Notes under the pieces: generated by a model | What the model saw: the letters and a program-made list of their open reading frames with translations, nothing else | Told to the model about the DNA's origin: nothing | Database searches by the model: none | Position numbers and translations under genes: made by a program | Assembly (NCBI RefSeq): GCF_006494775.1 | Contig: NZ_CP041146.1 | Coordinates: 3,658,001-3,722,000, forward strand | Source of the DNA: Nocardioides humi | GTDB lineage: Bacteria; Actinomycetota; Actinomycetes; Propionibacteriales; Nocardioidaceae | DNA: 64,000 nucleotides | Reading direction: 5' to 3' | Part shown: in pieces, positions 1 to 64,000 of the stretch | Layout: every line of letters begins with the position of its first letter | How positions within the stretch are numbered: position 1 is the stretch's first letter

Positions 1-709
1 GCCGGCTGTCGGCGAGGCCCGCCACCGCGTTGGTCGCGGCCAGCACGCTCTCGCCGAGCAGGACGATCGCGAAGAGGCCGTAGCGCTCGGCGATGTGGTG
101 GGGGTGCCAGGAGGTGCCGCCGGCGCGCTCGGCCCACACCGGCAGCGCCATCTCCAGCCCGGCGAGCACGACGAAGGACCCGAGGTCGCCGGCGACGCCG
201 CCGCCCAGGAACAGGCGGAGCAGCCAGAGTCCCTGGAGCACCGAGATCCCGGCGGCGTACCGGAGGGCGGTACGCCGGCCCGGCCGGTGCTGGACGGCGG
301 CGCGCAGCCAGAGGCTCACCAGGCCCAGGCGCATCACCACGTAGCCGATCGTCACGGTGACGAGGTGGCCGGACGCGAAGCTGTCGCCCACGCCGGCCGC
401 CAGGACCAGCACGCCGGCCATCTGCACGAAGGTGGCGATGCGGTAGGCGACGTCGTCGGTGTCGTACGCCGAGGTGAACCAGGTGAAGTTCATCCACGCC
501 CACCAGATGGCGAAGAAGGCCATCGTGAAGGCGGCGTACCCGCCGGCGACCCGGCCGTGGACCACCTGCTCGGCCAGGTTCGCGGAGGTCTGGGCGACGG
601 CGACGACGAAGGTCAGGTCGACGAGGAGCTCCAGGGGCGTCGCCACCCGGTGGCGCTCGTCGGTGGTCCTCGCGCGCATGGGCAGGTGCAGGGGAGTACG
701 CGTCCTCAC
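1..709 (-). CDS. Low temperature requirement protein A (LtrA) family membrane protein, partial
   Basis: The reverse strand encodes a membrane protein that runs off the left edge of the window, so the C-terminal part is missing. The visible part starts with PLELLVDLTFVVAVAQ, has several hydrophobic segments, and near the edge carries HIAERYGLFAIVLLGES, the hallmark of the LtrA family (multi-pass proteins of poorly known function). The start is taken as GTG at 709, which has a GGAG five bases upstream; an in-frame ATG at 679 is the alternative. It is divergent from the next gene. Family assignment is firm, function is not known. Confidence 0.8.
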   Translation of the reverse strand, partial: MRTRTPLHLPMRARTTDERHRVATPLELLVDLTFVVAVAQTSANLAEQVVHGRVAGGYAAFTMAFFAIWWAWMNFTWFTSAYDTDDVAYRIATFVQMAGVLVLAAGVGDSFASGHLVTVTIGYVVMRLGLVSLWLRAAVQHRPGRRTALRYAAGISVLQGLWLLRLFLGGGVAGDLGSFVVLAGLEMALPVWAERAGGTSWHPHHIAERYGLFAIVLLGESVLAATNAVAGLADSR

Positions 710-855
710 GTGCGCTCCGACCGGACAGGCCGCCGATCCGTGACATCCGGCGCGCAGTGATAGGACACGGCGCCGGGCTGTCACAGCCGCCGTGCGTCCA
801 CGGTCGGTTGATCGCAAGTCCCACAGACCGTCACCGAACTCCCGAAGGAGACATC

Positions 856-1635
856 ATGCGCATCGCCATCGCCGGCGCGACCGGACTGGTCGGGTCGTCC
901 CTCGCCCGGGCGGCCGAAGCCGCCGGCCACCAGGTCGTCCCGCTCGCCAAGGAGACCGGCTTCGACATCCTCCGGCCCGACGGCCTGGTCGAGGCCCTCG
1001 AAGGAGCCGACGCCGTCGTCGACGTCATGCAGAGTCCCACGCTCGACGAGGCGGAGGCCACGGCCTTCTTCACCGAGGCGTCCCGGAACCTCGGCACGGC
1101 CGCCGCCCAGGCCGGCGTCGGCCGCTCGGTCGTGCTGTCGATCATCGGCGTCGACCGGATCGCCGCGACCGACGAGGAGGCGGGCACCGGCTTCGACGGC
1201 TACTACCGCGCGAAGTACGCGCAGGAGCAGGCCACCGCCGCCCACGCCCCCTCGCCGCACGTCGTGCGGTCGACGCAGTTCCACGACATCGCCCGGCAGG
1301 CCATCGGCTGGGGCAGGGACGGCGACCGCACGGTGGTCCCCGACCTGGTGACCCAGCCCGTCGCGGTCGACGCGATGGTGCAGGTCCTCCTCGGCGTCGC
1401 CACCGGCGAGATCGCCGGCGACCTGAACGAGGTGGGCGGTCCGGGCCGGGAGTCGCTGACCGCGATGTCGACCGCGTTCGCGCGCTCGACGGGCGACACC
1501 GTCGAGGTGACCGCGGGACCGGTCGGCGACCTGGTCCGGGACGGCGTCCTGCTGCCCGGGGAGGGGGCTCACCTGGTGGGCCCGTCGTTCGCGGAGTGGC
1601 TCGCCGGCGTGGCCGCCGCCACGGCGGCCCGCTGA
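856..1635 (+). CDS. NAD(P)-binding atypical SDR / NmrA-like oxidoreductase
   Basis: A 259-residue protein that opens with a Rossmann nucleotide-binding motif (GATGLVGSSLARAA) and resembles NAD(P)H-binding sugar-epimerase-like or NmrA-like proteins. The later VVRSTQFHDIA segment is typical of this group, in which the usual SDR catalytic Tyr-Lys pair is often missing. ATG 856 is chosen because GAAGGAG lies just upstream; the frame is open further upstream but has no better start. The gene at 3359 is a clear paralogue with the same VVDxxxSPS-type and VRSTQF segments. The substrate is unknown. It stands alone, with a hairpin downstream. Confidence 0.75.
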   Translation: MRIAIAGATGLVGSSLARAAEAAGHQVVPLAKETGFDILRPDGLVEALEGADAVVDVMQSPTLDEAEATAFFTEASRNLGTAAAQAGVGRSVVLSIIGVDRIAATDEEAGTGFDGYYRAKYAQEQATAAHAPSPHVVRSTQFHDIARQAIGWGRDGDRTVVPDLVTQPVAVDAMVQVLLGVATGEIAGDLNEVGGPGRESLTAMSTAFARSTGDTVEVTAGPVGDLVRDGVLLPGEGAHLVGPSFAEWLAGVAAATAAR

Positions 1636-1794
1636 CCGAGCGTCGTACCGCCGCCGGCGAGAGCCCGGCGGAGAGCACCCGGAGCGAAGGTCGAGTCGCA
1701 GGTAAGGACGAGTCCGACCGGGTTTCACCGGGGCGGCGCACGCCGCCACGCCGGAAGCAGAGAGCGATTGGACCCGCTCGTCACCTTCCCTCCG

Positions 1795-1826
1795 TGCCGC
1801 AGGGCCTCGTCCGAGGTCCTGCGGCA
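1795..1826 (+). terminator. Strong hairpin between two genes
   Basis: TGCCGCAGG and CCTGCGGCA, with inner arms CCTCG and CGAGG, form a nearly perfect stem with a two-base loop and one G-T position. It lies 160 bases after the oxidoreductase stop and 21 bases before the next ATG. There is no T tract, so it may be a GC-type terminator or a leader structure. Confidence 0.5.
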
Positions 1827-1847
1827 CGCCACGTGAGAGGACACGAC

Positions 1848-2387
1848 ATGTCACGCGTCATCGAGACCTCGCGGCTGACCCTGCGGCCGTGGCGGGCTGT
1901 GGACCACCCGTCCGCGAGCAGGGTCTACGGATCGCCCGCGGTGCACTCGCGGCTGGATCCGCGGCTGTCCCTGTCGACTCCGGCGGCGCTCCGCAGGACG
2001 CTGGTCCGCTGGTCCGCCGAGGACGGCCGGCCGGTGCCGGAGGGTCACTGGGCGGTCGAGCTGAGCGAGGGCGGGCGGGTCGTCGGCGGCCTGTCCCTCC
2101 AGTTCGTGCCGTCGGCCGACGGGGACCTGACCATCGCCTGGGCGCTGGCGCCCGCGGCCTGGGGTCGCGGGTACGCCGCCGAGGCGGCCGAGGGACTCAT
2201 CGACTGGGCGCTGCACGAGGGTCCGGTGACCGAGGTCTTCGCCATCGTGCAGCTCGACAACGAGCGCGCGTCCGCCACCGCTCGCCGGATCGGCATGGAG
2301 TGGATCGGCGAGTCAGGGGATGCGGAGCGCCGGCAGCAGGTCTTCCGGATGCGCCACGGCCAGCTGTCCGTCGCGGAGCACGCGTGA
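1848..2387 (+). CDS. GNAT-family N-acetyltransferase (RimJ-like)
   Basis: A 179-residue protein beginning TSRLTLRPWRAVDHP, the usual start of RimJ/RimL-type acetyltransferases. The acetyl-CoA binding region is AWGRGYAAEAAEGLIDWA, followed by the RIGMEWIGE segment. Such enzymes acetylate protein N-termini or small amines using acetyl-CoA; the acceptor cannot be told here. ATG 1848 has GAGAGG upstream. Its 3' end overlaps by 75 bases the convergent gene 2313-2945, which encodes a second acetyltransferase of the same subfamily, so this looks like an inverted pair of paralogues. Confidence 0.8.
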   Translation: MSRVIETSRLTLRPWRAVDHPSASRVYGSPAVHSRLDPRLSLSTPAALRRTLVRWSAEDGRPVPEGHWAVELSEGGRVVGGLSLQFVPSADGDLTIAWALAPAAWGRGYAAEAAEGLIDWALHEGPVTEVFAIVQLDNERASATARRIGMEWIGESGDAERRQQVFRMRHGQLSVAEHA

Positions 2388-2945
2388 CCGCGCTGCCTCC
2401 TTCAGCAGCGACGGCAGCAGGTCGGCGCGCCTGAGGCGGTAGACCTGGAGCCGGAGCCGGTGGAACTTGTCGGTCTCGCCGACCCACTCCATGCCCAGGC
2501 GCCGTGCCGTCGCGGCGGCGCGCCGGTTGCGGGGGCGGACCAGGGCCAGCAGCTCGTCGACGGGGCTGCGGTCGAGCACCGCGACGGCCAGTGCCCGGGC
2601 GGCCTCGGCGGCGTACCCGCGACCCCAGGCCGCGGGTGCCAGCTGCCATGCCAGCTCGTAGTCGCCGTCGCCGGTCCCGAGGTCGCGGACGGCCACGCCG
2701 CCCACGACGTCGTCGCCGCCGCGGGACGTGATCGCCCAGTGCCCGACCGGCTCGCCGGGCACGCCCGTCTCCGCCTGCCAGCGGACGATCGTCCGCGTCA
2801 TCTCCGTCTCGTCGGGCACGGGCGGGAGCGCGGGCGCCAGCCAGCGCGCGACCTGCGGATCACCGAAGATCCGCGTCGCCGCGGGCGCGTCGGCGCGACG
2901 CCAGGGCCGCAGGGACAGGCGTGGTGTGGTGATCGGCTGGTCCAT
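2313..2945 (-). CDS. GNAT-family N-acetyltransferase (RimJ-like)
   Basis: A 210-residue protein starting MDQPITTPRLSLRPWRRAD, with the acetyl-CoA site AWGRGYAAEAARALA and the RRLGMEWVGETD segment. It is a paralogue of the convergent gene 1848-2387 and its last 25 codons overlap it on the opposite strand. The C-terminus is about 30 residues longer than its partner. ATG 2945 gives the natural family start; the upstream ribosome binding site is weak. The acceptor substrate is unknown. Confidence 0.75.
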   Translation of the reverse strand: MDQPITTPRLSLRPWRRADAPAATRIFGDPQVARWLAPALPPVPDETEMTRTIVRWQAETGVPGEPVGHWAITSRGGDDVVGGVAVRDLGTGDGDYELAWQLAPAAWGRGYAAEAARALAVAVLDRSPVDELLALVRPRNRRAAATARRLGMEWVGETDKFHRLRLQVYRLRRADLLPSLLKEAARSRVLRDGQLAVAHPEDLLPALRIP

Positions 2946-3079
2946 GCCCGGAACGACCGCGGCGCGGCAGGTCCCGTGACAGCGCCGCCGGACGACGGTG
3001 CCGTCACGCGTGCGCGCCGATCCCGGTCGACGGTGTGTCCCCGGCGACCTGCCGGGGCCCGCACCGAAGGAGCAGACCG

Positions 3080-3247
3080 ATGACGGAGCGAGAGCACCTG
3101 CACGCCGAGCTCGACCTGGAGCTCGCCCGCCTGGCCTCGGCCGAGGCCCGCGCCGGCGTGGAGGAGGTGGAGCTGCGGGCGTACGGCGTCCGGCTCCGCA
3201 GCCTCCATGCGGCGGTGATGGTGGTCGAGGAGGCGCCCGGAGGCTGA
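3080..3247 (+). CDS. Small hypothetical protein, helical
   Basis: A 55-residue protein (MTEREHLHAELDLELARLAS...) with a good GAAGGAG ribosome binding site eight bases before the ATG. It is acidic, rich in Ala, Glu and Leu, and likely to be alpha-helical; there is no signal or membrane segment. I do not recognise a family. It sits alone between the acetyltransferase and a regulated oxidoreductase gene. The ribosome binding site and codon pattern support translation, but the call is tentative. Confidence 0.45.
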   Translation: MTEREHLHAELDLELARLASAEARAGVEEVELRAYGVRLRSLHAAVMVVEEAPGG

Positions 3248-3293
3248 TCGTCCGCCGGCGCGAGGCGCCGAGGGGCGGCATCCCGAGCCGGTC

Positions 3294-3343
3294 TTGACTC
3301 GGACATTGATTGTCTGAGATAACTAAGACTCAATCTGTCTTAG
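3294..3343 (+). promoter_or_regulatory. Promoter with overlapping palindromic operator
   Basis: TTGACT (3294-3299) and GATAAC (3318-3323), 18 bases apart, look like a vegetative promoter. Directly over the start region lies CTAAGAC-N7-GTCTTAG (3323-3343), a perfect inverted repeat. This AT-richer patch stands out from its surroundings. It suggests repression of the oxidoreductase gene by a TetR- or MarR-type protein that is not encoded nearby. Confidence 0.6.
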
Positions 3344-3358
3344 TAAATGGAGGAAGAG

Positions 3359-4108
3359 ATGAAGATCGTGATCTTCGGTGCCGGCCTGATCGGCGGCCAG
3401 CTGCGGGACCGGCTCGGCGCGGCCGGCCACGACGTCGTCGCGCTCGGCCGTGAGGACGGCATCGACACGACCACCGGCGCCGGCGTGGCCGGCGCGGTCG
3501 CCGGTGCCGACGTCGTGGTCGACCTGACCAACTCGCCCTCGTGGGCCGACGACGACGTGCTCGCGTTCTTCCGGGACTCGACCCGGGAGCTCGTGACCGC
3601 CGAGGCGGAGGCGGGCGTCGGCCACCACGTGATCCTCTCCATCGTGGGCGCCGACCGGCTCACCGACTCCGGCTACATGCGGGCCAAGCTGGCCCAGGAG
3701 GCGGGGGTCGAGGCCGGCTCGGTGCCGTACACCATCGTCCGGTCGACCCAGTTCTTCGAGTTCCTCCCGGGCATCGCCGACTCCACCACCGTCGACGGCG
3801 AGGTCCGGGCCACGCCCGGCCGTCTCCAGCCGATCGCGTCCCAGGACGTCGTGGCCCGGCTGGCCGAGGTCGTCACCGGCGCACCGGTCAACGGCACGCT
3901 CGAGATCGCCGGCCCGGAGGCGCAGGGGATCGACGAGCTCGTCGGTCGTCTCTTCGCGGCCACCGGCGACGAGCGGCGTGTCGTGTCGGACGCCGCGGCC
4001 GGGTACTTCGGTGCCCAGCTCGACGACGTCGCGCTCGTCCCGACGCCGGGCGTCGACGCCTGGATCGGTCCCACGACGCTCGCCGCCTGGCTCCGCGACC
4101 GTGCGTGA
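3359..4108 (+). CDS. NAD(P)-binding atypical SDR / NmrA-like oxidoreductase
   Basis: A 249-residue protein with an N-terminal nucleotide-binding motif (IFGAGLIGGQLRDRL) and the internal VRSTQFFEFLPGIAD segment. It is a paralogue of the gene at 856 and probably arose by duplication. ATG 3359 is preferred over ATG 3347 because GGAGGAAG lies at the right distance before it. The promoter upstream carries a palindromic operator, so expression is probably inducible. The substrate is unknown. MITE-like repeats begin 10 bases after the stop codon. Confidence 0.75.
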   Translation: MKIVIFGAGLIGGQLRDRLGAAGHDVVALGREDGIDTTTGAGVAGAVAGADVVVDLTNSPSWADDDVLAFFRDSTRELVTAEAEAGVGHHVILSIVGADRLTDSGYMRAKLAQEAGVEAGSVPYTIVRSTQFFEFLPGIADSTTVDGEVRATPGRLQPIASQDVVARLAEVVTGAPVNGTLEIAGPEAQGIDELVGRLFAATGDERRVVSDAAAGYFGAQLDDVALVPTPGVDAWIGPTTLAAWLRDRA

Positions 4109-4118
4109 GCACCAAGTA

Positions 4119-4451
4119 CGTGTTTAAGAAGTCCTGATCGTCGCGAGCGTCGCATCCGTCGAGTGGCTCGCCAAGGCCACTTCGTTCAGACCTAGGGCGT
4201 GTCTGGCAAATGCTGTCCGTCGCGAGCGTCGTCCGACGCGTCCGATGGCAAGGCGCCGATGCGAAGGCATACCGGGCGTCTGTCGAGCGTCGGCAACGCC
4301 GCCAGCGTGCGTGTCGGGCGGCGCGCAGCAGGACATGATTTGTCAGACGCGCCCTAGATGCGACGGCGGTCTGGTTGCACCATCGAGCATCTGCACCGCC
4401 GCGAGGCGCCGACGGGGCGGCGCGCAGCAGGCCAGGACCTTCTTCAACACG
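4119..4451. mobile_element. Outer MITE-like element, interrupted by a second element
   Basis: The ends are imperfect inverted repeats: CGTGTTTAAGAAGTCCTG at the left and the complement of CAGGACCTTCTTCAACACG at the right, each flanked by TA. No protein is encoded. A 29-base stretch at 4360-4388 is identical to 36684-36712, and 4171-4193 matches the complement of 63187-63209 with one difference. It is therefore one of at least three related intergenic repeats in this window. TA flanks are typical of IS630/Tc1-type mobilisation (inference); no transposase is present. Confidence 0.65.
4195..4354. mobile_element. Inner MITE-like element nested in another repeat
   Basis: A 160-base segment with terminal inverted repeats of about 24 bases, GGGCGTGTCTGGCAAAT at the left against the complement of ATTTGTCAGACGCGCCC at the right, with few mismatches. 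It is flanked by TA on both sides. It splits the outer element at 4119-4451 in two, so it inserted later. It has no coding capacity. Its centre (CGATGGCAAGGCG) is shared with the repeat at 36.6 kb. Confidence 0.65.
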
Positions 4452-4533
4452 TACCAAGCCTGACTGATGCGAGGATGCTGTCCCTGCCCGCGCCGCTGCG
4501 CGGGCGGGGACGGCTGTCGGAGGGAGTGATCGC

Positions 4534-4986
4534 GTGAGGCTCTCGGCGGGGGTGGAGTGGGCCCTGCACTGCTGCGTGGTGCTCAGCCAGGCCGAGCAGC
4601 CGGTGCCCAGTGCCCGGCTGGCGGAGCTGCACGGCGTCTCGAAGACCTACCTCGCCAAGCACCTGCAGGCCCTCGCCCGTGCGGGGATCGCCCGCCCGAG
4701 CGAGGGCCGGGATGGCGGCTACGTCCTGATGCGGGAGCCCACGCGGATCACGGTCCTCGACGTCGTCCAGGCGATCGACGGCACCGATCCCGCCTTCCGC
4801 TGCACCGAGATCCGCCAGCAGGGTGAGCTCGCGCTGCCGCCCCGGGAGTGCCGTACGCCGTGCGGGATCGCCCGCGTGATGGCGGACGCCGAGCGTGCCT
4901 GGCGCCGGTCGCTGGCGGAGACCACGATCGCCCAGCTGGCAGGGACGCTGGACACCAGCGGCCTGCGGCAGATCCTGGCGACGTAG
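4534..4986 (+). CDS. Rrf2-family transcriptional regulator
   Basis: A 150-residue protein with an N-terminal winged helix typical of Rrf2 proteins (LSAGVEWALHC, then VSKTYLAKHLQALARAGI and EGRDGGYVL). Three cysteines follow in the C-terminal part (FRCTEI, PRECRTPC), the region where Rrf2 proteins such as IscR and NsrR bind an iron-sulfur cluster. It may therefore sense redox state or nitric oxide, but the spacing differs from IscR and cluster binding is inference. GTG 4534 has a strong GGAGGGAG site seven bases upstream. It is convergent with the HpaB gene, and its target is unknown. Confidence 0.8.
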   Translation: MRLSAGVEWALHCCVVLSQAEQPVPSARLAELHGVSKTYLAKHLQALARAGIARPSEGRDGGYVLMREPTRITVLDVVQAIDGTDPAFRCTEIRQQGELALPPRECRTPCGIARVMADAERAWRRSLAETTIAQLAGTLDTSGLRQILAT

Positions 4987-5021
4987 GACCGCGGCTCCGG
5001 ACCAGGCACGCCCGGGCGAGG

Positions 5022-6596
5022 TCACCTCCGGTTGAGGAAGGAGACGTCGTCGTTGCCGATCAGGTCCGGCACGGTCCACCCGTCGAGGTCGTACTCCGCC
5101 ATGCACTGCTCGGCGTACCCGCGCATCCGGTCGGCGGCGCCGGACTGCTCGGCGTTGAGCAGCGCCTCCACCCGGATCTGCTCGTGGTTGCCGGCGTAGT
5201 TCATCTCGTAGAGCTCGTGACGCCCGCCGAACTCCGAGCCGATCGAGTCCCAGATCAGCTTCATCAGCTTGACCCGCTCGACGGCGTCCATGCCGTGCGA
5301 GCCGCGGACGTACTTGTCGAGGTACGGGCGGATGTTCTCGTTCTTGAAGTCGGCGGCGCTCGAGGGCAGGTAGACCAGCGCCGAGCCCAGGTCGCGCATG
5401 ATGATCTCGCGGATCTTCGGGTAGCCCTGGGTCATGAACCAGCGGTAGACCATCCCGTAGTCCAGGTTGGGGAGCAGCGCCCCGTCCTTCCACTCCGCCG
5501 GCTGGGCGACCTGGACGTCGGAGAGCGACCACATCAGGTTGCGCCAGTTGATGACCTCGCCGACCCGTGTCTGCACGCCGCGGAAGTCCTTGGTGCCGGT
5601 GGCCTCGAGCCCCTTGAGCAGCAGCCCGGCCAGGAAGTCGAGCTTGACGGCCAGCCGGGTGACGCCGTGGAAGGTGAGCCGGTGCAGGAAGCCGGAGTGC
5701 GGCAGGAAGCTGCTGGCGGCCTCGGTGTCGCCGTAGATGAGGACGTCCTCCCACGGGACCAGGACCTTGTCCATCACGAAGATGGTGTCGTTCTCGTCCA
5801 GGCGGCTGGAGAGCGGGTAGTCGAACGGCGACCCGGTGACCGCGGCCTGGTTCGTGTACGACGGCCGGCAGATCAGCTTCATGCCCGGCGCGCCCGCGGG
5901 AACCGCGCACACCAGGGCGAACTCGCGCTTCTTGATGGGCAGGCCGTAGTGCGCGATGAAGTTGTAGTTCGTGATCGCCGATCCGGTGGCGACCACCTTC
6001 GCGCCGCTCACGATCAGGCCGGCATCGGTCTCCTTCTCGACGTGCAGGAAGACGTCGCTGACGTCGTCCGGGTTGCGGTGCCGGTCGACGGGCGGGTTGA
6101 TGATGGCGTGGTTCCAGTACGCCAGCGTCTCCTGGGACTCCCGGTACCAGCGCTGCGCGTTGCCGGCGTACTCGCCGTAGAACTCCGAGTTGGCGCCGAG
6201 CGTCCCGAGGAAGCTCGCCTTGTAGTCGGGGCTGCGGCCCATGAAGCCGTAGGTCATCCGCGCCCACTCGGCGATCGCGGTCTGGTCGGCCTTGAGGTCC
6301 TCGATGGTCCGCGGCGTGCGGAAGAACGGGTGCGTGAATCCGTTGCTCCCGGTGTCCGTCGGGGTGGTCAGCACGTCCTGGCGGTCCGGGTCGTGCAGGG
6401 CGTCGTAGAGCCGCGCGGTCATCCGGACCGGGTTCCGGAACGCGGGGTGGGTGGTCACGTCCTCGACGCGCTCGCCGTAGAGGTAGACCTCCCGTCCGTC
6501 CCTCAGGCTCTCGATGTATTCGCTTCCCGTCATCGGGCGGGTCACGCGCTGCGCGACGTCCTCCGCCGACGGTGGAACGGACTCCTGCAGAGTCAT
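5022..6596 (-). CDS. hpaB: 4-hydroxyphenylacetate 3-monooxygenase, oxygenase component (HpaB family), copy 1
   Basis: A 524-residue reduced-flavin-dependent monooxygenase of the HpaB family, which hydroxylates phenols next to the existing hydroxyl using FADH2 and oxygen. Visible family features are [21 protein letters not shown] at the N-terminus (start of that block), [31 protein letters not shown] and [10 protein letters not shown]. It is the closest of the three HpaB copies to classical 4-hydroxyphenylacetate hydroxylase. The flavin reductase gene lies 66 bases upstream on the same strand and would supply the reduced flavin. An AraC gene is divergent from the pair. The true substrate is not determined. 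Confidence 0.85.
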
Positions 6597-6662
6597 CGCT
6601 CGGCTCCTTCGTGTTGATGTGACTTGCGGTGTGGTGCGTCGCCCGGGAGGGCCCGGGACGTC

Positions 6663-7229
6663 TCAGATGCGCTGCTCCAGCAGCGCTGCGGCCTCCGCGA
6701 TCCAGGCCATCGCCGCGGGCGCGTCGCCCGAGCCCTCCCACGGGGCCGGGCCCGGGTCGTGGTGGAGGTCGTGGAACTGGCCGGAGTGGAAGAGCAGCGG
6801 TCGGCCCGCCGCCCGGTGGATCTCCTGGACCTCGCCCAGGAAGAGGGTGTGGTCGCCGCCGTCGTAGGTCCGCCACGGCGTGCACGAGATCGTGGCGAGG
6901 CACCCCGCGAGGACCGGCGCACCGTCGCCGGGCGTGCGCGTGCGCCAGTCGATCTCGTCGACCTGGGGCCGGCCCGCGAAGTGGAGGGCGAGGTCCTGCT
7001 GGTCGCGGTGCAGCACGTTCACCGCGAACGGCACGCCGTCGAGGTAGCTGCTCATCCGGGAGCCGTTGTTGACGCACACCAGGACCAGCGGAGGCTCGAG
7101 GGAGACGCCGGTGAAGGCGTTGACGGTCGCGCCGTGCGCGGTGCCGTCCGGGGTGTGGCAGGTCACCACGGTGACGCCGGTCGCGAAATGGCCCAGGCAG
7201 TTGCGGAGCTCTCGTGGATCGATGCGCAT
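6663..7229 (-). CDS. hpaC: Flavin reductase (HpaC-like), partner of HpaB copy 1
   Basis: A 188-residue protein of the flavin reductase-like, FMN-binding split-barrel family. The characteristic start is LGHFATGVTVVTCHTPDG, followed by NAFTGVSLEPPLVLVCVN and GGDHTLFLGEV. It uses NAD(P)H to reduce free FAD or FMN for the downstream HpaB. It is about 20 residues longer than many HpaC proteins because of a Pro-rich C-terminal tail. It is the first gene of a two-gene operon with HpaB copy 1, and two direct repeats lie about 75-105 bases upstream of its start. Confidence 0.85.
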   Translation of the reverse strand: MRIDPRELRNCLGHFATGVTVVTCHTPDGTAHGATVNAFTGVSLEPPLVLVCVNNGSRMSSYLDGVPFAVNVLHRDQQDLALHFAGRPQVDEIDWRTRTPGDGAPVLAGCLATISCTPWRTYDGGDHTLFLGEVQEIHRAAGRPLLFHSGQFHDLHHDPGPAPWEGSGDAPAAMAWIAEAAALLEQRI

Positions 7230-7301
7230 CGCGGGTCCTCCGGTTCGTGCGGTGGGTCACGGGGTCCGATCACGGTAGGAACGCGGCGACCCCGGCCACG
7301 A

Positions 7302-7334
7302 GACGGATTGCGCGGCCCGTCGGACGGATTGCGC
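7302..7334. promoter_or_regulatory. AraC-type direct repeats between hpaCB and araC
   Basis: GACGGATTGCGC occurs exactly twice, at 7302-7313 and 7323-7334. The start-to-start distance is 21 bases, two helical turns, as expected for AraC/XylS sites. They lie in the gap between the divergent hpaC-hpaB pair and the AraC gene. Confidence 0.6.
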
Positions 7335-7437
7335 AAAGTCTTCTGTGAGTCGTGTCACCGGGGCCCGAACCCGCTTACGCTGAGGGTCGTAAGACCGTCT
7401 GGTTCAGCGCCGATGAGGCTGTGGCGTAAGGATCTGC

Positions 7438-8514
7438 GTGAGCCGCGAGCCGAGAGATGAAGGAGAGTCCCCCGCCGTCGTGGAGGAGGGACCGGTCGGC
7501 CGTGCCTCCGGGTCGTGGGCCCTCGACCGGATGCCCAACGAGGTGGCGGACGCCGACTTCGGCCTGTTCCGCGACCGCCTGCAGGGCCACTACTACCCGG
7601 CGCGGGTCCGGCCCCTCGACGGCCGCGGCCTGCTCGAGGACCCGCGGCTGTCCGCGGTCGAGCTCGAGCACATCACCATCGGCTACGTGCGGTTCGGCAC
7701 CGCCGTCAGCATCGACGCGGGCGACCTGCTGGGCTACCACGTCGACGTACCCCTGCAGGGCGAGGTGGTCTCCCGCTGCGGCCACGAGGAGACCGTGGCC
7801 AGCCCGCGCCAGGCGGCCGTTTTCTCGCCGCGCCGGCACACCTACGTGCCGGCGTGGGCCAAGGACGCCGCCCAGCTCCTGATCAAGCTGAACCCGCGCA
7901 GCGTCGAGTACGAGCTCGAGGGACTGCTGCGCCGACCGGTCGTGGAGCCGCTGCAGTTCCGGATGGCCATGCCGACGGTCGCCGGTCCCGGACGCGCGTG
8001 GGTCGCCTCCCTGGCCGGCTTCGTGGCGTTCCTCAACAGCGGCTCGGAGGGCGGTCCCGCCGTACGACGGCACGCGGAGCTGCTCGAGCGCAGCCTGATC
8101 AGCGGGCTGCTGCTCGCCCAGCCGCACTCCTACAGCGAGCTCCTGTTCGAGGGCGCCGAGTACCGGGTGCCCAGCTCGGCGGTCGACCGGGTGGTCGACG
8201 CGATCACGTCCTTCCCCGAGCGTCCCTACTCGCTGGCCGACCTGTGCCGGATCGGCTGTGCGAGCGCGCGTGCGCTCCAGACGCAGTTCCAGGAGCGGTT
8301 CGGGATGAGCCCGATGCAGTACCTGCGGCGCGAGCGGCTGATGCGGGCTCGCGCGGAGCTCCGCCAGGGCCAGGGCACGGTCTCCACCGTCGCCTACGGC
8401 TGGGGGTTCTCGAACCTCGGCCGGTTCGCCCGGGCCTACCAGGCGCAGTTCGGCGAGCTGCCGTCCGAGACCCTCGAGAACGCCGTTCGCGGGGGCGCGG
8501 CGTACCGACGGTGA
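7438..8514 (+). CDS. AraC-family transcriptional regulator
   Basis: A 358-residue protein with an N-terminal AraC_binding_2-type sensory domain and a C-terminal double helix-turn-helix (ADLCRIGCASARALQTQFQE, then AYGWGFSNLGRFARAYQAQF, the family signature). GTG 7438 has AAGGA upstream; the conserved part begins near residue 30, so a later start (ATG 7531) is possible. It is divergent from hpaC-hpaB and most likely activates them through the direct repeats at 7302-7334. A second AraC gene of the same type lies at 59631. A strong hairpin overlaps its stop codon. Confidence 0.85.
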   Translation: MSREPRDEGESPAVVEEGPVGRASGSWALDRMPNEVADADFGLFRDRLQGHYYPARVRPLDGRGLLEDPRLSAVELEHITIGYVRFGTAVSIDAGDLLGYHVDVPLQGEVVSRCGHEETVASPRQAAVFSPRRHTYVPAWAKDAAQLLIKLNPRSVEYELEGLLRRPVVEPLQFRMAMPTVAGPGRAWVASLAGFVAFLNSGSEGGPAVRRHAELLERSLISGLLLAQPHSYSELLFEGAEYRVPSSAVDRVVDAITSFPERPYSLADLCRIGCASARALQTQFQERFGMSPMQYLRRERLMRARAELRQGQGTVSTVAYGWGFSNLGRFARAYQAQFGELPSETLENAVRGGAAYRR

Positions 8515-8535
8515 GGTACGCCGCGCCCCCGCGAA
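8486..8535. terminator. Perfect 21-bp hairpin, bidirectional terminator
   Basis: Arms 8486-8506 and 8515-8535 are perfectly complementary with an eight-base loop (8507-8514) that contains the TGA stop of the AraC gene. It lies between two convergent genes and would end transcription of both. Its position argues that the monooxygenase gene should also stop close by, near 8555. Confidence 0.75.
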
Positions 8536-8554
8536 GGGGAGTCCGGTCGGGAGG

Positions 8555-10167
8555 TCAGGCCAGGGGCGGGCGAGGACCCGGCCCAGTGCGGTCGCCAGGG
8601 CCTTGCCCGCGTCCGCCTCGCGCTCCCTGCTCCGCCAGCAGACGAACCCGTCCGGACGGATCAGTGAGGCCCCGCCGGGCGTGATGCCGTAGAGCCGCTG
8701 GAGCTCGGCCGCCGGCACGCCGGCCGTGTGGGCCGCCAGCGGGACGTCCGCACGCCGCGTCAGCTCGGCCGCGGCCTCGTGCCACGCCGTCCCGTCCTCG
8801 CCGGTGAGGAGGACGAAGCCGTCGCCGTACAGGTCGAGGACGGAGAGTCCCTCGTCCTCCCAGAAGTGGGCGGCACGGGTGCCGGGCTCGCCGGCGGCCT
8901 CGCGCGGGTGGACGGCCAGATCGGCGGGAGCCGGGGTGGGGGACTCGGCGTCGACGGCGTCGGAGAAGTTGCGGTAGCCGATCTCCGCGCTGAAGTCGTC
9001 GACGAGCGCCGGGAGACCGTCGTCGATGAGCTCGGGGGTCACCCGGCGCCGGAACCGGGTGTAGGCCTGGTCGATCGTGAACCGGCCGATGGGGCGTCGC
9101 TCGGCGTCGTACGACGCGAGGAGGGCGGCTCCCGCCTGGCCGTGGACGACCATCGCCAGCTTCCAGGCGAGGTTGTGCGCGTCGTGGATCCCGGTGTTCC
9201 CGCCGAACCCGCCGTTCGGGGGGACGACGTGGGCGGCGTCCCCGACCAGGAAGACCCGGTCCGTGCCGTAGCTGGTCGCGACGTCGGCGGTCGCCCGCCA
9301 GAGCGCGATGTCGTCCACCGTGATCTGGATGGAGGCGTCGCCGAGCGCGCTGCGGACCAGGTCCTCGGCGCGCTCGGGCGTCAGGCCCTGCCAGACGTCG
9401 AGGTTCGCCGGTACGGTCGGGTCGCCCAGGGTGTTGACGACCAGGAACCCGGACCGGCCAGACCTCTCGAACCGGAAGAAGCCGCGCAGGTCGTCGTTGG
9501 TCACGTAGGTGACGCCGAGCTCCTGGTCGCCGAGGAGGTGGCGGAAGTCGGCGGAGAAGTAGATCGTGGCGCTCCGCGACAGCTCGCCGTGGCCGACCAT
9601 CTCGATCCCCAGCGACGACCGGACCGGACTGCGGTTGCCGTCGGCCGCGACGACGTACTGGGCGCGGACCCGTCGCTCCGCGCCGGTCGTCAGGTCACGA
9701 ACGACGGTGACCACGCCGTCGTCCCCGCTGCTCTCGATCGACGCCTCCGAGCCGTAGAGCAGGGTGGCGCCGTACTCGAGCGCCCGCGCGCGGAGCAGGG
9801 GCTCGATGGCGTCCTGGGCGACGAACAGCCGGCGGGACGGGCTGAACTCGTCGACGCCCCCGTTGAGGTCGGGGATGAAGGTCGCGATCTCACCGCCGCT
9901 GAGGGAGCGCACCTCGTTGACGCACCCGTTGGGGAAGTAGCGCTCCGCCGACAGGCGCCGCAGCGGCTCCTCCAGGTCGACCGACCGCATCAGCTCGAGG
10001 GTGCGGAGATGGAGATGCCCGGCCCGGGGATGGATCGCCGTGCCGGGATGGCGCTCCACGGCGAGGACGTCGACCCCCTGGCGCGCCAGGAACATCGCGG
10101 TGGTGAGCCCCACCAGGCTTCCTCCGATGACGAGGACCTGCACGTCGTCGCGATCGATCTGTGTCAT
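8555..10167 (-). CDS. FAD-dependent aromatic monooxygenase (PheA/TfdB type), 3' end disturbed
   Basis: A class A flavoprotein hydroxylase of the phenol hydroxylase/TfdB type, about 537 residues. It has the FAD-binding GGSLVGLTTAMFLARQGVDV at the N-terminus, the RVFLVGDAAHVVPPNGGFG motif near the middle, and a thioredoxin-like C-terminal region (GASLIRPDGFVCWRS). It would hydroxylate a phenolic ring with NAD(P)H and oxygen. In the sequence as given no stop follows; the frame stays open to 7375 straight through the opposite AraC gene. One extra base near 8560-8570 would give a stop at 8555, so a one-base deletion is likely. It starts 53 bases after an MmyB-like regulator, probably in one operon. 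Confidence 0.8.
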
Positions 10168-10220
10168 GTCGCTCAAGGTAGGAGCGCCGCGGCATATCAG
10201 CAAGACTGATGGTAGTGATG

Positions 10221-11018
10221 TCACCCATCGTCAGCAGTGATGTGCAGGAGGAGCAGGGCGTGCCGCCCGTCGGGGTCCAGCAGCGTCTCCCCGCGCAGGG
10301 TGATCTCGCCCGACTCCGCGTGCCGGATCCGCTTCGGGGCGCACCGCGGCCCGGACACCGGATGCTCGCGCCAGAGCGTCCGGAACTCGTCGCTGGACCG
10401 CAGGAGGTCGGCGACGATGCGGTCGGCACGCGAGCCGGAGCCCGCTCCGGCGCTGACGGAGGCGAGCTGGGCGACGAGCGCCCGGCTGTGCGCGGCGTGG
10501 TCCGCCGCGGGGGTCAGCGCACGCTCGGACGGTCGGGTGAACCACCGGTGCACGCGCGCGCGGGCCAGGCCGGTGTACCCCGTCTCGTCCCCGAGGATCC
10601 GTGCTGCCAGGGGCGTCTGCGCGATCGTCTCGCCGAGATCGGTGACGATCATCGCCGGTGCGTCGCGGACCTGGTCGAACACCCGGAGGAGGCCCTCGTC
10701 GACGTGCTCGAGCGTGCTGTCCTCATCGGTGCCGGAGCCGCCCGGCGCGTAGCCGGCGAGCAGGTTCAGGTACGTGCTCTCCTCGTCGGAGAGGCGCAGC
10801 GCCTTGCCGATCGCGGCGAGGACCGACGGGGACGGAACCGGCCCGCGGGGCTGCTCGATCCGTGTGTAGTAGTGGGTCGCGACACCACTGAGCGCGGCCA
10901 CCTCCTCGCGGCGCAGCCCGGGCGTACGGCGCCGGCCGGTGCGGGGCAGGCCGACGTCCTCCGGCTGGGTCGCCTCCCGGCGCGAGCGCAGGAACAGCGC
11001 CAGTCGACCACGATCCAT
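10221..11018 (-). CDS. Helix-turn-helix regulator with MmyB-like ligand-binding domain
   Basis: A 265-residue protein with an N-terminal HTH_31/XRE-type domain (GLRREEVAALSGVATHYYTRIEQ) and a C-terminal MmyB-like domain (LGDETGYTGLARARVHRWF, with LADLLRSS-type and LWREHPV segments). In this family the second domain is thought to bind a fatty acid or a similar ligand. It lies upstream of the FAD monooxygenase on the same strand and probably controls it. It is divergent from the aldehyde dehydrogenase, with 146 bases between them that may hold both promoters. Confidence 0.85.
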   Translation of the reverse strand: MDRGRLALFLRSRREATQPEDVGLPRTGRRRTPGLRREEVAALSGVATHYYTRIEQPRGPVPSPSVLAAIGKALRLSDEESTYLNLLAGYAPGGSGTDEDSTLEHVDEGLLRVFDQVRDAPAMIVTDLGETIAQTPLAARILGDETGYTGLARARVHRWFTRPSERALTPAADHAAHSRALVAQLASVSAGAGSGSRADRIVADLLRSSDEFRTLWREHPVSGPRCAPKRIRHAESGEITLRGETLLDPDGRHALLLLHITADDG

Positions 11019-11164
11019 GCCGCACCTCCCCGGGTGTCTCCACCGTCCGCGGGCCCAACGCCGGGACCCGTCGTTCTACTCCCGGCCCACTCCCGGCGGG
11101 CGCGCGGTCAGGGATGCCCGATCGTGGCATGGTTGCCGCCCGTGGGGCGCCGCACGGTGGTGTC

Positions 11165-12619
11165 ATGACGAACACTCACGAACAGCAGCTGGAGCGCGGC
11201 ACGTCCGTGCTGGAGGTCCCCGGACACTGGATCGGCGGGACGGTGGTCGCCGGGCCCGGCGACGTCAGGGAGCTCCTCAGCCCGGTCGACGGGCGCGTGG
11301 TGGGGCGGTCCCCGGTCGGGACGCCGGAGACGGTGGACCGCGCCGTGCGGGCGGCCCGGGCCGCGCTGCCCGCCTGGGCGGCGACGGCGCCGGGGGCGAG
11401 GGCGGAGGTGCTGCGCCGGCTCGCCGACGAGCTGACCCGCCGCCAGGAGGAGATCGCGTGGGCGATCACGACGGAGATCGGCGTGCCCATCTCCTTCTCG
11501 CGCGCCGCGCAGGCGACCTTCCCGGCGATCGTGACGGCCGCGACCGCCGGCCTGGTCGACGAGGTCGAGTGGGAGGCCGAGCGGGGCAACGCGCTCGTGG
11601 TGCGCGAGCCGGTGGGCGTCGTCGGCGCCATCACCCCGTGGAACTTCCCCCTCCAGCAGACCGTCACGAAGATCGTCCCGGCTCTCCTCGCGGGCAACGC
11701 CGTGGTCCTCAAGCCGGCCGAGACCTCGCCGCTGACCGGGCCGATCCTCGCCGAGGCGGCGACCGCGGCGGGCCTGCCGGCAGGCGTGCTGAACATCGTG
11801 TACGGCGACGGCCCGGTCGTCGGCGAGGCGATCGCCGCGCACCCCGACGTGGACATGGTCTCCTTCACCGGGTCGACGGCCGTCGGGAGGCACCTCGCGG
11901 CGACGGCCGCCCGCACGGTCAAGAAGGTCGCGCTGGAGCTCGGCGGGAAGACGGCGGCGATCCTGCTCGACGACGCGGACCTCGACCGGGCGATCGCGGA
12001 GACGCTGCAGTTCGCGTGGAGCAACGCCGGCCAGGCGTGCGGCGCGTGGTCGCGGCTCCTCGTGCCCGCGGCGCGACACGACGACGTCGTGCGGAGACTC
12101 ACGGCCGCGGCCGCCGCGTTCGCGCCCGGCCACCCCGCCGAGGAGTCCACGCTCGTGGGCCCGCTCGCGTCGGAGGCGCAGTGGAGCCGGGTGAACGGCT
12201 ACCTCGAGACCGCCGTCGCCGAGGGCGCCGTCGTCGCGTACGGCGGACCCGGGCGGATCCCCGGCCTGGAGGCCGGCGCGTTCGTCCGGCCGACGATCCT
12301 CACCCACGTCGACCCGTCGTCCACCATCGCCCAGGAGGAGGTCTTCGGGCCGGTGCTCAGCGTGCTGACCTACGAGGACGAGGCCGACGCCCTGCGCATC
12401 GCCAACGGGACGGCGTACGGGCTGACGGCGGCCGTGTACGGCGACCCAGCCCGCGCGCTGTCCTTCGCGCGCGGGCTGGTGGCCGGCCAGGTCTACGTCA
12501 ACGGGGCGGCGTTCAACCCCCTCGCGCCGTTCGGCGGGTTCCGGCAGTCGGGCGTGGGCCGGGAGATGGGCAAGGAGGGCGTCGAGGAGTTCACCGAGCT
12601 GAAGGCGATCCTGCGCTGA
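11165..12619 (+). CDS. NAD(P)-dependent aldehyde dehydrogenase
   Basis: A 484-residue ALDH superfamily enzyme that oxidises an aldehyde to a carboxylic acid. The sequence shows the ITPWNFPLQQTVTKI coenzyme-binding stretch, SFTGSTAVG, the general base in ALELGGKTA and the catalytic cysteine in SNAGQACGAW. The C-terminus is the usual EVFGPVLSVL ... PFGGFRQSGVGRE. ATG 11165 matches the normal family length; an in-frame ATG at 11114 would add 17 residues. It is divergent from the MmyB-like regulator and followed by a LysR gene. The likely role is oxidation of an aldehyde from ring or side-chain breakdown; the substrate is unknown. Confidence 0.85.
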   Translation: MTNTHEQQLERGTSVLEVPGHWIGGTVVAGPGDVRELLSPVDGRVVGRSPVGTPETVDRAVRAARAALPAWAATAPGARAEVLRRLADELTRRQEEIAWAITTEIGVPISFSRAAQATFPAIVTAATAGLVDEVEWEAERGNALVVREPVGVVGAITPWNFPLQQTVTKIVPALLAGNAVVLKPAETSPLTGPILAEAATAAGLPAGVLNIVYGDGPVVGEAIAAHPDVDMVSFTGSTAVGRHLAATAARTVKKVALELGGKTAAILLDDADLDRAIAETLQFAWSNAGQACGAWSRLLVPAARHDDVVRRLTAAAAAFAPGHPAEESTLVGPLASEAQWSRVNGYLETAVAEGAVVAYGGPGRIPGLEAGAFVRPTILTHVDPSSTIAQEEVFGPVLSVLTYEDEADALRIANGTAYGLTAAVYGDPARALSFARGLVAGQVYVNGAAFNPLAPFGGFRQSGVGREMGKEGVEEFTELKAILR

Positions 12620-12650
12620 CGGCCGCCGGGCGCCGCCGTATCCTCCAGCA

Positions 12651-13619
12651 ATGAACCTCGCGGGCGTGGACCTGAACCTCCTCGTCGCCCTCGACGCCCT
12701 CCTCGCGGAGCGGAACGTCACCAGGGCCGCGCGACGGGTGGGGATCAGCCAGCCGGGCATGAGCAGTGCCCTCGCCCGACTGCGCAAGCTCCTCGGCGAC
12801 CCGCTCCTCGTGCGGGAGGGGAACGGCCTCGTGCCCACCGCCCGCGGCCGGTCCCTCGTCGAGCCGGTGCGGACGGCGCTGACCGTGATCGAGGTGGCCC
12901 TGAACGACCGGGTCGCCTTCGATCCGGCCACGGACAGCGGGACGGTCAGCGTGAGCTGCTCCGACTACAGCGCGCTGCTGATCGTCGCTCCGCTGATCCG
13001 GCGCCTGGCGGCGGAGGCGCCCGGCGTCGCCGTCCAGCTGCTGCCGCGCGCGGCCGAGCCCGCCGCGATGCTGCGCCGCGGCGACGTCGACCTGGTGATC
13101 GAGCCGGTGGAGGTGATGGACGGGGCGACCCTCGCCTCGGAGAGCCTGTTCGAGGACCGGTGGCGGTGCTGCGTCTGGGAGGGCAACGAGCGGGTGGGCG
13201 ACGACCTCGACCTCGCGACCTATCTCGACCTCTCGCACGTCGTGTACTCGATGGGCGCCGGCCAGCCCGTCTCCCTCGTGGACGCCTACCTCGAGAGCAT
13301 CGACCTGCGCCGGAACGTCGAGCTGCGGGTGGAGAGCTTCCTACTTGCCCCGATCCTGCTCCAGGGCACCGAGCTCGTCACCCTGGTCCTCGAGCGCGCC
13401 CTCCCGCACGTCGAGCGGACCGCCGACATCCGGGTGCTGGACCCGCCCGTCGCGATCCCGCCGATCGTGGAGACCCTGTGGTGGAGCCCCAGCCGGACCA
13501 CGGACCCGGTCCTGTCCTGGGTCCGCGGCGTCGTCGCCGATGTCGCGCGCGAGGTGGCAGGCTCGGGCCGCTCGTCCGGGGGACGGGCCGGTCGTGCTCG
13601 CCGCCCGGCGCGCCCCTGA
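12651..13619 (+). CDS. LysR-family transcriptional regulator
   Basis: A 322-residue LysR regulator with the N-terminal helix-turn-helix VDLNLLVALDALLAERNVTRA ... GISQPGMSSALARLRKL, and a NodD/NahR-like inducer-binding domain (IVAPLIRRLAAEAPGVAV). It starts 31 bases after the aldehyde dehydrogenase on the same strand and may be co-transcribed with it. The C-terminus is rich in Arg and Gly. It is convergent with the GntR gene, with only six bases between the stops. Confidence 0.85.
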   Translation: MNLAGVDLNLLVALDALLAERNVTRAARRVGISQPGMSSALARLRKLLGDPLLVREGNGLVPTARGRSLVEPVRTALTVIEVALNDRVAFDPATDSGTVSVSCSDYSALLIVAPLIRRLAAEAPGVAVQLLPRAAEPAAMLRRGDVDLVIEPVEVMDGATLASESLFEDRWRCCVWEGNERVGDDLDLATYLDLSHVVYSMGAGQPVSLVDAYLESIDLRRNVELRVESFLLAPILLQGTELVTLVLERALPHVERTADIRVLDPPVAIPPIVETLWWSPSRTTDPVLSWVRGVVADVAREVAGSGRSSGGRAGRARRPARP

Positions 13620-13625
13620 CGAGGC

Positions 13626-14309
13626 TCAGCCGGGCGTGCTGTCGGACGCGGCGAACAGCTCGGGATGGTCGGCGAGCGCGAGGCGGGTACGCCGGATGTG
13701 CATGGTCAGCACGGTGCCCGCAGTCTCCTCGTCGCCGGCGCGCAGGGCCTGCAGGAGCAGACGGTGCTCGGCGCTGATCACCCACGAGCCCTGCGAGCGG
13801 GCCAGGCGCACGAAGGCGCGCCGGTAGTGCTGCGTGGTGTCCCAGAGCCGGTGGACCATGTCGGCGAGCTGGGGCGCGTCGTGTCCGCGGTACGACGTCC
13901 AGTGGAGCTCGCGGTCGAGGCGGAGGAACTCCTCGACGTCGTCGTTCTCCTCGATCTGCTGCTGGAGCGACTCCATGTGGTCGAGGTCGGCGTCGGTGAG
14001 CCGGGGCATGCTCTCGGCCAGGAGGAGGGGCTCGATCCGCTCGCGGACCTTGTAGGAGAGACCGAGGTCCTGCAGGGTCATCTGCGACACCCAGGCGCCG
14101 ACGTTGGCCCGCAGCGTGACCAGGCCGCGGGAGGAGAGGATGCGCAGCGCCTCCCGGACGGGGATGCGGCTGGCGCCGAGCTCCTCGGCGAGCTCGTCCT
14201 GCCGGATCCGGGTCCCCGGCGGCAGCGACCCGTCCAGGATCCGGGCGGCGAGGATGTTGGCGACGCGCTCGCTCGCCACCTCGCGGCGGGCGTCCTCGGC
14301 CTCACTCAT
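13626..14309 (-). CDS. GntR-family regulator, FadR subfamily (FCD domain)
   Basis: A 227-residue regulator with an N-terminal winged helix (GTRIRQDELAEELGASRIPVREAL begins the block) and an all-helical FCD domain. The FCD metal-site histidines are visible in LDRELHWTSYRGH, SAEHRLLLQALRAGD and TMHIRRTR. Such proteins usually repress catabolic operons and release DNA when they bind an organic acid. It lies immediately downstream of the VOC gene on the same strand. Repeats at 14893-14921, between VOC and the E1 gene, are a plausible target, but this is inference. Confidence 0.85.
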   Translation of the reverse strand: MSEAEDARREVASERVANILAARILDGSLPPGTRIRQDELAEELGASRIPVREALRILSSRGLVTLRANVGAWVSQMTLQDLGLSYKVRERIEPLLLAESMPRLTDADLDHMESLQQQIEENDDVEEFLRLDRELHWTSYRGHDAPQLADMVHRLWDTTQHYRRAFVRLARSQGSWVISAEHRLLLQALRAGDEETAGTVLTMHIRRTRLALADHPELFAASDSTPG

Positions 14310-14337
14310 GGTCGCTCATGCGGGCTCGCTCGGCTCC

Positions 14338-14850
14338 TCACTCGAAGGCGGACGGCTCGTGGTCGAACGCCTTGCCGCCGGGGTAGGAGACTAGCTCGAA
14401 CTGCATGCCCCACGGCGCGAGGAAGTAGATCCACCGCTGCCCCTCGCTCGGCCCGCGACTGGCCGTCGGGCCGGCCATGACCTCGACCCCGTGGGCGTGC
14501 AGGACGGCGATCGCGGCGTCGAGGTCGTCGACGTAGAGCGCGACGTGGTGCCCGCCGACGTCGCTGTTGCGGGGCACCCGGCGGGCCTGGTCCGCGGCGT
14601 CGTACGCGAAGACCTCGAAGATCGCCTGTCCGCCGAGGCGGTAGAAGCGGAGCTCGCGCATCACGGTGCGGTCCTCGACCCGCAGGTGGGTGCTCATCCA
14701 CGAGCCGCCGTCGGCGAACGGCCCGAGGCGGTAGAGGTACGCGCAGCCGAGCACGTCGACCAGGAAGTCGTGCGCCTCCTCGAGGTCCGGGACGGTGAAG
14801 CCGATGTGGTCGACGCGTCGGACCGCCGGCAGGGCGGGGGGCTTGCTCAT
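14338..14850 (-). CDS. VOC-family metalloenzyme (glyoxalase/extradiol dioxygenase fold), copy 1
   Basis: A 170-residue single-unit VOC protein. The likely metal ligands are all present: His in RRVDHIGFTVPD, His in DVGGHHVALYVDD and Glu in MQFELVSYPGG. That His-His-Glu set could support ring cleavage, isomerisation or hydrolysis; the reaction is not known. It is a close paralogue of the gene at 54882 (both have CAYLYRLGP- or FEYLYRLGP-type and YVDDLDAA segments). It is divergent from the 2-oxoacid dehydrogenase operon and precedes the GntR gene on the same strand. Both VOC copies lie in catabolic blocks with a double cupin and an HpaB. Confidence 0.8.
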   Translation of the reverse strand: MSKPPALPAVRRVDHIGFTVPDLEEAHDFLVDVLGCAYLYRLGPFADGGSWMSTHLRVEDRTVMRELRFYRLGGQAIFEVFAYDAADQARRVPRNSDVGGHHVALYVDDLDAAIAVLHAHGVEVMAGPTASRGPSEGQRWIYFLAPWGMQFELVSYPGGKAFDHEPSAFE

Positions 14851-14892
14851 CGCGTTCCTCCGGTTGCAATGGATCCAAAGAGAGGTCTATGT

Positions 14893-14921
14893 TTAGCGTC
14901 ACTGTACGGTGTTAAGCGTCA
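14893..14921. promoter_or_regulatory. Direct repeats of a TGACGCTWAAC-type motif
   Basis: Read on the reverse strand, TGACGCTTAACA and TGACGCTAAACA occur 20 bases apart, between the divergent VOC gene and the E1 gene. Related copies lie at 19962 (CGCTAACGG), 22473 (GACGCTTAACAG), 22602 (CGCTAACA) and 22619 (reverse TGACGCTA). The sharing suggests one regulator for the whole 14-24 kb block. Confidence 0.5.
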
Positions 14922-14984
14922 AATCACCATCACTCCCGCAGTGAATGGATGCATCTGACGCTGACTCGATCGAAGGAGCACGCC

Positions 14985-17165
14985 ATGGCACGCCGGTCCA
15001 ACCTCCGACCCGGAGCTCCCTGGGTGCAGCTGGCCCTGACCGACGCGGACCGCAGGAAGGCCGACGGCGACCTGCTGCTCCGCCTGTTCGCCGAGGCGCA
15101 GTGGATCCGCACCTTCGAGGAGTACGTCCTCGAGCTGGCGGCCCAGGGCCTGGTCCACGGCCCGGCGCACTCCAGCATCGGCCAGGAGGGCGGCGCGGTC
15201 GGCTCGATCGTCGGCCTCCGGTCCGACGACTACGTCAACGGCTCCCACCGCGGCCACCACCAGTTCCTGGCGAAGGCGTTCGAGCACGTCCTCGAGCCCA
15301 CGCCCGGCGCGCTGCCCACGCTCACCCCCGCGGTCGACGACGTCCTGCGCCGCACGCTCGCCGAGATCTGCGGTCTCGCGGAGGGCTACTGCCGTGGCCG
15401 GGGCGGCTCGATGCACCTGCAGTGGAAGGACGCGGGCGCGATGGGGACCAACGCCATCGTGGGCGGCGGTGTCCCGCAGGCGGCGGGCTTCGCGTGGAAC
15501 CAGCTCCACGCCGGGACCGATGCCGTCACCGTCACCTACTTCGGCGACGGCGCGGTCAACATCGGCTCCGTCCTCGAGACCTTCAACCTGGCGGCCGCGT
15601 GGCGGCTGCCGGTGTGCTTCTTCATCGAGAACAACCAGTACGCCGTCTCGACCCCGGTCGGGAAGTCGACCGCAGAGACCCGCCTGTCCGCGCGGGGCCT
15701 GGGCTTCGGCATCCCCAGCTGGCGCGTCGACGGGATGGACGCGCTCGCGGTCCACGCCGCCATGCAGGAGGCCGTGGCCCACATGCGCGCCGGCAACGGC
15801 CCGACGATCGTCGAGGCGGACATGTACCGCTACTTCCACCAGAACGGGCCCTACCCGGGCAGCGCGTTCGGCTATCGCGACAAGGCGGAGGAGCAGGCCT
15901 GGCGCGAACGCGACCCGATCGCGCAGCTGCGAGCGCACGTCCTCGACCGGGGGCTCGTCGAGGAGCAGGCCGTCGTCGACCTGGAGGAGGCGATCGCCGC
16001 CGCGATGGCGCGGATCGGCGACTCGTTCCTCGAGGCGGACCCGGACGGGAAGCCCGGCCAGCGCCGGATCGTGGCCGACCGCTGGCCCGACCCCGGCTTC
16101 GTCGACGTCGGCGTGCGGGGCGATCTCGGCGAGCTGGCGGGGAGCCGGTACGCCGACAGCGACGCCTTCGACGGCGAGATCGCCGAGCGCCGGTTCATCG
16201 ACGTGGTCTCCGACGTCATGGCCCGGCGGATGGAGACCGATGCGTCCGTCGTGGTGCTCGGCGAGGACGTCGACGGGCTCAAGGGCGGCACCAACGGCGC
16301 CACCCGCCGTCCGCTCGAGCTGTTCCCGGAGCGCGTGATCGGCACGCCGATCAGCGAGAACGCCTTCACCGGCCTCGCCGGAGGGATGGCGCTGGACGGG
16401 CGGTTCCGGCCCGTCGTCGAGTACATGTACGCCGACTTCATGTGGGTCGCCGCCGATCAGCTGTTCAACCAGGTGGCCAAGGCACGGCACATGTTCGGGG
16501 GCGACGCGGCCGTGCCGTTCGTGCTCCGCAGCAAGCTGGCGGCCGGGACCGGCTACGGCTCGCAGCACTCGATGGACCCGGCCGGGGTGCTGACCACGGC
16601 GCCCGGGCTGCGGGTGGTCGCCCCCTCCAACCCCTTCGACTACGTCGGCCTGATGAACACCGCCCTCGCCTGCGCCGACCCCGTCGTCGTCCTCGAGCAC
16701 GTCGACCTCTACGCGTCGTCCGGCCCCGGCCCGGTCGACGACCTCGACTACCGCCTGCCGGTCGGGAAGGCGGCCCTGCGCCGGGAGGGCGACGACGTCA
16801 CGGTCATCTCCTACCTGAGCATGGTGAACCACTGCCTCGAGGCGCTCGACATCGTGACCGACGTCCGGGCGGACCTCATCGACCTGCGCTGGCTCGACCG
16901 CGCCTCGCTCGACTGGGAGACGATCGAGCGCAGCGTCCGCAAGACCAACCGGGTCCTCATCGTCGAGCAGGGCGCCACCGGCACGTCGTACGGCGGCTGG
17001 CTGGCCGACGAGATCCAGCGGCGCCTCTTCGACTGGCTGGACGCGCCGGTCGGGCGCGTGACCGGCCGCGAGGCCTCGCCCAGCATCAGCAAGGTGCTCG
17101 AGCGCGCGGCGATCGCCCGGACCGAGGAGGTCGTCGCAGCACTGCGTGACCTCCCCAACCTCTGA
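14985..17165 (+). CDS. Fused alpha-beta E1 of a 2-oxoacid (pyruvate/acetoin-type) dehydrogenase complex
   Basis: A 726-residue thiamin-diphosphate enzyme in which E1 alpha (about residues 1-340) and E1 beta (about 400-726) are fused. The alpha part has the TPP motif FGDGAVNIGS (near residue 187) ending in IENNQYAV, and GRGGSMHL earlier. The beta part has VVLGEDVDGLKGGTNGA, ISENAFTGLAGGMAL and the C-terminal transketolase-like domain. It would decarboxylate a 2-oxoacid, or cleave an alpha-diketone or acetoin-like compound, and pass the acyl group to E2. ATG 14985 has GAAGGAG upstream. E2 and E3 follow directly. The fusion and the catabolic setting argue against the housekeeping complex. Confidence 0.85.
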   Translation: MARRSNLRPGAPWVQLALTDADRRKADGDLLLRLFAEAQWIRTFEEYVLELAAQGLVHGPAHSSIGQEGGAVGSIVGLRSDDYVNGSHRGHHQFLAKAFEHVLEPTPGALPTLTPAVDDVLRRTLAEICGLAEGYCRGRGGSMHLQWKDAGAMGTNAIVGGGVPQAAGFAWNQLHAGTDAVTVTYFGDGAVNIGSVLETFNLAAAWRLPVCFFIENNQYAVSTPVGKSTAETRLSARGLGFGIPSWRVDGMDALAVHAAMQEAVAHMRAGNGPTIVEADMYRYFHQNGPYPGSAFGYRDKAEEQAWRERDPIAQLRAHVLDRGLVEEQAVVDLEEAIAAAMARIGDSFLEADPDGKPGQRRIVADRWPDPGFVDVGVRGDLGELAGSRYADSDAFDGEIAERRFIDVVSDVMARRMETDASVVVLGEDVDGLKGGTNGATRRPLELFPERVIGTPISENAFTGLAGGMALDGRFRPVVEYMYADFMWVAADQLFNQVAKARHMFGGDAAVPFVLRSKLAAGTGYGSQHSMDPAGVLTTAPGLRVVAPSNPFDYVGLMNTALACADPVVVLEHVDLYASSGPGPVDDLDYRLPVGKAALRREGDDVTVISYLSMVNHCLEALDIVTDVRADLIDLRWLDRASLDWETIERSVRKTNRVLIVEQGATGTSYGGWLADEIQRRLFDWLDAPVGRVTGREASPSISKVLERAAIARTEEVVAALRDLPNL

Positions 17166-17190
17166 GTCCCTCCAGGAAGAGAGCAGCGTC

Positions 17191-18519
17191 GTGGCCGAAC
17201 TGATGAGAATGCCGGAGGTCGCCGCCGGGGCGGCCGAGGCCGTGCTGTCCCAGTGGCTGGTCGAGCAGGGCGCCGCCGTGGCGGCCGGGGATCCGGTGGC
17301 CGTCATCGAGACCGACAAGGCCCAGGTCGAGGTGGAGGCCGAGACCGAGGGCGTCGTGATCCGGCTCCTGGTCGAGGAGTCCCGTCAGGTGGAGGTCGGC
17401 TCCCCGATCGCGCTCCTCGGGTCGCGCGCGGAGCTCGCCGGCGACCCGGACGAGCTGCTCCGCGGGCTGGGCGTCGACGCCGGGTCGGGCGCCGGCGTCC
17501 CCGCCCCGGAGCGGCGCGACGTCCCCGAGCCCGCCCCGGCCATCCCCGCCGGGCCGCCCGCGCCACCCGCGCGCCCCGCACCTCCGGCGGCGGAGGCACC
17601 GGTCCCCGCCGCCGCGCCTGCTCCGGCGACATCGCGCCCGTTCATCAGCCCGATCGCCCGGCGCCTGCTGCGCGAGGCCGGGCTCGACGGTGCGGGGATC
17701 AGCGGCACCGGGCCCGGTGGCCGCGTCGTACGCCGTGACGTGGAGCAGCACATCGCGGCGCAGGCAGCGCCCGACGCCCCCGCGCAGGACGCCCCCGCGC
17801 CGGCGCCCACCGGCCGCGCGGACCGCCCCGCCGCCGGCGAGCCCGTCGAGACGATCGAGCACAGCCGGCTCCGCCGCACGGTCGCCCGCCGCCTGTCGGA
17901 GAGCAAGCAGACGGTCCCGCACTTCTACCTCAAGCGGACCGCGCGCCTGGACACCCTCCTGGCGCTCCGTGCGGAGCTGAACGAGCGCACCGGGCACAGG
18001 ATCTCGGTCAACGACTTCGTCCTGCGCGCGGTGGCCGAGGCCCTCGTCGCCGTGCCCGAGGCCAATGTCGTGTGGTCCGACGACGCGATGCTCCGCTACG
18101 ACACGGCCGACATCGCGGTGGCCGTGGCCTCGGAGCGCGGACTGGTCACGCCCGTGCTGCGCTCGGTGGAGCGGATGGCCCTCGGCGCCGTGTCCACCGA
18201 GGTCCGCGCGCTCGTCGAGCGGGCGAACGCGGGAGCGCTGAAGCAGCACGAGCTCGAGGGCGGCACGATCAGCGTCACCAACCTCGGCATGTTCGGCGTC
18301 GACGAGTTCAGCGCGATCATCAACCCGCCGCACTCCGCGATCCTCGCCGTGGGGGCCGCGACGCCCCAGCCCGTCGTCGTCGACGGGGCGCTGGAGGTCG
18401 GCACCGTCGTGTCGCTCGTGCTCTCGGTCGACCACCGGGCGATCGACGGCGCGCTCGCGGCCCGCTGGATGGGCGCCCTCGTCGAGGCGCTGGAGAACCC
18501 CTACCGGCTGCTCGTCTGA
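17191..18519 (+). CDS. Dihydrolipoamide acyltransferase (E2) of the 2-oxoacid dehydrogenase complex
   Basis: A 442-residue E2 with the usual domain order. The lipoyl domain is at residues 1-75 with the lipoylated Lys in ETDKAQVE (near residue 43). A Pro/Ala linker follows, then the peripheral subunit-binding domain (FISPIARRLLREAG, near 151, with GTGPGGRVVRRDV), a second linker, and the catalytic domain ending with SVDHRAIDGA, which holds the active-site His and Asp. It transfers the acyl group from E1 to CoA. GTG 17191 gives a standard lipoyl start; the open frame begins earlier and overlaps E1. E3 follows after 25 bases. Confidence 0.85.
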   Translation: MAELMRMPEVAAGAAEAVLSQWLVEQGAAVAAGDPVAVIETDKAQVEVEAETEGVVIRLLVEESRQVEVGSPIALLGSRAELAGDPDELLRGLGVDAGSGAGVPAPERRDVPEPAPAIPAGPPAPPARPAPPAAEAPVPAAAPAPATSRPFISPIARRLLREAGLDGAGISGTGPGGRVVRRDVEQHIAAQAAPDAPAQDAPAPAPTGRADRPAAGEPVETIEHSRLRRTVARRLSESKQTVPHFYLKRTARLDTLLALRAELNERTGHRISVNDFVLRAVAEALVAVPEANVVWSDDAMLRYDTADIAVAVASERGLVTPVLRSVERMALGAVSTEVRALVERANAGALKQHELEGGTISVTNLGMFGVDEFSAIINPPHSAILAVGAATPQPVVVDGALEVGTVVSLVLSVDHRAIDGALAARWMGALVEALENPYRLLV

Positions 18520-18544
18520 GCGGCGCGGACGAAGGAGAACGCCG

Positions 18545-19927
18545 ATGAGCCAGGACACCACGACGTCCTTCGACGTCCTGATCCTCGGAGCGGGCAGCGC
18601 CGGGTACGCCTGCGCGCTGCGCGCCGCACAGCTCGGCCTGACCGTCGGGCTCGTCGAGCGCGACGAGGTCGGCGGCACCTGCCTCCACCAGGGGTGCGTG
18701 CCCACCAAGGCGGTGCTGCACGCCGCGGAGGTCGCCGACGTCGTCCGCGAGGCGGGCAGCGTGGGCGTGGACGCCACGCTCGGCGGCATCGACGCCGCCG
18801 CGGTCAACCGGTTCAAGGACGGCGTGGTCGGCCGGCTCCACAAGGGCCTCTCCGGTCTCCTGCGCTCGAGCGGGGTGGTCGTCATCCGGGGCGAGGGCCG
18901 GCTCGTCTCGTCGCATGCGGTCGACGTCGACGGCGTGCGGTACGACGGCAGCCACCTGGTGATCGCCACCGGGTCCGTCGCGCGCTCACTCCCGGGGATC
19001 GAGGTGGGCGGGCCGGTGGTCACCAGCCGCGAGGCCCTCGCGCTGACCCGGGTCCCCCGCCGCGCGGTGGTGATCGGCGGCAGCGTGATCGGCGTCGAGT
19101 TCGCCTCGGCCTGGCGCTCGCTGGGTGCCGAGGTCACCGTCGTCGAGGCGCTCGCGGGCCTGGTCCCGCTGGAGGACCCGACCCTGGGCAGGCAGCTCGA
19201 GCGGGCCTTCCGGCGGCGCGGCATCGACGTCCGGACCGGCACGGCCGTGACCGGCGTCGACCGCGAGGGCGCGGACGCCACGGTCACCCTGGGCGACGGC
19301 ACGCGGCTGGAGGCCGATGTCGTCCTCGTCGCGGTCGGCCGCGGCCCGAACACCGCGGGCCTCGGGCTGGAGGACGCCGGGATCCGGACCGACCGCGGCT
19401 GGGTCGAGACCACGGAGCGGCTCGCGACCGGCGTGCCCGGGGTGTGGGCCGTCGGCGACGTGGTCCGGGGGCTGCAGCTCGCCCACCGCGGCTTCGCGCA
19501 CGGCATCTTCGTCGCCGAGGAGATCGCGGGACTCGCACCCGCGGTCGTGGTCGACAGCCAGATCCCGCGGGTCACCTACTGCACCCCGGAGCTCGCCTCG
19601 GTCGGCCTGACCGAGCCCCAGGCCCGGGAGCGGTACGGCGACGGGGTCGAGGTCGTCGAGTACGACCTGGCGGGCAACGGCCGGAGCCAGATCCTGGAGA
19701 CAGCCGGCACCGTCAAGCTGGTGGCGCTCGCCGGCGGACCGATCCTCGGCGTGCACATGATCGGCGCCCGGATGGGGGAGCAGGTCGGCGAGGCCGCGCT
19801 GGCCGTGGGCTGGGAGGCGACCGCGGAGGACCTCGCGCTGTACATCCACGCCCATCCCACGCAGAACGAGGCGCTGGGCGAGGCGGCGATGGCCCTGGCG
19901 GGCCGGCCGCTGCATGCCCACGGATGA
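18545..19927 (+). CDS. lpdA: Dihydrolipoyl dehydrogenase (E3)
   Basis: A 460-residue FAD-dependent disulfide oxidoreductase that re-oxidises the lipoyl group of E2 with NAD. The FAD motif LGAGSAGYACALRAAQLG is at the N-terminus, and the redox cysteines are in GGTCLHQGCVPTK (Cys46 and Cys51). The NAD-binding motif is VIGGSVIGVEFAS, and the catalytic His-Glu pair is in HAHPTQNEALGE near the C-terminus. It is the third gene of the E1-E2-E3 operon and starts with an AAGGAG ribosome binding site. All catalytic residues are present. Confidence 0.9.
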   Translation: MSQDTTTSFDVLILGAGSAGYACALRAAQLGLTVGLVERDEVGGTCLHQGCVPTKAVLHAAEVADVVREAGSVGVDATLGGIDAAAVNRFKDGVVGRLHKGLSGLLRSSGVVVIRGEGRLVSSHAVDVDGVRYDGSHLVIATGSVARSLPGIEVGGPVVTSREALALTRVPRRAVVIGGSVIGVEFASAWRSLGAEVTVVEALAGLVPLEDPTLGRQLERAFRRRGIDVRTGTAVTGVDREGADATVTLGDGTRLEADVVLVAVGRGPNTAGLGLEDAGIRTDRGWVETTERLATGVPGVWAVGDVVRGLQLAHRGFAHGIFVAEEIAGLAPAVVVDSQIPRVTYCTPELASVGLTEPQARERYGDGVEVVEYDLAGNGRSQILETAGTVKLVALAGGPILGVHMIGARMGEQVGEAALAVGWEATAEDLALYIHAHPTQNEALGEAAMALAGRPLHAHG

Positions 19928-19995
19928 GCCCGCCCGAGCCGGGGCGGTTCGTCTCACCGCCCGCTAACGGGTGGTCGACGACGATCGCCCGACGT

Positions 19996-20018
19996 GCGCA
20001 GGGGGCCGTTCCCTGCGC
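19996..20018 (+). terminator. Short hairpin after lpdA
   Basis: GCGCAGGG and CCCTGCGC form an eight-base-pair stem with a seven-base loop, 34 bases before the cupin start. A CGCTAACGG motif lies just before it (19962-19970). It may reduce read-through from lpdA or mark the cupin gene leader. Confidence 0.4.
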
Positions 20019-20051
20019 CCGACCCACCCACCGGAAGTAGGGACCGCAACC

Positions 20052-20954
20052 ATGGCAACGCCCGCAGCACCACGAGCATCGACGATCATCCGGCCCGAGG
20101 ACACCACGCCGGCCACCGACCACCCCAGTGAGCCGGGGACGGGGGTGACGGTGACGGAGGTGCTCGGGCACGCGAACGCGGCGACCCACATCGCGGTGGC
20201 GATCGTCGAGATCGCGCCGGGCGGCCACGTGCAGGGCCACCTGCACCCGTTCGAGGAGTCCTTCTTCGTCCTGCAGGGCACGCCGCTGCTGAACCTCGCG
20301 GGCACGCACTACCAGCTCACCGAGCGGGACTTCGGCCTGGTGCCGTTCGCCCACGGACACGCCTGGGCGAACCTCTCCGACGAGCCGGTCCGCCTGCTCC
20401 GGCTCTACGCCCCGCAGCCCCGCCCGATGAACGGCCGCGCGCCGTGGGGCGTGTACGCCGCCCCCGACGTCGAGCCGCCGACCTCCGGCCGCGCCGTCGT
20501 GGAGCTCAGCCCGCTGAACCCGTACGTCGGCCACTTCGAGGAGTCCGACATGGCGCCTCCCGGGTCGATCTCGATGCCCGGCTACCACGGGGCGAACATC
20601 CAGAACGTGCAGATCAGGATGATGGTCGACGACCTGCTGGGTGCCCGGCAGCACACCATGTTCATGGTCCAGTTCACGCCGTCCGACGCGATCCCGGTGA
20701 CGGCGAAGGAGCACTTCCACACCTTCGAGGAGCTCTACTACCTCATCGGCGGGAAGGCGATGGCCTCCTTCGACGGTGTGACGACGCCGGTCCAGGCGGG
20801 CGACCTCATCTTCGCGCCCACCGGCGCCTCGCACGGCTTCACGCCGATCGGCGACGAGCCGGTCTGCTGGATCGAGGCCCAGTCGCCGCTGCCGCCGGCC
20901 GCCAACGGCTTCACGTTCCACAACGACTGGGCGGACCTGACGCCGCTCGGCTGA
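20052..20954 (+). CDS. Double-cupin (bicupin) protein, copy 1
   Basis: A 300-residue protein with two complete cupin domains. The N-domain has GHLHPFEESFFVLQG and VPFAHGHAWANL; the C-domain has KEHFHTFEELYYLIGG and FAPTGASHGF. Both therefore keep the His-x-His-x3-Glu and later His metal site. Bicupins of this kind include quercetinase- and gentisate-type dioxygenases, so a ring-opening or C-C bond cleaving dioxygenase is possible, but the reaction cannot be read from the sequence. The copy at 51749 is a clear paralogue. It follows the E1-E2-E3 operon and is convergent with the MFS gene. Confidence 0.75.
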   Translation: MATPAAPRASTIIRPEDTTPATDHPSEPGTGVTVTEVLGHANAATHIAVAIVEIAPGGHVQGHLHPFEESFFVLQGTPLLNLAGTHYQLTERDFGLVPFAHGHAWANLSDEPVRLLRLYAPQPRPMNGRAPWGVYAAPDVEPPTSGRAVVELSPLNPYVGHFEESDMAPPGSISMPGYHGANIQNVQIRMMVDDLLGARQHTMFMVQFTPSDAIPVTAKEHFHTFEELYYLIGGKAMASFDGVTTPVQAGDLIFAPTGASHGFTPIGDEPVCWIEAQSPLPPAANGFTFHNDWADLTPLG

Positions 20955-20980
20955 CCGGCCGCGTCCGGCCGTCGACGACG

Positions 20981-21026
20981 ATCGGCCCTGGGACCGCGTG
21001 GGGTGCCACGCGGTCCCAGGGCCGAT
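20981..21026. terminator. Perfect 21-bp hairpin, bidirectional terminator
   Basis: Arms 20981-21001 and 21006-21026 are perfectly complementary around a four-base loop. It lies midway between the convergent cupin and MFS genes and would terminate both. Confidence 0.8.
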
Positions 21027-21040
21027 GTGCGTACGCCGGG

Positions 21041-22288
21041 TCAGCCCACGGCGGGTGCGTCCGCCACGCCGACGGCGGCCTCGACGCGGTCCTCGCGAGC
21101 GGCCAGCGTCGGGACGGCGGCGGCCGCCACGGCGCCGACGAGCGCCACGGAGGCGAAGGCCGCGAAGTTCCACCCGAAGCTCACGCCCGAGCTGACCAGG
21201 ACGCCGCCGACGATGGGGCCGGCGACGGAGCCCAGCCGGCCGAACCCGGTCGCGATGCCGAGGGCCGCCGGGCGGTGATCGGCCGGGAAGTGCACGGCGA
21301 CGTACCCGAACACGACCATCTGTGTCCCCACCGAGGCGGCGCCGGCGATCCCGATCAGGAGGTACAGCACGGCCGTCGGCAGCTCGACGGCGAGCAGCCC
21401 GATGGAGACCACGCCGACGAGGAAGGCGACGGTGGCCACGCCGCGCGGGCCGCGGCGGTCGGCCAGGGCGCTGCCGAGCAGCCCGCCGCCCACGGCCCCC
21501 ACGTTGAACACCAGCAGGAAGCCGATCGCGGACTGGAGCGGGTAGCCGGCCTCCCGCATCAGCTGCGGCAGCCACGTGTTGAGCCCGAACACCAGGAGGA
21601 AGCCGGCGACATTGGCGACCGCCAGCAGCGCCAGGGCGACGGCCGAGCGGCCGCGGAGCAGGCCCTGGGTCGAGGCCGTCGCCCGGTCCTGCTCCTGGAA
21701 CCGCGGCGACTCCGGCAGGTACAGCAGGGCGATCGGCACCAGGGTGACCAGGGGCAGGCCGCCGAGGGCGAACAGGGTCCGGAACCCGAAGGGCTCCAGC
21801 ATCGTGATGCCCGCGATGGCCGCGAACACGCCGCCGATCGGGAAGCCGCTGAGCATGATGGCGTTGAAGAGTCCGCGGCGGTGGGCCGGCGCCACCTCGG
21901 TCACCAGCGCGATCGCCACCGGCGCGATGCCCCCGAAGCCCAGGCCCGCGAGGAAGCGGGTGAGCCCCAGCAGGAGCGGCGTCGGCGCCGCGGAGACCGC
22001 GAGCATCATGACCGAGAACCAGATCAGGCACCCGATGAAAGCGCGCCGGCTCCCGATGCGGTTGGTGACCGCTCCGATGCCGACCGCGCCGAAGAACATG
22101 CCGACCAGCGCCATGCTGCCGATGCTCCCGACCTGGGTCGGGTTCAGGTCCCACGTGGGGTGGCCGAGCAGCGACGGCACGGCCGAGCCGTAGACGATGA
22201 GGTCGTAGCCGTCGAAGACGACCGCGGAGAAGCCGAGGGCGACCACGACCCACGGCGCTCGGGCGCCGGCGCGCCGGGAGTCAGCCAT
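21041..22288 (-). CDS. MFS transporter, aromatic acid:proton symporter (AAHS) family
   Basis: A 415-residue membrane protein with about 12 hydrophobic segments. The first segment contains the AAHS signature DGYDLIVYG, where the acidic residue is needed for proton-coupled uptake of aromatic acids in PcaK and related proteins. The loop between segments 2 and 3 has the expected position (GAVTNRIGSRRAFIG), and RFLAGLGFGGIAPVAI follows. It probably imports the aromatic growth substrate of the neighbouring HpaB and cupin genes. It shares a long upstream region with the divergent HpaB copy 2. A second AAHS transporter lies at 60793. Confidence 0.85.
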   Translation of the reverse strand: MADSRRAGARAPWVVVALGFSAVVFDGYDLIVYGSAVPSLLGHPTWDLNPTQVGSIGSMALVGMFFGAVGIGAVTNRIGSRRAFIGCLIWFSVMMLAVSAAPTPLLLGLTRFLAGLGFGGIAPVAIALVTEVAPAHRRGLFNAIMLSGFPIGGVFAAIAGITMLEPFGFRTLFALGGLPLVTLVPIALLYLPESPRFQEQDRATASTQGLLRGRSAVALALLAVANVAGFLLVFGLNTWLPQLMREAGYPLQSAIGFLLVFNVGAVGGGLLGSALADRRGPRGVATVAFLVGVVSIGLLAVELPTAVLYLLIGIAGAASVGTQMVVFGYVAVHFPADHRPAALGIATGFGRLGSVAGPIVGGVLVSSGVSFGWNFAAFASVALVGAVAAAAVPTLAAREDRVEAAVGVADAPAVG

Positions 22289-22400
22289 GACCTCCCCCGA
22301 TCGTCGTGGGGACGGGACCGGGTACGGCGTCGGGGAGGCCGGTCGCCGGCGGTGAGCCGGGCTGGGATGAGCTGATCACGCGCTGTCTCCTTGCGTGTTA

Positions 22401-22626
22401 AGGATTGCTGTTGGCGTTAAGTGACACTTCCGAGACGGCATGATCTAAGTCACAGCCGAGCGCGGGGGCAAGGACGCTTAACAGCCCGGCTAACAGGCGG
22501 CTCCCGGCCGCCGGGGACGGGCCGCGCCCGCACGGTCACCGTCGTGAAGCGGTGCTGTCGGCGTATCCGGCCCCACGAGGGCGGCCGAGCGATTACGCCG
22601 GCGCTAACACGACGTGCCTAGCGTCA
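22401..22626. promoter_or_regulatory. Regulatory part of the 447-base gap between MFS and HpaB copy 2
   Basis: The gap 22289-22735 has no convincing gene. It contains GTTAAGG and GCGTTAAGTGACAC (22398-22426), GACGCTTAACAG (22473-22484) followed by GGCTAACAG (22488-22496), CGCTAACA (22602-22609), and TAGCGTCA (22619-22626). The TAAC cores at 22479 and 22491 are 12 bases apart. These repeat the motif seen before E1 and before cupin copy 1. They are probably operator sites for the two divergent transcripts; the SARP-like regulator at 24519 is one candidate binder. Confidence 0.5.
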
Positions 22627-22735
22627 CATCCCACGGTCCGGGACGGGCCGGCGCGGGCCGGCGGTCGGGATCCCGAGAGCGCCGCAGGAGCGGGCACACA
22701 GTGTGCTCGCCGTTGATTCGGAAGAGGAATTGTCC

Positions 22736-24256
22736 ATGCGAACTGGAGAGCAGTACCTGGAGTCCCTGCGGGACGGCCGGGTCCTTTGGGTCGGCGGCGA
22801 GCGCGTCGACGACGTCACGACGCACCCGTCGACGCGCGCCTTCGCGCGGCGGACGGCGCAGTTCTACGACCTCCACCACCGGCCGGACCTCCAGGACGTG
22901 GTGACCTTCGTCGACGCCGACGGCGAGCGGAAGTCGATGATGTGGTTCAAGCACACCGACCTCGAGGGGCTGCGCCGCCGCCGTGCGTACCTCGAGACCG
23001 TGATCCGCGAGCTCGGCGCCGGCTCGGCGCCGCGCACGCCCGCGGCGAACGCCATGTGCCTCATCACCTACGAGGAGGACCCGCAGCCGTGGAGCGACAC
23101 GTCGGTGGGCACCGACGGCCGCGATCTCACCGTCGGCATCCGGGAGTTCCTCGCGGAGGTCGAGGCCGGCGACCTGAACGCCTGCTTCGCGTTCATCGAC
23201 CCCCAGCTGAACCGGTCGGACCCCGACGCCGCCAAGAACTCGACCATGCTGCGGATCGTCGAGACCCGCGACGACGGCATCGTCGTCTCCGGCGTCAAGG
23301 CCGTCAGCACCGGCACGCCCTTCGCCGACTACATCCACCTCGGCGTCTTCTTCCGCCCCGGCATGCCGTCGGAGCAGGTCATCTACGCCGCGGTGCCGGC
23401 CAACGAGGCCGGCGTCACGATCGTCGCCCGGGAGAGCACCGTGCGGGACGGGGACCCGGAGAACCACCCGCTGGCCTCCAGCGGCGACGAGCTGGACTGC
23501 ATCGTCCTGTTCGACAACGTCTTCATCCCCTGGAAGCGGGTCTTCCACATCGGCAACCCCGACCACGCCGCGCTCTACCCGCAGCGCATCTTCGACTGGG
23601 TGCACTACGAGGCGCTCGTGCGGAAGATGGTCCGGGCCGAGCTGATGGTCGGGCTCGCGCTGCTGATGACCGAGCACATCGGCACCTACCAGCTGCCGCC
23701 CGTCCAGGCCCGGATCGCGCGCCTGGTCGAGTTCCACCAGACCCTCAAGGCGCATGTCGTCGCCTCGGAGACCGAGGGCTTCGTCTCGCCGGCCGGCCTC
23801 TACAAGCCGAACGTGCTGCTGTTCGACTTCGGCCGCTCGTACTACCTCGAGCGGTTCGCCGAGATGCGCAACGAGGTGGTCGACCTCGCCGGCCGGGCCT
23901 CGCTCCTCTTCCCCACCGAGGAGCAGTGGAACAACCCCGAGCTCCACGACTGGCTGGAGCCGCTGCAGCGGGGTGCCGTCGGAGAGCCCCACGACCGGGT
24001 CAAGATCTCGCGGGTCATCCGCGACCTCTTCCTCTCCGACTGGGGCGACCGGATCAGCACCTTCGAGCAGTTCAACGGCACGCCCATGCTGAGCACGCGC
24101 ATGCTCACCATGAAGCGCGCCGAGCTCGCGCCGTCGGGCCCGTTCGCGGACCTCGCGCGCAAGGTGTGCGGCATCGGCAAGGAGACGGTCGAGGAGACGG
24201 ACTACACCGCGCAGGCGGACTATGCCCGGGCCCTCGACAACGCTGCCGCTCGCTGA
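22736..24256 (+). CDS. HpaB-family flavin-dependent monooxygenase, copy 2
   Basis: A 506-residue protein of the 4-hydroxyphenylacetate 3-hydroxylase family. It starts MRTGEQYLESLRDGRVLWVGGERVDDVTTHP (first part shown by residues 1-30) and has GTPFADYIHLGVFF where classical HpaB has its flavin-site TGSAITNY block, then VFIPWKRVFHIG. It lacks the [10 protein letters not shown] signature of copy 1 and has SMMWFKHTDL instead. It is very similar to copy 3 at 39252, so copies 2 and 3 form their own subgroup, perhaps for a different phenolic substrate. ATG 22736 follows GAAGAGGA. A flavin reductase partner is at 27548. Confidence 0.8.
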   Translation: MRTGEQYLESLRDGRVLWVGGERVDDVTTHPSTRAFARRTAQFYDLHHRPDLQDVVTFVDADGERKSMMWFKHTDLEGLRRRRAYLETVIRELGAGSAPRTPAANAMCLITYEEDPQPWSDTSVGTDGRDLTVGIREFLAEVEAGDLNACFAFIDPQLNRSDPDAAKNSTMLRIVETRDDGIVVSGVKAVSTGTPFADYIHLGVFFRPGMPSEQVIYAAVPANEAGVTIVARESTVRDGDPENHPLASSGDELDCIVLFDNVFIPWKRVFHIGNPDHAALYPQRIFDWVHYEALVRKMVRAELMVGLALLMTEHIGTYQLPPVQARIARLVEFHQTLKAHVVASETEGFVSPAGLYKPNVLLFDFGRSYYLERFAEMRNEVVDLAGRASLLFPTEEQWNNPELHDWLEPLQRGAVGEPHDRVKISRVIRDLFLSDWGDRISTFEQFNGTPMLSTRMLTMKRAELAPSGPFADLARKVCGIGKETVEETDYTAQADYARALDNAAAR

Positions 24257-24518
24257 GCCGGTCCGGCACGGGCGGCCACCGGGTCTCGTCCCGGGGTCGC
24301 CCGTCGCCGTACCGGGCCGCGTTCTCGGGGTCGGCGGCGGGCGGGATCCCGCTCCAGTACTGTGTCCCGGATCGTGGGGCAGTCGGTCCGATGGTCGGAG
24401 GCGTGCGCGTGGTGGATAGCCGTGACGAGACCAGGCCTGCGGGTGCCCCGCCCCGGATCGCGCGCACCGCTTCATCATCCGGCGCAAGCTCCAGCGTCCC
24501 GAGCCCGCCCACGACGTC

Positions 24519-27467
24519 GTGGTCCGCGACCGGCTCACGGTCCGGCTGCGCGACCTCCTCGGGGACCACCGGGTCGTCGAGGTGCTGGGCACCGCCGGCG
24601 CCGGCAAGACCACGGCGGTCGTCCTCGCCCTCCGCGGCCTGGACCGCCCGGTCGCCTGGCTGACGCTGGACGGGACCGAGCAGGCCGCCGGCCGCCTCCT
24701 GGTCTATCTGGAGGCCGCGGTCGGTGCGCACGTGCCCGGCGCCGCGGACGTCGCCTCGGACGCGCTGAGCAGCAACCTCCAGATCGGCGAGGCCGCCGGG
24801 CTGCTCGCCGAGAGCCTCCAGGGCAGCGGCATGGTCGTAGTGTGCGACAACGTCGAGCGGGTGGCCGCCGACGAGGGCTGCCTCGCGGTCCTCTCCTCGT
24901 TCGCGAAGTACCTGCCGCCCGAGGTGAACCTGGTGCTGGTCTCGCGCGAGGACCTGCACCTCGACCTCGGATCGTCCGGTGAGCACCGGCTGGTCGGCCG
25001 GCTCACCGAGGAGGACCTGGCCTTCGACCGCGAGGAGGCCCGTTCCGCGCTCGTCTCGGTCGGCCGCGAGGACGCCGACCCGGACCGCGTGCTCGCCGCC
25101 ACCGGCGGGTGGGTGACCGGCGTGCTCTTCGAGGGCTGGGCGCGCCCCGAGGCCGGCCCGACCGATCCGGACTCCGTGCGTGCCTACGTGTCGGCCAACA
25201 TCTTCGGCTCGCTCACGCCGGCCGAGCAGACCTTCCTCGTCCACACCAGTCTCCTCGGCGAGGTGACGATCGACGGCGCCCGGTCGCTCGGCCAGGCGAA
25301 CGCCGCGCAGCTCGTCGCCCGCCTGCGCCAGCGGCATCTCCCCGTGACCTGGTCGGCGGACCGCCAGCGGCTGACCCCGCACCCCGTCTTCCGGGACTTC
25401 CTGCGCGCGACGCTCGACAGCGAGGACGCGACGACGCGCGACCAGGTGCGGCGCCGGTACGCCGAGGTGCTGATCGCGCGTGGCGAGCGCGAGGAGGCCG
25501 TCGACGAGCTGCTGCGGCTCGGCGACCTGGATGCGGCCGGCCGCCTGGCCGCGGACGCCCTGCCCCATCTCGTGGCGCGGATGGACTTCTCGCTGGCGGC
25601 GCGATGGCTGGACACCCTCGGCGCGACGTCACAGCCTCCGAATCCCGTCATCGGGTCCGTCGTCCTGCGCGTGGCGTTCGCCCTCGAGCAGTGCGGCCGG
25701 GGCGTCGACCTCATCGACCGGTACGGCGACGCCTGGCTCCCCGCGCCGGGCGAGCCGGGCTTCGAGGAGGCGCACGTGCTCGCCGCGTGGTGCCTGTGGC
25801 ACTCCGGCCGGCTGTCCGAGGCCCGGGTGATCGCCGGCCGGGTGCCCGAGGGGCGCAACCGCGAGATCGTCCAGACCCTGATCGGGCTCGCCGCCGACGA
25901 GCGCCCGCCCGAGCTCCCCCAGCTGTCGACGATGCCGTCGGGCCCGCTCGACGGCCTCCTGATGCGCCTGGCCTACATGCGGGGCCGCTTCGACGGGCTC
26001 GACGAGCCGGGCTCGTTCGACCCCTGGCGGACCATCCTGGGCGGTCCCTGGGTGGTCGCCGCGCTGCGCGCGACCGGGCGCCTCGACGAGGCCATGACGA
26101 AGTACGCCGAGCGCAGCGGCGCCGACCAGCCCGTCTGGCTCCACGCGATCGACGCCGTCGACCTGATGCTGGACGTCGGCCGGGCCGACGAGGCCTGGGC
26201 GCTGCTCCGGCACGGCAGGGAGCTGATCGCCACGACCGGCTCGGTGGTGTTCCACAACATGAGCCTGCTGGCGGAGGCGAAGCTCCTCCTCCGCCTGGAG
26301 CGGAACGCCCCGGCAGCGGACCGGGTCCTCGCCGACGCGGCGTCCGGCGGAGCGCTCGACTACGCCTTCACCCGCGACGCCTGGCGGCTGTGGTCCGGCC
26401 TGTCGCTGCTCCACCAGGACCGCGACACCGAGGCGCACGACCTGCTCGCCGCCTGCCTCGGCAGCATGAGACGCGGCGACCGGCAGCTCGACCTGCCGGC
26501 GGCCGCCGTCTACCTGGCCGAGGCACAGTGGCGCCTGGGCCTCGAGGACGAGTCGGACGAGACCGCGGAGTTCGCGATGGAGTGCGCCACCCAGCTCGGG
26601 TCGCAGCACCTGCTGCTGACCGCCCTCGCCGACATGCCGGCCGTCGCCACCCGGTCGGCCGACAATGTCGCGACCCGCACGTCGCCGTGGCACCGCGCCC
26701 TCGCGGTCCTCTCGGGACAGAGCCATGTCAGCGTCCACGTCGAGGCCCCCCGGCTCGTGCTGGAGGAGTTCGGCGACCCCGTCCTGACCGTCGACGGCGC
26801 CGTGGTGCAGCCCCGGCTGACGAAGAGCGTGGAGCTCCTCAGCTACCTGCTGGGCGCGCCCGCGCGCCGGGCCAGCCGCGTGGAGCTGCTCGGCGCCCTG
26901 TTCGGCGGTCGCAACGACGGTGCCGGGCGCAGCTACCTGCGACAGGCCCTCTACCGCCTGCGGGAGGTGCTGCCCGAGGAGCTGTCGCCCGCCCAGGACG
27001 GCGACGTCTTCAGCCTGGCCGGCCCGGACCTCGCACTGGGAACGGCCCAGCTCACCGTCGACCTCATCGCCCAGGCCGGTCGGCAGGACGGCACGACCCG
27101 TCTGGCGACGCTCGAGCGGGCCATCGCCGCGACCCGGTCCGGGCCGTTCCTGAAGTCGATGTCGGGGGAGTGGCTGAACCAGCGGCGCGAGGACCTGCGG
27201 GAGGCGCTCCTCGCCGCCCGGGTCGACGCGGCGACGATCGCCTACCAGCTCAGCCGGTACCGGGAGGCGAAGGGATGGATCGACGAGGTCCTGCAGGAGG
27301 ATCCCTACCGCGAGCAGGCCTGGCAGCTGGCGATCAGGCTCGCCCAGGGGACCGGGAGCGACGACGCCGTGCTCGCGCTGTACCAGCGCTACGCCGCACG
27401 GATGCGGGAGCTGGGCGTCCCGCCGTCGGACGACGTACGACGCCTGGTGACGCAGTTCCGCCGGTGA
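24519..27467 (+). CDS. Large regulator: MalT-like ATPase region plus C-terminal SARP/BTAD domain, copy 1
   Basis: A 982-residue protein. It has a P-loop (GTAGAGKTT, residues 24-32) and VVCDNVERV as Walker B, a long repeat-rich helical middle region as in MalT/LAL regulators, and at the C-terminus an OmpR-like winged helix plus bacterial transcriptional activator domain (ELLSYLLGAPARRASR, SYLRQALYRLREVLP). The start is doubtful. Upstream in frame, residues RFIIRRKLQ match YVIRRKIMS of the paralogue at 48502, but no start codon is in frame. A missing base near 24446-24455 would join this frame to ATG 24391 (MVGGVRVVDSRDETRP). It probably activates the surrounding HpaB block. Confidence 0.8.
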   Translation: MVRDRLTVRLRDLLGDHRVVEVLGTAGAGKTTAVVLALRGLDRPVAWLTLDGTEQAAGRLLVYLEAAVGAHVPGAADVASDALSSNLQIGEAAGLLAESLQGSGMVVVCDNVERVAADEGCLAVLSSFAKYLPPEVNLVLVSREDLHLDLGSSGEHRLVGRLTEEDLAFDREEARSALVSVGREDADPDRVLAATGGWVTGVLFEGWARPEAGPTDPDSVRAYVSANIFGSLTPAEQTFLVHTSLLGEVTIDGARSLGQANAAQLVARLRQRHLPVTWSADRQRLTPHPVFRDFLRATLDSEDATTRDQVRRRYAEVLIARGEREEAVDELLRLGDLDAAGRLAADALPHLVARMDFSLAARWLDTLGATSQPPNPVIGSVVLRVAFALEQCGRGVDLIDRYGDAWLPAPGEPGFEEAHVLAAWCLWHSGRLSEARVIAGRVPEGRNREIVQTLIGLAADERPPELPQLSTMPSGPLDGLLMRLAYMRGRFDGLDEPGSFDPWRTILGGPWVVAALRATGRLDEAMTKYAERSGADQPVWLHAIDAVDLMLDVGRADEAWALLRHGRELIATTGSVVFHNMSLLAEAKLLLRLERNAPAADRVLADAASGGALDYAFTRDAWRLWSGLSLLHQDRDTEAHDLLAACLGSMRRGDRQLDLPAAAVYLAEAQWRLGLEDESDETAEFAMECATQLGSQHLLLTALADMPAVATRSADNVATRTSPWHRALAVLSGQSHVSVHVEAPRLVLEEFGDPVLTVDGAVVQPRLTKSVELLSYLLGAPARRASRVELLGALFGGRNDGAGRSYLRQALYRLREVLPEELSPAQDGDVFSLAGPDLALGTAQLTVDLIAQAGRQDGTTRLATLERAIAATRSGPFLKSMSGEWLNQRREDLREALLAARVDAATIAYQLSRYREAKGWIDEVLQEDPYREQAWQLAIRLAQGTGSDDAVLALYQRYAARMRELGVPPSDDVRRLVTQFRR

Positions 27468-27547
27468 GGACCGTGCCGATTTCGCCTCCATAAACATGTC
27501 CCTCCTCACACTCGGACTCCCAGTGTCGAGCCGTACGGAGGGCATCC

Positions 27548-28087
27548 ATGCACACGACCTTCGCCCAGGACAGGCAGGCGACCTATCGCGGCGCGATGGC
27601 TCGCTTCACCACGGGCGTCACCATCATCACCACCCGCACGCCGGACGGCCCGGCGGGGATGACCGCCAGCGCCGTGGCCTCGGTCTCGCTGGACCCGCTG
27701 ATGCTGCTGATCTGCGTCGGCAACGACCTGGCGAGCAGGGACGCCATCTCCGAGGCGGGCGCGTTCGCGGTGAGCGTCCTCGCGAACGGCCAGGAGCGCA
27801 CCGCGCTGCGGTTCGCGAGCCGGTGCGACGACAAGTTCGCCGGCGTCGACTTCCGGTCCGACCACGGGCTGCCGGTCGTCGACGGCGCCGTCGCGCACTT
27901 CGCCTGCACGGTCCACGAGGAGGTGGCCGGGGGCGACCACACCATCTTCATCGGCGAGGTCGTCAGCTGCGCCTACGACGCCGAGTCCGACCCGCTCGTC
28001 TACTTCGGCGGCCGGTTCAACAGCCTCTGCGACCCCGAGTCGCACGCCCGCATGGCCTTCGAGTGGCAGCTCGCGGCCTCGCTCTGA
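27548..28087 (+). CDS. Flavin reductase, partner of HpaB copy 2
   Basis: A 179-residue FMN-binding split-barrel protein (ARFTTGVTIITTRTPDGPAG, SVSLDPLMLLICVGND, GGDHTIFIGEVVS). It reduces flavin with NAD(P)H for a two-component monooxygenase. It is closer in sequence to the reductase at 42774 than to the one at 6663, mirroring the relation of HpaB copies 2 and 3. It starts 80 bases after the large regulator and is followed by a RibF-like gene, so reduction and synthesis of the flavin cofactor appear to be co-expressed. Confidence 0.85.
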   Translation: MHTTFAQDRQATYRGAMARFTTGVTIITTRTPDGPAGMTASAVASVSLDPLMLLICVGNDLASRDAISEAGAFAVSVLANGQERTALRFASRCDDKFAGVDFRSDHGLPVVDGAVAHFACTVHEEVAGGDHTIFIGEVVSCAYDAESDPLVYFGGRFNSLCDPESHARMAFEWQLAASL

Positions 28088-28107
28088 GCAACGCGACCCC
28101 TGACCTC

Positions 28108-28944
28108 GTGACCACGCTGTCGGAGCCCGCCACGCTCCCCGAGCCGCTGGACCGGCTGCACCCCGGATCGTCGGCCGCCCGCGATCTCCGCGGCACTCCG
28201 CTCGTCGTCGGCGGGGCTCGCGTCGGCTCGGTCTACACCCGCCGCTCGGAGCCGTGGACCGGCGGCGGCGCGGCGCTCACCATCGGGCAGTTCGACGGGG
28301 TGCACCGCGGGCACCAGCACCTGCTGGGCCTGGCGGCGGAGGAGGCGGCGCGGCTGGGCGTGCTCCCCGGCGCGGTCACCTTCGACCGGCATCCGAGGTC
28401 GGTCCTCGACGCCGCCCAGGCGCCGCGCTTCCTGACCAGGGCCGACGACAAGGTGCAGCTCCTGCTCCACCACGGCGCCGCCTTCGTCGCGGTGCTGACG
28501 GCCACCGCGCCGCTCCTGCGGATGCGCCCGGGGGAGTTCGTCGAGGACGTGCTGCTCGGGGCGCTGGGCGCCCGCGGCGTCGTCGTCGGCCCGAACTTCC
28601 GGTTCGGTCACCGGGCCACCGGCGATGTCGCCGTCCTGCGGGAGTACGGCGCCGCCCACGGCTTCGACGTACGGGTCCCTGCCTTGGTCACGCGTGGCGG
28701 CGACGCGGTGTCGTCCAGCGCCGTGCGCGCGGCGATCGACGACGGAGCGATGCGTGCGGTCGCCGCGATGCTCGGCCGGCCGTACGAGGTCCGCGGGCTC
28801 CTGGTGCCCAACGCGAGGGGGAGGCTGGAGGTCACGTTGCCGCGCGCCGCCGCGACCCCGCCGCCGGACGTCGTCTCCTGGGTGCTGCGCTCGGCCGGCC
28901 GTGACGTCGTCCTCCGGTACGTCGAGCGGGGCGCGCCGTGGTGA
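28108..28944 (+). CDS. RibF-like FAD synthetase (FMN adenylyltransferase domain only), copy 1
   Basis: A protein of about 278 residues with the FAD synthetase nucleotidyltransferase motif IGQFDGVHRGHQHLL, then VTFDRHPRSVL, VVGPNFRFGHRATGD and SSSAVRAAIDDG. These match the N-terminal half of bifunctional RibF. The riboflavin kinase half is missing; only a short unrelated tail follows. It would convert FMN and ATP to FAD. GTG 28108 is the best in-frame start after the reductase stop, but the ribosome binding site is poor and the start is uncertain. A second, shorter copy is at 35260. A housekeeping ribF must exist elsewhere, so this is probably a pathway-dedicated enzyme. Confidence 0.75.
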   Translation: MTTLSEPATLPEPLDRLHPGSSAARDLRGTPLVVGGARVGSVYTRRSEPWTGGGAALTIGQFDGVHRGHQHLLGLAAEEAARLGVLPGAVTFDRHPRSVLDAAQAPRFLTRADDKVQLLLHHGAAFVAVLTATAPLLRMRPGEFVEDVLLGALGARGVVVGPNFRFGHRATGDVAVLREYGAAHGFDVRVPALVTRGGDAVSSSAVRAAIDDGAMRAVAAMLGRPYEVRGLLVPNARGRLEVTLPRAAATPPPDVVSWVLRSAGRDVVLRYVERGAPW

Positions 28945-29201
28945 CCCCGGCCTCCTCGGTCGCCGCCCGGCGCTCGTGGGGCAGTGCGCTCCGCGAGGCG
29001 ATGCGTCCGCCCTCGCTGAAGCGCTCGGCGATCGCCGCGGGGGTGGTCGGCACGACGCTGCTGATCGCGAACCTCGGCGGCCGTCTGGTCGCGGAGCCCT
29101 TCACGGTCGGTCTCGCCGTCAAGGTCTTCCTGACCTATGCGGTGCCGTGGGGCAATGCGACCGTCGGTATCGCCATGGGGCTGAGGGAGCAGGACGCGTG
29201 A
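28941..29201 (+). CDS. Small two-segment membrane protein, NrtS-like
   Basis: An 86-residue protein with two hydrophobic segments (SAIAAGVVGTTLLIANLGG and KVFLTYAVPWGNATVGIA). The pattern of a basic N-terminus, a first segment, LVAEPFTVGLAVK, and a second segment with TYxVP resembles NrtS, described as a small nitrate/nitrite transport protein; the match is by eye and modest. Its GTG start overlaps the RibF-like stop (GTGA), so it is translationally coupled to it. A link to flavin or aromatic metabolism is not obvious. Confidence 0.5.
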   Translation: MTPASSVAARRSWGSALREAMRPPSLKRSAIAAGVVGTTLLIANLGGRLVAEPFTVGLAVKVFLTYAVPWGNATVGIAMGLREQDA

Positions 29202-29227
29202 GCGGCGTGCGCGGGCCGCTCCCGCGG

Positions 29228-29932
29228 TCAGGAGCTCAACGACGGCAGGTGCGTCACCGAGCCCGGCGGGACGGGGACGTCGTGCCCGCGGACGTCGTCG
29301 CGGCGCCCGACGACGACCCAGATCGCGACGCAGTCCCCGGTGCCGTCGTTGCTCAGCCGGTGCGGCGTCATCGAGTCGAAGGTGATCGCGTCGCCGGCCG
29401 TCATCGCGTAGCTCTCGAACCCGACCTGCACGGTCAGGCTGCCGGAGACCACGAAGCCGTACTCGTGCCCGCCGTGGCGCATCATGTCCTCCTCCGGGCA
29501 CGATGCGCTGCCGGGCGCGTAGGTGACGTGCAGGAAGTCGACCTGCGGGTCGGCCGCCTGGGTCAGCCGCTCCCACACCACGCCGGGGAACTGGATCCGC
29601 GCCCGTCCCTCCGCGGGCTGCAGCGGCTGGTCCACCCGGAACCCGCGCGCGGGGGCGCCCGAGGCCCGTCCGCCCGCCGGCTGCTCGGTCCCCGGGCCCT
29701 GCTCGGCCATCAGCTGGTCGATCGAGAGGCCCAGCACGTCGACCAGCGCGTAGAGCGTGCCGACGCTGGCGTTGGCCTTGTTGCGCTCGAGCTGGGAGAT
29801 GAAGCTGGGCGACACGCCGATGCGGCGCGCGAGCTCGCGCAGCGACATCCCCTGCGCCTCGCGTGCGGCGCGGACGTTCGGGCCGATCAGGTCGACGGGC
29901 GCTGCTCCGTCGACGGGCTCGCTGCTGGTCAT
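29228..29932 (-). CDS. XRE-family regulator with C-terminal cupin
   Basis: A 234-residue protein with an N-terminal XRE helix-turn-helix (VRAAREAQGMSLRELARRIG, VSPSFISQLERNKANAS) and a C-terminal cupin sensory domain (MMRHGGHEYGFVVSGSLTVQ, DAITFDSMTPHRLSN). This architecture is common in regulators of small-molecule catabolism. ATG 29932 has AGGAAGG upstream; the open frame begins earlier. It is divergent from the Old Yellow Enzyme gene and probably controls the OYE-aldehyde dehydrogenase operon. Confidence 0.85.
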   Translation of the reverse strand: MTSSEPVDGAAPVDLIGPNVRAAREAQGMSLRELARRIGVSPSFISQLERNKANASVGTLYALVDVLGLSIDQLMAEQGPGTEQPAGGRASGAPARGFRVDQPLQPAEGRARIQFPGVVWERLTQAADPQVDFLHVTYAPGSASCPEEDMMRHGGHEYGFVVSGSLTVQVGFESYAMTAGDAITFDSMTPHRLSNDGTGDCVAIWVVVGRRDDVRGHDVPVPPGSVTHLPSLSS

Positions 29933-30077
29933 CGGCACCTTCCTCCGGTCTGCGCGACGGTCGATGAGGCCGCGCTGTTCAGCACTGGAAAACACTAGCG
30001 CAGGACCTCTGCCGAGGATGCGCTCCTCTTCCTCCGTCCGCCAAGGGCGGGCAAGGCACACGGCGTCGCAGATTCTC

Positions 30078-30106
30078 TTGACAAAGTGTGAAGTAGCACT
30101 CAACAT
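30078..30106 (+). promoter_or_regulatory. Candidate promoter of the OYE operon
   Basis: TTGACA (30078-30083) is followed after 17 bases by CAACAT (30101-30106), in the AT-rich gap between the XRE gene and the OYE gene. AGTG and CACT half-sites (30085, 30098) lie between the two boxes. The -10 match is weak. Confidence 0.4.
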
Positions 30107-30168
30107 CATGAATACCCACTGAACGCTGCGGGGTCCGCGGCGGAATGACTCGCAAGGAGCTGGAGAGC

Positions 30169-31233
30169 ATGCACGACAGCCTGTGGCAGCCGATCAAGGT
30201 CGGCGGCCTGGACCTCGACCACCGGATCGTCATGGCGCCGATGACCCGCAACCGGTCGACGCCGGAGGGCGTCCCGAACCCGATGAACGTCGAGTACTAC
30301 GCGCAGCGCGCGGGAGCGACGGCGCTGATCATCACCGAGGGGACGCAGCCGTCGGACGACGGCCAGGGCTACCTGCTGACCCCCGGCATCTACACCGCCG
30401 CCCAGATCAACGGCTGGCGCAAGGTCACCGACGCCGTCCACGACGCCGGGGGCCGGATCTTCATCCAGCTCATGCACGTCGGACGCGTCGGGCACCCGGT
30501 CAACACCCCGCACGGCCGCACGCCCATCGCGCCGTCCCCGGTCCGGGCGGCCGGCACGATCGTCACCTACGACGGACCGCTCGAGCTCCCGGTCCCGCGC
30601 GAGATCGACACCGCCGAGATCCCCGGCGTGGTCGACGACTACCGCCGCGCCGCGGCCGCGGCCATGGAGGCCGGCGCCGACGGCGTCGAGATCCACGGAG
30701 CCAACGGCTACCTGATCCACCAGTTCCTGGCGCCGAACACCAACCTGCGCACCGACGAGTACGGCGGGTCCGACGAGAACAAGGCACGGTTCGCGCTCGA
30801 GGTGGCCCAGGCCGTCGCCGCCGAGATCGGTGCGGAGCGCACCGGGTTCCGCATCGCGCCCGGCAACCCGTTCAACGACATCCAGGAGACCGACCCGCGG
30901 TCCCTCTACCTCCACCTGGTCGAGCAGCTCGCCGGCCTCGACCTCGCCTACCTGCACCTGGTCCGCCCGGCCGACGACGACTTCGTCAAGGCGATCCGCG
31001 CGGCGTGGCCGAACCCGCTGATCGTCAACCACGCCCGCCAGCCACTGGAGCCGCGCCTGGACGACCTGGCGAACGGTCTGGCGGACATCCTGTCGCTGGG
31101 CGCCCTGCACATCGCGAACCCGGACCTCGCCGTCCGGCTCAAGGGCGGCCACCCGCTGAACCAGCCGGACCCGGACACCTTCTACGGCGGCGACAGCCGG
31201 GGCTACATCGACTACCCCGCGCTCGACGCCTGA
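30169..31233 (+). CDS. Old Yellow Enzyme family alkene reductase
   Basis: A 354-residue FMN-dependent TIM-barrel enzyme with the family markers IVMAPMTRNRST, IIQL-type FIQLMHVGRVGH, DGVEIHGANGYLIHQFL and EYGGSDENKARF. These enzymes reduce activated C=C bonds (enones, enoates) or nitro groups with NAD(P)H. The active-site pair is His-Asn (HGAN). In this island it may reduce an unsaturated ring-cleavage product. ATG 30169 gives the normal OYE start; ATG 30145 would add eight residues. An aldehyde dehydrogenase follows. Confidence 0.85.
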   Translation: MHDSLWQPIKVGGLDLDHRIVMAPMTRNRSTPEGVPNPMNVEYYAQRAGATALIITEGTQPSDDGQGYLLTPGIYTAAQINGWRKVTDAVHDAGGRIFIQLMHVGRVGHPVNTPHGRTPIAPSPVRAAGTIVTYDGPLELPVPREIDTAEIPGVVDDYRRAAAAAMEAGADGVEIHGANGYLIHQFLAPNTNLRTDEYGGSDENKARFALEVAQAVAAEIGAERTGFRIAPGNPFNDIQETDPRSLYLHLVEQLAGLDLAYLHLVRPADDDFVKAIRAAWPNPLIVNHARQPLEPRLDDLANGLADILSLGALHIANPDLAVRLKGGHPLNQPDPDTFYGGDSRGYIDYPALDA

Positions 31234-31374
31234 GGACCGACGGGAGCTCCTGTGCGCTCCCGTCCACCGCACGATGTCGTGCGGCGCGCGAGGTGACGAG
31301 ACCCGGACCGCTCGTCACCTCGCGCATCAGCTCACCCGTACCAGCAACAGCAAGCAGATCGAGGAACACCGACG

Positions 31375-32751
31375 ATGGCGATCGCCACCACCAACCCCGC
31401 GACGGGACGCGTCGAGCGCACCTTCGAGGAGCACGACGCGGCCGAGGTCGAGCGGCGGCTCCAGCTCGCCGAGCAGGCGAGCTGGGAGCTGCGCCGTACC
31501 TCGTACGCGCAGCGCTCGGCCTGGCTGCACGCCGCCGCCGGCCTGCTCGAGGAGGAGGCGGAGCAGACGGCGCGGATCCTGACGACGGAGATGGGCAAGA
31601 CCATCTCCCAGGCCCGTGCCGAGGTCGCGAAGTGCGCCAAGGGACTGCGGTTCTACGCCGACCACGGCGCGGCGATGCTGGCCGACTCGCCGTTGGACGA
31701 CGCGAGCGTCGTCGGCGCCGAGCGGGCGTGGACGCGGTACGAGCCATTGGGGCCGGTGCTCGCCGTGATGCCCTGGAACTACCCGTTGTGGCAGGTCGTC
31801 CGGTTCGCCGCACCGGCCCTGATGGCCGGTAACGCGGGCCTGCTCAAGCACGCGTCCAACGTCCCCCAGGCCGCGCTGTACCTCGACTCCCTGTTCGAGC
31901 GCTCCGGCTTCCCCTCGGGTGCGTTCCAGACGCTGATGATCGGCGCGGCGCGGGTGGACGGGGTCATCCGGGACCACCGGGTCCGGGCGGTGACCCTCAC
32001 CGGGTCCGAGCCGGCCGGCCGCTCGGTGGCGGCGGCCGCCGGCGCGGAGGTCAAGAAGGTCGTCCTCGAGCTGGGCGGAGCCGATCCCTTCATCGTCCTG
32101 CCCAGCGCCGACCTGGACCGGGCCGCGGCGACCGCCGTCGCGGCCCGGGTGGTCAACAACGGGCAGTCGTGCATCGCCGCGAAGCGGTTCATCGTGCACC
32201 AGGACGTCTACGACGAGTTCGTCGCGGCCTTCGTCAAGCAGATGGGCGGGCTGCGCGTCGGCGACCCCCTCGACGAGGCCACGGACGTCGGCCCGATCGC
32301 CACCGAGGCGGGGCGCCGCGACCTGGTCGAGCTGGTGGCCGACGCGATCGAGGCCGGCGCGACCGCCACGGTCGGCCAGACCGTGCCGGGCGACGGCTGG
32401 TACTACCCACCGACGGTCCTCGAGGACGTCACCGACCGGATGCGGGTCTACCGGGAGGAGACGTTCGGGCCGGTGGCGACGGTGCTCCGGGCGACCGACG
32501 CCGATCATGCGCTCGCGATCGCCAACGACACCTCGTTCGGGCTGAGCTCCTCGGTGTGGACCTCGGACCAGGAGGAGGCGGACCGCTTCATCGCCGGGCT
32601 CGAGGCCGGGGCCGTGTTCGTGAACGGGATGACGATCTCCTATCCCGAGCTGCCGTTCGGCGGCATCAAGGACTCGGGCATCGGCCGCGAGCTCGCCGCC
32701 GAGGGGATCAGGGAGTTCTGCAACCTGAAGACCGTCTGGACCGCGTCATGA
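31375..32751 (+). CDS. Succinate-semialdehyde dehydrogenase-like aldehyde dehydrogenase
   Basis: A 458-residue ALDH of the GabD/SSADH subfamily (starts AIATTNPATGRVERTFEEHD). The sequence shows VMPWNYPLWQVVRFAAPAL, the catalytic Glu in VLELGGADPFIVL and the catalytic Cys in NNGQSCIAAKRF. Enzymes of this short form oxidise succinate semialdehyde or related aldehydes to acids with NAD(P). It lies between the OYE gene and a beta-hydroxyacid dehydrogenase gene, whose ATG overlaps its stop (ATGA). It is likely to act on an aliphatic aldehyde after ring cleavage. Confidence 0.85.
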   Translation: MAIATTNPATGRVERTFEEHDAAEVERRLQLAEQASWELRRTSYAQRSAWLHAAAGLLEEEAEQTARILTTEMGKTISQARAEVAKCAKGLRFYADHGAAMLADSPLDDASVVGAERAWTRYEPLGPVLAVMPWNYPLWQVVRFAAPALMAGNAGLLKHASNVPQAALYLDSLFERSGFPSGAFQTLMIGAARVDGVIRDHRVRAVTLTGSEPAGRSVAAAAGAEVKKVVLELGGADPFIVLPSADLDRAAATAVAARVVNNGQSCIAAKRFIVHQDVYDEFVAAFVKQMGGLRVGDPLDEATDVGPIATEAGRRDLVELVADAIEAGATATVGQTVPGDGWYYPPTVLEDVTDRMRVYREETFGPVATVLRATDADHALAIANDTSFGLSSSVWTSDQEEADRFIAGLEAGAVFVNGMTISYPELPFGGIKDSGIGRELAAEGIREFCNLKTVWTAS

Positions 32752-33622
32752 CGGCGATCGGGTTCCTCGGGCTGGGGTCGATGGGGAGCGCCATCGCGTC
32801 GAACCTGCTCCGGCAGGGCATCGACGTCGTCGTCTGGAACCGCTCCCCGGAGCGGGTGGCGCCGCTCGTCGCCCTCGGCGCGCGGGCCGCGGACTCGGCC
32901 GAGGAGGCGCTGCGGCAGCCGGTGTCCATCTCGATGCTCGCCAACGACGACGCGGTCGACCAGGTGCTGACCCCCGACGCGCTGACGGCCGCCGCGGGCT
33001 GCATCCACCTCTGCACCGCGTCCATCAGCCCCGGGCGTCGGACCGGCTCGAGCAGATCTGCCGCGAGCGGGGCGTCTCGTACGTGGCGGCGCCGGTGCTG
33101 GGACGCCCGGAGGTGGCCGCCCGCGGCGACCTCAACGTCGTCGCCGCCGGTCCCGCGGACGTGATCGACCAGGTGCAGCCCGTGCTCGACGTCGTCGGCT
33201 GCCGGACCTGGCGCGTCGGCGAGGTGCCCCGGACCGCGAACGTGGTCAAGGTGGCGGTGAACTACAACATCATCCACGCGCTCCACGCGCTGGGTGAGTC
33301 GGTGTCGCTCGTCGAGCGGCACGGCGGCTCGGCGGCCGAGTTCACCGAGCTGCTCAGCAGCACGATGTTCGGCGGGGTCGTGCACCAGGTGTACGGCCGC
33401 ATCATCGCCGAGAGGAGCTACTGGCCCGCGGGGTTCACCCTCGAGCTGGGGCTCAAGGACCTGGAGCTCGCCGCCGTGACGGCCGAGGAGGCCGGCGTCG
33501 AGCTCCCCTCGGTCGACGTCCTCCGCTCCGTCTTCGCGGACGCCCTCCGGGACGTCGTACCTCCGGGCGCGGACTGGTCGGCGATCGCCGAGGTCACCCG
33601 CACCCCGCCCGAGGGGCCCTGA
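32748..33622 (+). pseudogene. 3-hydroxyisobutyrate dehydrogenase-like NAD(P)-binding oxidoreductase, frameshifted
   Basis: The first frame starts MTAIGFLGLGSMGSAIASNLL (GxGxxG nucleotide motif at residues 8-13) and runs to HLCTASISPG. The protein then continues one frame over with ASDRLEQICRERGVSYVAAPVLG and the C-terminal domain (RTANVVKVAVNYNIIHALHALGE, which holds the catalytic Lys). One extra G in the GGG at 33033-33035 would restore a 291-residue enzyme. The family oxidises beta-hydroxyacids or reduces semialdehydes. ATG overlaps the upstream stop (ATGA). It is either a recent pseudogene or a sequencing deletion; the second is favoured because both halves are well conserved. Confidence 0.75.
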
Positions 33623-33740
33623 CCTCCGCCCGTCGACCGGTCCTCACCCTTCCCGGTCGACGGGCGGTGACCCACCGCTTCGGCAGCAACCCACCCTCTC
33701 CGCGCAACCGGGCGACGGGGAGCATCCAGAGGAGCACCAG

Positions 33741-35132
33741 ATGTTGAGCAGCACCGCGAGCACCGGAACGAACGCCGTCGACTGGGAGGAGCGCATCGAC
33801 TTCGACCGGCTGCGCAGCGAGCGCCTGGCGCGGCTCAAGGCCGAGCTCGAGGCCTCGGAGTGCGGTGCCGTCCTCGCGTTCGACTTCTCCAACATCCGCT
33901 ACATGAGCGCCACCCACATCGGCACCTGGGCGATGGACAAGCTGATCCGGTTCAGCCTGCTCACCCGGCGCACCGACCCCGTGGTGTGGGACTTCGGGTC
34001 GGCGGCCAAGCACCACCTGCTGTACAACCCCTGGCTGTCCGAGACCACGGCGGAGGCGGACGCCGACCCGCACGCCCCGCACCACGGCGCCGTCCGGCCC
34101 CGCCTCGAGACCGGCGCCCGCGCCGGCATCTCCACCCTGCGCGGCGCCTTCAGCCCCGACGCGGAGATCGCCCGCTCGGTCGCCCGGAAGATCAAGCGGG
34201 AGCTGGAGAAGTTCGGCCTCCAGAACGAGCCGCTCGGCGTCGACGTCATCGAGATGCCGGTCCTGTTCGCCCTCCAGGACGAGGGCATCGAGGTGGTCGA
34301 CGCCCAGCAGATCTTCATGGAGGCCCGCCGCGTCAAGACCCACGACGAGATCGCGCTGCTCACCCAGGCCGCCTCGATGGTGGACGCGGCGTACGAGGAC
34401 CTCTACCGGTTCCTCCGCCCCGGGGTCAGGGAGAACGAGTGCGTCGGCCTGGTCGCCAAGACCCTCTACGACCTGGGCTCGGAGTACGTCGAGGGCGTCA
34501 ACGCCATCAGCGGCGAGCGGTGCTCGCCGCACCCGCATGTCTTCTCCGACCGGCTGATCCGGCCCGGCGACCCCGCCTTCTTCGACATCCTGCACAGCTT
34601 CAACGGCTACCGCACCTGCTACTACCGGACCTTCGCCGTCGGCTCGGCGAGCCGGGCGCAGCACGACGCGTACAAGCGGGCGCGCGAGTACATGGACCAC
34701 GCCATCGCGCTGGTGCGCCCCGGCGCCACCACGGCCGACATCGTCTCGGTCTGGCCGACCGCCCAGGAGTTCGGCTTCCCCGACGAGGAGGCGGCGTTCG
34801 CCCTCCAGTACGGCCACGGCGTCGGGCTGTCGATCTGGGAGAAGCCGATCTTCTCCCGCCTCGTCTCCCTCGACCACCCGGAGGTGCTCGAGGAGGGCAT
34901 GGTCTTCGCCCTGGAGACCTACTGGCCCTCGGCGGACGGCGTCGGCGCCGCCCGCATCGAGGAGGAGGTCGTCGTCACGGCGGACGGGTGCAAGGTGATC
35001 ACCAAGTTCCCCGCCGAGGACCTCATCGTCGCCGGCCGCAAGTACTACGCCGTGGGCGGCGAGCTGCCCACCCTGCGCGACGCCCAGTCCCACCTGAACA
35101 CCGAGGCGGGGCGCGGCGGCATCCCCGGATGA
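33741..35132 (+). CDS. M24-family (Xaa-Pro peptidase / creatinase-like) protein with altered metal site
   Basis: A 463-residue protein with a creatinase-type N-terminal domain (FDFSNIRYMSATHIGTWAMD) and a pita-bread M24 domain. Conserved parts are FFDILHSFNGYRTCYYRTF, QYGHGVGLSIWE, EEGMVFALETYW and RIEEEVVVT. In metallopeptidases the second metal-binding Asp sits in a G-Y-x-S-D-x-T-R-T motif; here that position is Cys (GYRTCYYRT). A metal-independent hydrolase, as in creatinase, or a different reaction is possible. Peptidase activity should not be assumed. DMSP lyase DddP belongs to the same fold, but nothing here supports that role. Confidence 0.75.
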   Translation: MLSSTASTGTNAVDWEERIDFDRLRSERLARLKAELEASECGAVLAFDFSNIRYMSATHIGTWAMDKLIRFSLLTRRTDPVVWDFGSAAKHHLLYNPWLSETTAEADADPHAPHHGAVRPRLETGARAGISTLRGAFSPDAEIARSVARKIKRELEKFGLQNEPLGVDVIEMPVLFALQDEGIEVVDAQQIFMEARRVKTHDEIALLTQAASMVDAAYEDLYRFLRPGVRENECVGLVAKTLYDLGSEYVEGVNAISGERCSPHPHVFSDRLIRPGDPAFFDILHSFNGYRTCYYRTFAVGSASRAQHDAYKRAREYMDHAIALVRPGATTADIVSVWPTAQEFGFPDEEAAFALQYGHGVGLSIWEKPIFSRLVSLDHPEVLEEGMVFALETYWPSADGVGAARIEEEVVVTADGCKVITKFPAEDLIVAGRKYYAVGGELPTLRDAQSHLNTEAGRGGIPG

Positions 35133-35259
35133 GATCCGGGACGACGATCCGCGGCGGAGCGGAAGATCACGCGTTCGCGTGATGTGGGGCCGGGCCGGCT
35201 CCGGCGACGATGCGGTGACCGGCGGATCGACCGGCGGGACGAACGAGAGGACGGTGGCC

Positions 35260-35907
35260 ATGGGCTCCGCTTCCGGCACGGCGTTCGTCACCCCCGCCGG
35301 GCTGCGCGGTAGGTCGTACCGCCGGCCCGGTGCCGAGGCGTCCGGCCGGCCGGTGGTCGCGATCGGGCAGTTCGACGGCGTCCACCTGGGCCATCGGCTC
35401 CTGCTCGACGAGGCGAGGCGGCGTGCGACCGCGATCGGCGCCCCGGCAGGGGCGGTCACCTTCGATCGCCATCCGCTGCAGGTGCTCGCGCCCGGAGCGG
35501 CACCTGTCGAGCTGACCTCGCTCGACGAGAGGATCGCGCTCCTGCTCGACGCGGGCCTCGACCTCGTCGTCGTCCTCGAGGTGGGGCACGCGCTGCTCGC
35601 GACCGAGCCGCGGGAGTTCGTCGACGACGTGCTCTCCGGCACCCTGGACGTGGCGGCGGTCGTGGTCGGGACCAACTTCAGGTTCGGCCGGGGAGCGACG
35701 GGCGATCCGTCGACGCTGCGGGCGCTGGGCCCGGGCCGCGGGTTCGACGTGGTCTGCCCGGAGCTCGCGCTGCACGGCGAGGACGCCATCTCCTCCACCA
35801 GGATCAGGGCCGCCATCGGCGCGGGCCGACTCGACGGGGCGGCGGCGATGCTCGGCCCGTCCTTCGCCACGACCATGACCGCGACCGGACGGAGAGGAAT
35901 GCGATGA
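35260..35907 (+). CDS. RibF-like FAD synthetase (FMN adenylyltransferase domain only), copy 2
   Basis: A 215-residue protein with IGQFDGVHLGHRLLL, VTFDRHPLQVLAPG, VVGTNFRFGRGATGDPSTL and SSTRIRAAIGAG, matching the adenylyltransferase half of RibF. It stops just where the riboflavin kinase domain would begin. It is a paralogue of 28108-28944. ATG 35260 has GAGAGGA upstream. The stop overlaps the ATG of the crotonase gene (ATGA), so the two are coupled. It probably supplies FAD for HpaB enzymes. Confidence 0.75.
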   Translation: MGSASGTAFVTPAGLRGRSYRRPGAEASGRPVVAIGQFDGVHLGHRLLLDEARRRATAIGAPAGAVTFDRHPLQVLAPGAAPVELTSLDERIALLLDAGLDLVVVLEVGHALLATEPREFVDDVLSGTLDVAAVVVGTNFRFGRGATGDPSTLRALGPGRGFDVVCPELALHGEDAISSTRIRAAIGAGRLDGAAAMLGPSFATTMTATGRRGMR

Positions 35908-36599
35908 GCGCGAGGATCGAGGTACGGACGGAGGGCGCGACCCGCGTCCTCACGATCGACAACGGCGAGAGGAACCTCCTCGACCCGCCGTTGATGGACC
36001 AGCTGCGATCGCTGCTGCTGGAGGCGGACACGGATGAGCAGGTCCATGCGATCCTGCTCACCGGCGCCGGGGACACCTACTGCGGCGGGCTGGACATCGC
36101 CGCGATCAAGCAGGGCGCCGACCCCCGCGACTTCGCCCTCACGCTCGCGGAGCTGCTGCGGACCATCCCCAGGCTGGGCGTGCCGGTCGCGTCGGCGGTC
36201 AACGGCGACGGCCTCGCGTCCGGCGCGTCCTTGGTGGCGGCCTCCGACTACGCCGTCGCCGCGGAGCACGCGCGGATCGGCACCGTGGAGGTCAGTGCCG
36301 GCCTGTGGCCGATGATCGCCCAGGTGCCCGTCATCCATCGGCTCGGCGCGCGCCGCGCGATCGAGAACGTCGGCTCGGGTGAGCCGTTCACCGCGGCCCG
36401 CGCGCGGGAGCTGGGCCTGGTCCAGCAGGTCGTGGCCGCGGGCGACGAGGTCGCTGCGGCCCTGGCCTGGCTGGAGAGCGCCTCGCGCGCCCCAGGTGCC
36501 GCCCGCGACGGGCGACCGTCCCTCTACGAGTTCGCGGACATGTCGTACGACGACGCGCTGGATGCGTCCGTGCCGCGGTTCCTGGCACTGTTCGACTGA
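35904..36599 (+). CDS. Enoyl-CoA hydratase/isomerase (crotonase) family protein
   Basis: A 231-residue crotonase-fold protein. The first oxyanion-hole block is TGAGDTYCGGLDIAAI and the second is AVNGDGLASGASLVAASDY; EHARIGTVEVSAGLWP follows. The two Glu residues of true enoyl-CoA hydratases are not both obvious: the segment after GGASL holds Ser and Ala, and TVEVSAGLWP has one Glu. The exact reaction (hydratase, isomerase or C-C hydrolase) is open. It starts inside the stop of the RibF-like gene and ends next to a hairpin-bounded repeat. Confidence 0.75.
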   Translation: MSARIEVRTEGATRVLTIDNGERNLLDPPLMDQLRSLLLEADTDEQVHAILLTGAGDTYCGGLDIAAIKQGADPRDFALTLAELLRTIPRLGVPVASAVNGDGLASGASLVAASDYAVAAEHARIGTVEVSAGLWPMIAQVPVIHRLGARRAIENVGSGEPFTAARARELGLVQQVVAAGDEVAAALAWLESASRAPGAARDGRPSLYEFADMSYDDALDASVPRFLALFD

Positions 36600-36600
36600 G

Positions 36601-36780
36601 TCGGTGAATGCAGGCTGAGCCTGTATTCACCGATCTGCGGCGTAGCGAGCGTCACCAGATGGGTGCGATGGCAAGGCGTAGGCGCGACGGCGGTCTGGTT
36701 GCACCATCGAGCGTCTGCAACGCAGCCAGCGCGCCCATGTGGTGGCGCGCAGTAGCCGCAGATCGGTGAATGCAGGCTGA
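36601..36780. repeat. Intergenic MITE-like repeat with 23-base inverted ends
   Basis: The inner element (36619-36777) has ends GCCTGTATTCACCGATCTGC and the complement of GCAGATCGGTGAATGCAGGC, with one mismatch, each flanked by TGA. The left end also forms a hairpin with TCGGTGAATGCAGGC at 36601-36615, directly after the crotonase stop. The centre shares 29 identical bases (36684-36712) with 4360-4388. It lies between two convergent genes and has no coding capacity. Confidence 0.6.
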
Positions 36781-36825
36781 GGTCCGCCTGCTGACGGATC
36801 GGGACCGTCGTCGTCCGCGAGGAGC

Positions 36826-39108
36826 TCACTCCTCCAGCAGGCCGCGTCCGGTCTCGTTCCGTTGCAGGGCCAGCCTGGTCAGCTCGACGCGGGTGTTGAT
36901 GTCGAGCTTGGTGAAGACGTGGCGCAAGTGGGTGCCGACGGTGTGGATCGAGACCTGGAGCAGGGACGCGATCGCCCGGTTGGTGTGTCCGGCCACGACG
37001 AGCGAGGCGACCCTGAGCTCCGACGCCGTCAGGCTGTCCCATCCGGTGGCCGGGGCACCGCCGGCGCCGCGGGCCTGTGGCCGGTGCGCCTGCTGTCTCG
37101 TCGTGGCCTTCAGCGCCTCGACCACCACGGCCTGGTCGCTCGCCACGTGCGCGATCTCGTCGAACGCGCGACGGAGCGGCCCGCTCTCGGGGCCGTCCGC
37201 GACCAGCATCGGCCACAGTCGTGGCGGCAGGGACATGATCCGTGCGGTGTTGGCGTACCGATGCAGCCAGGGGCGGCCGGCCTGCGCCTCGCTGCCACCG
37301 AGCCGGATCAGCGCGGCGGCGGTCCAGATGTCGTAGGTCCGCGGTCGTGCGGGCAGGGTCGCGTCCGCCATCAGCCGGCGCGCGCGACTGACGTTCCCCC
37401 GGTCCGCCTCGACGATGCTGAGGACCGACCGGCTCATCGGGACGTACCTGGCGATCTCGAGGGCATCGGCGACGTGGATCGCCGTCTCGGCCTCCGCGGC
37501 CGCGTCGTCGAGCTCCTCGAGCAGCCACCGCTCGATGGCCCGCACGGTGTGCCAGTACGGCACCGACCAGACGAAGCCCCGCCGTTCCGCCTGGCGCTGG
37601 CCGGCGAGGAGGAGCTCCGATGCCTCCGACGCCCGGTCGCTCGACAGCATGACCGTGGCGAGCCACAGCTCCGGGATGCGAGGAGCCGGCAGGGGGCGGG
37701 CGGCGGACACCTCGAAGGAGTGAGCGGCGCGCTCGGCCAGCTCGAGCGCCGTACTCACCTGGCCCTTGCTGAACGCGAGCTGGGACCTGAAGAGCCCGGC
37801 GCTGAGCTCGACGGCCGGATCGTCGCTGAGCTCGATGGACTCGGCCAGCACCTCCGACAGTCGCGTGGCCGCGTCGACCTCGCCCAGGTTCACGTGGCCG
37901 ACGGCCCGGGTCTTCAGGAGCGCGATCCGCAGCTGGTCGTCGGTTCCGGGCAGTGCGAGCGCCCGGTCGACATGATCCATCGCATCCGCGTCGTCGCCGG
38001 CCGCCTGGTGCAGGTGGGCGGCGACGAGTCGCAGTCTCGCCTCGTCCTGGTCGCTCAGGCCCGCCGTACGACGCTGCTCCACGAGGGCGAGCGCCTCGCC
38101 CACACGACTGGTGTTCCCGAGGTCGCGCGCGGCCGACGTGACGAACTCGATGTGGTGCGGGTCGTAGGGGTCGAAGAGCCGACTGACCCGGAGCGCGAGC
38201 TCGGCGGCGTCCTCGGGCGCCACCGGAGACAGGCGGGCGATCGCGGCGCGGATCAGGGCCAGCTCGTCCTCGCTGAGATGCCGGGTCGAGCGGATCAGGT
38301 GCCAGACGGCGTCGGACTCCGAGCCCGGGCGCCGGAGCTCACGGGCGACGTCGTGATGGAGGGCGCGACGGACCGGGTCCGACAGGCCGGCGTAGATGTC
38401 GGTGCGGAGGCTCGGGTCGGCGAAGCGCAGGCGCGGTCCGGCGTCGGCGAGAACACCGCTCTGCAGGGCGTCGTCCACCTCGCCCAGCAGGCTGCCGACC
38501 GTCCGCTCGAGGACTCGGGCGACCACGTCGAGGTCGAACTCGACGCCCACCACGGCGGCGACCTGCAGGAAGGCCAGCGGCATCGAGGCGACCACGCGCT
38601 GATCCGTCGGGTCGTGGCGGGGAAGCGTGTAGGTCTTCAGGCGTCGGAGCACGGAGAGCACCCGGTCGCCCCTGCGTGAGCCGGGGCTGACGCCGACGAC
38701 CCAGCAGATGGGGAGGTGCCGAAGCGGCTCGGGCAGCGTCCGGAGCGACTGGAGGGTGACCGGGTCCGTCCACCGTAGGTCCTCGATGATGACGACGACC
38801 GGCCTGCTCCGCGAGAGCGCCTCGAGCATCTCCGCCGTACGGTCGCTCTGCAGGCCGTCCTCGTGCAGCGCGGAGGTCGCGATCGTCGCCAGCTCCTCCA
38901 GCAGCCTCGAGCGCGAGGAGACCTCGTCGGTCTCGACCGCGGCGACGCTGACGGTGGCGAAGCCGAGATCGCCCGCCACGGCTCTGACGTCGTCGAAGGC
39001 GTCGGCATCGCGCGTGCGCTCGTCGAGCTCCACGACGAGCGCAGCGGATGCGCCGACCTCGAGATGCCGGAGGGCCTCGGCGACCTTGGGAGGAGGGACC
39101 GGAGGCAT
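36826..39108 (-). CDS. LuxR-family large regulator with degenerate ATPase region
   Basis: A 760-residue regulator ending in a clear LuxR helix-turn-helix (LTASELRVASLVVAGHTNRA, then SIHTVGTHLRHVFTKLDI). Upstream of it lies a long helical repeat region as in LAL/MalT regulators. The N-terminal region still shows a Walker B-like VVVIIEDLRWTD, but no P-loop: the place where GxxGxGKS is expected reads LEVGASAALVVELDE. ATP use may be lost. ATG 39108 is preceded by a G-rich stretch. It is divergent from HpaB copy 3 and is the likely regulator of that gene. Confidence 0.8.
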   Translation of the reverse strand: MPPVPPPKVAEALRHLEVGASAALVVELDERTRDADAFDDVRAVAGDLGFATVSVAAVETDEVSSRSRLLEELATIATSALHEDGLQSDRTAEMLEALSRSRPVVVIIEDLRWTDPVTLQSLRTLPEPLRHLPICWVVGVSPGSRRGDRVLSVLRRLKTYTLPRHDPTDQRVVASMPLAFLQVAAVVGVEFDLDVVARVLERTVGSLLGEVDDALQSGVLADAGPRLRFADPSLRTDIYAGLSDPVRRALHHDVARELRRPGSESDAVWHLIRSTRHLSEDELALIRAAIARLSPVAPEDAAELALRVSRLFDPYDPHHIEFVTSAARDLGNTSRVGEALALVEQRRTAGLSDQDEARLRLVAAHLHQAAGDDADAMDHVDRALALPGTDDQLRIALLKTRAVGHVNLGEVDAATRLSEVLAESIELSDDPAVELSAGLFRSQLAFSKGQVSTALELAERAAHSFEVSAARPLPAPRIPELWLATVMLSSDRASEASELLLAGQRQAERRGFVWSVPYWHTVRAIERWLLEELDDAAAEAETAIHVADALEIARYVPMSRSVLSIVEADRGNVSRARRLMADATLPARPRTYDIWTAAALIRLGGSEAQAGRPWLHRYANTARIMSLPPRLWPMLVADGPESGPLRRAFDEIAHVASDQAVVVEALKATTRQQAHRPQARGAGGAPATGWDSLTASELRVASLVVAGHTNRAIASLLQVSIHTVGTHLRHVFTKLDINTRVELTRLALQRNETGRGLLEE

Positions 39109-39251
39109 GCCCCCAGCATGAGCCACAGCAGGGTCCACCGGCGGAGGTCCGGGGATTTTCACCCAGGTGATCGGAAGGGGACGCGGCCGGCGCTCACCCC
39201 GTCGACCGCCACTGTGCGAGGACCGGACAACGCCGACAGAGAAGGAAGACC

Positions 39252-40775
39252 ATGCGTACTGGCAAGGAGTACCTCGAGGCACTGAACGACGGCCGACGGG
39301 TCTGGGTGGGGGACGAGTTCATCGACAACGTCGCCACGCACCCCAAGACGCGCGCGTTCGCGAAGCTCACCGCCGACTTCTACGACCTGCACCACCGCCC
39401 CGAGCTCGAGGACGTCATGACGTTCGTGGACGAGGACGGGGTCCGCCGGTCGATGATGTGGTTCAAGCCGACCGACAAGGAGTCGCTGCGGCGCAAGCGT
39501 CGCTACCACGAGACCGTGCTGCGCAACCTCGGCGCGGGCGCCGCGCCGAGGTCCCCCGACGTGAACAACTCGGTGTTCCGGACCTACGTCGACGACCCGC
39601 GTCCGTGGAGCGACCAGTCCGTCGGGACCGACGGCCGCGACCTGGTCCCGGGCATCCTCGAGTTCTGCGACCTGCTGCGCGAGGGGGACCTCAACGCCGC
39701 GATCGCGTTCGTCGACCCGCAGACCGACCGGTCGCGCGATTCCGCTCAGGCCGAGTCGCCGAACGTGCACGTCGTCTCGACGAACGACGACGGCATCGTC
39801 GTGTCGGGGGTGAAGTCGGTCGCGACCGGCGCGGTCTTCGCCGACTACATCAACCTGGGCACGTTCTACAAGCCCGGCGTGACCTCGGAGCAGATCGTGT
39901 TCGCCGGCGTGCCCGCCAACGCCCCGGGCGTGACCATGATCAACCGCGAGGCCAACGGACGGGACGGCGAGGAGACCGAGCACCCGATGTCCTCCCAGGG
40001 CGACGAGCTCGACACCACGATCATCTTCGACAACGTCTTCATCCCTTGGGAGCGGGTGTTCCACCTCGGCAACCCCGAGCACGCCAGCTACTACCCGCAG
40101 CGGGTCTTCGACTGGGTGCACTACCAGGCCGTCGTACGGGAGATGGTGCGGGCCGAGCTGATGCTGGGCCTCGCTCTGCTGATCACCGAGCACACGGGCA
40201 CCTACGCGATCCCGCCGGTGCGGGCCCGGGTGTCCCAGTTCGTGGGCTTCATGCAGACCCTGAAGGCGCACGTCGTCGCCTCGGAGGAGGACGGGTTCAT
40301 GACTCCTGGAGGCACCTACAAGCCGAACGTGCTCATGTTCGACTTCGGCCGGGTGTTCTACCTGGAGAACATCAGCCGGCTGACCGCGGAGCTCCTCGAC
40401 CTGTGCGGTCGCGCGTCGCTGGTGTTCCCCACCGAGGGGCAGTGGCAGAACCCCGAGTTCAGGCCGTGGCTGGAGGCGCTGCAGTCGGGCCCGGTCGGGC
40501 GGCCCCACGACCGCCTGAAGATCAGCCGGGTGATCCGGGACTACTTCATGTCCGACTGGGGCGACCGGATGGCGGCGTTCGAGGGGTTCAACGGGACCCC
40601 GATCCTGCTCATCCGGGAGCTCACGATCCGGCGTGCCGAGATCTCCGCCGCCGGACCGATCGCCGATCTCGCACGCTCCATCTGCGGGATCGAGAACCCC
40701 GAGCGTCCCGAGCAGACGGAGTACCTCGCCCAGGCGGAGTACGCGCGCCTCCAGGACAGCGCGGCCGGGCGCTGA
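39252..40775 (+). CDS. HpaB-family flavin-dependent monooxygenase, copy 3
   Basis: A 507-residue protein that is a close paralogue of copy 2 at 22736. Shared blocks include ATHPKTRAFAKLTADFYDLH, SMMWFKPTDKESLRRKRRYH, GAVFADYINLGTFYKPG and VFIPWERVFHLGNPEH. It would hydroxylate a phenolic substrate with reduced FAD and oxygen. The start ATG has AGAAGGAAG upstream. Its flavin reductase partner is probably the gene at 42774, on the other strand beyond a LuxR gene. It is convergent with that LuxR gene, with a hairpin in the 18-base gap. Confidence 0.8.
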   Translation: MRTGKEYLEALNDGRRVWVGDEFIDNVATHPKTRAFAKLTADFYDLHHRPELEDVMTFVDEDGVRRSMMWFKPTDKESLRRKRRYHETVLRNLGAGAAPRSPDVNNSVFRTYVDDPRPWSDQSVGTDGRDLVPGILEFCDLLREGDLNAAIAFVDPQTDRSRDSAQAESPNVHVVSTNDDGIVVSGVKSVATGAVFADYINLGTFYKPGVTSEQIVFAGVPANAPGVTMINREANGRDGEETEHPMSSQGDELDTTIIFDNVFIPWERVFHLGNPEHASYYPQRVFDWVHYQAVVREMVRAELMLGLALLITEHTGTYAIPPVRARVSQFVGFMQTLKAHVVASEEDGFMTPGGTYKPNVLMFDFGRVFYLENISRLTAELLDLCGRASLVFPTEGQWQNPEFRPWLEALQSGPVGRPHDRLKISRVIRDYFMSDWGDRMAAFEGFNGTPILLIRELTIRRAEISAAGPIADLARSICGIENPERPEQTEYLAQAEYARLQDSAAGR

Positions 40776-40790
40776 CGGACGGCGTCCGTC
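40774..40790. terminator. Short bidirectional hairpin overlapping the HpaB stop
   Basis: GACGGAC and GTCCGTC with a three-base loop lie between two convergent stop codons, the first arm overlapping the TGA of HpaB copy 3. The stem is short but perfectly paired. Confidence 0.5.
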
Positions 40791-40793
40791 GGG

Positions 40794-42770
40794 TCAACCG
40801 GTCATCAGGCTGCGCGACCGGGCGGCGGCGACAGCCGTCGCCCGGTCGTGGACCTCGAGCTTCCTGAAGATCGAGCTCACCTGGGTCTTGACGGTGTTGT
40901 GCGACACGTGGAGCTCCGCGGCGATCTCCCGCAGTGTCAGCGGGCCGCTGAGGGCGCGCAGGATGCGGCGCTCCCGCTCGGAGAGCCCGGGCGTCGGCGT
41001 GACCGCCCGCCGCGACCGACCGATGTCGCACGCCGCGCGGAGCTGCTCGGCCCGCCGACGGGCCCTCGGCTCCAGCCCGGCCGCTGTCGTGTCGAGTACG
41101 TCGAGCACCGCCTGCGCCGCCGCGTGAGCAGCGCGGACGTCTCCGGCCGCGCTGCTCAGCTCGGCGAGCGCGAGGTGCGCGTTCGCCACCACCCAGCGAC
41201 TCCTGACGCACAGGCCGCCGGCCGTGGCGATGGCCTCCTCCGCGGCCGCGGCCGCGGCCGGAAGTCCCCGGGCCGCGGCAGCGAGGGCGCCGCCGGCCAG
41301 GGCGTGCACCAGGGCGAGCTGGTCCCCGGACGCGCGCGAGGACACCTCGGCGATGCCGAAGCTCGCGGCCGCCTCGCATGCCCGGCCGGCCCGCAGGAGG
41401 TCGAGGCCGGTCGCCACCTGGTCGATGGCGAGCCATGCGCCGCGGAGCCCGGCGATCGGGGGCGGCGGGCTGAGGACGTCGTCGAGCAGGGCCTCGGTGA
41501 GACGCCGGGACGCACGCAGCGCGTGCTCGAGGGTGACGCCCGGCTCGACCATCAGCCCGGGGTCGCCCTGGACCCGGGCGACATCGCTCCAACGGCGCCA
41601 CCGGACATGGTCGCCCGCGGCGAGGTTGGCCATGGCCACGATCAGGCAGAGCCGTGGATCCGCGATGATGCGGTGCTCCGGGATCAGGCCGACGGCGGCG
41701 AGCACCTGATCGCACCGGCCCGACAGCACCGTGCGCTGCCAGCCGTCGAGCAGGGCGGCCGCGGCGGCGTCGTAGAGCTCCAGGTCGGCGTACGCGCCCA
41801 CCGCCTCGTCGAGCCGGCCGTTGGCGGCCAGCCAGGCGGCGTACCGCTCCTTCAGGTGGCCGTACCTCGACCAGTTCTCGGCCCGGAGCTCGTCGTGGAG
41901 GTGCCGCGCCAGCACCGGGTGGAGGGTGACGACGGCACCGGCGGACGTCGTCGCCAGCTGCGTCGACGCCGCGAAGCCGGCCAGGAGCCGGCCGCACGCC
42001 GGGTTCGCCGTCAGGTGCAGTGCGAGCGCCGGACCGGCCGAGCCCGCGATCGCCACGGCGTGGAGCACGCGGTGCAGCTCCGTGGTGACCTTCTGCATGA
42101 CCTCCCCGTGCACGTAGTCGCGCAGCGCCTCCTCGCCCGCGGCCGGACCGAGGTCGGCGTAGGCCTGCACGCCGATCGCCCAGCCGGCGAGCTCGGGCGC
42201 CGGGTACCCCAGTCTCGCCTCGACCTCGGCGTCGCTCATCCTCAGGTCGTCCGCGCGGATCGTCGTGGCGACGAGGCCGTCCTGGTGACTCCTGATCAAC
42301 CAGGGAAGGCAGCGATGACGCGTCGCGATCACCCAACGGACTCCGGCCGGACCGCACTCGACCAGATCGGCCAGGAGCTGCTGGGCCTCCGGTGCGGTGA
42401 TCAGGTCCGCGCCGTCGAGGACGAGGCAGCACGGTCCGCTCCTCGCCACCGCCTCGAGGGCCTGGAGGACGAGCCGGCCGCAGCCGTCGGGGTCCACCGG
42501 CTCGGCCCCGGGCTCGACGGCGCCGGGTTCCAGATGCGCCAGGATCGTCCGGGCCAGGGCGATCGGGGTGTCGTCGCGCCGGGTCAGGTCGACCCGTCTC
42601 GCCTCCGAGCGGTTCCTCGCCCACGCGGCGACGAGCGTCGTCTTGCCCGAGCCGGGCGGGCCGCTGACGACGACGACCCGGCGGTCCTCGTCGTCGAGAC
42701 GCCTGAGGAGCTCGGCCCCACGTCCGTGCGCGGGAGGGTGCGGACGCAGCGGAGAGGGGCGCCGCATCAT
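40794..42770 (-). CDS. LuxR-family large ATP-binding regulator (LAL/MalT type)
   Basis: A 658-residue regulator with an intact P-loop (VVVVSGPPGSGKTTLVAAW, residues about 33-51), a Walker B-like CCLVLDGADLI, a helical middle region and a C-terminal LuxR helix-turn-helix (LSERERRILRALSGPLTLRE, ELHVSHNTVKTQVSSIFRKL). It follows the flavin reductase gene by three bases in the same operon, so it is probably co-expressed with it. It may be an ATP-dependent activator that senses a pathway compound. Confidence 0.85.
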   Translation of the reverse strand: MMRRPSPLRPHPPAHGRGAELLRRLDDEDRRVVVVSGPPGSGKTTLVAAWARNRSEARRVDLTRRDDTPIALARTILAHLEPGAVEPGAEPVDPDGCGRLVLQALEAVARSGPCCLVLDGADLITAPEAQQLLADLVECGPAGVRWVIATRHRCLPWLIRSHQDGLVATTIRADDLRMSDAEVEARLGYPAPELAGWAIGVQAYADLGPAAGEEALRDYVHGEVMQKVTTELHRVLHAVAIAGSAGPALALHLTANPACGRLLAGFAASTQLATTSAGAVVTLHPVLARHLHDELRAENWSRYGHLKERYAAWLAANGRLDEAVGAYADLELYDAAAAALLDGWQRTVLSGRCDQVLAAVGLIPEHRIIADPRLCLIVAMANLAAGDHVRWRRWSDVARVQGDPGLMVEPGVTLEHALRASRRLTEALLDDVLSPPPPIAGLRGAWLAIDQVATGLDLLRAGRACEAAASFGIAEVSSRASGDQLALVHALAGGALAAAARGLPAAAAAAEEAIATAGGLCVRSRWVVANAHLALAELSSAAGDVRAAHAAAQAVLDVLDTTAAGLEPRARRRAEQLRAACDIGRSRRAVTPTPGLSERERRILRALSGPLTLREIAAELHVSHNTVKTQVSSIFRKLEVHDRATAVAAARSRSLMTG

Positions 42771-42773
42771 CGC

Positions 42774-43256
42774 TCAAGCGATGCGGCCGAACTCGCCGCC
42801 ACAGTGGATCAACGGCCGCACCCGGTCGATGTGCTCGTAGGACACGACGGTGCCGATGAAGATCGTGTGGTCCCCGCCGGGGAGTTCCTCCGCGACGTCG
42901 CAGACGATGGACGCGATGGCGTCGTGGAGGACGGGGACACCCTGCTCCTCGTCGTACGAGACGCCGGCGAACCGGTCCCCCCGAGAGGCGAACTGCCGCG
43001 CCAGGTCCTGGTGCTCCTCGCCGAGCACGTTGACGCCGAAGCGACCGTGCTCGGAGATGGCCGAGCGGGTGAACAGGTGGTTCCCGACGCAGACGAGCAG
43101 CTGCAGCGGGTCCAGGGACAGGGGAGTCACCGAGCTCGCCGTCATGCCGACCGGCGCGTCGGCGACCCGGGTGGTGATGATCGACACGCCCGACGGCAGG
43201 CGGGACATCGTGGCGCGGAAGGCGACGGCTTCGTCGATGAGTCCGAGGGCAGTCAC
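42774..43256 (-). CDS. Flavin reductase, likely partner of HpaB copy 3
   Basis: A 160-residue FMN-binding split-barrel reductase (MSRLPSGVSIITTRVADAPVG, LSLDPLQLLVCVGNHLF, GGDHTIFIGTVVS). It would supply reduced flavin to an HpaB enzyme. GTG 43256 is chosen because CAGGAG lies six bases upstream; the open frame extends 21 codons further but without a good site. It is the first gene of a pair with the LuxR regulator. A TCACAT-N9-ATGTGA palindrome is about 90 bases upstream. Confidence 0.85.
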   Translation of the reverse strand: MTALGLIDEAVAFRATMSRLPSGVSIITTRVADAPVGMTASSVTPLSLDPLQLLVCVGNHLFTRSAISEHGRFGVNVLGEEHQDLARQFASRGDRFAGVSYDEEQGVPVLHDAIASIVCDVAEELPGGDHTIFIGTVVSYEHIDRVRPLIHCGGEFGRIA

Positions 43257-43341
43257 GGGTGTCTCCTGATCGTCCGGAACCGGAAGCGATCGCCGAGGGG
43301 GCGTCGCGTGCCAGGCCATCGTGGACCGGGAGTCGCGTGGG

Positions 43342-43362
43342 TCACATCACACGATCATGTGA
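43342..43362. promoter_or_regulatory. Palindromic operator upstream of the flavin reductase
   Basis: TCACAT-N9-ATGTGA is a perfect six-base inverted repeat in an AT-richer patch about 90 bases before the reductase start. It resembles binding sites of CRP-like or GntR-like dimers, but the protein is unknown. Confidence 0.4.
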
Positions 43363-43535
43363 TTCCGGTCGGGTTCGCGAGCGTTCAGGGGAGCCGTGCG
43401 TCCGCGATCGAGCGCATCGGCCCGGACCACGTCGGGGGCCCACAGAGCCGTCGCGCCGAGCACGTAGGCGCGCTGGACCCGCCGCACCAGCCTCGCGAAC
43501 GCATCGCCTCGCGTGCGCCGTGTTCGGTCAGACAT
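43347..43535 (-). CDS. Possible small basic protein, 62 residues
   Basis: An open frame whose ATG overlaps the stop of the carboxymuconolactone decarboxylase-like gene, so it could be translationally coupled. It is rich in Arg and Ala (MSDRTRRTRGDAFARLVRR at the start). I recognise no family and there is no clear ribosome binding site. It may equally be a non-coding leader. Confidence 0.25.
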   Translation of the reverse strand: MSDRTRRTRGDAFARLVRRVQRAYVLGATALWAPDVVRADALDRGRTAPLNAREPDRNHMIV

Positions 43536-44112
43536 GGGGGTCGACCCCGGCCGGTGGCTCACCGAGATCGAGATCCAGGCCCAGGACCCGGTGGAATCGG
43601 CTGAGTGCGTTCCACAGCGAGATGGACATCGTGAGCTCGACGAGCTCGTCGGGAGCGAAGGCGGCGCGGACCTTCTCGAGCAAGTCCGGTGCGACGCCCT
43701 GCGGACAGGTTGCGATCTCGGTCACCGCCAGGTCCAGTGTCAGGGCCCTGGTGAACTCGAGAGCGACTCGTTCCGTGCTCGAGAACATGCTGTGGTCGCC
43801 GGATGCCAGGCGTCCCAGGTCGCTCTCGTCGACCCCCTTCGCCAGGGCCGAGTAGCAGCGGTGGCTCGTCGTATAGCGACAGTGGTTCAGGAGCGCCACG
43901 TAGACCGCTGTGAGCTCCTTGATCCTCGGCTCGATCGACCCCGGCCCGGACACGTGTCGGATGAACGGCAGGTAGGTCGACAGCATCCCGGGACGGGTCG
44001 CGATCGCCAGCCAGGTGTTCAGCAGGGTGCCGAAACCGGCCTCGCCCGCCTCCAGCGCGGGCAGGTCGACGGGGGAGACCTCCTCCCGGGTCGCCAACGG
44101 AATCAGTGCCAT
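43528..44112 (-). CDS. Carboxymuconolactone decarboxylase (AhpD-like) family protein, copy 1
   Basis: A 194-residue all-helical protein of the carboxymuconolactone decarboxylase/AhpD superfamily. The central block is IKELTAVYVALLNHCRYTTSHRC, with cysteines and a His in the region where AhpD proteins carry their redox CxxC. Here the pattern is Cys-x7-Cys, so a peroxidase-type CxxC is absent and a decarboxylase or hydrolase role is more likely. It is a close paralogue of 62111-62695. It lies downstream of the SDR gene on the same strand. Confidence 0.8.
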   Translation of the reverse strand: MALIPLATREEVSPVDLPALEAGEAGFGTLLNTWLAIATRPGMLSTYLPFIRHVSGPGSIEPRIKELTAVYVALLNHCRYTTSHRCYSALAKGVDESDLGRLASGDHSMFSSTERVALEFTRALTLDLAVTEIATCPQGVAPDLLEKVRAAFAPDELVELTMSISLWNALSRFHRVLGLDLDLGEPPAGVDPHV

Positions 44113-44184
44113 GACGGTGCTTCCTCTCTCGTTCGTGTTGCTCGGCCCGTGGATGCGGGCCGGGGTCGTCGTGGGCGATGGCTG

Positions 44185-44988
44185 TCAGATCACCGACTTG
44201 CCGAGCCCCCCGTCGACCTGGAGCACCTGGCCCGTGACGTACGACGAGAGGTCCGACGCCAGGAACAGGGCGGTGGCGGCGATCTCGGCGGGGTCGGCCC
44301 ACCGTCCCAGCCGGATGCCGAGGCGCTCGACCATGCCGTCGCGCACGGCCTCGGCGGTGGAGCCGTTCTGCTCGGCCGCCGCGGCGTGGCGATCCTTCCA
44401 GACCTGGGTGAGGGTCATGCCGGGCGAGATGCCGTTGACGAGAACGCCGTGCGGGGCGGCCTCCGCGGCGAGGTAGCTCGTCATGGCGACCACCGCGGCG
44501 TTCACGGCGGCGGCGATGCCGATGCCGGGCACGAGGACATGCGCGGCCATGCCCGCGATGTTGACGATCCGCCCGGCCCCACTCTTCTGCAGCAGCGGCA
44601 GCGCCGCACGGGAGACGCGCAGGTAGCCCGTGGCCTTGCCCTCGAGAGCATCGGTGAGAGCCGATTCCTCTGCCTCGCTGAGTGCGCTGTTGACGAGCAA
44701 CGGCGCGGCGCTGTTGACGAGTACGTCCAGGCCGCCGGTCCACGCAGCGACCGCGTCGAAGGCGCCGGCGACGGCGGCATCGTCCGTGACGTCGGCGACC
44801 AGCGTCAGGACGCGGTCCGAGTCGGGCGAGATCTGACGGGCGGCGTCCTTCAGCTTCTGCTCGGTCCTACCCAGGATGGCGACCGACGCTCCCTGCTCGT
44901 GCAGGGCGTGCGCGATCGCGAGCCCCAGGCCGCTGCCACCGCCCGTGACCAGTGCGGTGCGTCCGTCGAGGCGAATTCCCAATGTCAT
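44185..44988 (-). CDS. SDR-family protein lacking the catalytic Tyr and Lys
   Basis: A 267-residue classical SDR by fold: TGxxxGxG motif (ALVTGGGSGLGLAIAHAL), LVNSAAPLL for NNAG, and the C-terminal SSYVTGQVLQVDGGLG. The catalytic YxxxK motif is gone: the place normally read as YxASKAAV is AAAVNAAVVAM, so Tyr and Lys are Ala and Asn. The catalytic Ser region reads NIAGMAAH. It probably does not work as a normal dehydrogenase and may be a binding or structural protein, or use another mechanism. ATG 44988 has GAAGGACG upstream. It is divergent from metF. Confidence 0.75.
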   Translation of the reverse strand: MTLGIRLDGRTALVTGGGSGLGLAIAHALHEQGASVAILGRTEQKLKDAARQISPDSDRVLTLVADVTDDAAVAGAFDAVAAWTGGLDVLVNSAAPLLVNSALSEAEESALTDALEGKATGYLRVSRAALPLLQKSGAGRIVNIAGMAAHVLVPGIGIAAAVNAAVVAMTSYLAAEAAPHGVLVNGISPGMTLTQVWKDRHAAAAEQNGSTAEAVRDGMVERLGIRLGRWADPAEIAATALFLASDLSSYVTGQVLQVDGGLGKSVI

Positions 44989-45082
44989 TGCTGTACGTCC
45001 TTCACGCGTGTGCTCCGACGCCGCGGCCGGCATCGCTTCCCGAGCCAGTGTGAAGAGGCACCGCCGGCGCCGCAAAGGTCAT

Positions 45083-45131
45083 TAACGGGCTTCTAACTGC
45101 GCCGCCGCCGGATTAACGACCGCCTAACTCG
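45083..45131. promoter_or_regulatory. Paired 11-bp-spaced direct repeats upstream of metF
   Basis: ATTAACG-N5-CTAACT occurs at 45083-45100 and again at 45114-45131. Within each pair the TAAC cores are 11 bases apart, and the pairs are 31 bases apart. Eleven-base direct repeats are typical of SARP-type binding sites, and SARP-like regulators are encoded at 24519 and 48502. The site lies between SDR and metF. Confidence 0.5.
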
Positions 45132-45237
45132 AGGTGACATAGAACACTCCGGCAACGGCGAGTTCGGGCACACGACGAGCCCGACCGACGGCGATACCGA
45201 CGCGGCACGGCCGCCTTCAAGCGAGTGGGGATCACGT

Positions 45238-46119
45238 ATGGCACGACCAGGTGCACAAAGTGCGGAGCTCAACGCAGTCATCAGGAATTCCAGCATCGAG
45301 ATCATTCCGCTGAAGGGCGCCGACCAGGTGGTCGCCGACCTGCCGGTCGACCGGCCGCTGACGATCACGTGCTCGCCGAGGTTCGGCCTGGAGCGCACCC
45401 TGCAGCACGTCGCCCGCGCGCGGCGGGCCGGCCACCGCGTCGTCCCCCATCTCGCCGCTCGCATGGTCGGGGGCCGTCAGGAGCTGAGGTCGTTCGTGCG
45501 CCAGGTCGTCGACCTGGGTGTGGACGACCTGTACGTCGTCGGCGGTGACGGCGACCTGCCGGTCGGTCCCTACGGCGACGCGCTCGGGATCCTGCAGGAC
45601 CTCGCCGAGTTCGACCACGGCCTGCGCCGCCTCGGTGTCGGGTGCTATCCCGAGGGCCACCCGAAGATCGACGACGGCGTGCTGCACGAGGCCCTGCTCC
45701 GGAAGCAGGAGCACGCCGACTACATGGTCAGCCAGCTCTGCTTCGACTCCGGGGCTGTGGCCCGCTGGCTCAGATCCGCCCGCGCGGGCGGTGTCAGGCT
45801 GCCCCTGCGGCTCGGCGTCGCCGCTCCGTTGCAGACGCGGAAGCTGATCGAGCTCTCCCTGAGGATCGGGGTCGGCCAATCGGTTCGGTTCCTCTCGAAG
45901 CAGCACGGCATCGTCGGGAACCTCCTCCTCGGGCGTGCCTACGAGCCCCTCGACCTCGTCACCGAGCTGAGCCGCGAGATCTCCTTCGCCCAGGACGGTG
46001 TCGAGGGCCTGCACCTCTTCTCGTTCAACCAGGTCGAGCCGACCCTCGGGTGGCTCTCCCGCGCCGGCGAGCTCTGCGATCCGGATGCGCCCGACGACTC
46101 CAGCATCGCCATCAACTGA
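45238..46119 (+). CDS. metF: Methylenetetrahydrofolate reductase (MetF-like) of the O-demethylation operon
   Basis: A 293-residue FAD-dependent TIM-barrel protein of the methylenetetrahydrofolate reductase family. Markers are SIEIIPLKGADQ, LTITCSPRFGLERTLQHV, VVPHLAARMV, LYVVGGDGD and MVSQLCFD. Beside a methyltransferase-type O-demethylase it most likely runs in the oxidative direction, turning 5-methyl-THF into 5,10-methylene-THF, as proposed for metF in the ligM locus of Sphingobium. It starts the metF-O-demethylase-purU operon (gaps of 31 and 36 bases). No methionine synthesis gene is nearby, which supports the catabolic role. Confidence 0.85.
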   Translation: MARPGAQSAELNAVIRNSSIEIIPLKGADQVVADLPVDRPLTITCSPRFGLERTLQHVARARRAGHRVVPHLAARMVGGRQELRSFVRQVVDLGVDDLYVVGGDGDLPVGPYGDALGILQDLAEFDHGLRRLGVGCYPEGHPKIDDGVLHEALLRKQEHADYMVSQLCFDSGAVARWLRSARAGGVRLPLRLGVAAPLQTRKLIELSLRIGVGQSVRFLSKQHGIVGNLLLGRAYEPLDLVTELSREISFAQDGVEGLHLFSFNQVEPTLGWLSRAGELCDPDAPDDSSIAIN

Positions 46120-46150
46120 CCAACGACATCAGAAAGCACGTGCGAACGAA

Positions 46151-47497
46151 ATGAACCTCGAAGACAAGATCAAGCAGGCCGGAAATGTCGCCCGGATGCT
46201 CCGGAACGCGCCGCAGGGACCCTATGTCTTTCCGATGCAGTCGGAATACACCAACTGGCGCGACGAGCAGAGGGCGTGGAGCGAGACCGCGGTCATGTTC
46301 GACCAGTCGCTGCATATGACCGATATCCATTTCAAAGGCCCCGACGTATTGCGACTGATGTCCGACATCGGTGTGAACGGATTCAAGAACTTCGGACGGA
46401 ACAAGGCCAAGCAGCTGATCGCCTGCAACTACGACGGGTACTTCCTGGGCGATGCGATCCTGTTCGCGTTCGAGGAGGACCACTACAGTCTGGTCGGCCG
46501 CCCGGTCGCACCGAACTGGGCGGCGTTCCAGGCGGAGACCGGCGACTACGACGTCGAGGTGACCCGCGACGAGCGCTCGGTCGCGAACGACGGTCGGCGG
46601 CTCTCCTTCCGCTTCCAGCTGAACGGTCCGGCCACGCACAAGATCGTGGAGCGGGCCGTGGGCTCCCCGCTGCCCACGATCAGATTCTTCGCGATGGGCG
46701 AGATCGAGATCGCCGGCGTCCCGATCCGTGCCCTCAACCACACGATGGCCGGTGTGCCCGGCCTGGAGTTCACCGGGCTCGAGCTGGTCGGCCCCTCGGA
46801 CGGTGCTGAGCGCGTGCGCGAGGCACTGATCGCGGCGGGGGAGGAGTTCGGCCTCCGGCTGGGTGGCGCCCGGGCGTATCCCTCGACCGCGATCGAGTCG
46901 GGCTGGATCGCGGCGCCGGTGCCTGCCATCTACACCGGCGACGCGATGCGGGCCTTCCGTGAGTGGCTCCCCGGCAACGGGTTCGAGGCCAACGCGTCGA
47001 TCGCCGGCAGCTTCGTGTCCGACGACATCGAGGACTACTACGTGACGCCGTGGGACCTCGGCTACGGCCGGGTGATCCGGTTCGACCACGACTTCATCGG
47101 CCGTGCGGCGCTCGAGAAGATGGTCGACCAGCCGCATCGGCAGAAGGTCTGGCTGCGGTGGAACGACCGCGACGTCGCGGACCTCATCGCGGACAGCCTC
47201 TTCGGCTCGGGCCCGCACACCAAGTACCTCGAGATGCCGGTCTCGAACTATGGCACCAACTCCTACGACCAGGTCCTCGCGGACGGCCGGCTGATCGGCT
47301 TCTCGGCCAGCTCGGGATACACGGTCAACGTCGGGGGCTGGTCCTCGCACGGGATGGTTGCCGAGGATGACGCCGTCGACGGGCGGGAGGTCACCGTCCT
47401 GATCGGTGAGGAGAACGGCGGCTCCGCCAAGCCGACGGTCGAACGCCACGTACAGCGAGCGATCCGCGCGACGCTCCGAACCAGTCCGTTGGTGTGA
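46151..47497 (+). CDS. Tetrahydrofolate-dependent aryl-methyl-ether O-demethylase, LigM/DesA-like (GcvT fold)
   Basis: A 448-residue GcvT-fold protein. It resembles LigM and DesA, which move the methyl group of vanillate, 3-O-methylgallate or syringate to THF. Visible blocks are AVMFDQSLHMTDIHFKGPD, NYDGYFLGDAILF, TPWDLGYGRVIRFDHDFIG and the C-terminal barrel with SNYGTNSYDQ. LigM is about 470 residues, close to this length. There is no gcvP or gcvH, and metF and purU flank it, which argues against glycine cleavage. The exact methoxy substrate cannot be read. It begins 31 bases after metF. Confidence 0.8.
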   Translation: MNLEDKIKQAGNVARMLRNAPQGPYVFPMQSEYTNWRDEQRAWSETAVMFDQSLHMTDIHFKGPDVLRLMSDIGVNGFKNFGRNKAKQLIACNYDGYFLGDAILFAFEEDHYSLVGRPVAPNWAAFQAETGDYDVEVTRDERSVANDGRRLSFRFQLNGPATHKIVERAVGSPLPTIRFFAMGEIEIAGVPIRALNHTMAGVPGLEFTGLELVGPSDGAERVREALIAAGEEFGLRLGGARAYPSTAIESGWIAAPVPAIYTGDAMRAFREWLPGNGFEANASIAGSFVSDDIEDYYVTPWDLGYGRVIRFDHDFIGRAALEKMVDQPHRQKVWLRWNDRDVADLIADSLFGSGPHTKYLEMPVSNYGTNSYDQVLADGRLIGFSASSGYTVNVGGWSSHGMVAEDDAVDGREVTVLIGEENGGSAKPTVERHVQRAIRATLRTSPLV

Positions 47498-47533
47498 CAG
47501 CGGTGACGAGTGCGAGCACGGGATGTGTCGGCC

Positions 47534-48391
47534 ATGACTGATGCGAAGGTCGTCTTGACCCTCACCTGTCCCGACCAGCCGGGCATCGTGTACGCGGTCT
47601 CGCGGTTCCTCCACGAGAGCGGCTGTTCGATCGTCGAGAGCCAGCAGTTCCTCGACCGGCAGTCGGGCAACTTCTTCATGCGGGTCGAGCTCGAGGTACT
47701 CGACGACGCCGTCAGCGCCGAGTCCCTTCGAGAGGGCTTCGCCACCGTCCGCCGGGCGTACTCGATGGAGGACCAGTTCCTCGACGCTGCCCGGCGACAG
47801 CGGGTCCTGGTGATGGCGAGCACGGCGGGCCACTGCTTGAACGATCTCCTCTTCCGGACCTTCAACGGTGGCCTGGACGTCGAGATCTCCGCTGTCGTGT
47901 CCAACCACGACGAGCTCCGCTACCTCGCCGACACCTACGGAGTGCCGTACCACCACATCCCGGTGGACGCGCAGACCAAGGTGCAGGCGGAGCGCGAGCT
48001 GCTCGACCTCGTGGTCGATCTCGATGTCGACCTCGTGGTCCTGGCGCGGTACATGCAGGTGCTGTCCGGCGACCTGTGCAAGGCACTCGAAGGGAGGGTG
48101 ATCAACATCCACCACTCGATGCTGCCGAGCTTCAAAGGGGCTCGACCCTATGACCAGGCCCATGCCCGGGGCGTGAAGCTGATCGGCGCGACCGCGCACT
48201 ACGTGACTGCCGACCTCGATGAAGGCCCGATCATCGAGCAGGAGGTGGCTCGGGTCGATCACGGGATGACCGCGGCGCAGGTGCGCACCCTGGGCCGGGA
48301 CGTCGAGTGCCTCGCCCTGTCTCGGGCCGTTCGCTGGCACACCGAGAACCGTGTGTTGCTGGACGGCAGCAGGACCGTGGTCTTCCCGTGA
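47534..48391 (+). CDS. purU: Formyltetrahydrofolate deformylase
   Basis: A 285-residue protein with an N-terminal ACT domain (LTLTCPDQPGIVYAVSRFLHE) and a formyltransferase-like catalytic domain (LVMASTAGHCLNDLLFR, then INIHHSMLPSFKGARPYDQA). It hydrolyses 10-formyl-THF to formate and THF, which frees the cofactor for another demethylation round. It starts 36 bases after the O-demethylase in the same operon. The Asn-His-Asp catalytic set appears complete (NIHHS, and ADLDEGPII). A short hairpin at 48398-48413 follows its stop. Confidence 0.9.
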   Translation: MTDAKVVLTLTCPDQPGIVYAVSRFLHESGCSIVESQQFLDRQSGNFFMRVELEVLDDAVSAESLREGFATVRRAYSMEDQFLDAARRQRVLVMASTAGHCLNDLLFRTFNGGLDVEISAVVSNHDELRYLADTYGVPYHHIPVDAQTKVQAERELLDLVVDLDVDLVVLARYMQVLSGDLCKALEGRVINIHHSMLPSFKGARPYDQAHARGVKLIGATAHYVTADLDEGPIIEQEVARVDHGMTAAQVRTLGRDVECLALSRAVRWHTENRVLLDGSRTVVFP

Positions 48392-48501
48392 TCGAGGCCG
48401 CCCTGCGGGGCGGAGCATCTCCGTCGCCGCGGTGACCCAGCAGCGAGACCGGGACGATCCTCGCGGTGGGCGGCATATCCTCTACCGGGGACAGGCAGGT
48501 C

Positions 48502-51500
48502 ATGACGATGGACGATCGGAAGCCGAGCGGACCGTACGTGATCCGCCGGAAGATCATGTCTCCGCGGTTGGGCGACAGCGTTGCCGACCGCGCTCGGGTG
48601 GTCTCGCACCTCGACGACCTCCTGGCCGAACGGCATGTCGTGCTCGTGCAGGCGGCGGCGGGCAGCGGGAAGACCACGGCGGTGGCCATGGCGACCCGGC
48701 GCCTCGAGCGCCCGGTGGCCTGGTTGTCGTTCGATGGGACGGAGCTGGCACCGGGACGCCTCCTGGCCTACCTCGAGGAGGCGGTGACCATCCCGCTGAC
48801 CAGCGCGCCCCGTATGGTCGCCGGCGCCCTGGAAGACGGGCTGCTCCCGGCCGAGGTGGCCGGCGTGCTGGCCGAGAGCTGGTCCGGCACGGGCCTGGTC
48901 CTCGTCTGCGACAACGTCGAGAAGGTGGCCCGCGACGCTGGCTCGTGGGCCACTCTGTCGTCCTTGGTCAGCTACCTGCCGGCCGACGTGAGCCTCGTCC
49001 TGATCTCCCGCATCCGGCTACCCGTCGACGCGACCGCGTTGCTCGATCGGAGAGTCGTCGAGGTCGGCCAGGACGTTCTCGACTTCGACCGGGACGAGGC
49101 CGAGCAGGCCCTGCGCCGCCGGGGCGACGTCCCGGGAGACCTCGACGTCCTGCTCGGGCTGACGCATGGCTGGGTGGCCGGCGTCCTGTTCGAGGGCGAG
49201 CGGGCGGAGCGCCCGGACGCGGGGCGGTCCGTCGAGTTCGAGAGCTACCTCTCTGCGGAGGTCCTCGGCCCGGCATCGGCGCCCTTGAGGGGCTTTCTCG
49301 CCCGGACCAGCATCCTCCCGGAGGTCTCGACGTCCAGCGCCCTGGCCTTGGGGGAGGAGGAGGCGCCGCGCATGCTGGCGGCGCTCGAGGAGATCCACCT
49401 CCCGGCGTGGTGGTCGGCGGACCGCAGCCGATTCGTCATGTATCCGCAGGTTCGCGAGTTCCTCGAGGTCGAGCTCGTCAGGACCGAGCCGGCCGAGTCT
49501 GTTCGCCGGGTCCGGCGCGCGCACGCTGACCTGCTTGCCCGCGAGGGCAGGCTGGAGGAGGCGGTCGACGCACTGCTCGAGCTCGGCGAGACCGAGCTCG
49601 CCTGGCAGCGCGCGGCCCAGGCGCTGCCCAGCCTGGTGGCGCGGATGGACTTCACGTCGGCTGCGCGGTGGCTCGACGAGCTGGACGTCGTCAGCCGGAC
49701 GCCGACGGCGGAGGTCGGTGCGGTGGTGCTGCGCGTCTCGTTCGCGCTCGAGCAGTGTGGCCGCGGCAACGCGCTGCTCGAGGCCCACGGTTTCGACTGG
49801 CTTCCGGGACCCGGCGCCCCGTTCGCCGAGGAAGCGCTGCTGCTCGCAGCATGGTGCCGGTGGCACGCGGGAGAGCTGGCCGAGGCGCGTGCTCTGGCGG
49901 ACAGGCTGCCGCCTGGTCGTGCTCGGGAGACCGCCGAGAACCTGATCGCACTCTCGGACGGAAGTGCTCCGCCGTTCCCCGACTTCTCCTCGACCCGTTC
50001 CGAGACCGTGGACACGCTGTTGATGCGGATCGGCTACTACCGAGGTCGCCTGCGCGAGCTCGAACGAAGGTCGACCACCGGCGACGGGACCCCGGCGCTC
50101 GGCGTCCCGTGGGTCATCGCCGGCCTCAGGGCCAAGGGCCGACTCGACGAGGCCATGGAGCTCTACGACGTGCTTCGCGGCTCATGGCAGCCCCCCTGGC
50201 TGCATGCGTTCGACGCCGTCGACCTCATGATCGACCTCGGCCGACGCGACGAGGCCTGGGCCGCCCTGACCAGGGGAAGTCGTCTGATCGCCGAGACCGG
50301 CTCGAAGATGTACCGGATCATCGGACACCTCAACGAGGCGAAGCTGAGCCTGCGCCTGCATCGCGACGCCGAGGCAGCTCGTCGAGCACTGGCCGACGCC
50401 GAGGACGACGGTGCCTTGGAGCACGCGTTCAGCCGCGAGCTCTCCCAGCTCTGGCGTGGCTTCTCCTATCTGTTGGAGGATCGCGACGTCGAGGCACGCG
50501 CGGAGCTGGCTGCGTGCGTCGACTCGATGCAGTCCGGCGACCGTCGACTCGAGTTGGCCACGGCCGCCATCTACCTCGCCGAGGCGTGCTGGCGGATCGG
50601 CGACGAGGAGGCATCCGACGCGGCTGCCGAGATGGCGCTGGCCGAGGCGACGACCGGCGGCTCGCAGCACCTGCTCCTCACCGCGCTGCACGATGTGCCG
50701 GCGGTGGCCGTCCGGGCTGCCGATGCGTCGCCCACGCGCCTGTCCCGGTGGCACGAGCTGACGGCGATGTTGTCGGACCAGGGGTCGCTCCGCGTGACGG
50801 CGCGCGCGCCGCGGTTGCTGCTCGAGGAGTTCGGCGACCCCGTCCTCACCGTCGACGGTGAGCCGGTACTGATTCGGCTGAGCAAGAGCATCGAGCTGCT
50901 CAGCTATCTGATCGATGCCCGGCGGGAGGTGAGTCGGCGGGAGCTGTTGGGCCAGCTCTTCGAGAGCAGCAACGACGCGGCCGGCCGAAGCTATCTCCGA
51001 CAGGCCCTCTACCGCTTGCGGGAGGTGCTGCCCGAGGAGCTGATGCCCCGTCAGGAAGGCGAGATCCTCTCGATGAAGAACCCGGACCTGGTCTGCGGCA
51101 CGACGCAGGTCGTGCTGGACTCGCTCGTCCAGGCGGATCGGCAGGACGACGAGGTGCGTCTTCGCAGGATGGTCGAGGTACTGACCCACGCCGCTCGCGG
51201 CCCCTATTTGGCGACCCTGAACAGCCAGTGGGTCGAGGCACGGCGAGTCGAGATCGGCGAGCGCGTCACGAGCGGACGGATCGACGCCGCCAGGCTCGCC
51301 TTCCGGCTCAGCCGCTATCGGGAGGGCCGGCAGTTGGTCGAGACCGTCCTCCGAGAGAGCCCGCATCGGGAGCAGGCCTGGCAGCTCGCCATCTCGCTCG
51401 CCCATGCCAGCGGAAGCGACGACGCGGTCCTCGCCCTCTACCAACGCTACGTCTCGGCCATGCGTGGACTCGGCGTGGCGCCGTCGGCAGAGGTGCGCCG

Positions 51501-51525
51501 ACTGGTCACCCAGCTCCGGCGCTGA
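48502..51525 (+). CDS. Large regulator: MalT-like ATPase region plus C-terminal SARP/BTAD domain, copy 2
   Basis: A 1007-residue paralogue of the gene at 24519 with an intact N-terminus (YVIRRKIMSPRLGDSVADR), a P-loop (QAAAGSGKTTAVAMATRRL, Lys57), VLVCDNVEKV, a long helical repeat region, and a C-terminal winged helix with BTAD (SIELLSYLIDARREVSRREL, SYLRQALYRLREVLPEELM). ATG 48502 is the preferred start; ATG 48508 is an alternative. It follows the O-demethylation operon by 110 bases on the same strand. The SARP-like domain suggests it binds short direct repeats such as those at 45083-45131. It probably activates the second catabolic block. Confidence 0.85.
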   Translation: MTMDDRKPSGPYVIRRKIMSPRLGDSVADRARVVSHLDDLLAERHVVLVQAAAGSGKTTAVAMATRRLERPVAWLSFDGTELAPGRLLAYLEEAVTIPLTSAPRMVAGALEDGLLPAEVAGVLAESWSGTGLVLVCDNVEKVARDAGSWATLSSLVSYLPADVSLVLISRIRLPVDATALLDRRVVEVGQDVLDFDRDEAEQALRRRGDVPGDLDVLLGLTHGWVAGVLFEGERAERPDAGRSVEFESYLSAEVLGPASAPLRGFLARTSILPEVSTSSALALGEEEAPRMLAALEEIHLPAWWSADRSRFVMYPQVREFLEVELVRTEPAESVRRVRRAHADLLAREGRLEEAVDALLELGETELAWQRAAQALPSLVARMDFTSAARWLDELDVVSRTPTAEVGAVVLRVSFALEQCGRGNALLEAHGFDWLPGPGAPFAEEALLLAAWCRWHAGELAEARALADRLPPGRARETAENLIALSDGSAPPFPDFSSTRSETVDTLLMRIGYYRGRLRELERRSTTGDGTPALGVPWVIAGLRAKGRLDEAMELYDVLRGSWQPPWLHAFDAVDLMIDLGRRDEAWAALTRGSRLIAETGSKMYRIIGHLNEAKLSLRLHRDAEAARRALADAEDDGALEHAFSRELSQLWRGFSYLLEDRDVEARAELAACVDSMQSGDRRLELATAAIYLAEACWRIGDEEASDAAAEMALAEATTGGSQHLLLTALHDVPAVAVRAADASPTRLSRWHELTAMLSDQGSLRVTARAPRLLLEEFGDPVLTVDGEPVLIRLSKSIELLSYLIDARREVSRRELLGQLFESSNDAAGRSYLRQALYRLREVLPEELMPRQEGEILSMKNPDLVCGTTQVVLDSLVQADRQDDEVRLRRMVEVLTHAARGPYLATLNSQWVEARRVEIGERVTSGRIDAARLAFRLSRYREGRQLVETVLRESPHREQAWQLAISLAHASGSDDAVLALYQRYVSAMRGLGVAPSAEVRRLVTQLRR

Positions 51526-51537
51526 AAAAGCGCCTAC

Positions 51538-51557
51538 TTGCGCAATCGACTGCGCAA
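51538..51557. promoter_or_regulatory. Candidate LacI-type operator, distal
   Basis: TTGCGCA-N6-TGCGCAA is a perfect inverted repeat 13 bases after the regulator's stop codon. The same sequence recurs at 51692-51711 with one change, 154 bases downstream. Two operators this far apart could allow DNA looping by a LacI-family tetramer. Confidence 0.55.
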
Positions 51558-51662
51558 ACACCGGAGGGACCTGCGCCCTCTGTTCTCGGCGAAGAGGATG
51601 CGTAAAGCCGCGCGGAATCGGGTCGTTTGCCCGAACTGGGCGTGGAGAGGCGAAATGAACCC

Positions 51663-51711
51663 TTGACACACCTGGATCCGGGGCGCAATAATTGCGCAAT
51701 CGAATGCACAA
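51663..51711 (+). promoter_or_regulatory. Promoter of cupin copy 2 overlapped by palindromic operators
   Basis: TTGACA (51663-51668) and AATAAT (51687-51692) are 18 bases apart, a good vegetative promoter. GCGCAAT-A-ATTGCGC (51683-51697) covers the -10 box, and TTGCGCAATCGAATGCACAA (51692-51711) follows directly. The LacI gene at 52661 lies one gene downstream and is the obvious repressor. Confidence 0.65.
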
Positions 51712-51748
51712 GTCGAGCGCACTGAGCGCTCAGGAGGAAACGAGCGGA

Positions 51749-52615
51749 ATGACGTATCACATCTCCCGCGCAGCGGAACGGGTCTTTCACGAGGTCAAGG
51801 AGTTCCCAGGGCTCAGCGAGGCCGTGATGGTGGGGGAGGAGCACGGGTCCCACCACATGGAGGTGTCGTTGCGGAAGCTGGCGCCCGGAGCGTCCATGCC
51901 GTGGTACCGGAGCCCTTTCGAGGAGTCGTTCGTGGTTCGTGGAGGCTCGGGCACCGTCTCGATCGTCGGTCTGGAGTACGACATCGCCGTCGACGACTAC
52001 GCGGTCGCGCCGCCGGCGCTGCCGCACACGCTCACCGCGGGTGACGACGGCCTGGAGCTCTTCTGGGTGAAGTCTCCGAGGCCACCGGGCTATGACGGCG
52101 CTCGGAACTTCATCAGCGGCCCGCCGATCATCGGAGAGAAGCTGGGACGTCCGTCGGAGACCGATCCACGCCACCGCTGGGCCGGCCACTTCGATGACGC
52201 CGACATGGCGCCGGTCGGTGATCTGAACATGCCCGGCTACCACGGCCCCTGCATCAAGAACATCTCGATCCGCATGATGGTCGATCAACTTCTCGGGGCC
52301 CATCAGCACACGGTCTTCATGGCGAAGATCGCCCAGGGCATGGGACCCGGACGCGCCGCGTCGGTGCACTACCACCCGTTCGAGGAGATCTACTTCTACA
52401 CCCAGGGTGGGATGCACGGCTGGCTTGACGGAAATCACGAGCGAATGACGACCGGGGACCTCGTGTGGGTCGGCACCGGCAGCACGCATGGCTTCGTGAA
52501 TGATGAGAACGAGGTCGACGCACGGTGGATCGAGGTCCAGTCGCCCGTCCCGCCGGTCTCGGACGCGTTCTACTTCCCCGACAACTGGCGCGACCTGCCA
52601 GAGCACACTGAGTAG
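51749..52615 (+). CDS. Double-cupin protein, copy 2, with degenerate N-terminal site
   Basis: A 288-residue paralogue of the cupin at 20052. The C-terminal cupin keeps its metal motif (SVHYHPFEEIYFYTQGG, GTGSTHGFV). In the N-terminal cupin the His-x-His pair is lost: PWYRSPFEESFVVRGG stands where copy 1 has GHLHPFEES, while the later His (ALPHTLTAG) remains. Only one metal centre is therefore expected. It starts with GGAGGAAACGAG upstream and has its own promoter with LacI-type operators. A dioxygenase role is possible but unproven. Confidence 0.75.
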   Translation: MTYHISRAAERVFHEVKEFPGLSEAVMVGEEHGSHHMEVSLRKLAPGASMPWYRSPFEESFVVRGGSGTVSIVGLEYDIAVDDYAVAPPALPHTLTAGDDGLELFWVKSPRPPGYDGARNFISGPPIIGEKLGRPSETDPRHRWAGHFDDADMAPVGDLNMPGYHGPCIKNISIRMMVDQLLGAHQHTVFMAKIAQGMGPGRAASVHYHPFEEIYFYTQGGMHGWLDGNHERMTTGDLVWVGTGSTHGFVNDENEVDARWIEVQSPVPPVSDAFYFPDNWRDLPEHTE

Positions 52616-52660
52616 GGCCGCTGTGGCCTACGAAGACCCTCAACCCTAGGAGTTGCCCTG

Positions 52661-53680
52661 ATGGCTTCGGGACGTGTACCGAGACTCGAGGACGTGGCTC
52701 GGTTGGCGGGAGTTCACCCTTCCACCGCGTCCCGAAGTCTCAGCCAGGAGCAGTCCGGGCGGATCGGCGCCAAGACGCGGGAGCGTGTCCTGGCGGCCGC
52801 ACGTGAGTTGGGGTACACGCCGGACCTGACAGCGGCGAGTCTGCGGACGGGCAGAACCATGACGATCGGCGTGGTGATCCCCGACTTCAGCAACCCCATC
52901 TGGGCGTCGCTCCTGGCCGGCCTCGGCGAGACCCTGCAGGAGCGCGACTACACGCCGGTGATCATCGAGACCAAGGACGATCGACGACGGTTCGATCGTG
53001 CTCTGGAGATCCTGACGGATCGACGGGTGGACGGCATGATCAACGCGGCGGTGCGGCTCACCGACAAGAAGCGGCTGACTGCTTTCGTCGCCAGGACACC
53101 GACCGTCCTCGCCGGTCGTGACCTGCCCGGCCTGGACGTGCCGAAGGTGCTCGTCGATGACGTCAGGGGCGGCGAGCTGGCCGTCTCCCACCTGGTCCAG
53201 CGTGGACATCGGAGCATCGTCCAGATCTGCGGTCCTGGTTCCGTGGGCCCCTTCAAGAGCAGGGCGGAAGGGGCGCAGGCGGTCGTGGAGAGGTCGGGCG
53301 ATTCCGTCGCACTCCACAGTCATGTCGTCGACCAGCCGACGGTCGACGAAGCCGATCGAGTCATGTCCGCAGCCCTCGCGGCCGGCCCCGCGTTCACGTC
53401 GGTGTTCGCCCACAACGACCTGATGGCCATCGGCGCCCTGCAGGCGATCCGGCGGGCAGGGATGCGCTGTCCCGACGATGTCTCGGTCGTCGGCTACAAC
53501 GACAACCCGCTCAGCCAGCATCTCGCACCCTCCCTCACGACGATCTCGCTGCCGTTCGTCCAGACCGGCCGTACCGCCGCGGACACGCTGCTGTCGAAGC
53601 TCCTTCACAATGACCCTCCGGTGGTCACGACCCTCCAACCCAGTCTCATCGTCCGTGACTCGACAGCTGCCGCACGATGA
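52661..53680 (+). CDS. LacI-family transcriptional regulator
   Basis: A 339-residue regulator with the LacI helix-turn-helix and hinge (RLEDVARLAGVHPSTASRSL, RVLAAARELGYTPDLTAASL) and a periplasmic-binding-protein-like inducer domain (IGVVIPDFSNPIWASLLAG, DDVSVVGYNDNPLSQHL). It probably represses the upstream cupin gene and itself through the TTGCGCA palindromes at 51538 and 51683-51711. The inducer may be an aromatic intermediate, not a sugar, given the setting (inference). Confidence 0.85.
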   Translation: MASGRVPRLEDVARLAGVHPSTASRSLSQEQSGRIGAKTRERVLAAARELGYTPDLTAASLRTGRTMTIGVVIPDFSNPIWASLLAGLGETLQERDYTPVIIETKDDRRRFDRALEILTDRRVDGMINAAVRLTDKKRLTAFVARTPTVLAGRDLPGLDVPKVLVDDVRGGELAVSHLVQRGHRSIVQICGPGSVGPFKSRAEGAQAVVERSGDSVALHSHVVDQPTVDEADRVMSAALAAGPAFTSVFAHNDLMAIGALQAIRRAGMRCPDDVSVVGYNDNPLSQHLAPSLTTISLPFVQTGRTAADTLLSKLLHNDPPVVTTLQPSLIVRDSTAAAR

Positions 53681-53760
53681 CAGGCGAGCAGACCATGCCT
53701 TCCTGTCCCCGATAGCGGCGCGCGGCTCCCGAGGCGAGCTGAGGAGAGCCGAGATCGCCC

Positions 53761-53796
53761 GACCCTGGACGCACCATCCCTTCGCGTCCCAGGGTC
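53761..53796 (+). terminator. Hairpin between lacI and the metallo-hydrolase operon
   Basis: GACCCTGGACGC (53761-53772) pairs with GCGTCCCAGGGTC (53784-53796) with one bulged base and an 11-base loop. It lies 80 bases after the lacI stop and 85 bases before the next gene. It may terminate lacI. Confidence 0.45.
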
Positions 53797-53881
53797 TGCC
53801 ATCGACGGCCCGCGTCTGCCGCGCGCGACGCGGGTCCACCATCCATCGCGGCCCGCCGGGCCGCGCCACGAGGAGACAGAG

Positions 53882-54868
53882 ATGAACGTTCCTGGAGGAT
53901 TCGACCTGCCGTTGGTTCCCGATGGCGCCCGCGGGCCGGAGGTCCCCGCCTCGGGCTACCTGGTCGACGAGGTGACCGGTGGCATCCATTGGATCACCGA
54001 CGGCGGCTACCAGTGCGCGTTCGTCGTGCACGACCACGGTGTCGTGGCGATCGACGCGCCCCCATGCCTCGGGAGCCTGGTCACGCGAGCGATCCGGGAC
54101 GTGACGGACAAGCCGATCACCCACGTCGTCTACTCGCACTTCCACGGCGACCACATCGGCGCGGTCGACCAGTTCCCGAGCGGGGCTGTCCGGGTCGCGC
54201 ACCAGGACACGTGGGGGAAGCTGAAGGAGGCCGGTGACCCGGCGCGAAGGCTCCCGGACGTGACGTTCGGGGACTCACACCGCCTCGAGGTCGGTGGGCA
54301 GGTCCTGGACCTCGTCTACCGCGGCGACAACCATGCACCGGGCAACATCTTCATCCACGCACCGCAGCACCGCGTGCTGATGCTCGTCGACGTCATCTAC
54401 CCGGGTTGGGTGCCGTTCACCAACATCGCGCAGTCGAAGAACATCCCAGGGTTCATGGCGCACCACGACCACGCGCTCGAGTTCGACTTCGACACCATGA
54501 TCACCGGACACCTCACGCGGCTCGGCACGCGTGAGGACGTCGAGATCCAACGCGAGTACATGCACGACGTCCGTGACGCCGCACAGCATGCGCTGGAGAT
54601 CACCGCGGAGAAGCGCGACGTCGCCCGCGCGGAGGTGGGGACCGAGCACATCTACCGCTACTTCAAGACCATGTACGAGGCCGCGGCGGCGGAGGCTGCG
54701 AAGCCGGTCCTCGACAAGTGGCTCGGTCGCCTCGGAGGTGTGGACACCCTGGGCGTCAACCACACGCTGACGATGTATCACAGCCTCCGTCTCGATGAGA
54801 ACGCCCAACCATCGGTCGTCTTCTTCCCGCCCGCCGCTGCCGGCGGCTGCGTCGACCACAACCACTGA
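53882..54868 (+). CDS. MBL-fold metallo-hydrolase
   Basis: A 328-residue metallo-beta-lactamase-fold protein with the metal motif SHFHGDHIGAVDQF, then HAPGNIFIHAPQHRVLMLVD (His and Asp ligands) and TGHLTRLG for the last His. Such enzymes hydrolyse esters, lactones or thioesters. In this cluster a lactone or ester ring-cleavage product is a reasonable substrate, but this is inference. It opens the operon MBL-VOC-folD-folP-pabBA, with the VOC gene 13 bases downstream and GAGGAGACAGAG before its ATG. Confidence 0.8.
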   Translation: MNVPGGFDLPLVPDGARGPEVPASGYLVDEVTGGIHWITDGGYQCAFVVHDHGVVAIDAPPCLGSLVTRAIRDVTDKPITHVVYSHFHGDHIGAVDQFPSGAVRVAHQDTWGKLKEAGDPARRLPDVTFGDSHRLEVGGQVLDLVYRGDNHAPGNIFIHAPQHRVLMLVDVIYPGWVPFTNIAQSKNIPGFMAHHDHALEFDFDTMITGHLTRLGTREDVEIQREYMHDVRDAAQHALEITAEKRDVARAEVGTEHIYRYFKTMYEAAAAEAAKPVLDKWLGRLGGVDTLGVNHTLTMYHSLRLDENAQPSVVFFPPAAAGGCVDHNH

Positions 54869-54881
54869 GAAGGGAGACGCC

Positions 54882-55382
54882 ATGCCCACGTTCGGCATCA
54901 AGCGCGTCGATCACATCGGCATCACCGTTCCCGACCTCGAGCAGGCTCGTGAGTTCTTCGAGCAGGTCCTCGGCTTCGAGTACCTCTACCGGCTCGGGCC
55001 GCTCCGCGGCGACGGCACCTGGATGAGTGACCACCTCAACGTGCCGGACGATGCCGTCGCCCCCCGCATCTACTTCTTCCGGGTGGGGGAGCAGGCGATG
55101 CTCGAGGTCTTCGAGTACCAGGCCCCTGCGCAGCGGCGCGACGTCCCGCTGAACAGCGACGTCGGTGGCCACCACATCGCGTTCTATGTCGACGACCTCG
55201 ACGCTGCGGCCGACGAGCTGCGGGCGCGCGGCGTGCGGGTGCTCGCGGGTCCGACCGCGAGCAAGGGACCGCACGAGGGCCAGCGCTGGGTGTACTTCGT
55301 GTCGCCCTGGGGCCTCAACTGCGAGCTGGTGTCGTACCCGAACGGCAAGGCGTACCTCAAGACGCCCGAAGCATTCGACTGA
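54882..55382 (+). CDS. VOC-family metalloenzyme (glyoxalase/extradiol dioxygenase fold), copy 2
   Basis: A 166-residue paralogue of the VOC protein at 14338. Likely metal ligands are His in KRVDHIGITVPD, His in DVGGHHIAFYVDD and Glu in LNCELVSYPNG. The block GPTASKGPHEGQRWVYFVSP is shared with copy 1 almost residue for residue. It may cleave or isomerise a product of the HpaB reaction. It has an AAGGGAG ribosome binding site and is the second gene of the operon that also contains folD, folP and pabBA. Confidence 0.8.
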   Translation: MPTFGIKRVDHIGITVPDLEQAREFFEQVLGFEYLYRLGPLRGDGTWMSDHLNVPDDAVAPRIYFFRVGEQAMLEVFEYQAPAQRRDVPLNSDVGGHHIAFYVDDLDAAADELRARGVRVLAGPTASKGPHEGQRWVYFVSPWGLNCELVSYPNGKAYLKTPEAFD

Positions 55383-55485
55383 GCCAGCCCGCCTGTGGCG
55401 CCGGCATCGAGGTGTCACGGGCGGCACCACGGCCCGCGTGGAGGACATCGTCCGTGCACTCGGCTGACGGTTGAGGAAGAAGGAG

Positions 55486-56334
55486 ATGGATGTGACCAGC
55501 CAGGTCCTCGACGGCGTTGCGGTCGCGAAGGAGATCCTGAAGGGGGTGTCCCGTCGGGCCTCGGTCCTGCGGGACGCGGGTCGGGCGCCGCGCTTGGCGA
55601 CGGTGCTGGTCGGAGATGACGACGCGTCGAAGACCTATGTGCGGATGAAGGTCAACAGGTGCTCCGAGGTAGGGATCGAGTCCGTCCGGATCGACCTCGA
55701 CGCGGAGATCTCGACGCCTGTTCTCGTGGCGCAGATCGAGGCGCTGTCGGCCGATCCCGCGATCGACGGCATTCTGCTCCAGCATCCCGTGCCCGGCCAC
55801 ATCGACGAGCGCGCCGCATTCGAGGCGATCGATCCAGCCAAGGACGTCGACGGCGTGACGCGGACGTCGTTCGCTGCGATGGCGCTGGGCAACCCGGGCT
55901 TCCAGTCCTGCACGCCGGGCGGGATCCTCCGTCTGCTCGACGCGTACGAGATACCGCTCGAAGGGAGGCATGCGGTGGTGGTGGGACGCAGCCACATCCT
56001 CGGACTGCCGATGGGGATGCTTCTCCTCGGGAGGGACGCGACGGTCACGTACTGCCATTCCCGTACTCGCGGGCTGGCCGAGATCCTCGGTCGTGCCGAC
56101 GTCGTGGTCGCAGCGGTGGGAACGCCCGAGCTGGTTCGTGCCCGCTGGCTCAAGCCGGGAGCGGTGGTCGTCGACGCCGGATACAGCGCCGGCGACCGCG
56201 GTGACGTGGAGCAGCCGGCCGCCCGCGAGGTTGCCGGATGGCTGTCGCCCGTCCCCGGCGGGGTCGGTCCGATGACCATCGCCATGCTGCTCGAGCAGAC
56301 GGTGACGGCGGCGGAACGCCGCGCTGGCGGCTGA
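55486..56334 (+). CDS. folD: Bifunctional methylene-THF dehydrogenase / methenyl-THF cyclohydrolase
   Basis: A 282-residue FolD. The catalytic Lys lies in KTYVRMKVNRCSEVGI (near residue 55). GILLQHPVPGHID, PAKDVDGVTRTSF, CTPGGILRLLDAY and VVVGRSHILGLPMGMLLL (NADP-binding Rossmann part) follow, ending with VPGGVGPMTIAMLLEQTV. It oxidises 5,10-methylene-THF to 10-formyl-THF, linking MetF to PurU. It lies in the MBL-VOC operon, 104 bases after VOC, and is followed by folP after seven bases. A housekeeping folD is expected elsewhere, so this is likely a pathway copy. Confidence 0.9.
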   Translation: MDVTSQVLDGVAVAKEILKGVSRRASVLRDAGRAPRLATVLVGDDDASKTYVRMKVNRCSEVGIESVRIDLDAEISTPVLVAQIEALSADPAIDGILLQHPVPGHIDERAAFEAIDPAKDVDGVTRTSFAAMALGNPGFQSCTPGGILRLLDAYEIPLEGRHAVVVGRSHILGLPMGMLLLGRDATVTYCHSRTRGLAEILGRADVVVAAVGTPELVRARWLKPGAVVVDAGYSAGDRGDVEQPAAREVAGWLSPVPGGVGPMTIAMLLEQTVTAAERRAGG

Positions 56335-56341
56335 CGCCGCC

Positions 56342-57157
56342 ATGCGCGCCCTGGCAATCCGCCCGCAGATCGTGGGGATCGTCAACGTGACGACGGACTC
56401 CTTCTCGGACGGCGGCCTCTACGTCGATCGGGAGAACGCGGTAGCGCACGCCCTGCGGCTCGTCGCAGAGGGGGCGGACATCGTCGACATCGGTGGCGAG
56501 TCGACGCGCCCGGGAGCGGCGCGCGTTCCCGAGGAGGTCGAGCTGAGCAGGGTCATCCCGGTGGTGGGCGAGCTTGCCCGCGCAGGAGTGAAGGTCAGCA
56601 TCGACACCATGCGGTCCCGAGTCGCCGAGCTCGCCATCGAGGCCGGGGCAGCCGTCGTGAACGACGTGAGTGGGGGACTCGCCGACCGGCGCATGGCGAG
56701 CGTCGTGCGAGACGGCGAGGTGCTCTTCGTCGTGACTCACTGGAGGGGGCACAGTGAGCGGATGCTGCGGCGCGCGCGGTACAGCGATGTCGTCGCCGAG
56801 GTGCGGAACGAGCTCCGGATGCGCAGGGACGCGATCGTGGCCCAGGGTGTGGAGCCGGATCTGGTCGTCCTCGATCCCGGGATCGGGTTCGCCAAGACGA
56901 GCGAGCAGAGCTGGACACTGCTGGGCGCGTTGCCTTCCCTCCGTGGCCTGGGCCACCCCCTCATGGTCGGCGTCTCGCGGAAGTCGCTCCTCCGAGCGAT
57001 CGGCGACGACCTCGACCTGGCCGAGCGCGACCAGGCGTCAGCGCTCCTCGCCGCCCTGGTCGCGGCGCACGCGTCGTACCTCCGGGTCCACGACGTCGCG
57101 TCGACGGTCCTCGCGCTGCGGGTGGTCGACCGGCTGATCGGAGACCCGGCTCGATGA
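56342..57157 (+). CDS. folP: Dihydropteroate synthase
   Basis: A 271-residue DHPS with all main motifs: IVGIVNVTTDSFSDGG, VDIGGESTRPGA, VSIDTMRS, VVNDVSGG, LDPGIGFAKT, VGVSRKSLLRA and YLRVHDV. It joins p-aminobenzoate to dihydropterin pyrophosphate, a committed step of folate synthesis. Its place between folD and pabBA in a catabolic operon is unusual. A sulfonamide-resistance (sul) role is unlikely because there is no integron or mobile context. Its stop overlaps the pabB start (ATGA), so the two are translationally coupled. Confidence 0.9.
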   Translation: MRALAIRPQIVGIVNVTTDSFSDGGLYVDRENAVAHALRLVAEGADIVDIGGESTRPGAARVPEEVELSRVIPVVGELARAGVKVSIDTMRSRVAELAIEAGAAVVNDVSGGLADRRMASVVRDGEVLFVVTHWRGHSERMLRRARYSDVVAEVRNELRMRRDAIVAQGVEPDLVVLDPGIGFAKTSEQSWTLLGALPSLRGLGHPLMVGVSRKSLLRAIGDDLDLAERDQASALLAALVAAHASYLRVHDVASTVLALRVVDRLIGDPAR

Positions 57158-59543
57158 CGGATCCGGATGTCGTGCGGTGGCCACTGGACGTCGGGCTGAA
57201 GCCCACCGAGGTGTTGCGTGCGCTCGGTCCCCGTGATCGGCTCGTGGCGCTGTTCGGCGATTGGGCGTCGGGTGGAGCCGTGATCGCCTTCGACCCTCTG
57301 CGTCGGTCGCGATCGCCTGCCGTTCTCGGAACGCTGCCGGACGGCAGGCACATCGGCCAGCGTCCGGCGCAGCCGGTGAGCGGCGCCTCCACCGGCGTCG
57401 TGGCCGGAGGCTGGTTCGGGATCCTGGGCTACCAGCTCGGCGCGGTGCTCGAGGACCTCCCCGCGAAGCCCGAGCGTGACGCCCCACGGGCGGAATGCGA
57501 TCTGGCGTTCTACGACCAGGTGCTGAGGTACGTCGCCAAGACGGGCGAGTGGTACTTCGAGGCGCTCGTGCTGGAGGACGAAGGTCGCCTGCGGCGTCAG
57601 TACGCGGCGGTCGTGGAGGCGCTGACCGCGCGACCAGCGCGTGCGCGACGGGGGTACGTCTTCGGGGATTTCCACACGACTCCCTCCGTCGCAGCGCATC
57701 GGGAGGCCGTCTCCCGGGTCATCGAGCACATCGCGGCCGGCGACATCTTCCAGGCCAATGCGTGCCTGCGGCTCGACGCATCCTTCGCCGGTGATCCGCT
57801 GGAGGTCTTCATCTCGGGAGCCGAGGCGCTCCGCCCGGCCTATGCCGCCTTCGTGGACGCGGACGACGGAGCGGTCGCCAGCCTCTCCCCGAGCTCTACC
57901 TGCGGCGCCGTGGCCGCGAGGTGCGAACGGCCCCGATCAAGGGGACCGCGTCGATCGCCTCCGACCCGGCCGACCTGGAGAGCTCGCGGAAGGAGCGGGC
58001 GGAGAACGTCATGATCGTGGACCTCATGCGCAACGATCTCGGCAGGATCTGTGCCCCGGGCACGGTCGAGGTGGAGGACGTGGCCGAGGTCCGCGCGCAG
58101 GCCGGCGTCTGGCACCTGGTCTCTCGGATCCGGGGCGAGATCGCGGACGGCGTGGACGACCGAGCCATCATCGAGGCCACCTTCCCGCCCGGTTCGGTCA
58201 CCGGCGCTCCGAAGATCCGGGCGATGGAGGTGATCGGCTCGGTCGAGACGGCCGCTCGCGAGGTGTACACCGGCGCCATCGGCTGGTCCGGTCCCACGGG
58301 CATGGAGTTCAACGTGGCGATCCGCACCTTCGAGTTCGGCGCCGGTCGGGCCGTTCTCGGAGTCGGTGCAGGCATCGTTGCCGACTCGGTTCCTGACGGA
58401 GAGGTCGACGAGTGCCTCGTCAAGGCGGCCCCTCTCCTCGATGCCGTCGGCGCGAGGTTGGCACCCGACGCGCAGCGAGCATTCGCCGGGCTGAGGTCTT
58501 CTGCCGGGCCTGCGCCGGTGGGATCGCGGACGGTGGGCGCGCCGCGGCTCCTGGACGACGTCGGTGATCGGGGCGAGGGCCGGATCCACGTCCTCGACGA
58601 GCATGTCGTCGTCGACTGGGGTCGCCGTCCCCCATCCGGCGGCGTACGCATCGTGGACCTGCTCCGGCGCTCCGGCCTCCCCGTGGAGATCCGCCCGCTG
58701 GCGGCCGGCGAGAGGTCGCGGGTGAGCGAGGAGTTCGGCTTCGAGCTGCTCGGTCGCTCGGCCGTGCCGGAGGTGCGCTCCCGGCTGGCGGCGGCCGGAC
58801 CGCTCCAGCGCTGGCTGGAGGACGCCGTCGCTCGCGCCGCGCCGACCGACCCGCCGCCGCACCGAGGTGTCGCCGGTCGGACGAGCAGGATCCTGCTCGT
58901 GGACAACTACGACTCCTTCGTGTTCAACGTGGCTCAGTGTCTCCTCGAGCTGGGTGCCCTCGTGGAGGTGGTCCGCAACGATCGGCTCGACGTCGACGCG
59001 CTCGCCCGGTCGACGGGCGAGCGGTGGGACGGGGTGGTGGTGTCGCCCGGCCCCGGCGATCCGAGCGACGCGGGAGCGTGTGTGGAGCTGATCCGCAGGC
59101 TGCCTCCTGCTCTGCCGCTCCTCGGGGTGTGCCTGGGCCACCAGGCGATCGGAGCCGCTTTCGGTGCGCGGATCGTGCGTGCTCCGCGACCGGCGCACGG
59201 TTGCCGGTCGCTCGTTCACCACGACGGTTCAGGGGTGTTCGCCGGCACGGACGGCCCGATCCTGGCGGGTCGCTACCACTCGCTGGTGATCGACGAGGGG
59301 TCTCTCGTCGGCACCGCGCTCGAGGTCACCGCGCGCACACCGTCAGGTCTGGTGATGGGGGTCCGACATCGCGACCGGCCGATCGAAGGCATCCAGTTCC
59401 ACCCGGAGTCGATCCTGACGCCGCGCGGTCGGGACCTGCTCGGTGCGTTCCTCGACCGGGTGCGCGCAGCCCCGACCGGTACGCGGTCGGCTCGGAGCGC
59501 AGCACCGGAGGGTGGAGCGCTTGTCCATGGCGACGTACAGTGA
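57154..59543 (+). pseudogene. pabBA: Fused aminodeoxychorismate synthase (PabB-linker-PabA), frameshifted
   Basis: The first frame (57154 to about 57890) holds the N-terminal PabB/TrpE-like part and breaks at SLSP. The second frame, one base over, continues ELYLRRRGREVRTAPIKGTA, ENVMIVDLMRNDLGRICAPG, PPGSVTGAPKIRAMEV, and then a linker of about 130 residues. A class I glutamine amidotransferase follows (LLVDNYDSFVFNVAQ, GVCLGHQAIGA with the nucleophile Cys, and IQFHPESILT). One extra G at 57890/57891 (CCCCGAG to CCCCGGAG) would restore an enzyme of about 796 residues. It makes aminodeoxychorismate for p-aminobenzoate. pabC is not visible. All catalytic motifs are intact, so a sequencing deletion is likely. 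Confidence 0.8.
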
Positions 59544-59630
59544 CACTGAACTTGTCGGGGCTCGGGGCGGCGCTGCGTCGGATGGCGGCTGGAGGCCGTT
59601 CGTCCTCGTCTCAGGTGAGGGGTGGCCGGC

Positions 59631-60644
59631 ATGGCGGTCGTGCGCGGGGGTTCGTTCCGGGGCTTCTCCGCTGCTGCTCCACTGAGCCGGCATCACGAGA
59701 CCACGGACCCCCGGGTGGCCCGTGACATCGTCTCGACCTTCCTCGCGCCTCATCACCTCACCGTGGCCGAGGGCCGGGAGCGCTTCCGCGCGGTCGGCGA
59801 CCACGTCGAGCTCGGCGCCGTGTCCCTCGCGTATGTCTCCTACGGCACCGAGGTCGTGATCGACCGGGGAGGAAGCCAGGACTATGTGGGTGTCGTGGTG
59901 CCGCTCAGCGGGTCCGTCGTCGTCCGACAGGCCGGTCAGGAGGTCGTCGCGACGAACGGGGGCTCCTTCGCCGCCGTGGCGAGCGAGCCGAACCTCCACA
60001 TGCGGTGGAGCGCTGACAGCCAGGCGCTCGTCCTGCGTGCGCAGACCGGCGCGCTGCGCGCGCTGGCTGACCGGATCGCACCGTACGGCAGGCACGATGC
60101 GCTCACCTTCAGGCCGTCGAGGGTGGTGGGATCCGAGGCTGCCGTGCTGGCCGGACTCACCGAGTTGCTGGTCCACCTCTGTCAGGCCTGCGGGCCACCC
60201 GAGGCGATGCCGGGCCTGATCAGGCGCCATCTGGGTGAACAGGCGCTGGTCGCGATCCTCCTGGCCGTTCCGAACTCCAGCACCGAGCAGCTCCTCGACC
60301 AGACTCCCGGCCTGCGCTCCTCTGTCCGCCGCGTGCTGGACCTGGTCGCGGCCGAGACCGAGGCGACGTACACGGTGAGCGCCCTGGCAACGGCGGCCGG
60401 GGTCGGAGTGCGGGCACTCGAGGTCGCGTTCAGGCGAGATCTGGGTACGACGCCGCATGCGTTCCTCCAGCGCGTGCGCCTCGAGAAGGCGCGACAGGAG
60501 CTGCTGGCGGCCGGTGGGAACCCGGGGACGACGGTGACCGCGGTGGCCGTCCGCTGGGGCTTCTCGAACGTCGGCCGGTTCGCCGGTCTCTACCAGCAGC
60601 ACTTCGGCGTGCTGCCTTCGCAGACGCTCAACCGCCGGGGCTGA
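59631..60644 (+). CDS. AraC-family transcriptional regulator
   Basis: A 337-residue regulator with an AraC_binding_2-type sensory domain and a C-terminal double helix-turn-helix (VSALATAAGVGVRALEVAF, VAVRWGFSNVGRFAGLYQQH). It resembles the AraC gene at 7438 in layout and length. ATG 59631 is preferred because AGGTGAGGGG lies eight bases upstream; GTG 59622 is an alternative. It precedes the MFS gene on the same strand, with direct repeats in the gap. It probably activates the transporter gene and perhaps the pathway. Confidence 0.85.
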   Translation: MAVVRGGSFRGFSAAAPLSRHHETTDPRVARDIVSTFLAPHHLTVAEGRERFRAVGDHVELGAVSLAYVSYGTEVVIDRGGSQDYVGVVVPLSGSVVVRQAGQEVVATNGGSFAAVASEPNLHMRWSADSQALVLRAQTGALRALADRIAPYGRHDALTFRPSRVVGSEAAVLAGLTELLVHLCQACGPPEAMPGLIRRHLGEQALVAILLAVPNSSTEQLLDQTPGLRSSVRRVLDLVAAETEATYTVSALATAAGVGVRALEVAFRRDLGTTPHAFLQRVRLEKARQELLAAGGNPGTTVTAVAVRWGFSNVGRFAGLYQQHFGVLPSQTLNRRG

Positions 60645-60673
60645 ACGGTCGACCGGAAGCGCGCTTCGTCATC

Positions 60674-60708
60674 TGGCCTGTCGCGGTTCGCTTCGTGGCC
60701 TGTCGCGG
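60674..60708. promoter_or_regulatory. AraC-type direct repeats upstream of the MFS gene
   Basis: TGGCCTGTCGCGG occurs exactly twice, at 60674-60686 and 60696-60708. The start-to-start distance is 22 bases. CTTCGT precedes both copies. They follow the AraC gene directly and lie about 85-120 bases before the MFS start codon. Confidence 0.6.
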
Positions 60709-60792
60709 GTCGGCCAGGTTGCTAACTTCCGCGGATCCTCGTCCCCTCGCCGCCCTCACCGAGTCGGCGGCGCCCGTCCCGGAGGTTCTCCG

Positions 60793-62055
60793 ATGGTGCA
60801 ACCCGTCACCACATCGTCAACCGTCGTCGACCGGATGTCGCGCGCGCAGGTCGTCGCCGTCGGCATCTGCCTGCTCATCGCCGTGCTCGATGGACTCGAT
60901 GCGCAGCTCATCGCCTATGCGGCGCCGTCGATCGTCAAGGAGTTCGGTTTCGGGCCGGCCTCCTTCGGGGTCGTGTTCTCCTCCAGTCTGCTCGGGATGG
61001 CGCTCGGCAGCGTCGTCTTCGGCATGCTGGCCGACCGCATCGGTCGCAAGCCGGTCATGGTCGTCGCGACGTCGACCTTCGCCTTCGCCACACTGCTCAT
61101 CCCGGCGTACGCCGACAGCATCTCCTCGTTCATGGTGATCCGATTCCTCGCCGGAATCGGGCTTGGGGGCGTGACGCCGAGCTTGATCGCGATGATCGCC
61201 GAGAACACGCCGCTCCGCTCGCGCTCGATGTCGGTCACGGCCGCCGTGGGTTGTCTCTCCCTGGGCGCCTTCTTCGGCGGCATCGTCGCGCGCTGGATGA
61301 TCCCCGCCCATGGCTGGCGCTCGATCTTCGTCGTCGGTGGGGTCGTTCCACTGGTCCTCGTCGTGGTGATGATGGTCGGGCTCCGGCGTCTGGAGACCTC
61401 GGTGCCGAAGGAAGGCGCCACCGCAGGATCGTCGTCGCCCGCTGAGCTCTTCCGATCCGGTCGCGGTGGCAGCACGCTGGTCCTGTGGACGGTCTTCTTC
61501 GCGAACCTGCTCGTCATGTACGCGCTGCTCAACTGGCTGCCCACGTTGTTCGTGAAGGCGGGGCACTCCGAGGGGACCGCGACCATCGGCGGCTCCCTGT
61601 TCGCGCTCGGCGGTTTCGCCGGGGGCGTCGTCATCGGCCTTCTCATGGACCGACTCGGTCGGCCCCACGCCATCCTGGTCCTCGCCTACGTGCTCGGGTT
61701 GATCGGCATCGCGACCGTCGCCACCGCGGACCGGACGGCGCTGCTCATGCTCGGGATCGTCCTGGCGGGCGTCGGCGTGGTCGGGGGCCAGACGGGAATC
61801 AGCGCGCTGGCTGTCGCGCTCTACCCGCCGCGGGTCCGCGGTGCGGGCGTCGGCTGGGCGTACGCGATCGGCCGGGTCGGGTCGATCGTGGGGCCGACCC
61901 TCAGCGGGCTCCTCGTCGCCTCAGGGCTCGAGGTGAACGCGATCATCGGCACCGCCGCCATTCCGGCAGCGGTGGCAGGGCTGGGCGTCGTGGTGCTTGC
62001 TGCGCTCGGCGTGCGGCGGATCCGCGGTGCAGCGCCGGTCTCGTCATCGGTCTGA
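60793..62055 (+). CDS. MFS transporter, aromatic acid:proton symporter (AAHS) family
   Basis: A 420-residue 12-segment transporter. The AAHS signature in segment 1 is AVLDGLDAQLIAYAAPSI, the segment 2-3 loop is GMLADRIGRKPVM and the RFLAGIGLGGVTPSLIAM block follows. It resembles PcaK/BenK/VanK-type carriers and would import an aromatic acid, possibly a methoxylated benzoate given the O-demethylase nearby (inference). It is probably controlled by the AraC protein at 59631. It is convergent with the carboxymuconolactone decarboxylase-like gene. Confidence 0.85.
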   Translation: MVQPVTTSSTVVDRMSRAQVVAVGICLLIAVLDGLDAQLIAYAAPSIVKEFGFGPASFGVVFSSSLLGMALGSVVFGMLADRIGRKPVMVVATSTFAFATLLIPAYADSISSFMVIRFLAGIGLGGVTPSLIAMIAENTPLRSRSMSVTAAVGCLSLGAFFGGIVARWMIPAHGWRSIFVVGGVVPLVLVVVMMVGLRRLETSVPKEGATAGSSSPAELFRSGRGGSTLVLWTVFFANLLVMYALLNWLPTLFVKAGHSEGTATIGGSLFALGGFAGGVVIGLLMDRLGRPHAILVLAYVLGLIGIATVATADRTALLMLGIVLAGVGVVGGQTGISALAVALYPPRVRGAGVGWAYAIGRVGSIVGPTLSGLLVASGLEVNAIIGTAAIPAAVAGLGVVVLAALGVRRIRGAAPVSSSV

Positions 62056-62110
62056 GACCGGAGCGCCTCGGGCGGGCGGGCCCGGGGTGACGCCGCGCTC
62101 GCCCTGAGGG

Positions 62111-62695
62111 TCAGAGGTGCTCGACGACACCCGCAGGTGCGTCCGGCAGGTCGAGCTCGAACTCCATCAAGCGATGGAACCGGGCCAGGGCGTTCCACAG
62201 GCCGATGCCCATGGCGAGCTCGACCAGCTCGGCAGGGTCGAACAGCTGCTGCGCCCGGGTGCGCAGGTCCGCCGTGATGCCACTCGCACTGATCTCCCAC
62301 GGGACGACAGGGGGCGCGATCGTCATCTCCTCGGCCAGCATGAGGGCGACCTGCTCACGCTCGTCGAACCGGTCGAACGAGCCTCGCGCGACAGCGACCA
62401 GCTCGTCCTCCCGCACCCCCGCCTTGACCGCGGAGGTGCAGCGGTGGCTCGCGGTGTAGCGGCAGTGGTTGAGGACGGCGACGCGAACGGCCGTCAGCTC
62501 CTTGATGCGCTGGTCGAGGCGTCCGGGGCCCGCGACGCGACGTACGAAGGGCAGGTACGCCGAGAGCAGGCCGGGGCTGTTCCCGATCGCGGACCAGGTG
62601 TGGAGGATCTGCCCGTAGGCGCTCACGCCCGCGTCCAGCACCGGGCGGTCGGCCGCGGCGAAGTCGTCGTCCGCGGTGAGGGGGACCATGGCCAT
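62111..62695 (-). CDS. Carboxymuconolactone decarboxylase (AhpD-like) family protein, copy 2
   Basis: A 194-residue paralogue of 43528-44112 with the same central block (RIKELTAVRVALLNHCRYTA, then SHRCTSAVKAGV). The equal length and the shared LNHCRYTxSHRC segment show recent common origin. AhpD-type CxxC is absent. A role in the same pathway as copy 1 is likely; the reaction is not known. It is convergent with the MFS gene and divergent from a small gene whose promoter carries a palindrome. Confidence 0.8.
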   Translation of the reverse strand: MAMVPLTADDDFAAADRPVLDAGVSAYGQILHTWSAIGNSPGLLSAYLPFVRRVAGPGRLDQRIKELTAVRVAVLNHCRYTASHRCTSAVKAGVREDELVAVARGSFDRFDEREQVALMLAEEMTIAPPVVPWEISASGITADLRTRAQQLFDPAELVELAMGIGLWNALARFHRLMEFELDLPDAPAGVVEHL

Positions 62696-62736
62696 GGATG
62701 TGCTCCTCTCCCCGGCGACGCCGGGGCCATCGGGGG

Positions 62737-62757
62737 GTGTTCAGCTATACTAAACAC
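62737..62757. promoter_or_regulatory. Palindromic operator over a -10 box
   Basis: GTGTTCAG-N5-CTAAACAC is an eight-base inverted repeat with one mismatch, covering TATACT (62746-62751). It lies between the divergent carboxymuconolactone decarboxylase-like gene and a small gene, and is strikingly AT-rich for this region. TetR-type control is likely. Confidence 0.5.
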
Positions 62758-62820
62758 CCGGAGGGCCCGATGCCGCGAAGTCCGCGCCCGGTGGCCGGCC
62801 GTGACCGAAGGGAGCCGCGC

Positions 62821-63087
62821 GTGTCGTCAGACGCCAGTGTCGACGCGGCGATGCGCGTCGTGACCGCCCTGGCGCTGGGGGGCGCGGCGGACGCCGACGC
62901 GGAGCTCTTCGCGCGCACGATCACCCAGGGAGCCGACGAGCTGCCGCGAGGCTTCGAGGAGCTCTGCGCCGGCCTGCTCGAGGTCGTCATGGCGCTGCTG
63001 GTGATCGCCGAGACCGCCACCGGTCTGCACCGTGCCCGACTGGTTCGGGCGGCCGCGACGATGGTGGCGTCCGCGCGGTCCGACTGA
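62821..63087 (+). CDS. Small hypothetical helical protein
   Basis: An 88-residue Ala-rich protein (SSDASVDAAMRVVTALALGG at the start, with LLEVVMALLVIAETATGLH as a possible membrane-associated helix). GTG 62821 has a strong GAAGGGAG site; ATG 62770 would add 17 basic residues and also has GGAGG upstream. I do not recognise a family. Its promoter carries a palindromic operator, and an MITE-like repeat begins at its stop codon. Confidence 0.5.
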   Translation: MSSDASVDAAMRVVTALALGGAADADAELFARTITQGADELPRGFEELCAGLLEVVMALLVIAETATGLHRARLVRAAATMVASARSD

Positions 63088-63264
63088 GAGATTCCGCCAG
63101 CAGGTGCCGCCTGCTGCGCGCCGCGACGCACGCACACTGGCGGCGTTGCGGCCTCTCGGAAGGCGATCCAGCCTGCCTTCGCGTCCAGGTCTGAACGAAG
63201 TGGCCTTTGCCATCGCACGCGCCTCGCGACGCTCGCGACGCCGCCACCTACTGGCGGAATCTCT
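63087..63264. repeat. Intergenic MITE-like repeat
   Basis: The ends AGAGATTCCGCCAGCAGGTG and the complement of CACCTACTGGCGGAATCTCT form terminal inverted repeats with one mismatch. A 23-base inner stretch (63187-63209) matches the reverse complement of 4171-4193 with one difference. The element starts at the last base of the preceding stop codon. No protein is encoded; after it, 63265-63373 holds only the leader of the next gene. Confidence 0.55.
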
Positions 63265-63373
63265 GTACGCGAGCTCCGGGGACCGCCGGGGCCTGGTGGA
63301 CCCTCGCCCCGAGGGCTGTCCGGGCCTCCCTGTACCTTCTGGAGAAGGTTCACTCGACCCCCATGGAGGGCCC

Positions 63374-64000
63374 ATGTCCGCGCCAGCCAGTCCCGAGTCG
63401 CTCGGCAACGCCGACGACGACCGGATCACCCCGGAGATCCTCAAGGTCGCCGGCGTCGTCGTCCTCGGGTCGATCATGGCGATCCTCGACACGACGGTCG
63501 TGAACGTCGCGCTGCCGACCTTCATCACCGAGTTCGAGGTCGACGCGTACTCCACGGTCGCGTGGACGATCACCGGCTACACGCTGGCGCTCGCGGCGGT
63601 CATCCCGGCCACGGGCTGGGCGGCCGACCGGTTCGGCACGAAGCGGCTCTATATCGCGGCGCTGACGCTGTTCACGCTCGGCTCGGTGCTGTGCGCGACG
63701 GCGTGGAGCATCGAGTCGCTCATCCTGTTCCGGGTGCTGCAGGGCCTCGGCGGCGGCATGCTGATGCCGCTCGGCATGACGATCATGACCAAGGCGGCGG
63801 GGCCGCACCGGATCGGGCGGCTGATGGCGATCCTCGGCATCCCGATGCTGCTGGGACCGATCCTGGGGCCGATCGTCGGCGGCTGGCTGATCGACGCCGC
63901 CTCGTGGCACTGGATCTTCCTGATCAACCTGCCGCTGGGCATCGCGGCGATCGTCTACGCCCTGTGGGCGCTGCCGGGCGACGCCCCCGAGCCGAGCGAG
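63374..64000 (+). CDS. MFS multidrug efflux transporter (DHA2/EmrB-QacA family), partial
   Basis: The first 209 residues of an efflux protein that runs off the right edge. Segment 1 has the DHA2 signature ILDTTVVNVALPTF, followed by GWAADRFGTKRLYIAA (loop 2-3) and RVLQGLGGGMLMPLGMTIM, then GPILGPIVGGWLID, the antiporter motif C of drug exporters. ATG 63374 has GGAGGG at the right distance. It follows the repeat at 63087-63264 and is probably not part of the catabolic island. Confidence 0.85.
   Translation, partial: MSAPASPESLGNADDDRITPEILKVAGVVVLGSIMAILDTTVVNVALPTFITEFEVDAYSTVAWTITGYTLALAAVIPATGWAADRFGTKRLYIAALTLFTLGSVLCATAWSIESLILFRVLQGLGGGMLMPLGMTIMTKAAGPHRIGRLMAILGIPMLLGPILGPIVGGWLIDAASWHWIFLINLPLGIAAIVYALWALPGDAPEPSE

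Follow-up and report, generated by a model that had tools for sequence, protein, structure and literature searches.

In the use of lignin, O-demethylation has been called a key bottleneck (PMC6021390). THF-dependent demethylases tap a cofactor that the cell requires for nucleotides and methionine, and the locus at positions 45238-59543 of the window (the whole 64,000-nucleotide stretch of Nocardioides humi DNA analysed here) raises the question of where the methyl carbon would go in such a system and from where the carrier would come. The answer that we favour, with a probability of roughly 55% as judged from sequence, is that the locus is a THF-dependent aryl O-demethylation module that would bring along its own route for disposing of one-carbon units, together with part of the line that supplies the carrier.

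All genes discussed are on the forward strand. As proposed in the preliminary description, a metF-like gene (45238-46119), the putative demethylase gene (46151-47497) and purU (47510 or 47534 to 48391) form one tight operon at 45238-48391, and the distances between the genes are those given there: 31 bases separate the metF-like gene from the demethylase gene, and 36 bases separate the latter from purU if the ATG at 47534 is taken as the purU start. With the GTG at 47510 as the start, the second gap is 12 bases. The metF-like gene, whose start may lie as late as 45328 according to codon use, encodes a divergent member of the methylene-THF reductase family. It scores just under the Pfam cut-off (23.9 vs. 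24) and far under that of the NCBIfam model TIGR00676 (41.7 vs. 293.7 bits); the solved methylene-THF reductase 7xg9 aligns with its residues 9-273, that is, at full length, with an E-value of 2.6e-30. The purU product passes the cut-off for formyl-THF deformylases (TIGR00655, 340.2 vs. 285.95 bits).

The demethylase belongs to the wider LigM/DesA-type family by full-length similarity to LigM, by its grouping apart from GcvT and by the presence of the catalytic tyrosine. LigM structures match residues 2-445, along the length of the protein (E 1.5e-125, 423 bits). Since the protein misses the NCBI cut-offs for both DesA (NF047633, 546.8 vs. 800 bits) and LigM (NF047885, 500.2 vs. 580 bits), it is assigned to a separate subgroup. 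In a quick tree, in which the GCV_T rows sit on long branches, it is placed within an actinobacterial group that comprises 43 LigM/DesA-type rows, at a great distance from the genome's other three proteins with a GCV_T domain. Its Y243 is the family tyrosine, found in 95 of 97 family rows and replaced by R, R and E in these three proteins; in LigM, the catalytic tyrosine is Tyr247. Thus, of the active-site residues that the preliminary description wanted compared, the LigM tyrosine is kept, and the protein does not cluster with GcvT or sarcosine/dimethylglycine oxidases, as that description allowed that it might. GcvT or sarcosine-oxidase identity is ruled out by the tree and by the profile scores, which for the GcvT models are 59.9 vs. 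300 bits (NF001567) and 32.6 vs. 235.85 bits (TIGR00528). The cluster probably strips methyl groups from aromatic compounds with folate as the carrier. The substrate cannot be read from the neighbouring genes (three HpaB-family genes, cupins, metallo-beta-lactamase-fold and VOC proteins, M24, E1/E2/E3).

By family membership, the demethylase would move the methyl group of a methoxylated aromatic onto THF, the MetF-like protein, working in the oxidative sense, would convert methyl-THF to methylene-THF, FolD would convert the latter to formyl-THF, and PurU would release formate and free THF. A profile search for FTHFS/LigH found no match in this genome (FTHFS scores over the cut-off in 5 of the 27 genomes compared), and the only two PurU proteins of the genome that pass the cut-off adjoin its only two demethylases. 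A LigH-type exit is ruled out here by the first observation, and because of both, formate released by PurU is the most likely form in which the methyl carbon leaves. The closed route from methyl-THF to formate that had been proposed thus remains the best reading, with the PurU exit strengthened by the lack of an FTHFS match and of any further PurU over the cut-off; the set is not rare in actinobacteria, as the locus counts below show.

Between the two operons lie genes for a large regulator with a BTAD domain (48466-51525; MalT-like, with the MalT model far below its cut-off), a two-cupin protein (51749-52615) and a LacI-family regulator (52661-53680). The second operon, 53882-59543, opens with a gene for a metallo-beta-lactamase-fold protein (53882-54868), relatives of which occur in 7 of 79 related loci (out of 238, the 80 most similar to the query alignment were taken, of which 79 are distinct), followed by a gene for a VOC (glyoxalase-fold) protein (54882-55382). 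The gene for the methylene-THF dehydrogenase/cyclohydrolase, folD (55471-56334), comes next, in the second operon as had been stated and 7.1 kb past purU; both of its Pfam domains score over their cut-offs, and it is one of three folD copies in the genome. An AraC-family regulator gene (59622-60644) and a gene for an MFS transporter (60793-62055), whose best hit, to the aromatic acid/H+ symport family, stays under the cut-off, lie behind the operon. Promoter and terminator scans found no more than chance would give (1 against 0.6 in shuffled sequence, and 2 against 2.9).

Behind folD lie two folate biosynthesis genes, folP and a pabB-pabA fusion, which the preliminary description does not mention. 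The dihydropteroate synthase (DHPS) gene folP (56342-57157) is intact: its product scores 276.6 bits with TIGR01496 (cut-off 162.6), matches solved DHPS structures (E 1.1e-71) and is placed with DHPS by its tree. It is divided from the demethylase gene by 10 kb and by lying in a separate operon. The fusion is frame-broken near 57.89 kb, so that its front part (57154-58014) and the back part of pabB with pabA (57921-59543) occupy two overlapping frames and there is no single intact PabB-PabA open frame. In locus L022, and likewise in locus L042, a single continuous protein matches both parts; residues 9-246 of the front part align to residues 133-370 of the L022 protein, and the second frame matches it from residue 370 on.

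The same genome contains a second demethylase cluster, also absent from the preliminary description, in which metF, the demethylase gene, folD and purU lie against folP and pabB, the last two intact. Since pabBA of the window is frame-broken, the p-aminobenzoate (PABA) step may be provided by other copies, for example, this intact pabB. A pterin entry gene as part of the genome's own clusters was rejected, with no GTP cyclohydrolase I gene found within 15 kb of either demethylase.

The neighbourhood of the demethylase gene is not due to chance. Among the 79 distinct loci taken from the top 80 of 238 (some are on short contigs, which makes gene absences soft), metF is present in 54, purU in 53, folD in 35 and all three in 32. 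The complete set occurs in 15 of the 37 actinobacterial loci, and a Solirubrobacterales genome with a DesA-like enzyme, metF and ligH is already in print (PMC9296663); rarity of the set is thus ruled out, contrary to the earlier view that it is less described in actinobacterial clusters. On the same basis, folP is found in 9 of the 37 actinobacterial loci, in eight genera, and in none of the 42 others. In the Nocardia carnea locus L032, metF, folD, purU, folP and pabB are consecutive. Some related loci also contain ring-cleavage-type genes: L095 has LigB, and L037 has FAA hydrolase and VOC. No folP occurs within the 20.7-21.3 kb compared for the six loci that are the closest orthologues (L016-L021, identity 80-85%), and two of these, L016 and L019, have neither metF nor purU there. 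Only one of 36 same-genus genomes has a relative of the demethylase, at 37% identity: the island is accessory within the genus.

Within the 27 genomes, a folP gene lies no more than 10 kb from 12 of 60 demethylase loci, vs. 0.60 expected; as the loci share ancestry, this excess does not equal a number of independent events. With the genome studied here excluded, the count is 11 of 58. Genes of the pabB (chorismate) family, a count that also includes TrpE-type genes, lie near 12 of 60 loci (0.87 expected), GTP cyclohydrolase I, the pterin entry enzyme, near 1 of 60 and a control family near none of 60 (0.47 expected, so that this zero alone says little). For folP, 75 of 102 PF00809 rows were kept after removal of open frames of at least 760 amino acids, taken as MetH-like, and of one half of a split pair; a few fragments remain, and the 12 near copies include a 34-position fragment (G010) and a copy divided between two frames (G019). 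The other counts used 79 of 80 demethylase and 113 of 114 chorismate-family rows (where a gene is split at one place, its second piece was omitted), 39 of 42 GTP cyclohydrolase rows (three pieces omitted) and all 58 control rows. Locus L073 is outside the 27 genomes.

In the folP tree, nine cluster copies group apart from housekeeping folP with weak support (84/85), and the branch leading to the window copy is long (0.78). One copy, from L104, is labelled housekeeping in this tree, though it is 12 kb from a demethylase gene. A single common origin of all 13 cluster copies is rejected by the AU test (p 0.0017); folP was recruited into demethylase clusters at least twice.

The content, order, kinship and recurrence of the module are observed; how it serves the cell can be proposed from the gene families. 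Encoded with FolD in one operon, the folP and pabBA products would yield more dihydropteroate via PABA, and the THF pool could in this way match the catabolic flux. We tentatively extend this proposal, with somewhat less than even confidence, to the group as a whole: actinobacterial demethylation clusters may have recruited their own PABA/dihydropteroate branch at least two times (folP, often pabB or pabBA, once GTP cyclohydrolase I), so that the island would make its own carrier. The recruited DHPS may tolerate PABA-like aromatic acid substrates, and the folate supply would be partly uncoupled from housekeeping.

One can also read the locus as an accessory catabolic island for plain O-demethylation with only a one-carbon cycle, to which folP and pabBA, as passengers in decay, contribute nothing here. 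The broken frame of pabBA in the window, the lack of folP in the compared DNA of the closest orthologous loci and the accessory nature of the island are all consistent with this, but folP of the window is intact and scores over its cut-off, the second cluster has intact folP and pabB, the folP link extends over eight genera with at least two origins, and L022 and L042 have a continuous pabBA; we consider this reading doubtful.

It is improbable, though conceivable from the sequence data, that the cluster serves protection, with an aromatic acid substrate or product mimicking PABA and hindering the housekeeping DHPS, and the cluster supplying additional PABA and a FolP that is less easily inhibited. 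Cluster folP copies, the window copy on its long branch included, stand mostly apart from housekeeping ones, and PABA/DHPS, the branch with which an aromatic acid would be expected to compete, was recruited, GTP cyclohydrolase I only rarely; the long branch may, however, reflect relaxed selection. Least probable is a BrdA/SesA-like demethylenase that opens a methylenedioxy ring and makes methylene-THF directly: BrdA and SesA depend on THF, are found in actinobacteria and had been given LigM-type demethylase annotations (PMC5547118), but this identity is unlikely for the window protein, which its 423-bit match to LigM sets apart when compared with the published BrdA-LigM identity of 26.7% (PMC5547118) and whose operon contains a MetF that would be superfluous for a methylene unit.

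The favoured reading, demethylation with its own one-carbon disposal and part of its carrier supply, has partial precedents. In Arthrobacter, plasmid pAO1 carries mabO-folD-purU, in which an actinobacterial catabolic THF-linked enzyme is encoded beside folD and purU; MabO differs in acting on an N-methyl substrate and is an oxidase, not an enzyme of the LigM type. Sphingobium SYK-6 has a ligM-metF-ligH operon (PMC6888825) and shares with the window a THF-dependent O-demethylase gene of the LigM/DesA family in one operon with metF; SYK-6 relies on LigH, whereas the genome studied here has no FTHFS match, the operon includes purU, folP and pabBA lie alongside and the LigM and DesA family cut-offs are missed. 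Plasmid pCMU01 of the chloromethane degrader Methylobacterium extorquens CM4 likewise joins metF2, folD and purU to C1-catabolic genes and also carries the folate gene folC2 and cobalamin genes; unlike the window, it has the corrinoid methyltransferases CmuA/CmuB in place of a LigM-type enzyme, and folP, pabA and pabB of CM4 are given there as chromosomal only, with no plasmid copy (PMC3621897).

DesA-like aminomethyltransferases of thermophilic Actinobacteria (for example, MAG MB2.64) are similar in being actinobacterial members of the LigM/DesA-type family that have the methyl-transferring tyrosine, with metF in the genome; there, metF comes with ligH, and the available part of the report does not mention folate biosynthesis genes (PMC9296663). 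The BrdA berberine demethylenases, also found in Rhodococcus and Arthrobacter, are of the same wider family and THF-dependent, and differ in their methylenedioxy substrate and in their distance from LigM noted above (PMC5547118). Among the matches listed in a search of open-licence PMC text, no report describes a THF demethylase accompanied by folP or pab genes, and the dicamba paper PMC9404685 does not mention metF, folD, dhc, purU, folC or "gene cluster". A one-carbon set beside a demethylase is already common; the folate biosynthesis genes are the more unusual part.

If demethylation clusters do carry genes for making folate, this would guide engineers as to which extra genes to transfer with the demethylases. 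A branch of a vitamin pathway would then have been recruited into catabolism, which one deletion could check, and the question would arise of whether aromatic acids act as natural antifolates.

The gene at 46151-47497 encodes a LigM/DesA-type THF-dependent demethylase that scores best with two NCBIfam models, DesA at 546.8 bits (cut-off 800) and LigM at 500.2 bits (cut-off 580). Since both scores lie below the cut-offs, the protein belongs to neither curated family; its residues 2-445 match LigM structures with an E value of 1.5e-125. A quick tree combined 97 rows of the family with three further GCV_T-domain proteins from the N. humi genome (6.22 Mb, a single contig). The demethylase was placed inside a 43-row actinobacterial group (96%), a separate 40-row group (99%) contained 36 Pseudomonadota, and the three GCV_T rows were distant from the family rows, albeit on long branches. 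This placement and the low scores against two GcvT models (59.9 and 32.6 bits) argue against a true glycine-cleavage GcvT, an outcome that the preliminary description had named as refuting its reading. At the position of Tyr247, the catalytic tyrosine of LigM, 95 of the 97 family rows have Y, both N. humi demethylases among them, and the GCV_T rows have R, R and E; the catalytic residue is thus kept. In the second column compared, that of LigM Arg122, R is found in 65 of 97 rows and in the window demethylase, while the second demethylase of the genome (52-53% identical) has T, so the two may differ in substrate. A methyl-transferring tyrosine is mentioned for the family in a passage of PMC9296663.

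The demethylase gene lies 31 bases after a metF-like gene (45238-46119) and 12 or 36 bases before purU (start 47510 or 47534, end 48391). The tight operon proposed earlier, with gaps of 31 and 36 bases, is therefore borne out, the second gap being 12 if purU starts at 47510. The GC content of the window is 71.6%. The MetF-like protein is divergent (barely below the Pfam cut-off and far below that of NCBIfam) and is matched by the solved methylene-THF reductase 7xg9 with an E value of 2.6e-30 (1.8e-32 for the second copy of the genome). The window PurU is above its curated cut-off; the genome has two such PurUs, each adjoining one of its two demethylases, and no FTHFS was matched in it, which points to an exit of formyl-THF through PurU and not LigH. 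In contrast, the SYK-6 operon is given as ligM-metF-ligH in the part of PMC6888825 consulted. Three folD copies are present, in the window, at 4.54 Mb and in a second cluster.

A BTAD-domain regulator, a two-cupin protein and a LacI-family regulator are encoded between this operon and the next. The two-cupin gene starts at 51749, and 57 bases 5' of it lies a promoter-like site (51663-51692, 11 of 12 consensus bases); such sites occur in about the number expected by chance. In the second operon (53882-59543), genes for a metallo-beta-lactamase-fold protein and a VOC protein come before folD, folP and a pabB-pabA fusion. Beyond it lie genes for an AraC-family regulator and for an MFS transporter; the transporter matches the aromatic-acid symport family best, at a score under the cut-off of that family. 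While the C1 genes of the preliminary description stand, it had overlooked folP and pabB-pabA behind folD. The folP gene starts 7 bases after folD, and its product is a dihydropteroate synthase (276.6 bits, cut-off 162.6) that also matches solved enzymes. The fusion overlaps folP by 4 bases and is split over two overlapping frames. Compared separately, the front and back frames match one continuous protein, joining at the same residue, in Nocardioides sp. PD653-B2 (locus L022) and Actinomadura meyerae (L042), where the homologues are unbroken; the window fusion thus appears to be broken or mis-assembled near 57.89 kb. A further folP at 3.974 Mb, 6 kb from GTP cyclohydrolase I, looks like the housekeeping copy. 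A GTP cyclohydrolase I gene split into two matches at G000:C1:1891452-1891984 of this genome is possibly another frame break.

On one strand, the second cluster (2.90-2.91 Mb) has genes for OsmC and for FTCD_C, a protein of the formiminotransferase-cyclodeaminase fold, together with folP and an unbroken pabB. The opposite strand, facing these, has purU, folD, demethylase and metF; beyond metF come genes for a pyridine-nucleotide oxidoreductase and for a protein whose N-terminal part matches homogentisate dioxygenase.

We surveyed 79 distinct demethylase loci among the best 80 of 238 relatives. The 37 actinobacterial loci contained metF in 23 cases, purU in 24, folD in 16 and all three in 15, so that the complete set, earlier thought less described inside an actinobacterial HpaB/cupin/VOC cluster, is ordinary beside such demethylases. 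The 42 other loci had metF (31), purU (29), folD (19) or all three (17). For folP, the counts were nine actinobacterial loci from eight genera and none of the 42 other fetched loci; pabB was found in four and three, respectively. In 27 whole genomes (N. humi and 26 reached through the loci), with expectations from random places and folP counted only if not MetH-like, folP lay within 10 kb of 12 of 60 demethylase loci (0.60 expected), or 11 of 58 without N. humi (0.58 expected). At 15 kb, the only limit at which the window is counted (its folP is 10.2 kb from the demethylase), the figure was 15 of 60 (0.88 expected). A chorismate-binding family gene was near 12 loci (0.87 expected), eight having both; GTP cyclohydrolase I was near one (0.31 expected) and the control family PF00591 near none of the 60 (0.47 expected). 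Within the genus, one of the 36 genomes searched had a demethylase relative at E 1e-60 (37% identity); the island is therefore accessory there.

Four relatives show the arrangement most clearly. In Nocardia carnea (L032), the demethylase and an alpha/beta hydrolase are followed by metF, folD, purU, folP and pabB, these five on one strand; Kribbella (L037) has demethylase, folD, metF, purU and folP and after them FMN reductase, FAA hydrolase and VOC, a pair of YCII genes lying in between. In Streptomyces coffeae, the genome of L024, locus L095 reads FTCD_C, purU, folD, metF, demethylase, pabB, folP, LigB ring-cleavage dioxygenase, demethylase. Actinacidiphila oryziradicis (L023) has metF, FTCD_C, folD, purU, demethylase and folP and, further along, a gene for GTP cyclohydrolase I next to a transposase fragment. 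Ring-cleavage-type genes within such clusters fit an aromatic substrate. FTCD_C proteins also occur in L013 (8468-9555), L106, L027 and L035, joined by OsmC in L013 and L106. Large local expansions of the demethylase family were seen in Mycolicibacterium chlorophenolicum (G004; nine matches, e.g., L019, L026, L036, L038 and L052) and Geodermatophilus sabuli (G009, L025; eight).

The six closest loci among the matches listed, L016-L021 (demethylases 80-85% identical), had no folP within the fetched 20.7-21.3 kb; four had metF and purU there, and L016 and L019 had neither. Nocardioides sp. PD653-B2 carries the ortholog (L016) and, ~45 kb away on the same contig, the folP-pabBA locus L022, which adjoins another demethylase. 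The pairing in the window may thus be a local event. A tree built from 30 folPs placed nine of the 13 cluster copies in one group apart from housekeeping copies (support 84/85, branch not starred). This group comprises the window copy, three from Mycobacteriaceae and those of Nocardia, Nocardioides, Kribbella, Actinacidiphila and the Saccharopolyspora genome of L034. The copies of L013 and L106 were placed together elsewhere, and those of L095 and L073 at a third place with L104. A single clade for all 13 was rejected (p 0.0017), which indicates at least two recruitments of folP into clusters.

Gene content, gene order, kinship and recurrence are established. The demethylase would convert methyl ether and THF to phenol and methyl-THF, MetF, acting in the oxidative sense, would yield methylene-THF, FolD formyl-THF, and PurU formate and THF. 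This C1 line is known from SYK-6 and from the chloromethane plasmid pCMU01, for which the part of PMC3621897 consulted gives metF2, folD, purU and folC2 and lists folP, pabA and pabB without a plasmid copy, whereas the N. humi window has folP and pabBA. A Solirubrobacterales MAG is described as having a DesA-like enzyme and, in the genome, metF and ligH (PMC9296663). The wider family also includes demethylenases that depend on THF and occur in Rhodococcus and Arthrobacter (PMC5547118). Searches of open-licence PMC text brought up no report of folP or pab genes together with a THF demethylase. What is unusual is the carrier-making genes: folP and pabBA would raise or protect dihydropteroate supply, and pabB of the second cluster may stand in for the broken window fusion.

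Elsewhere in the window, the genes at 15024-19927 supply all of E1, E2 and E3 for a 2-oxoacid dehydrogenase complex, with the E1 parts in one protein, and adjoin a two-cupin gene, and an M24-family protein (33741-35132) has DMSP lyase DddP as its top NCBIfam match (106 bits, cut-off 600). Three HpaB-family flavin monooxygenases (5022-6596 on the minus strand, 22736-24256 and 39252-40775) all score under the NCBIfam HpaB cut-offs. Two of the three FAD-synthetase domains of the genome (28108-28944 and 35179-35907) lie in a region that also has HpaB-family genes and flavin reductases (27548-28087 and 42774-43256). FAD synthetase near flavin enzymes would be a second type of cofactor-making gene beside its users.
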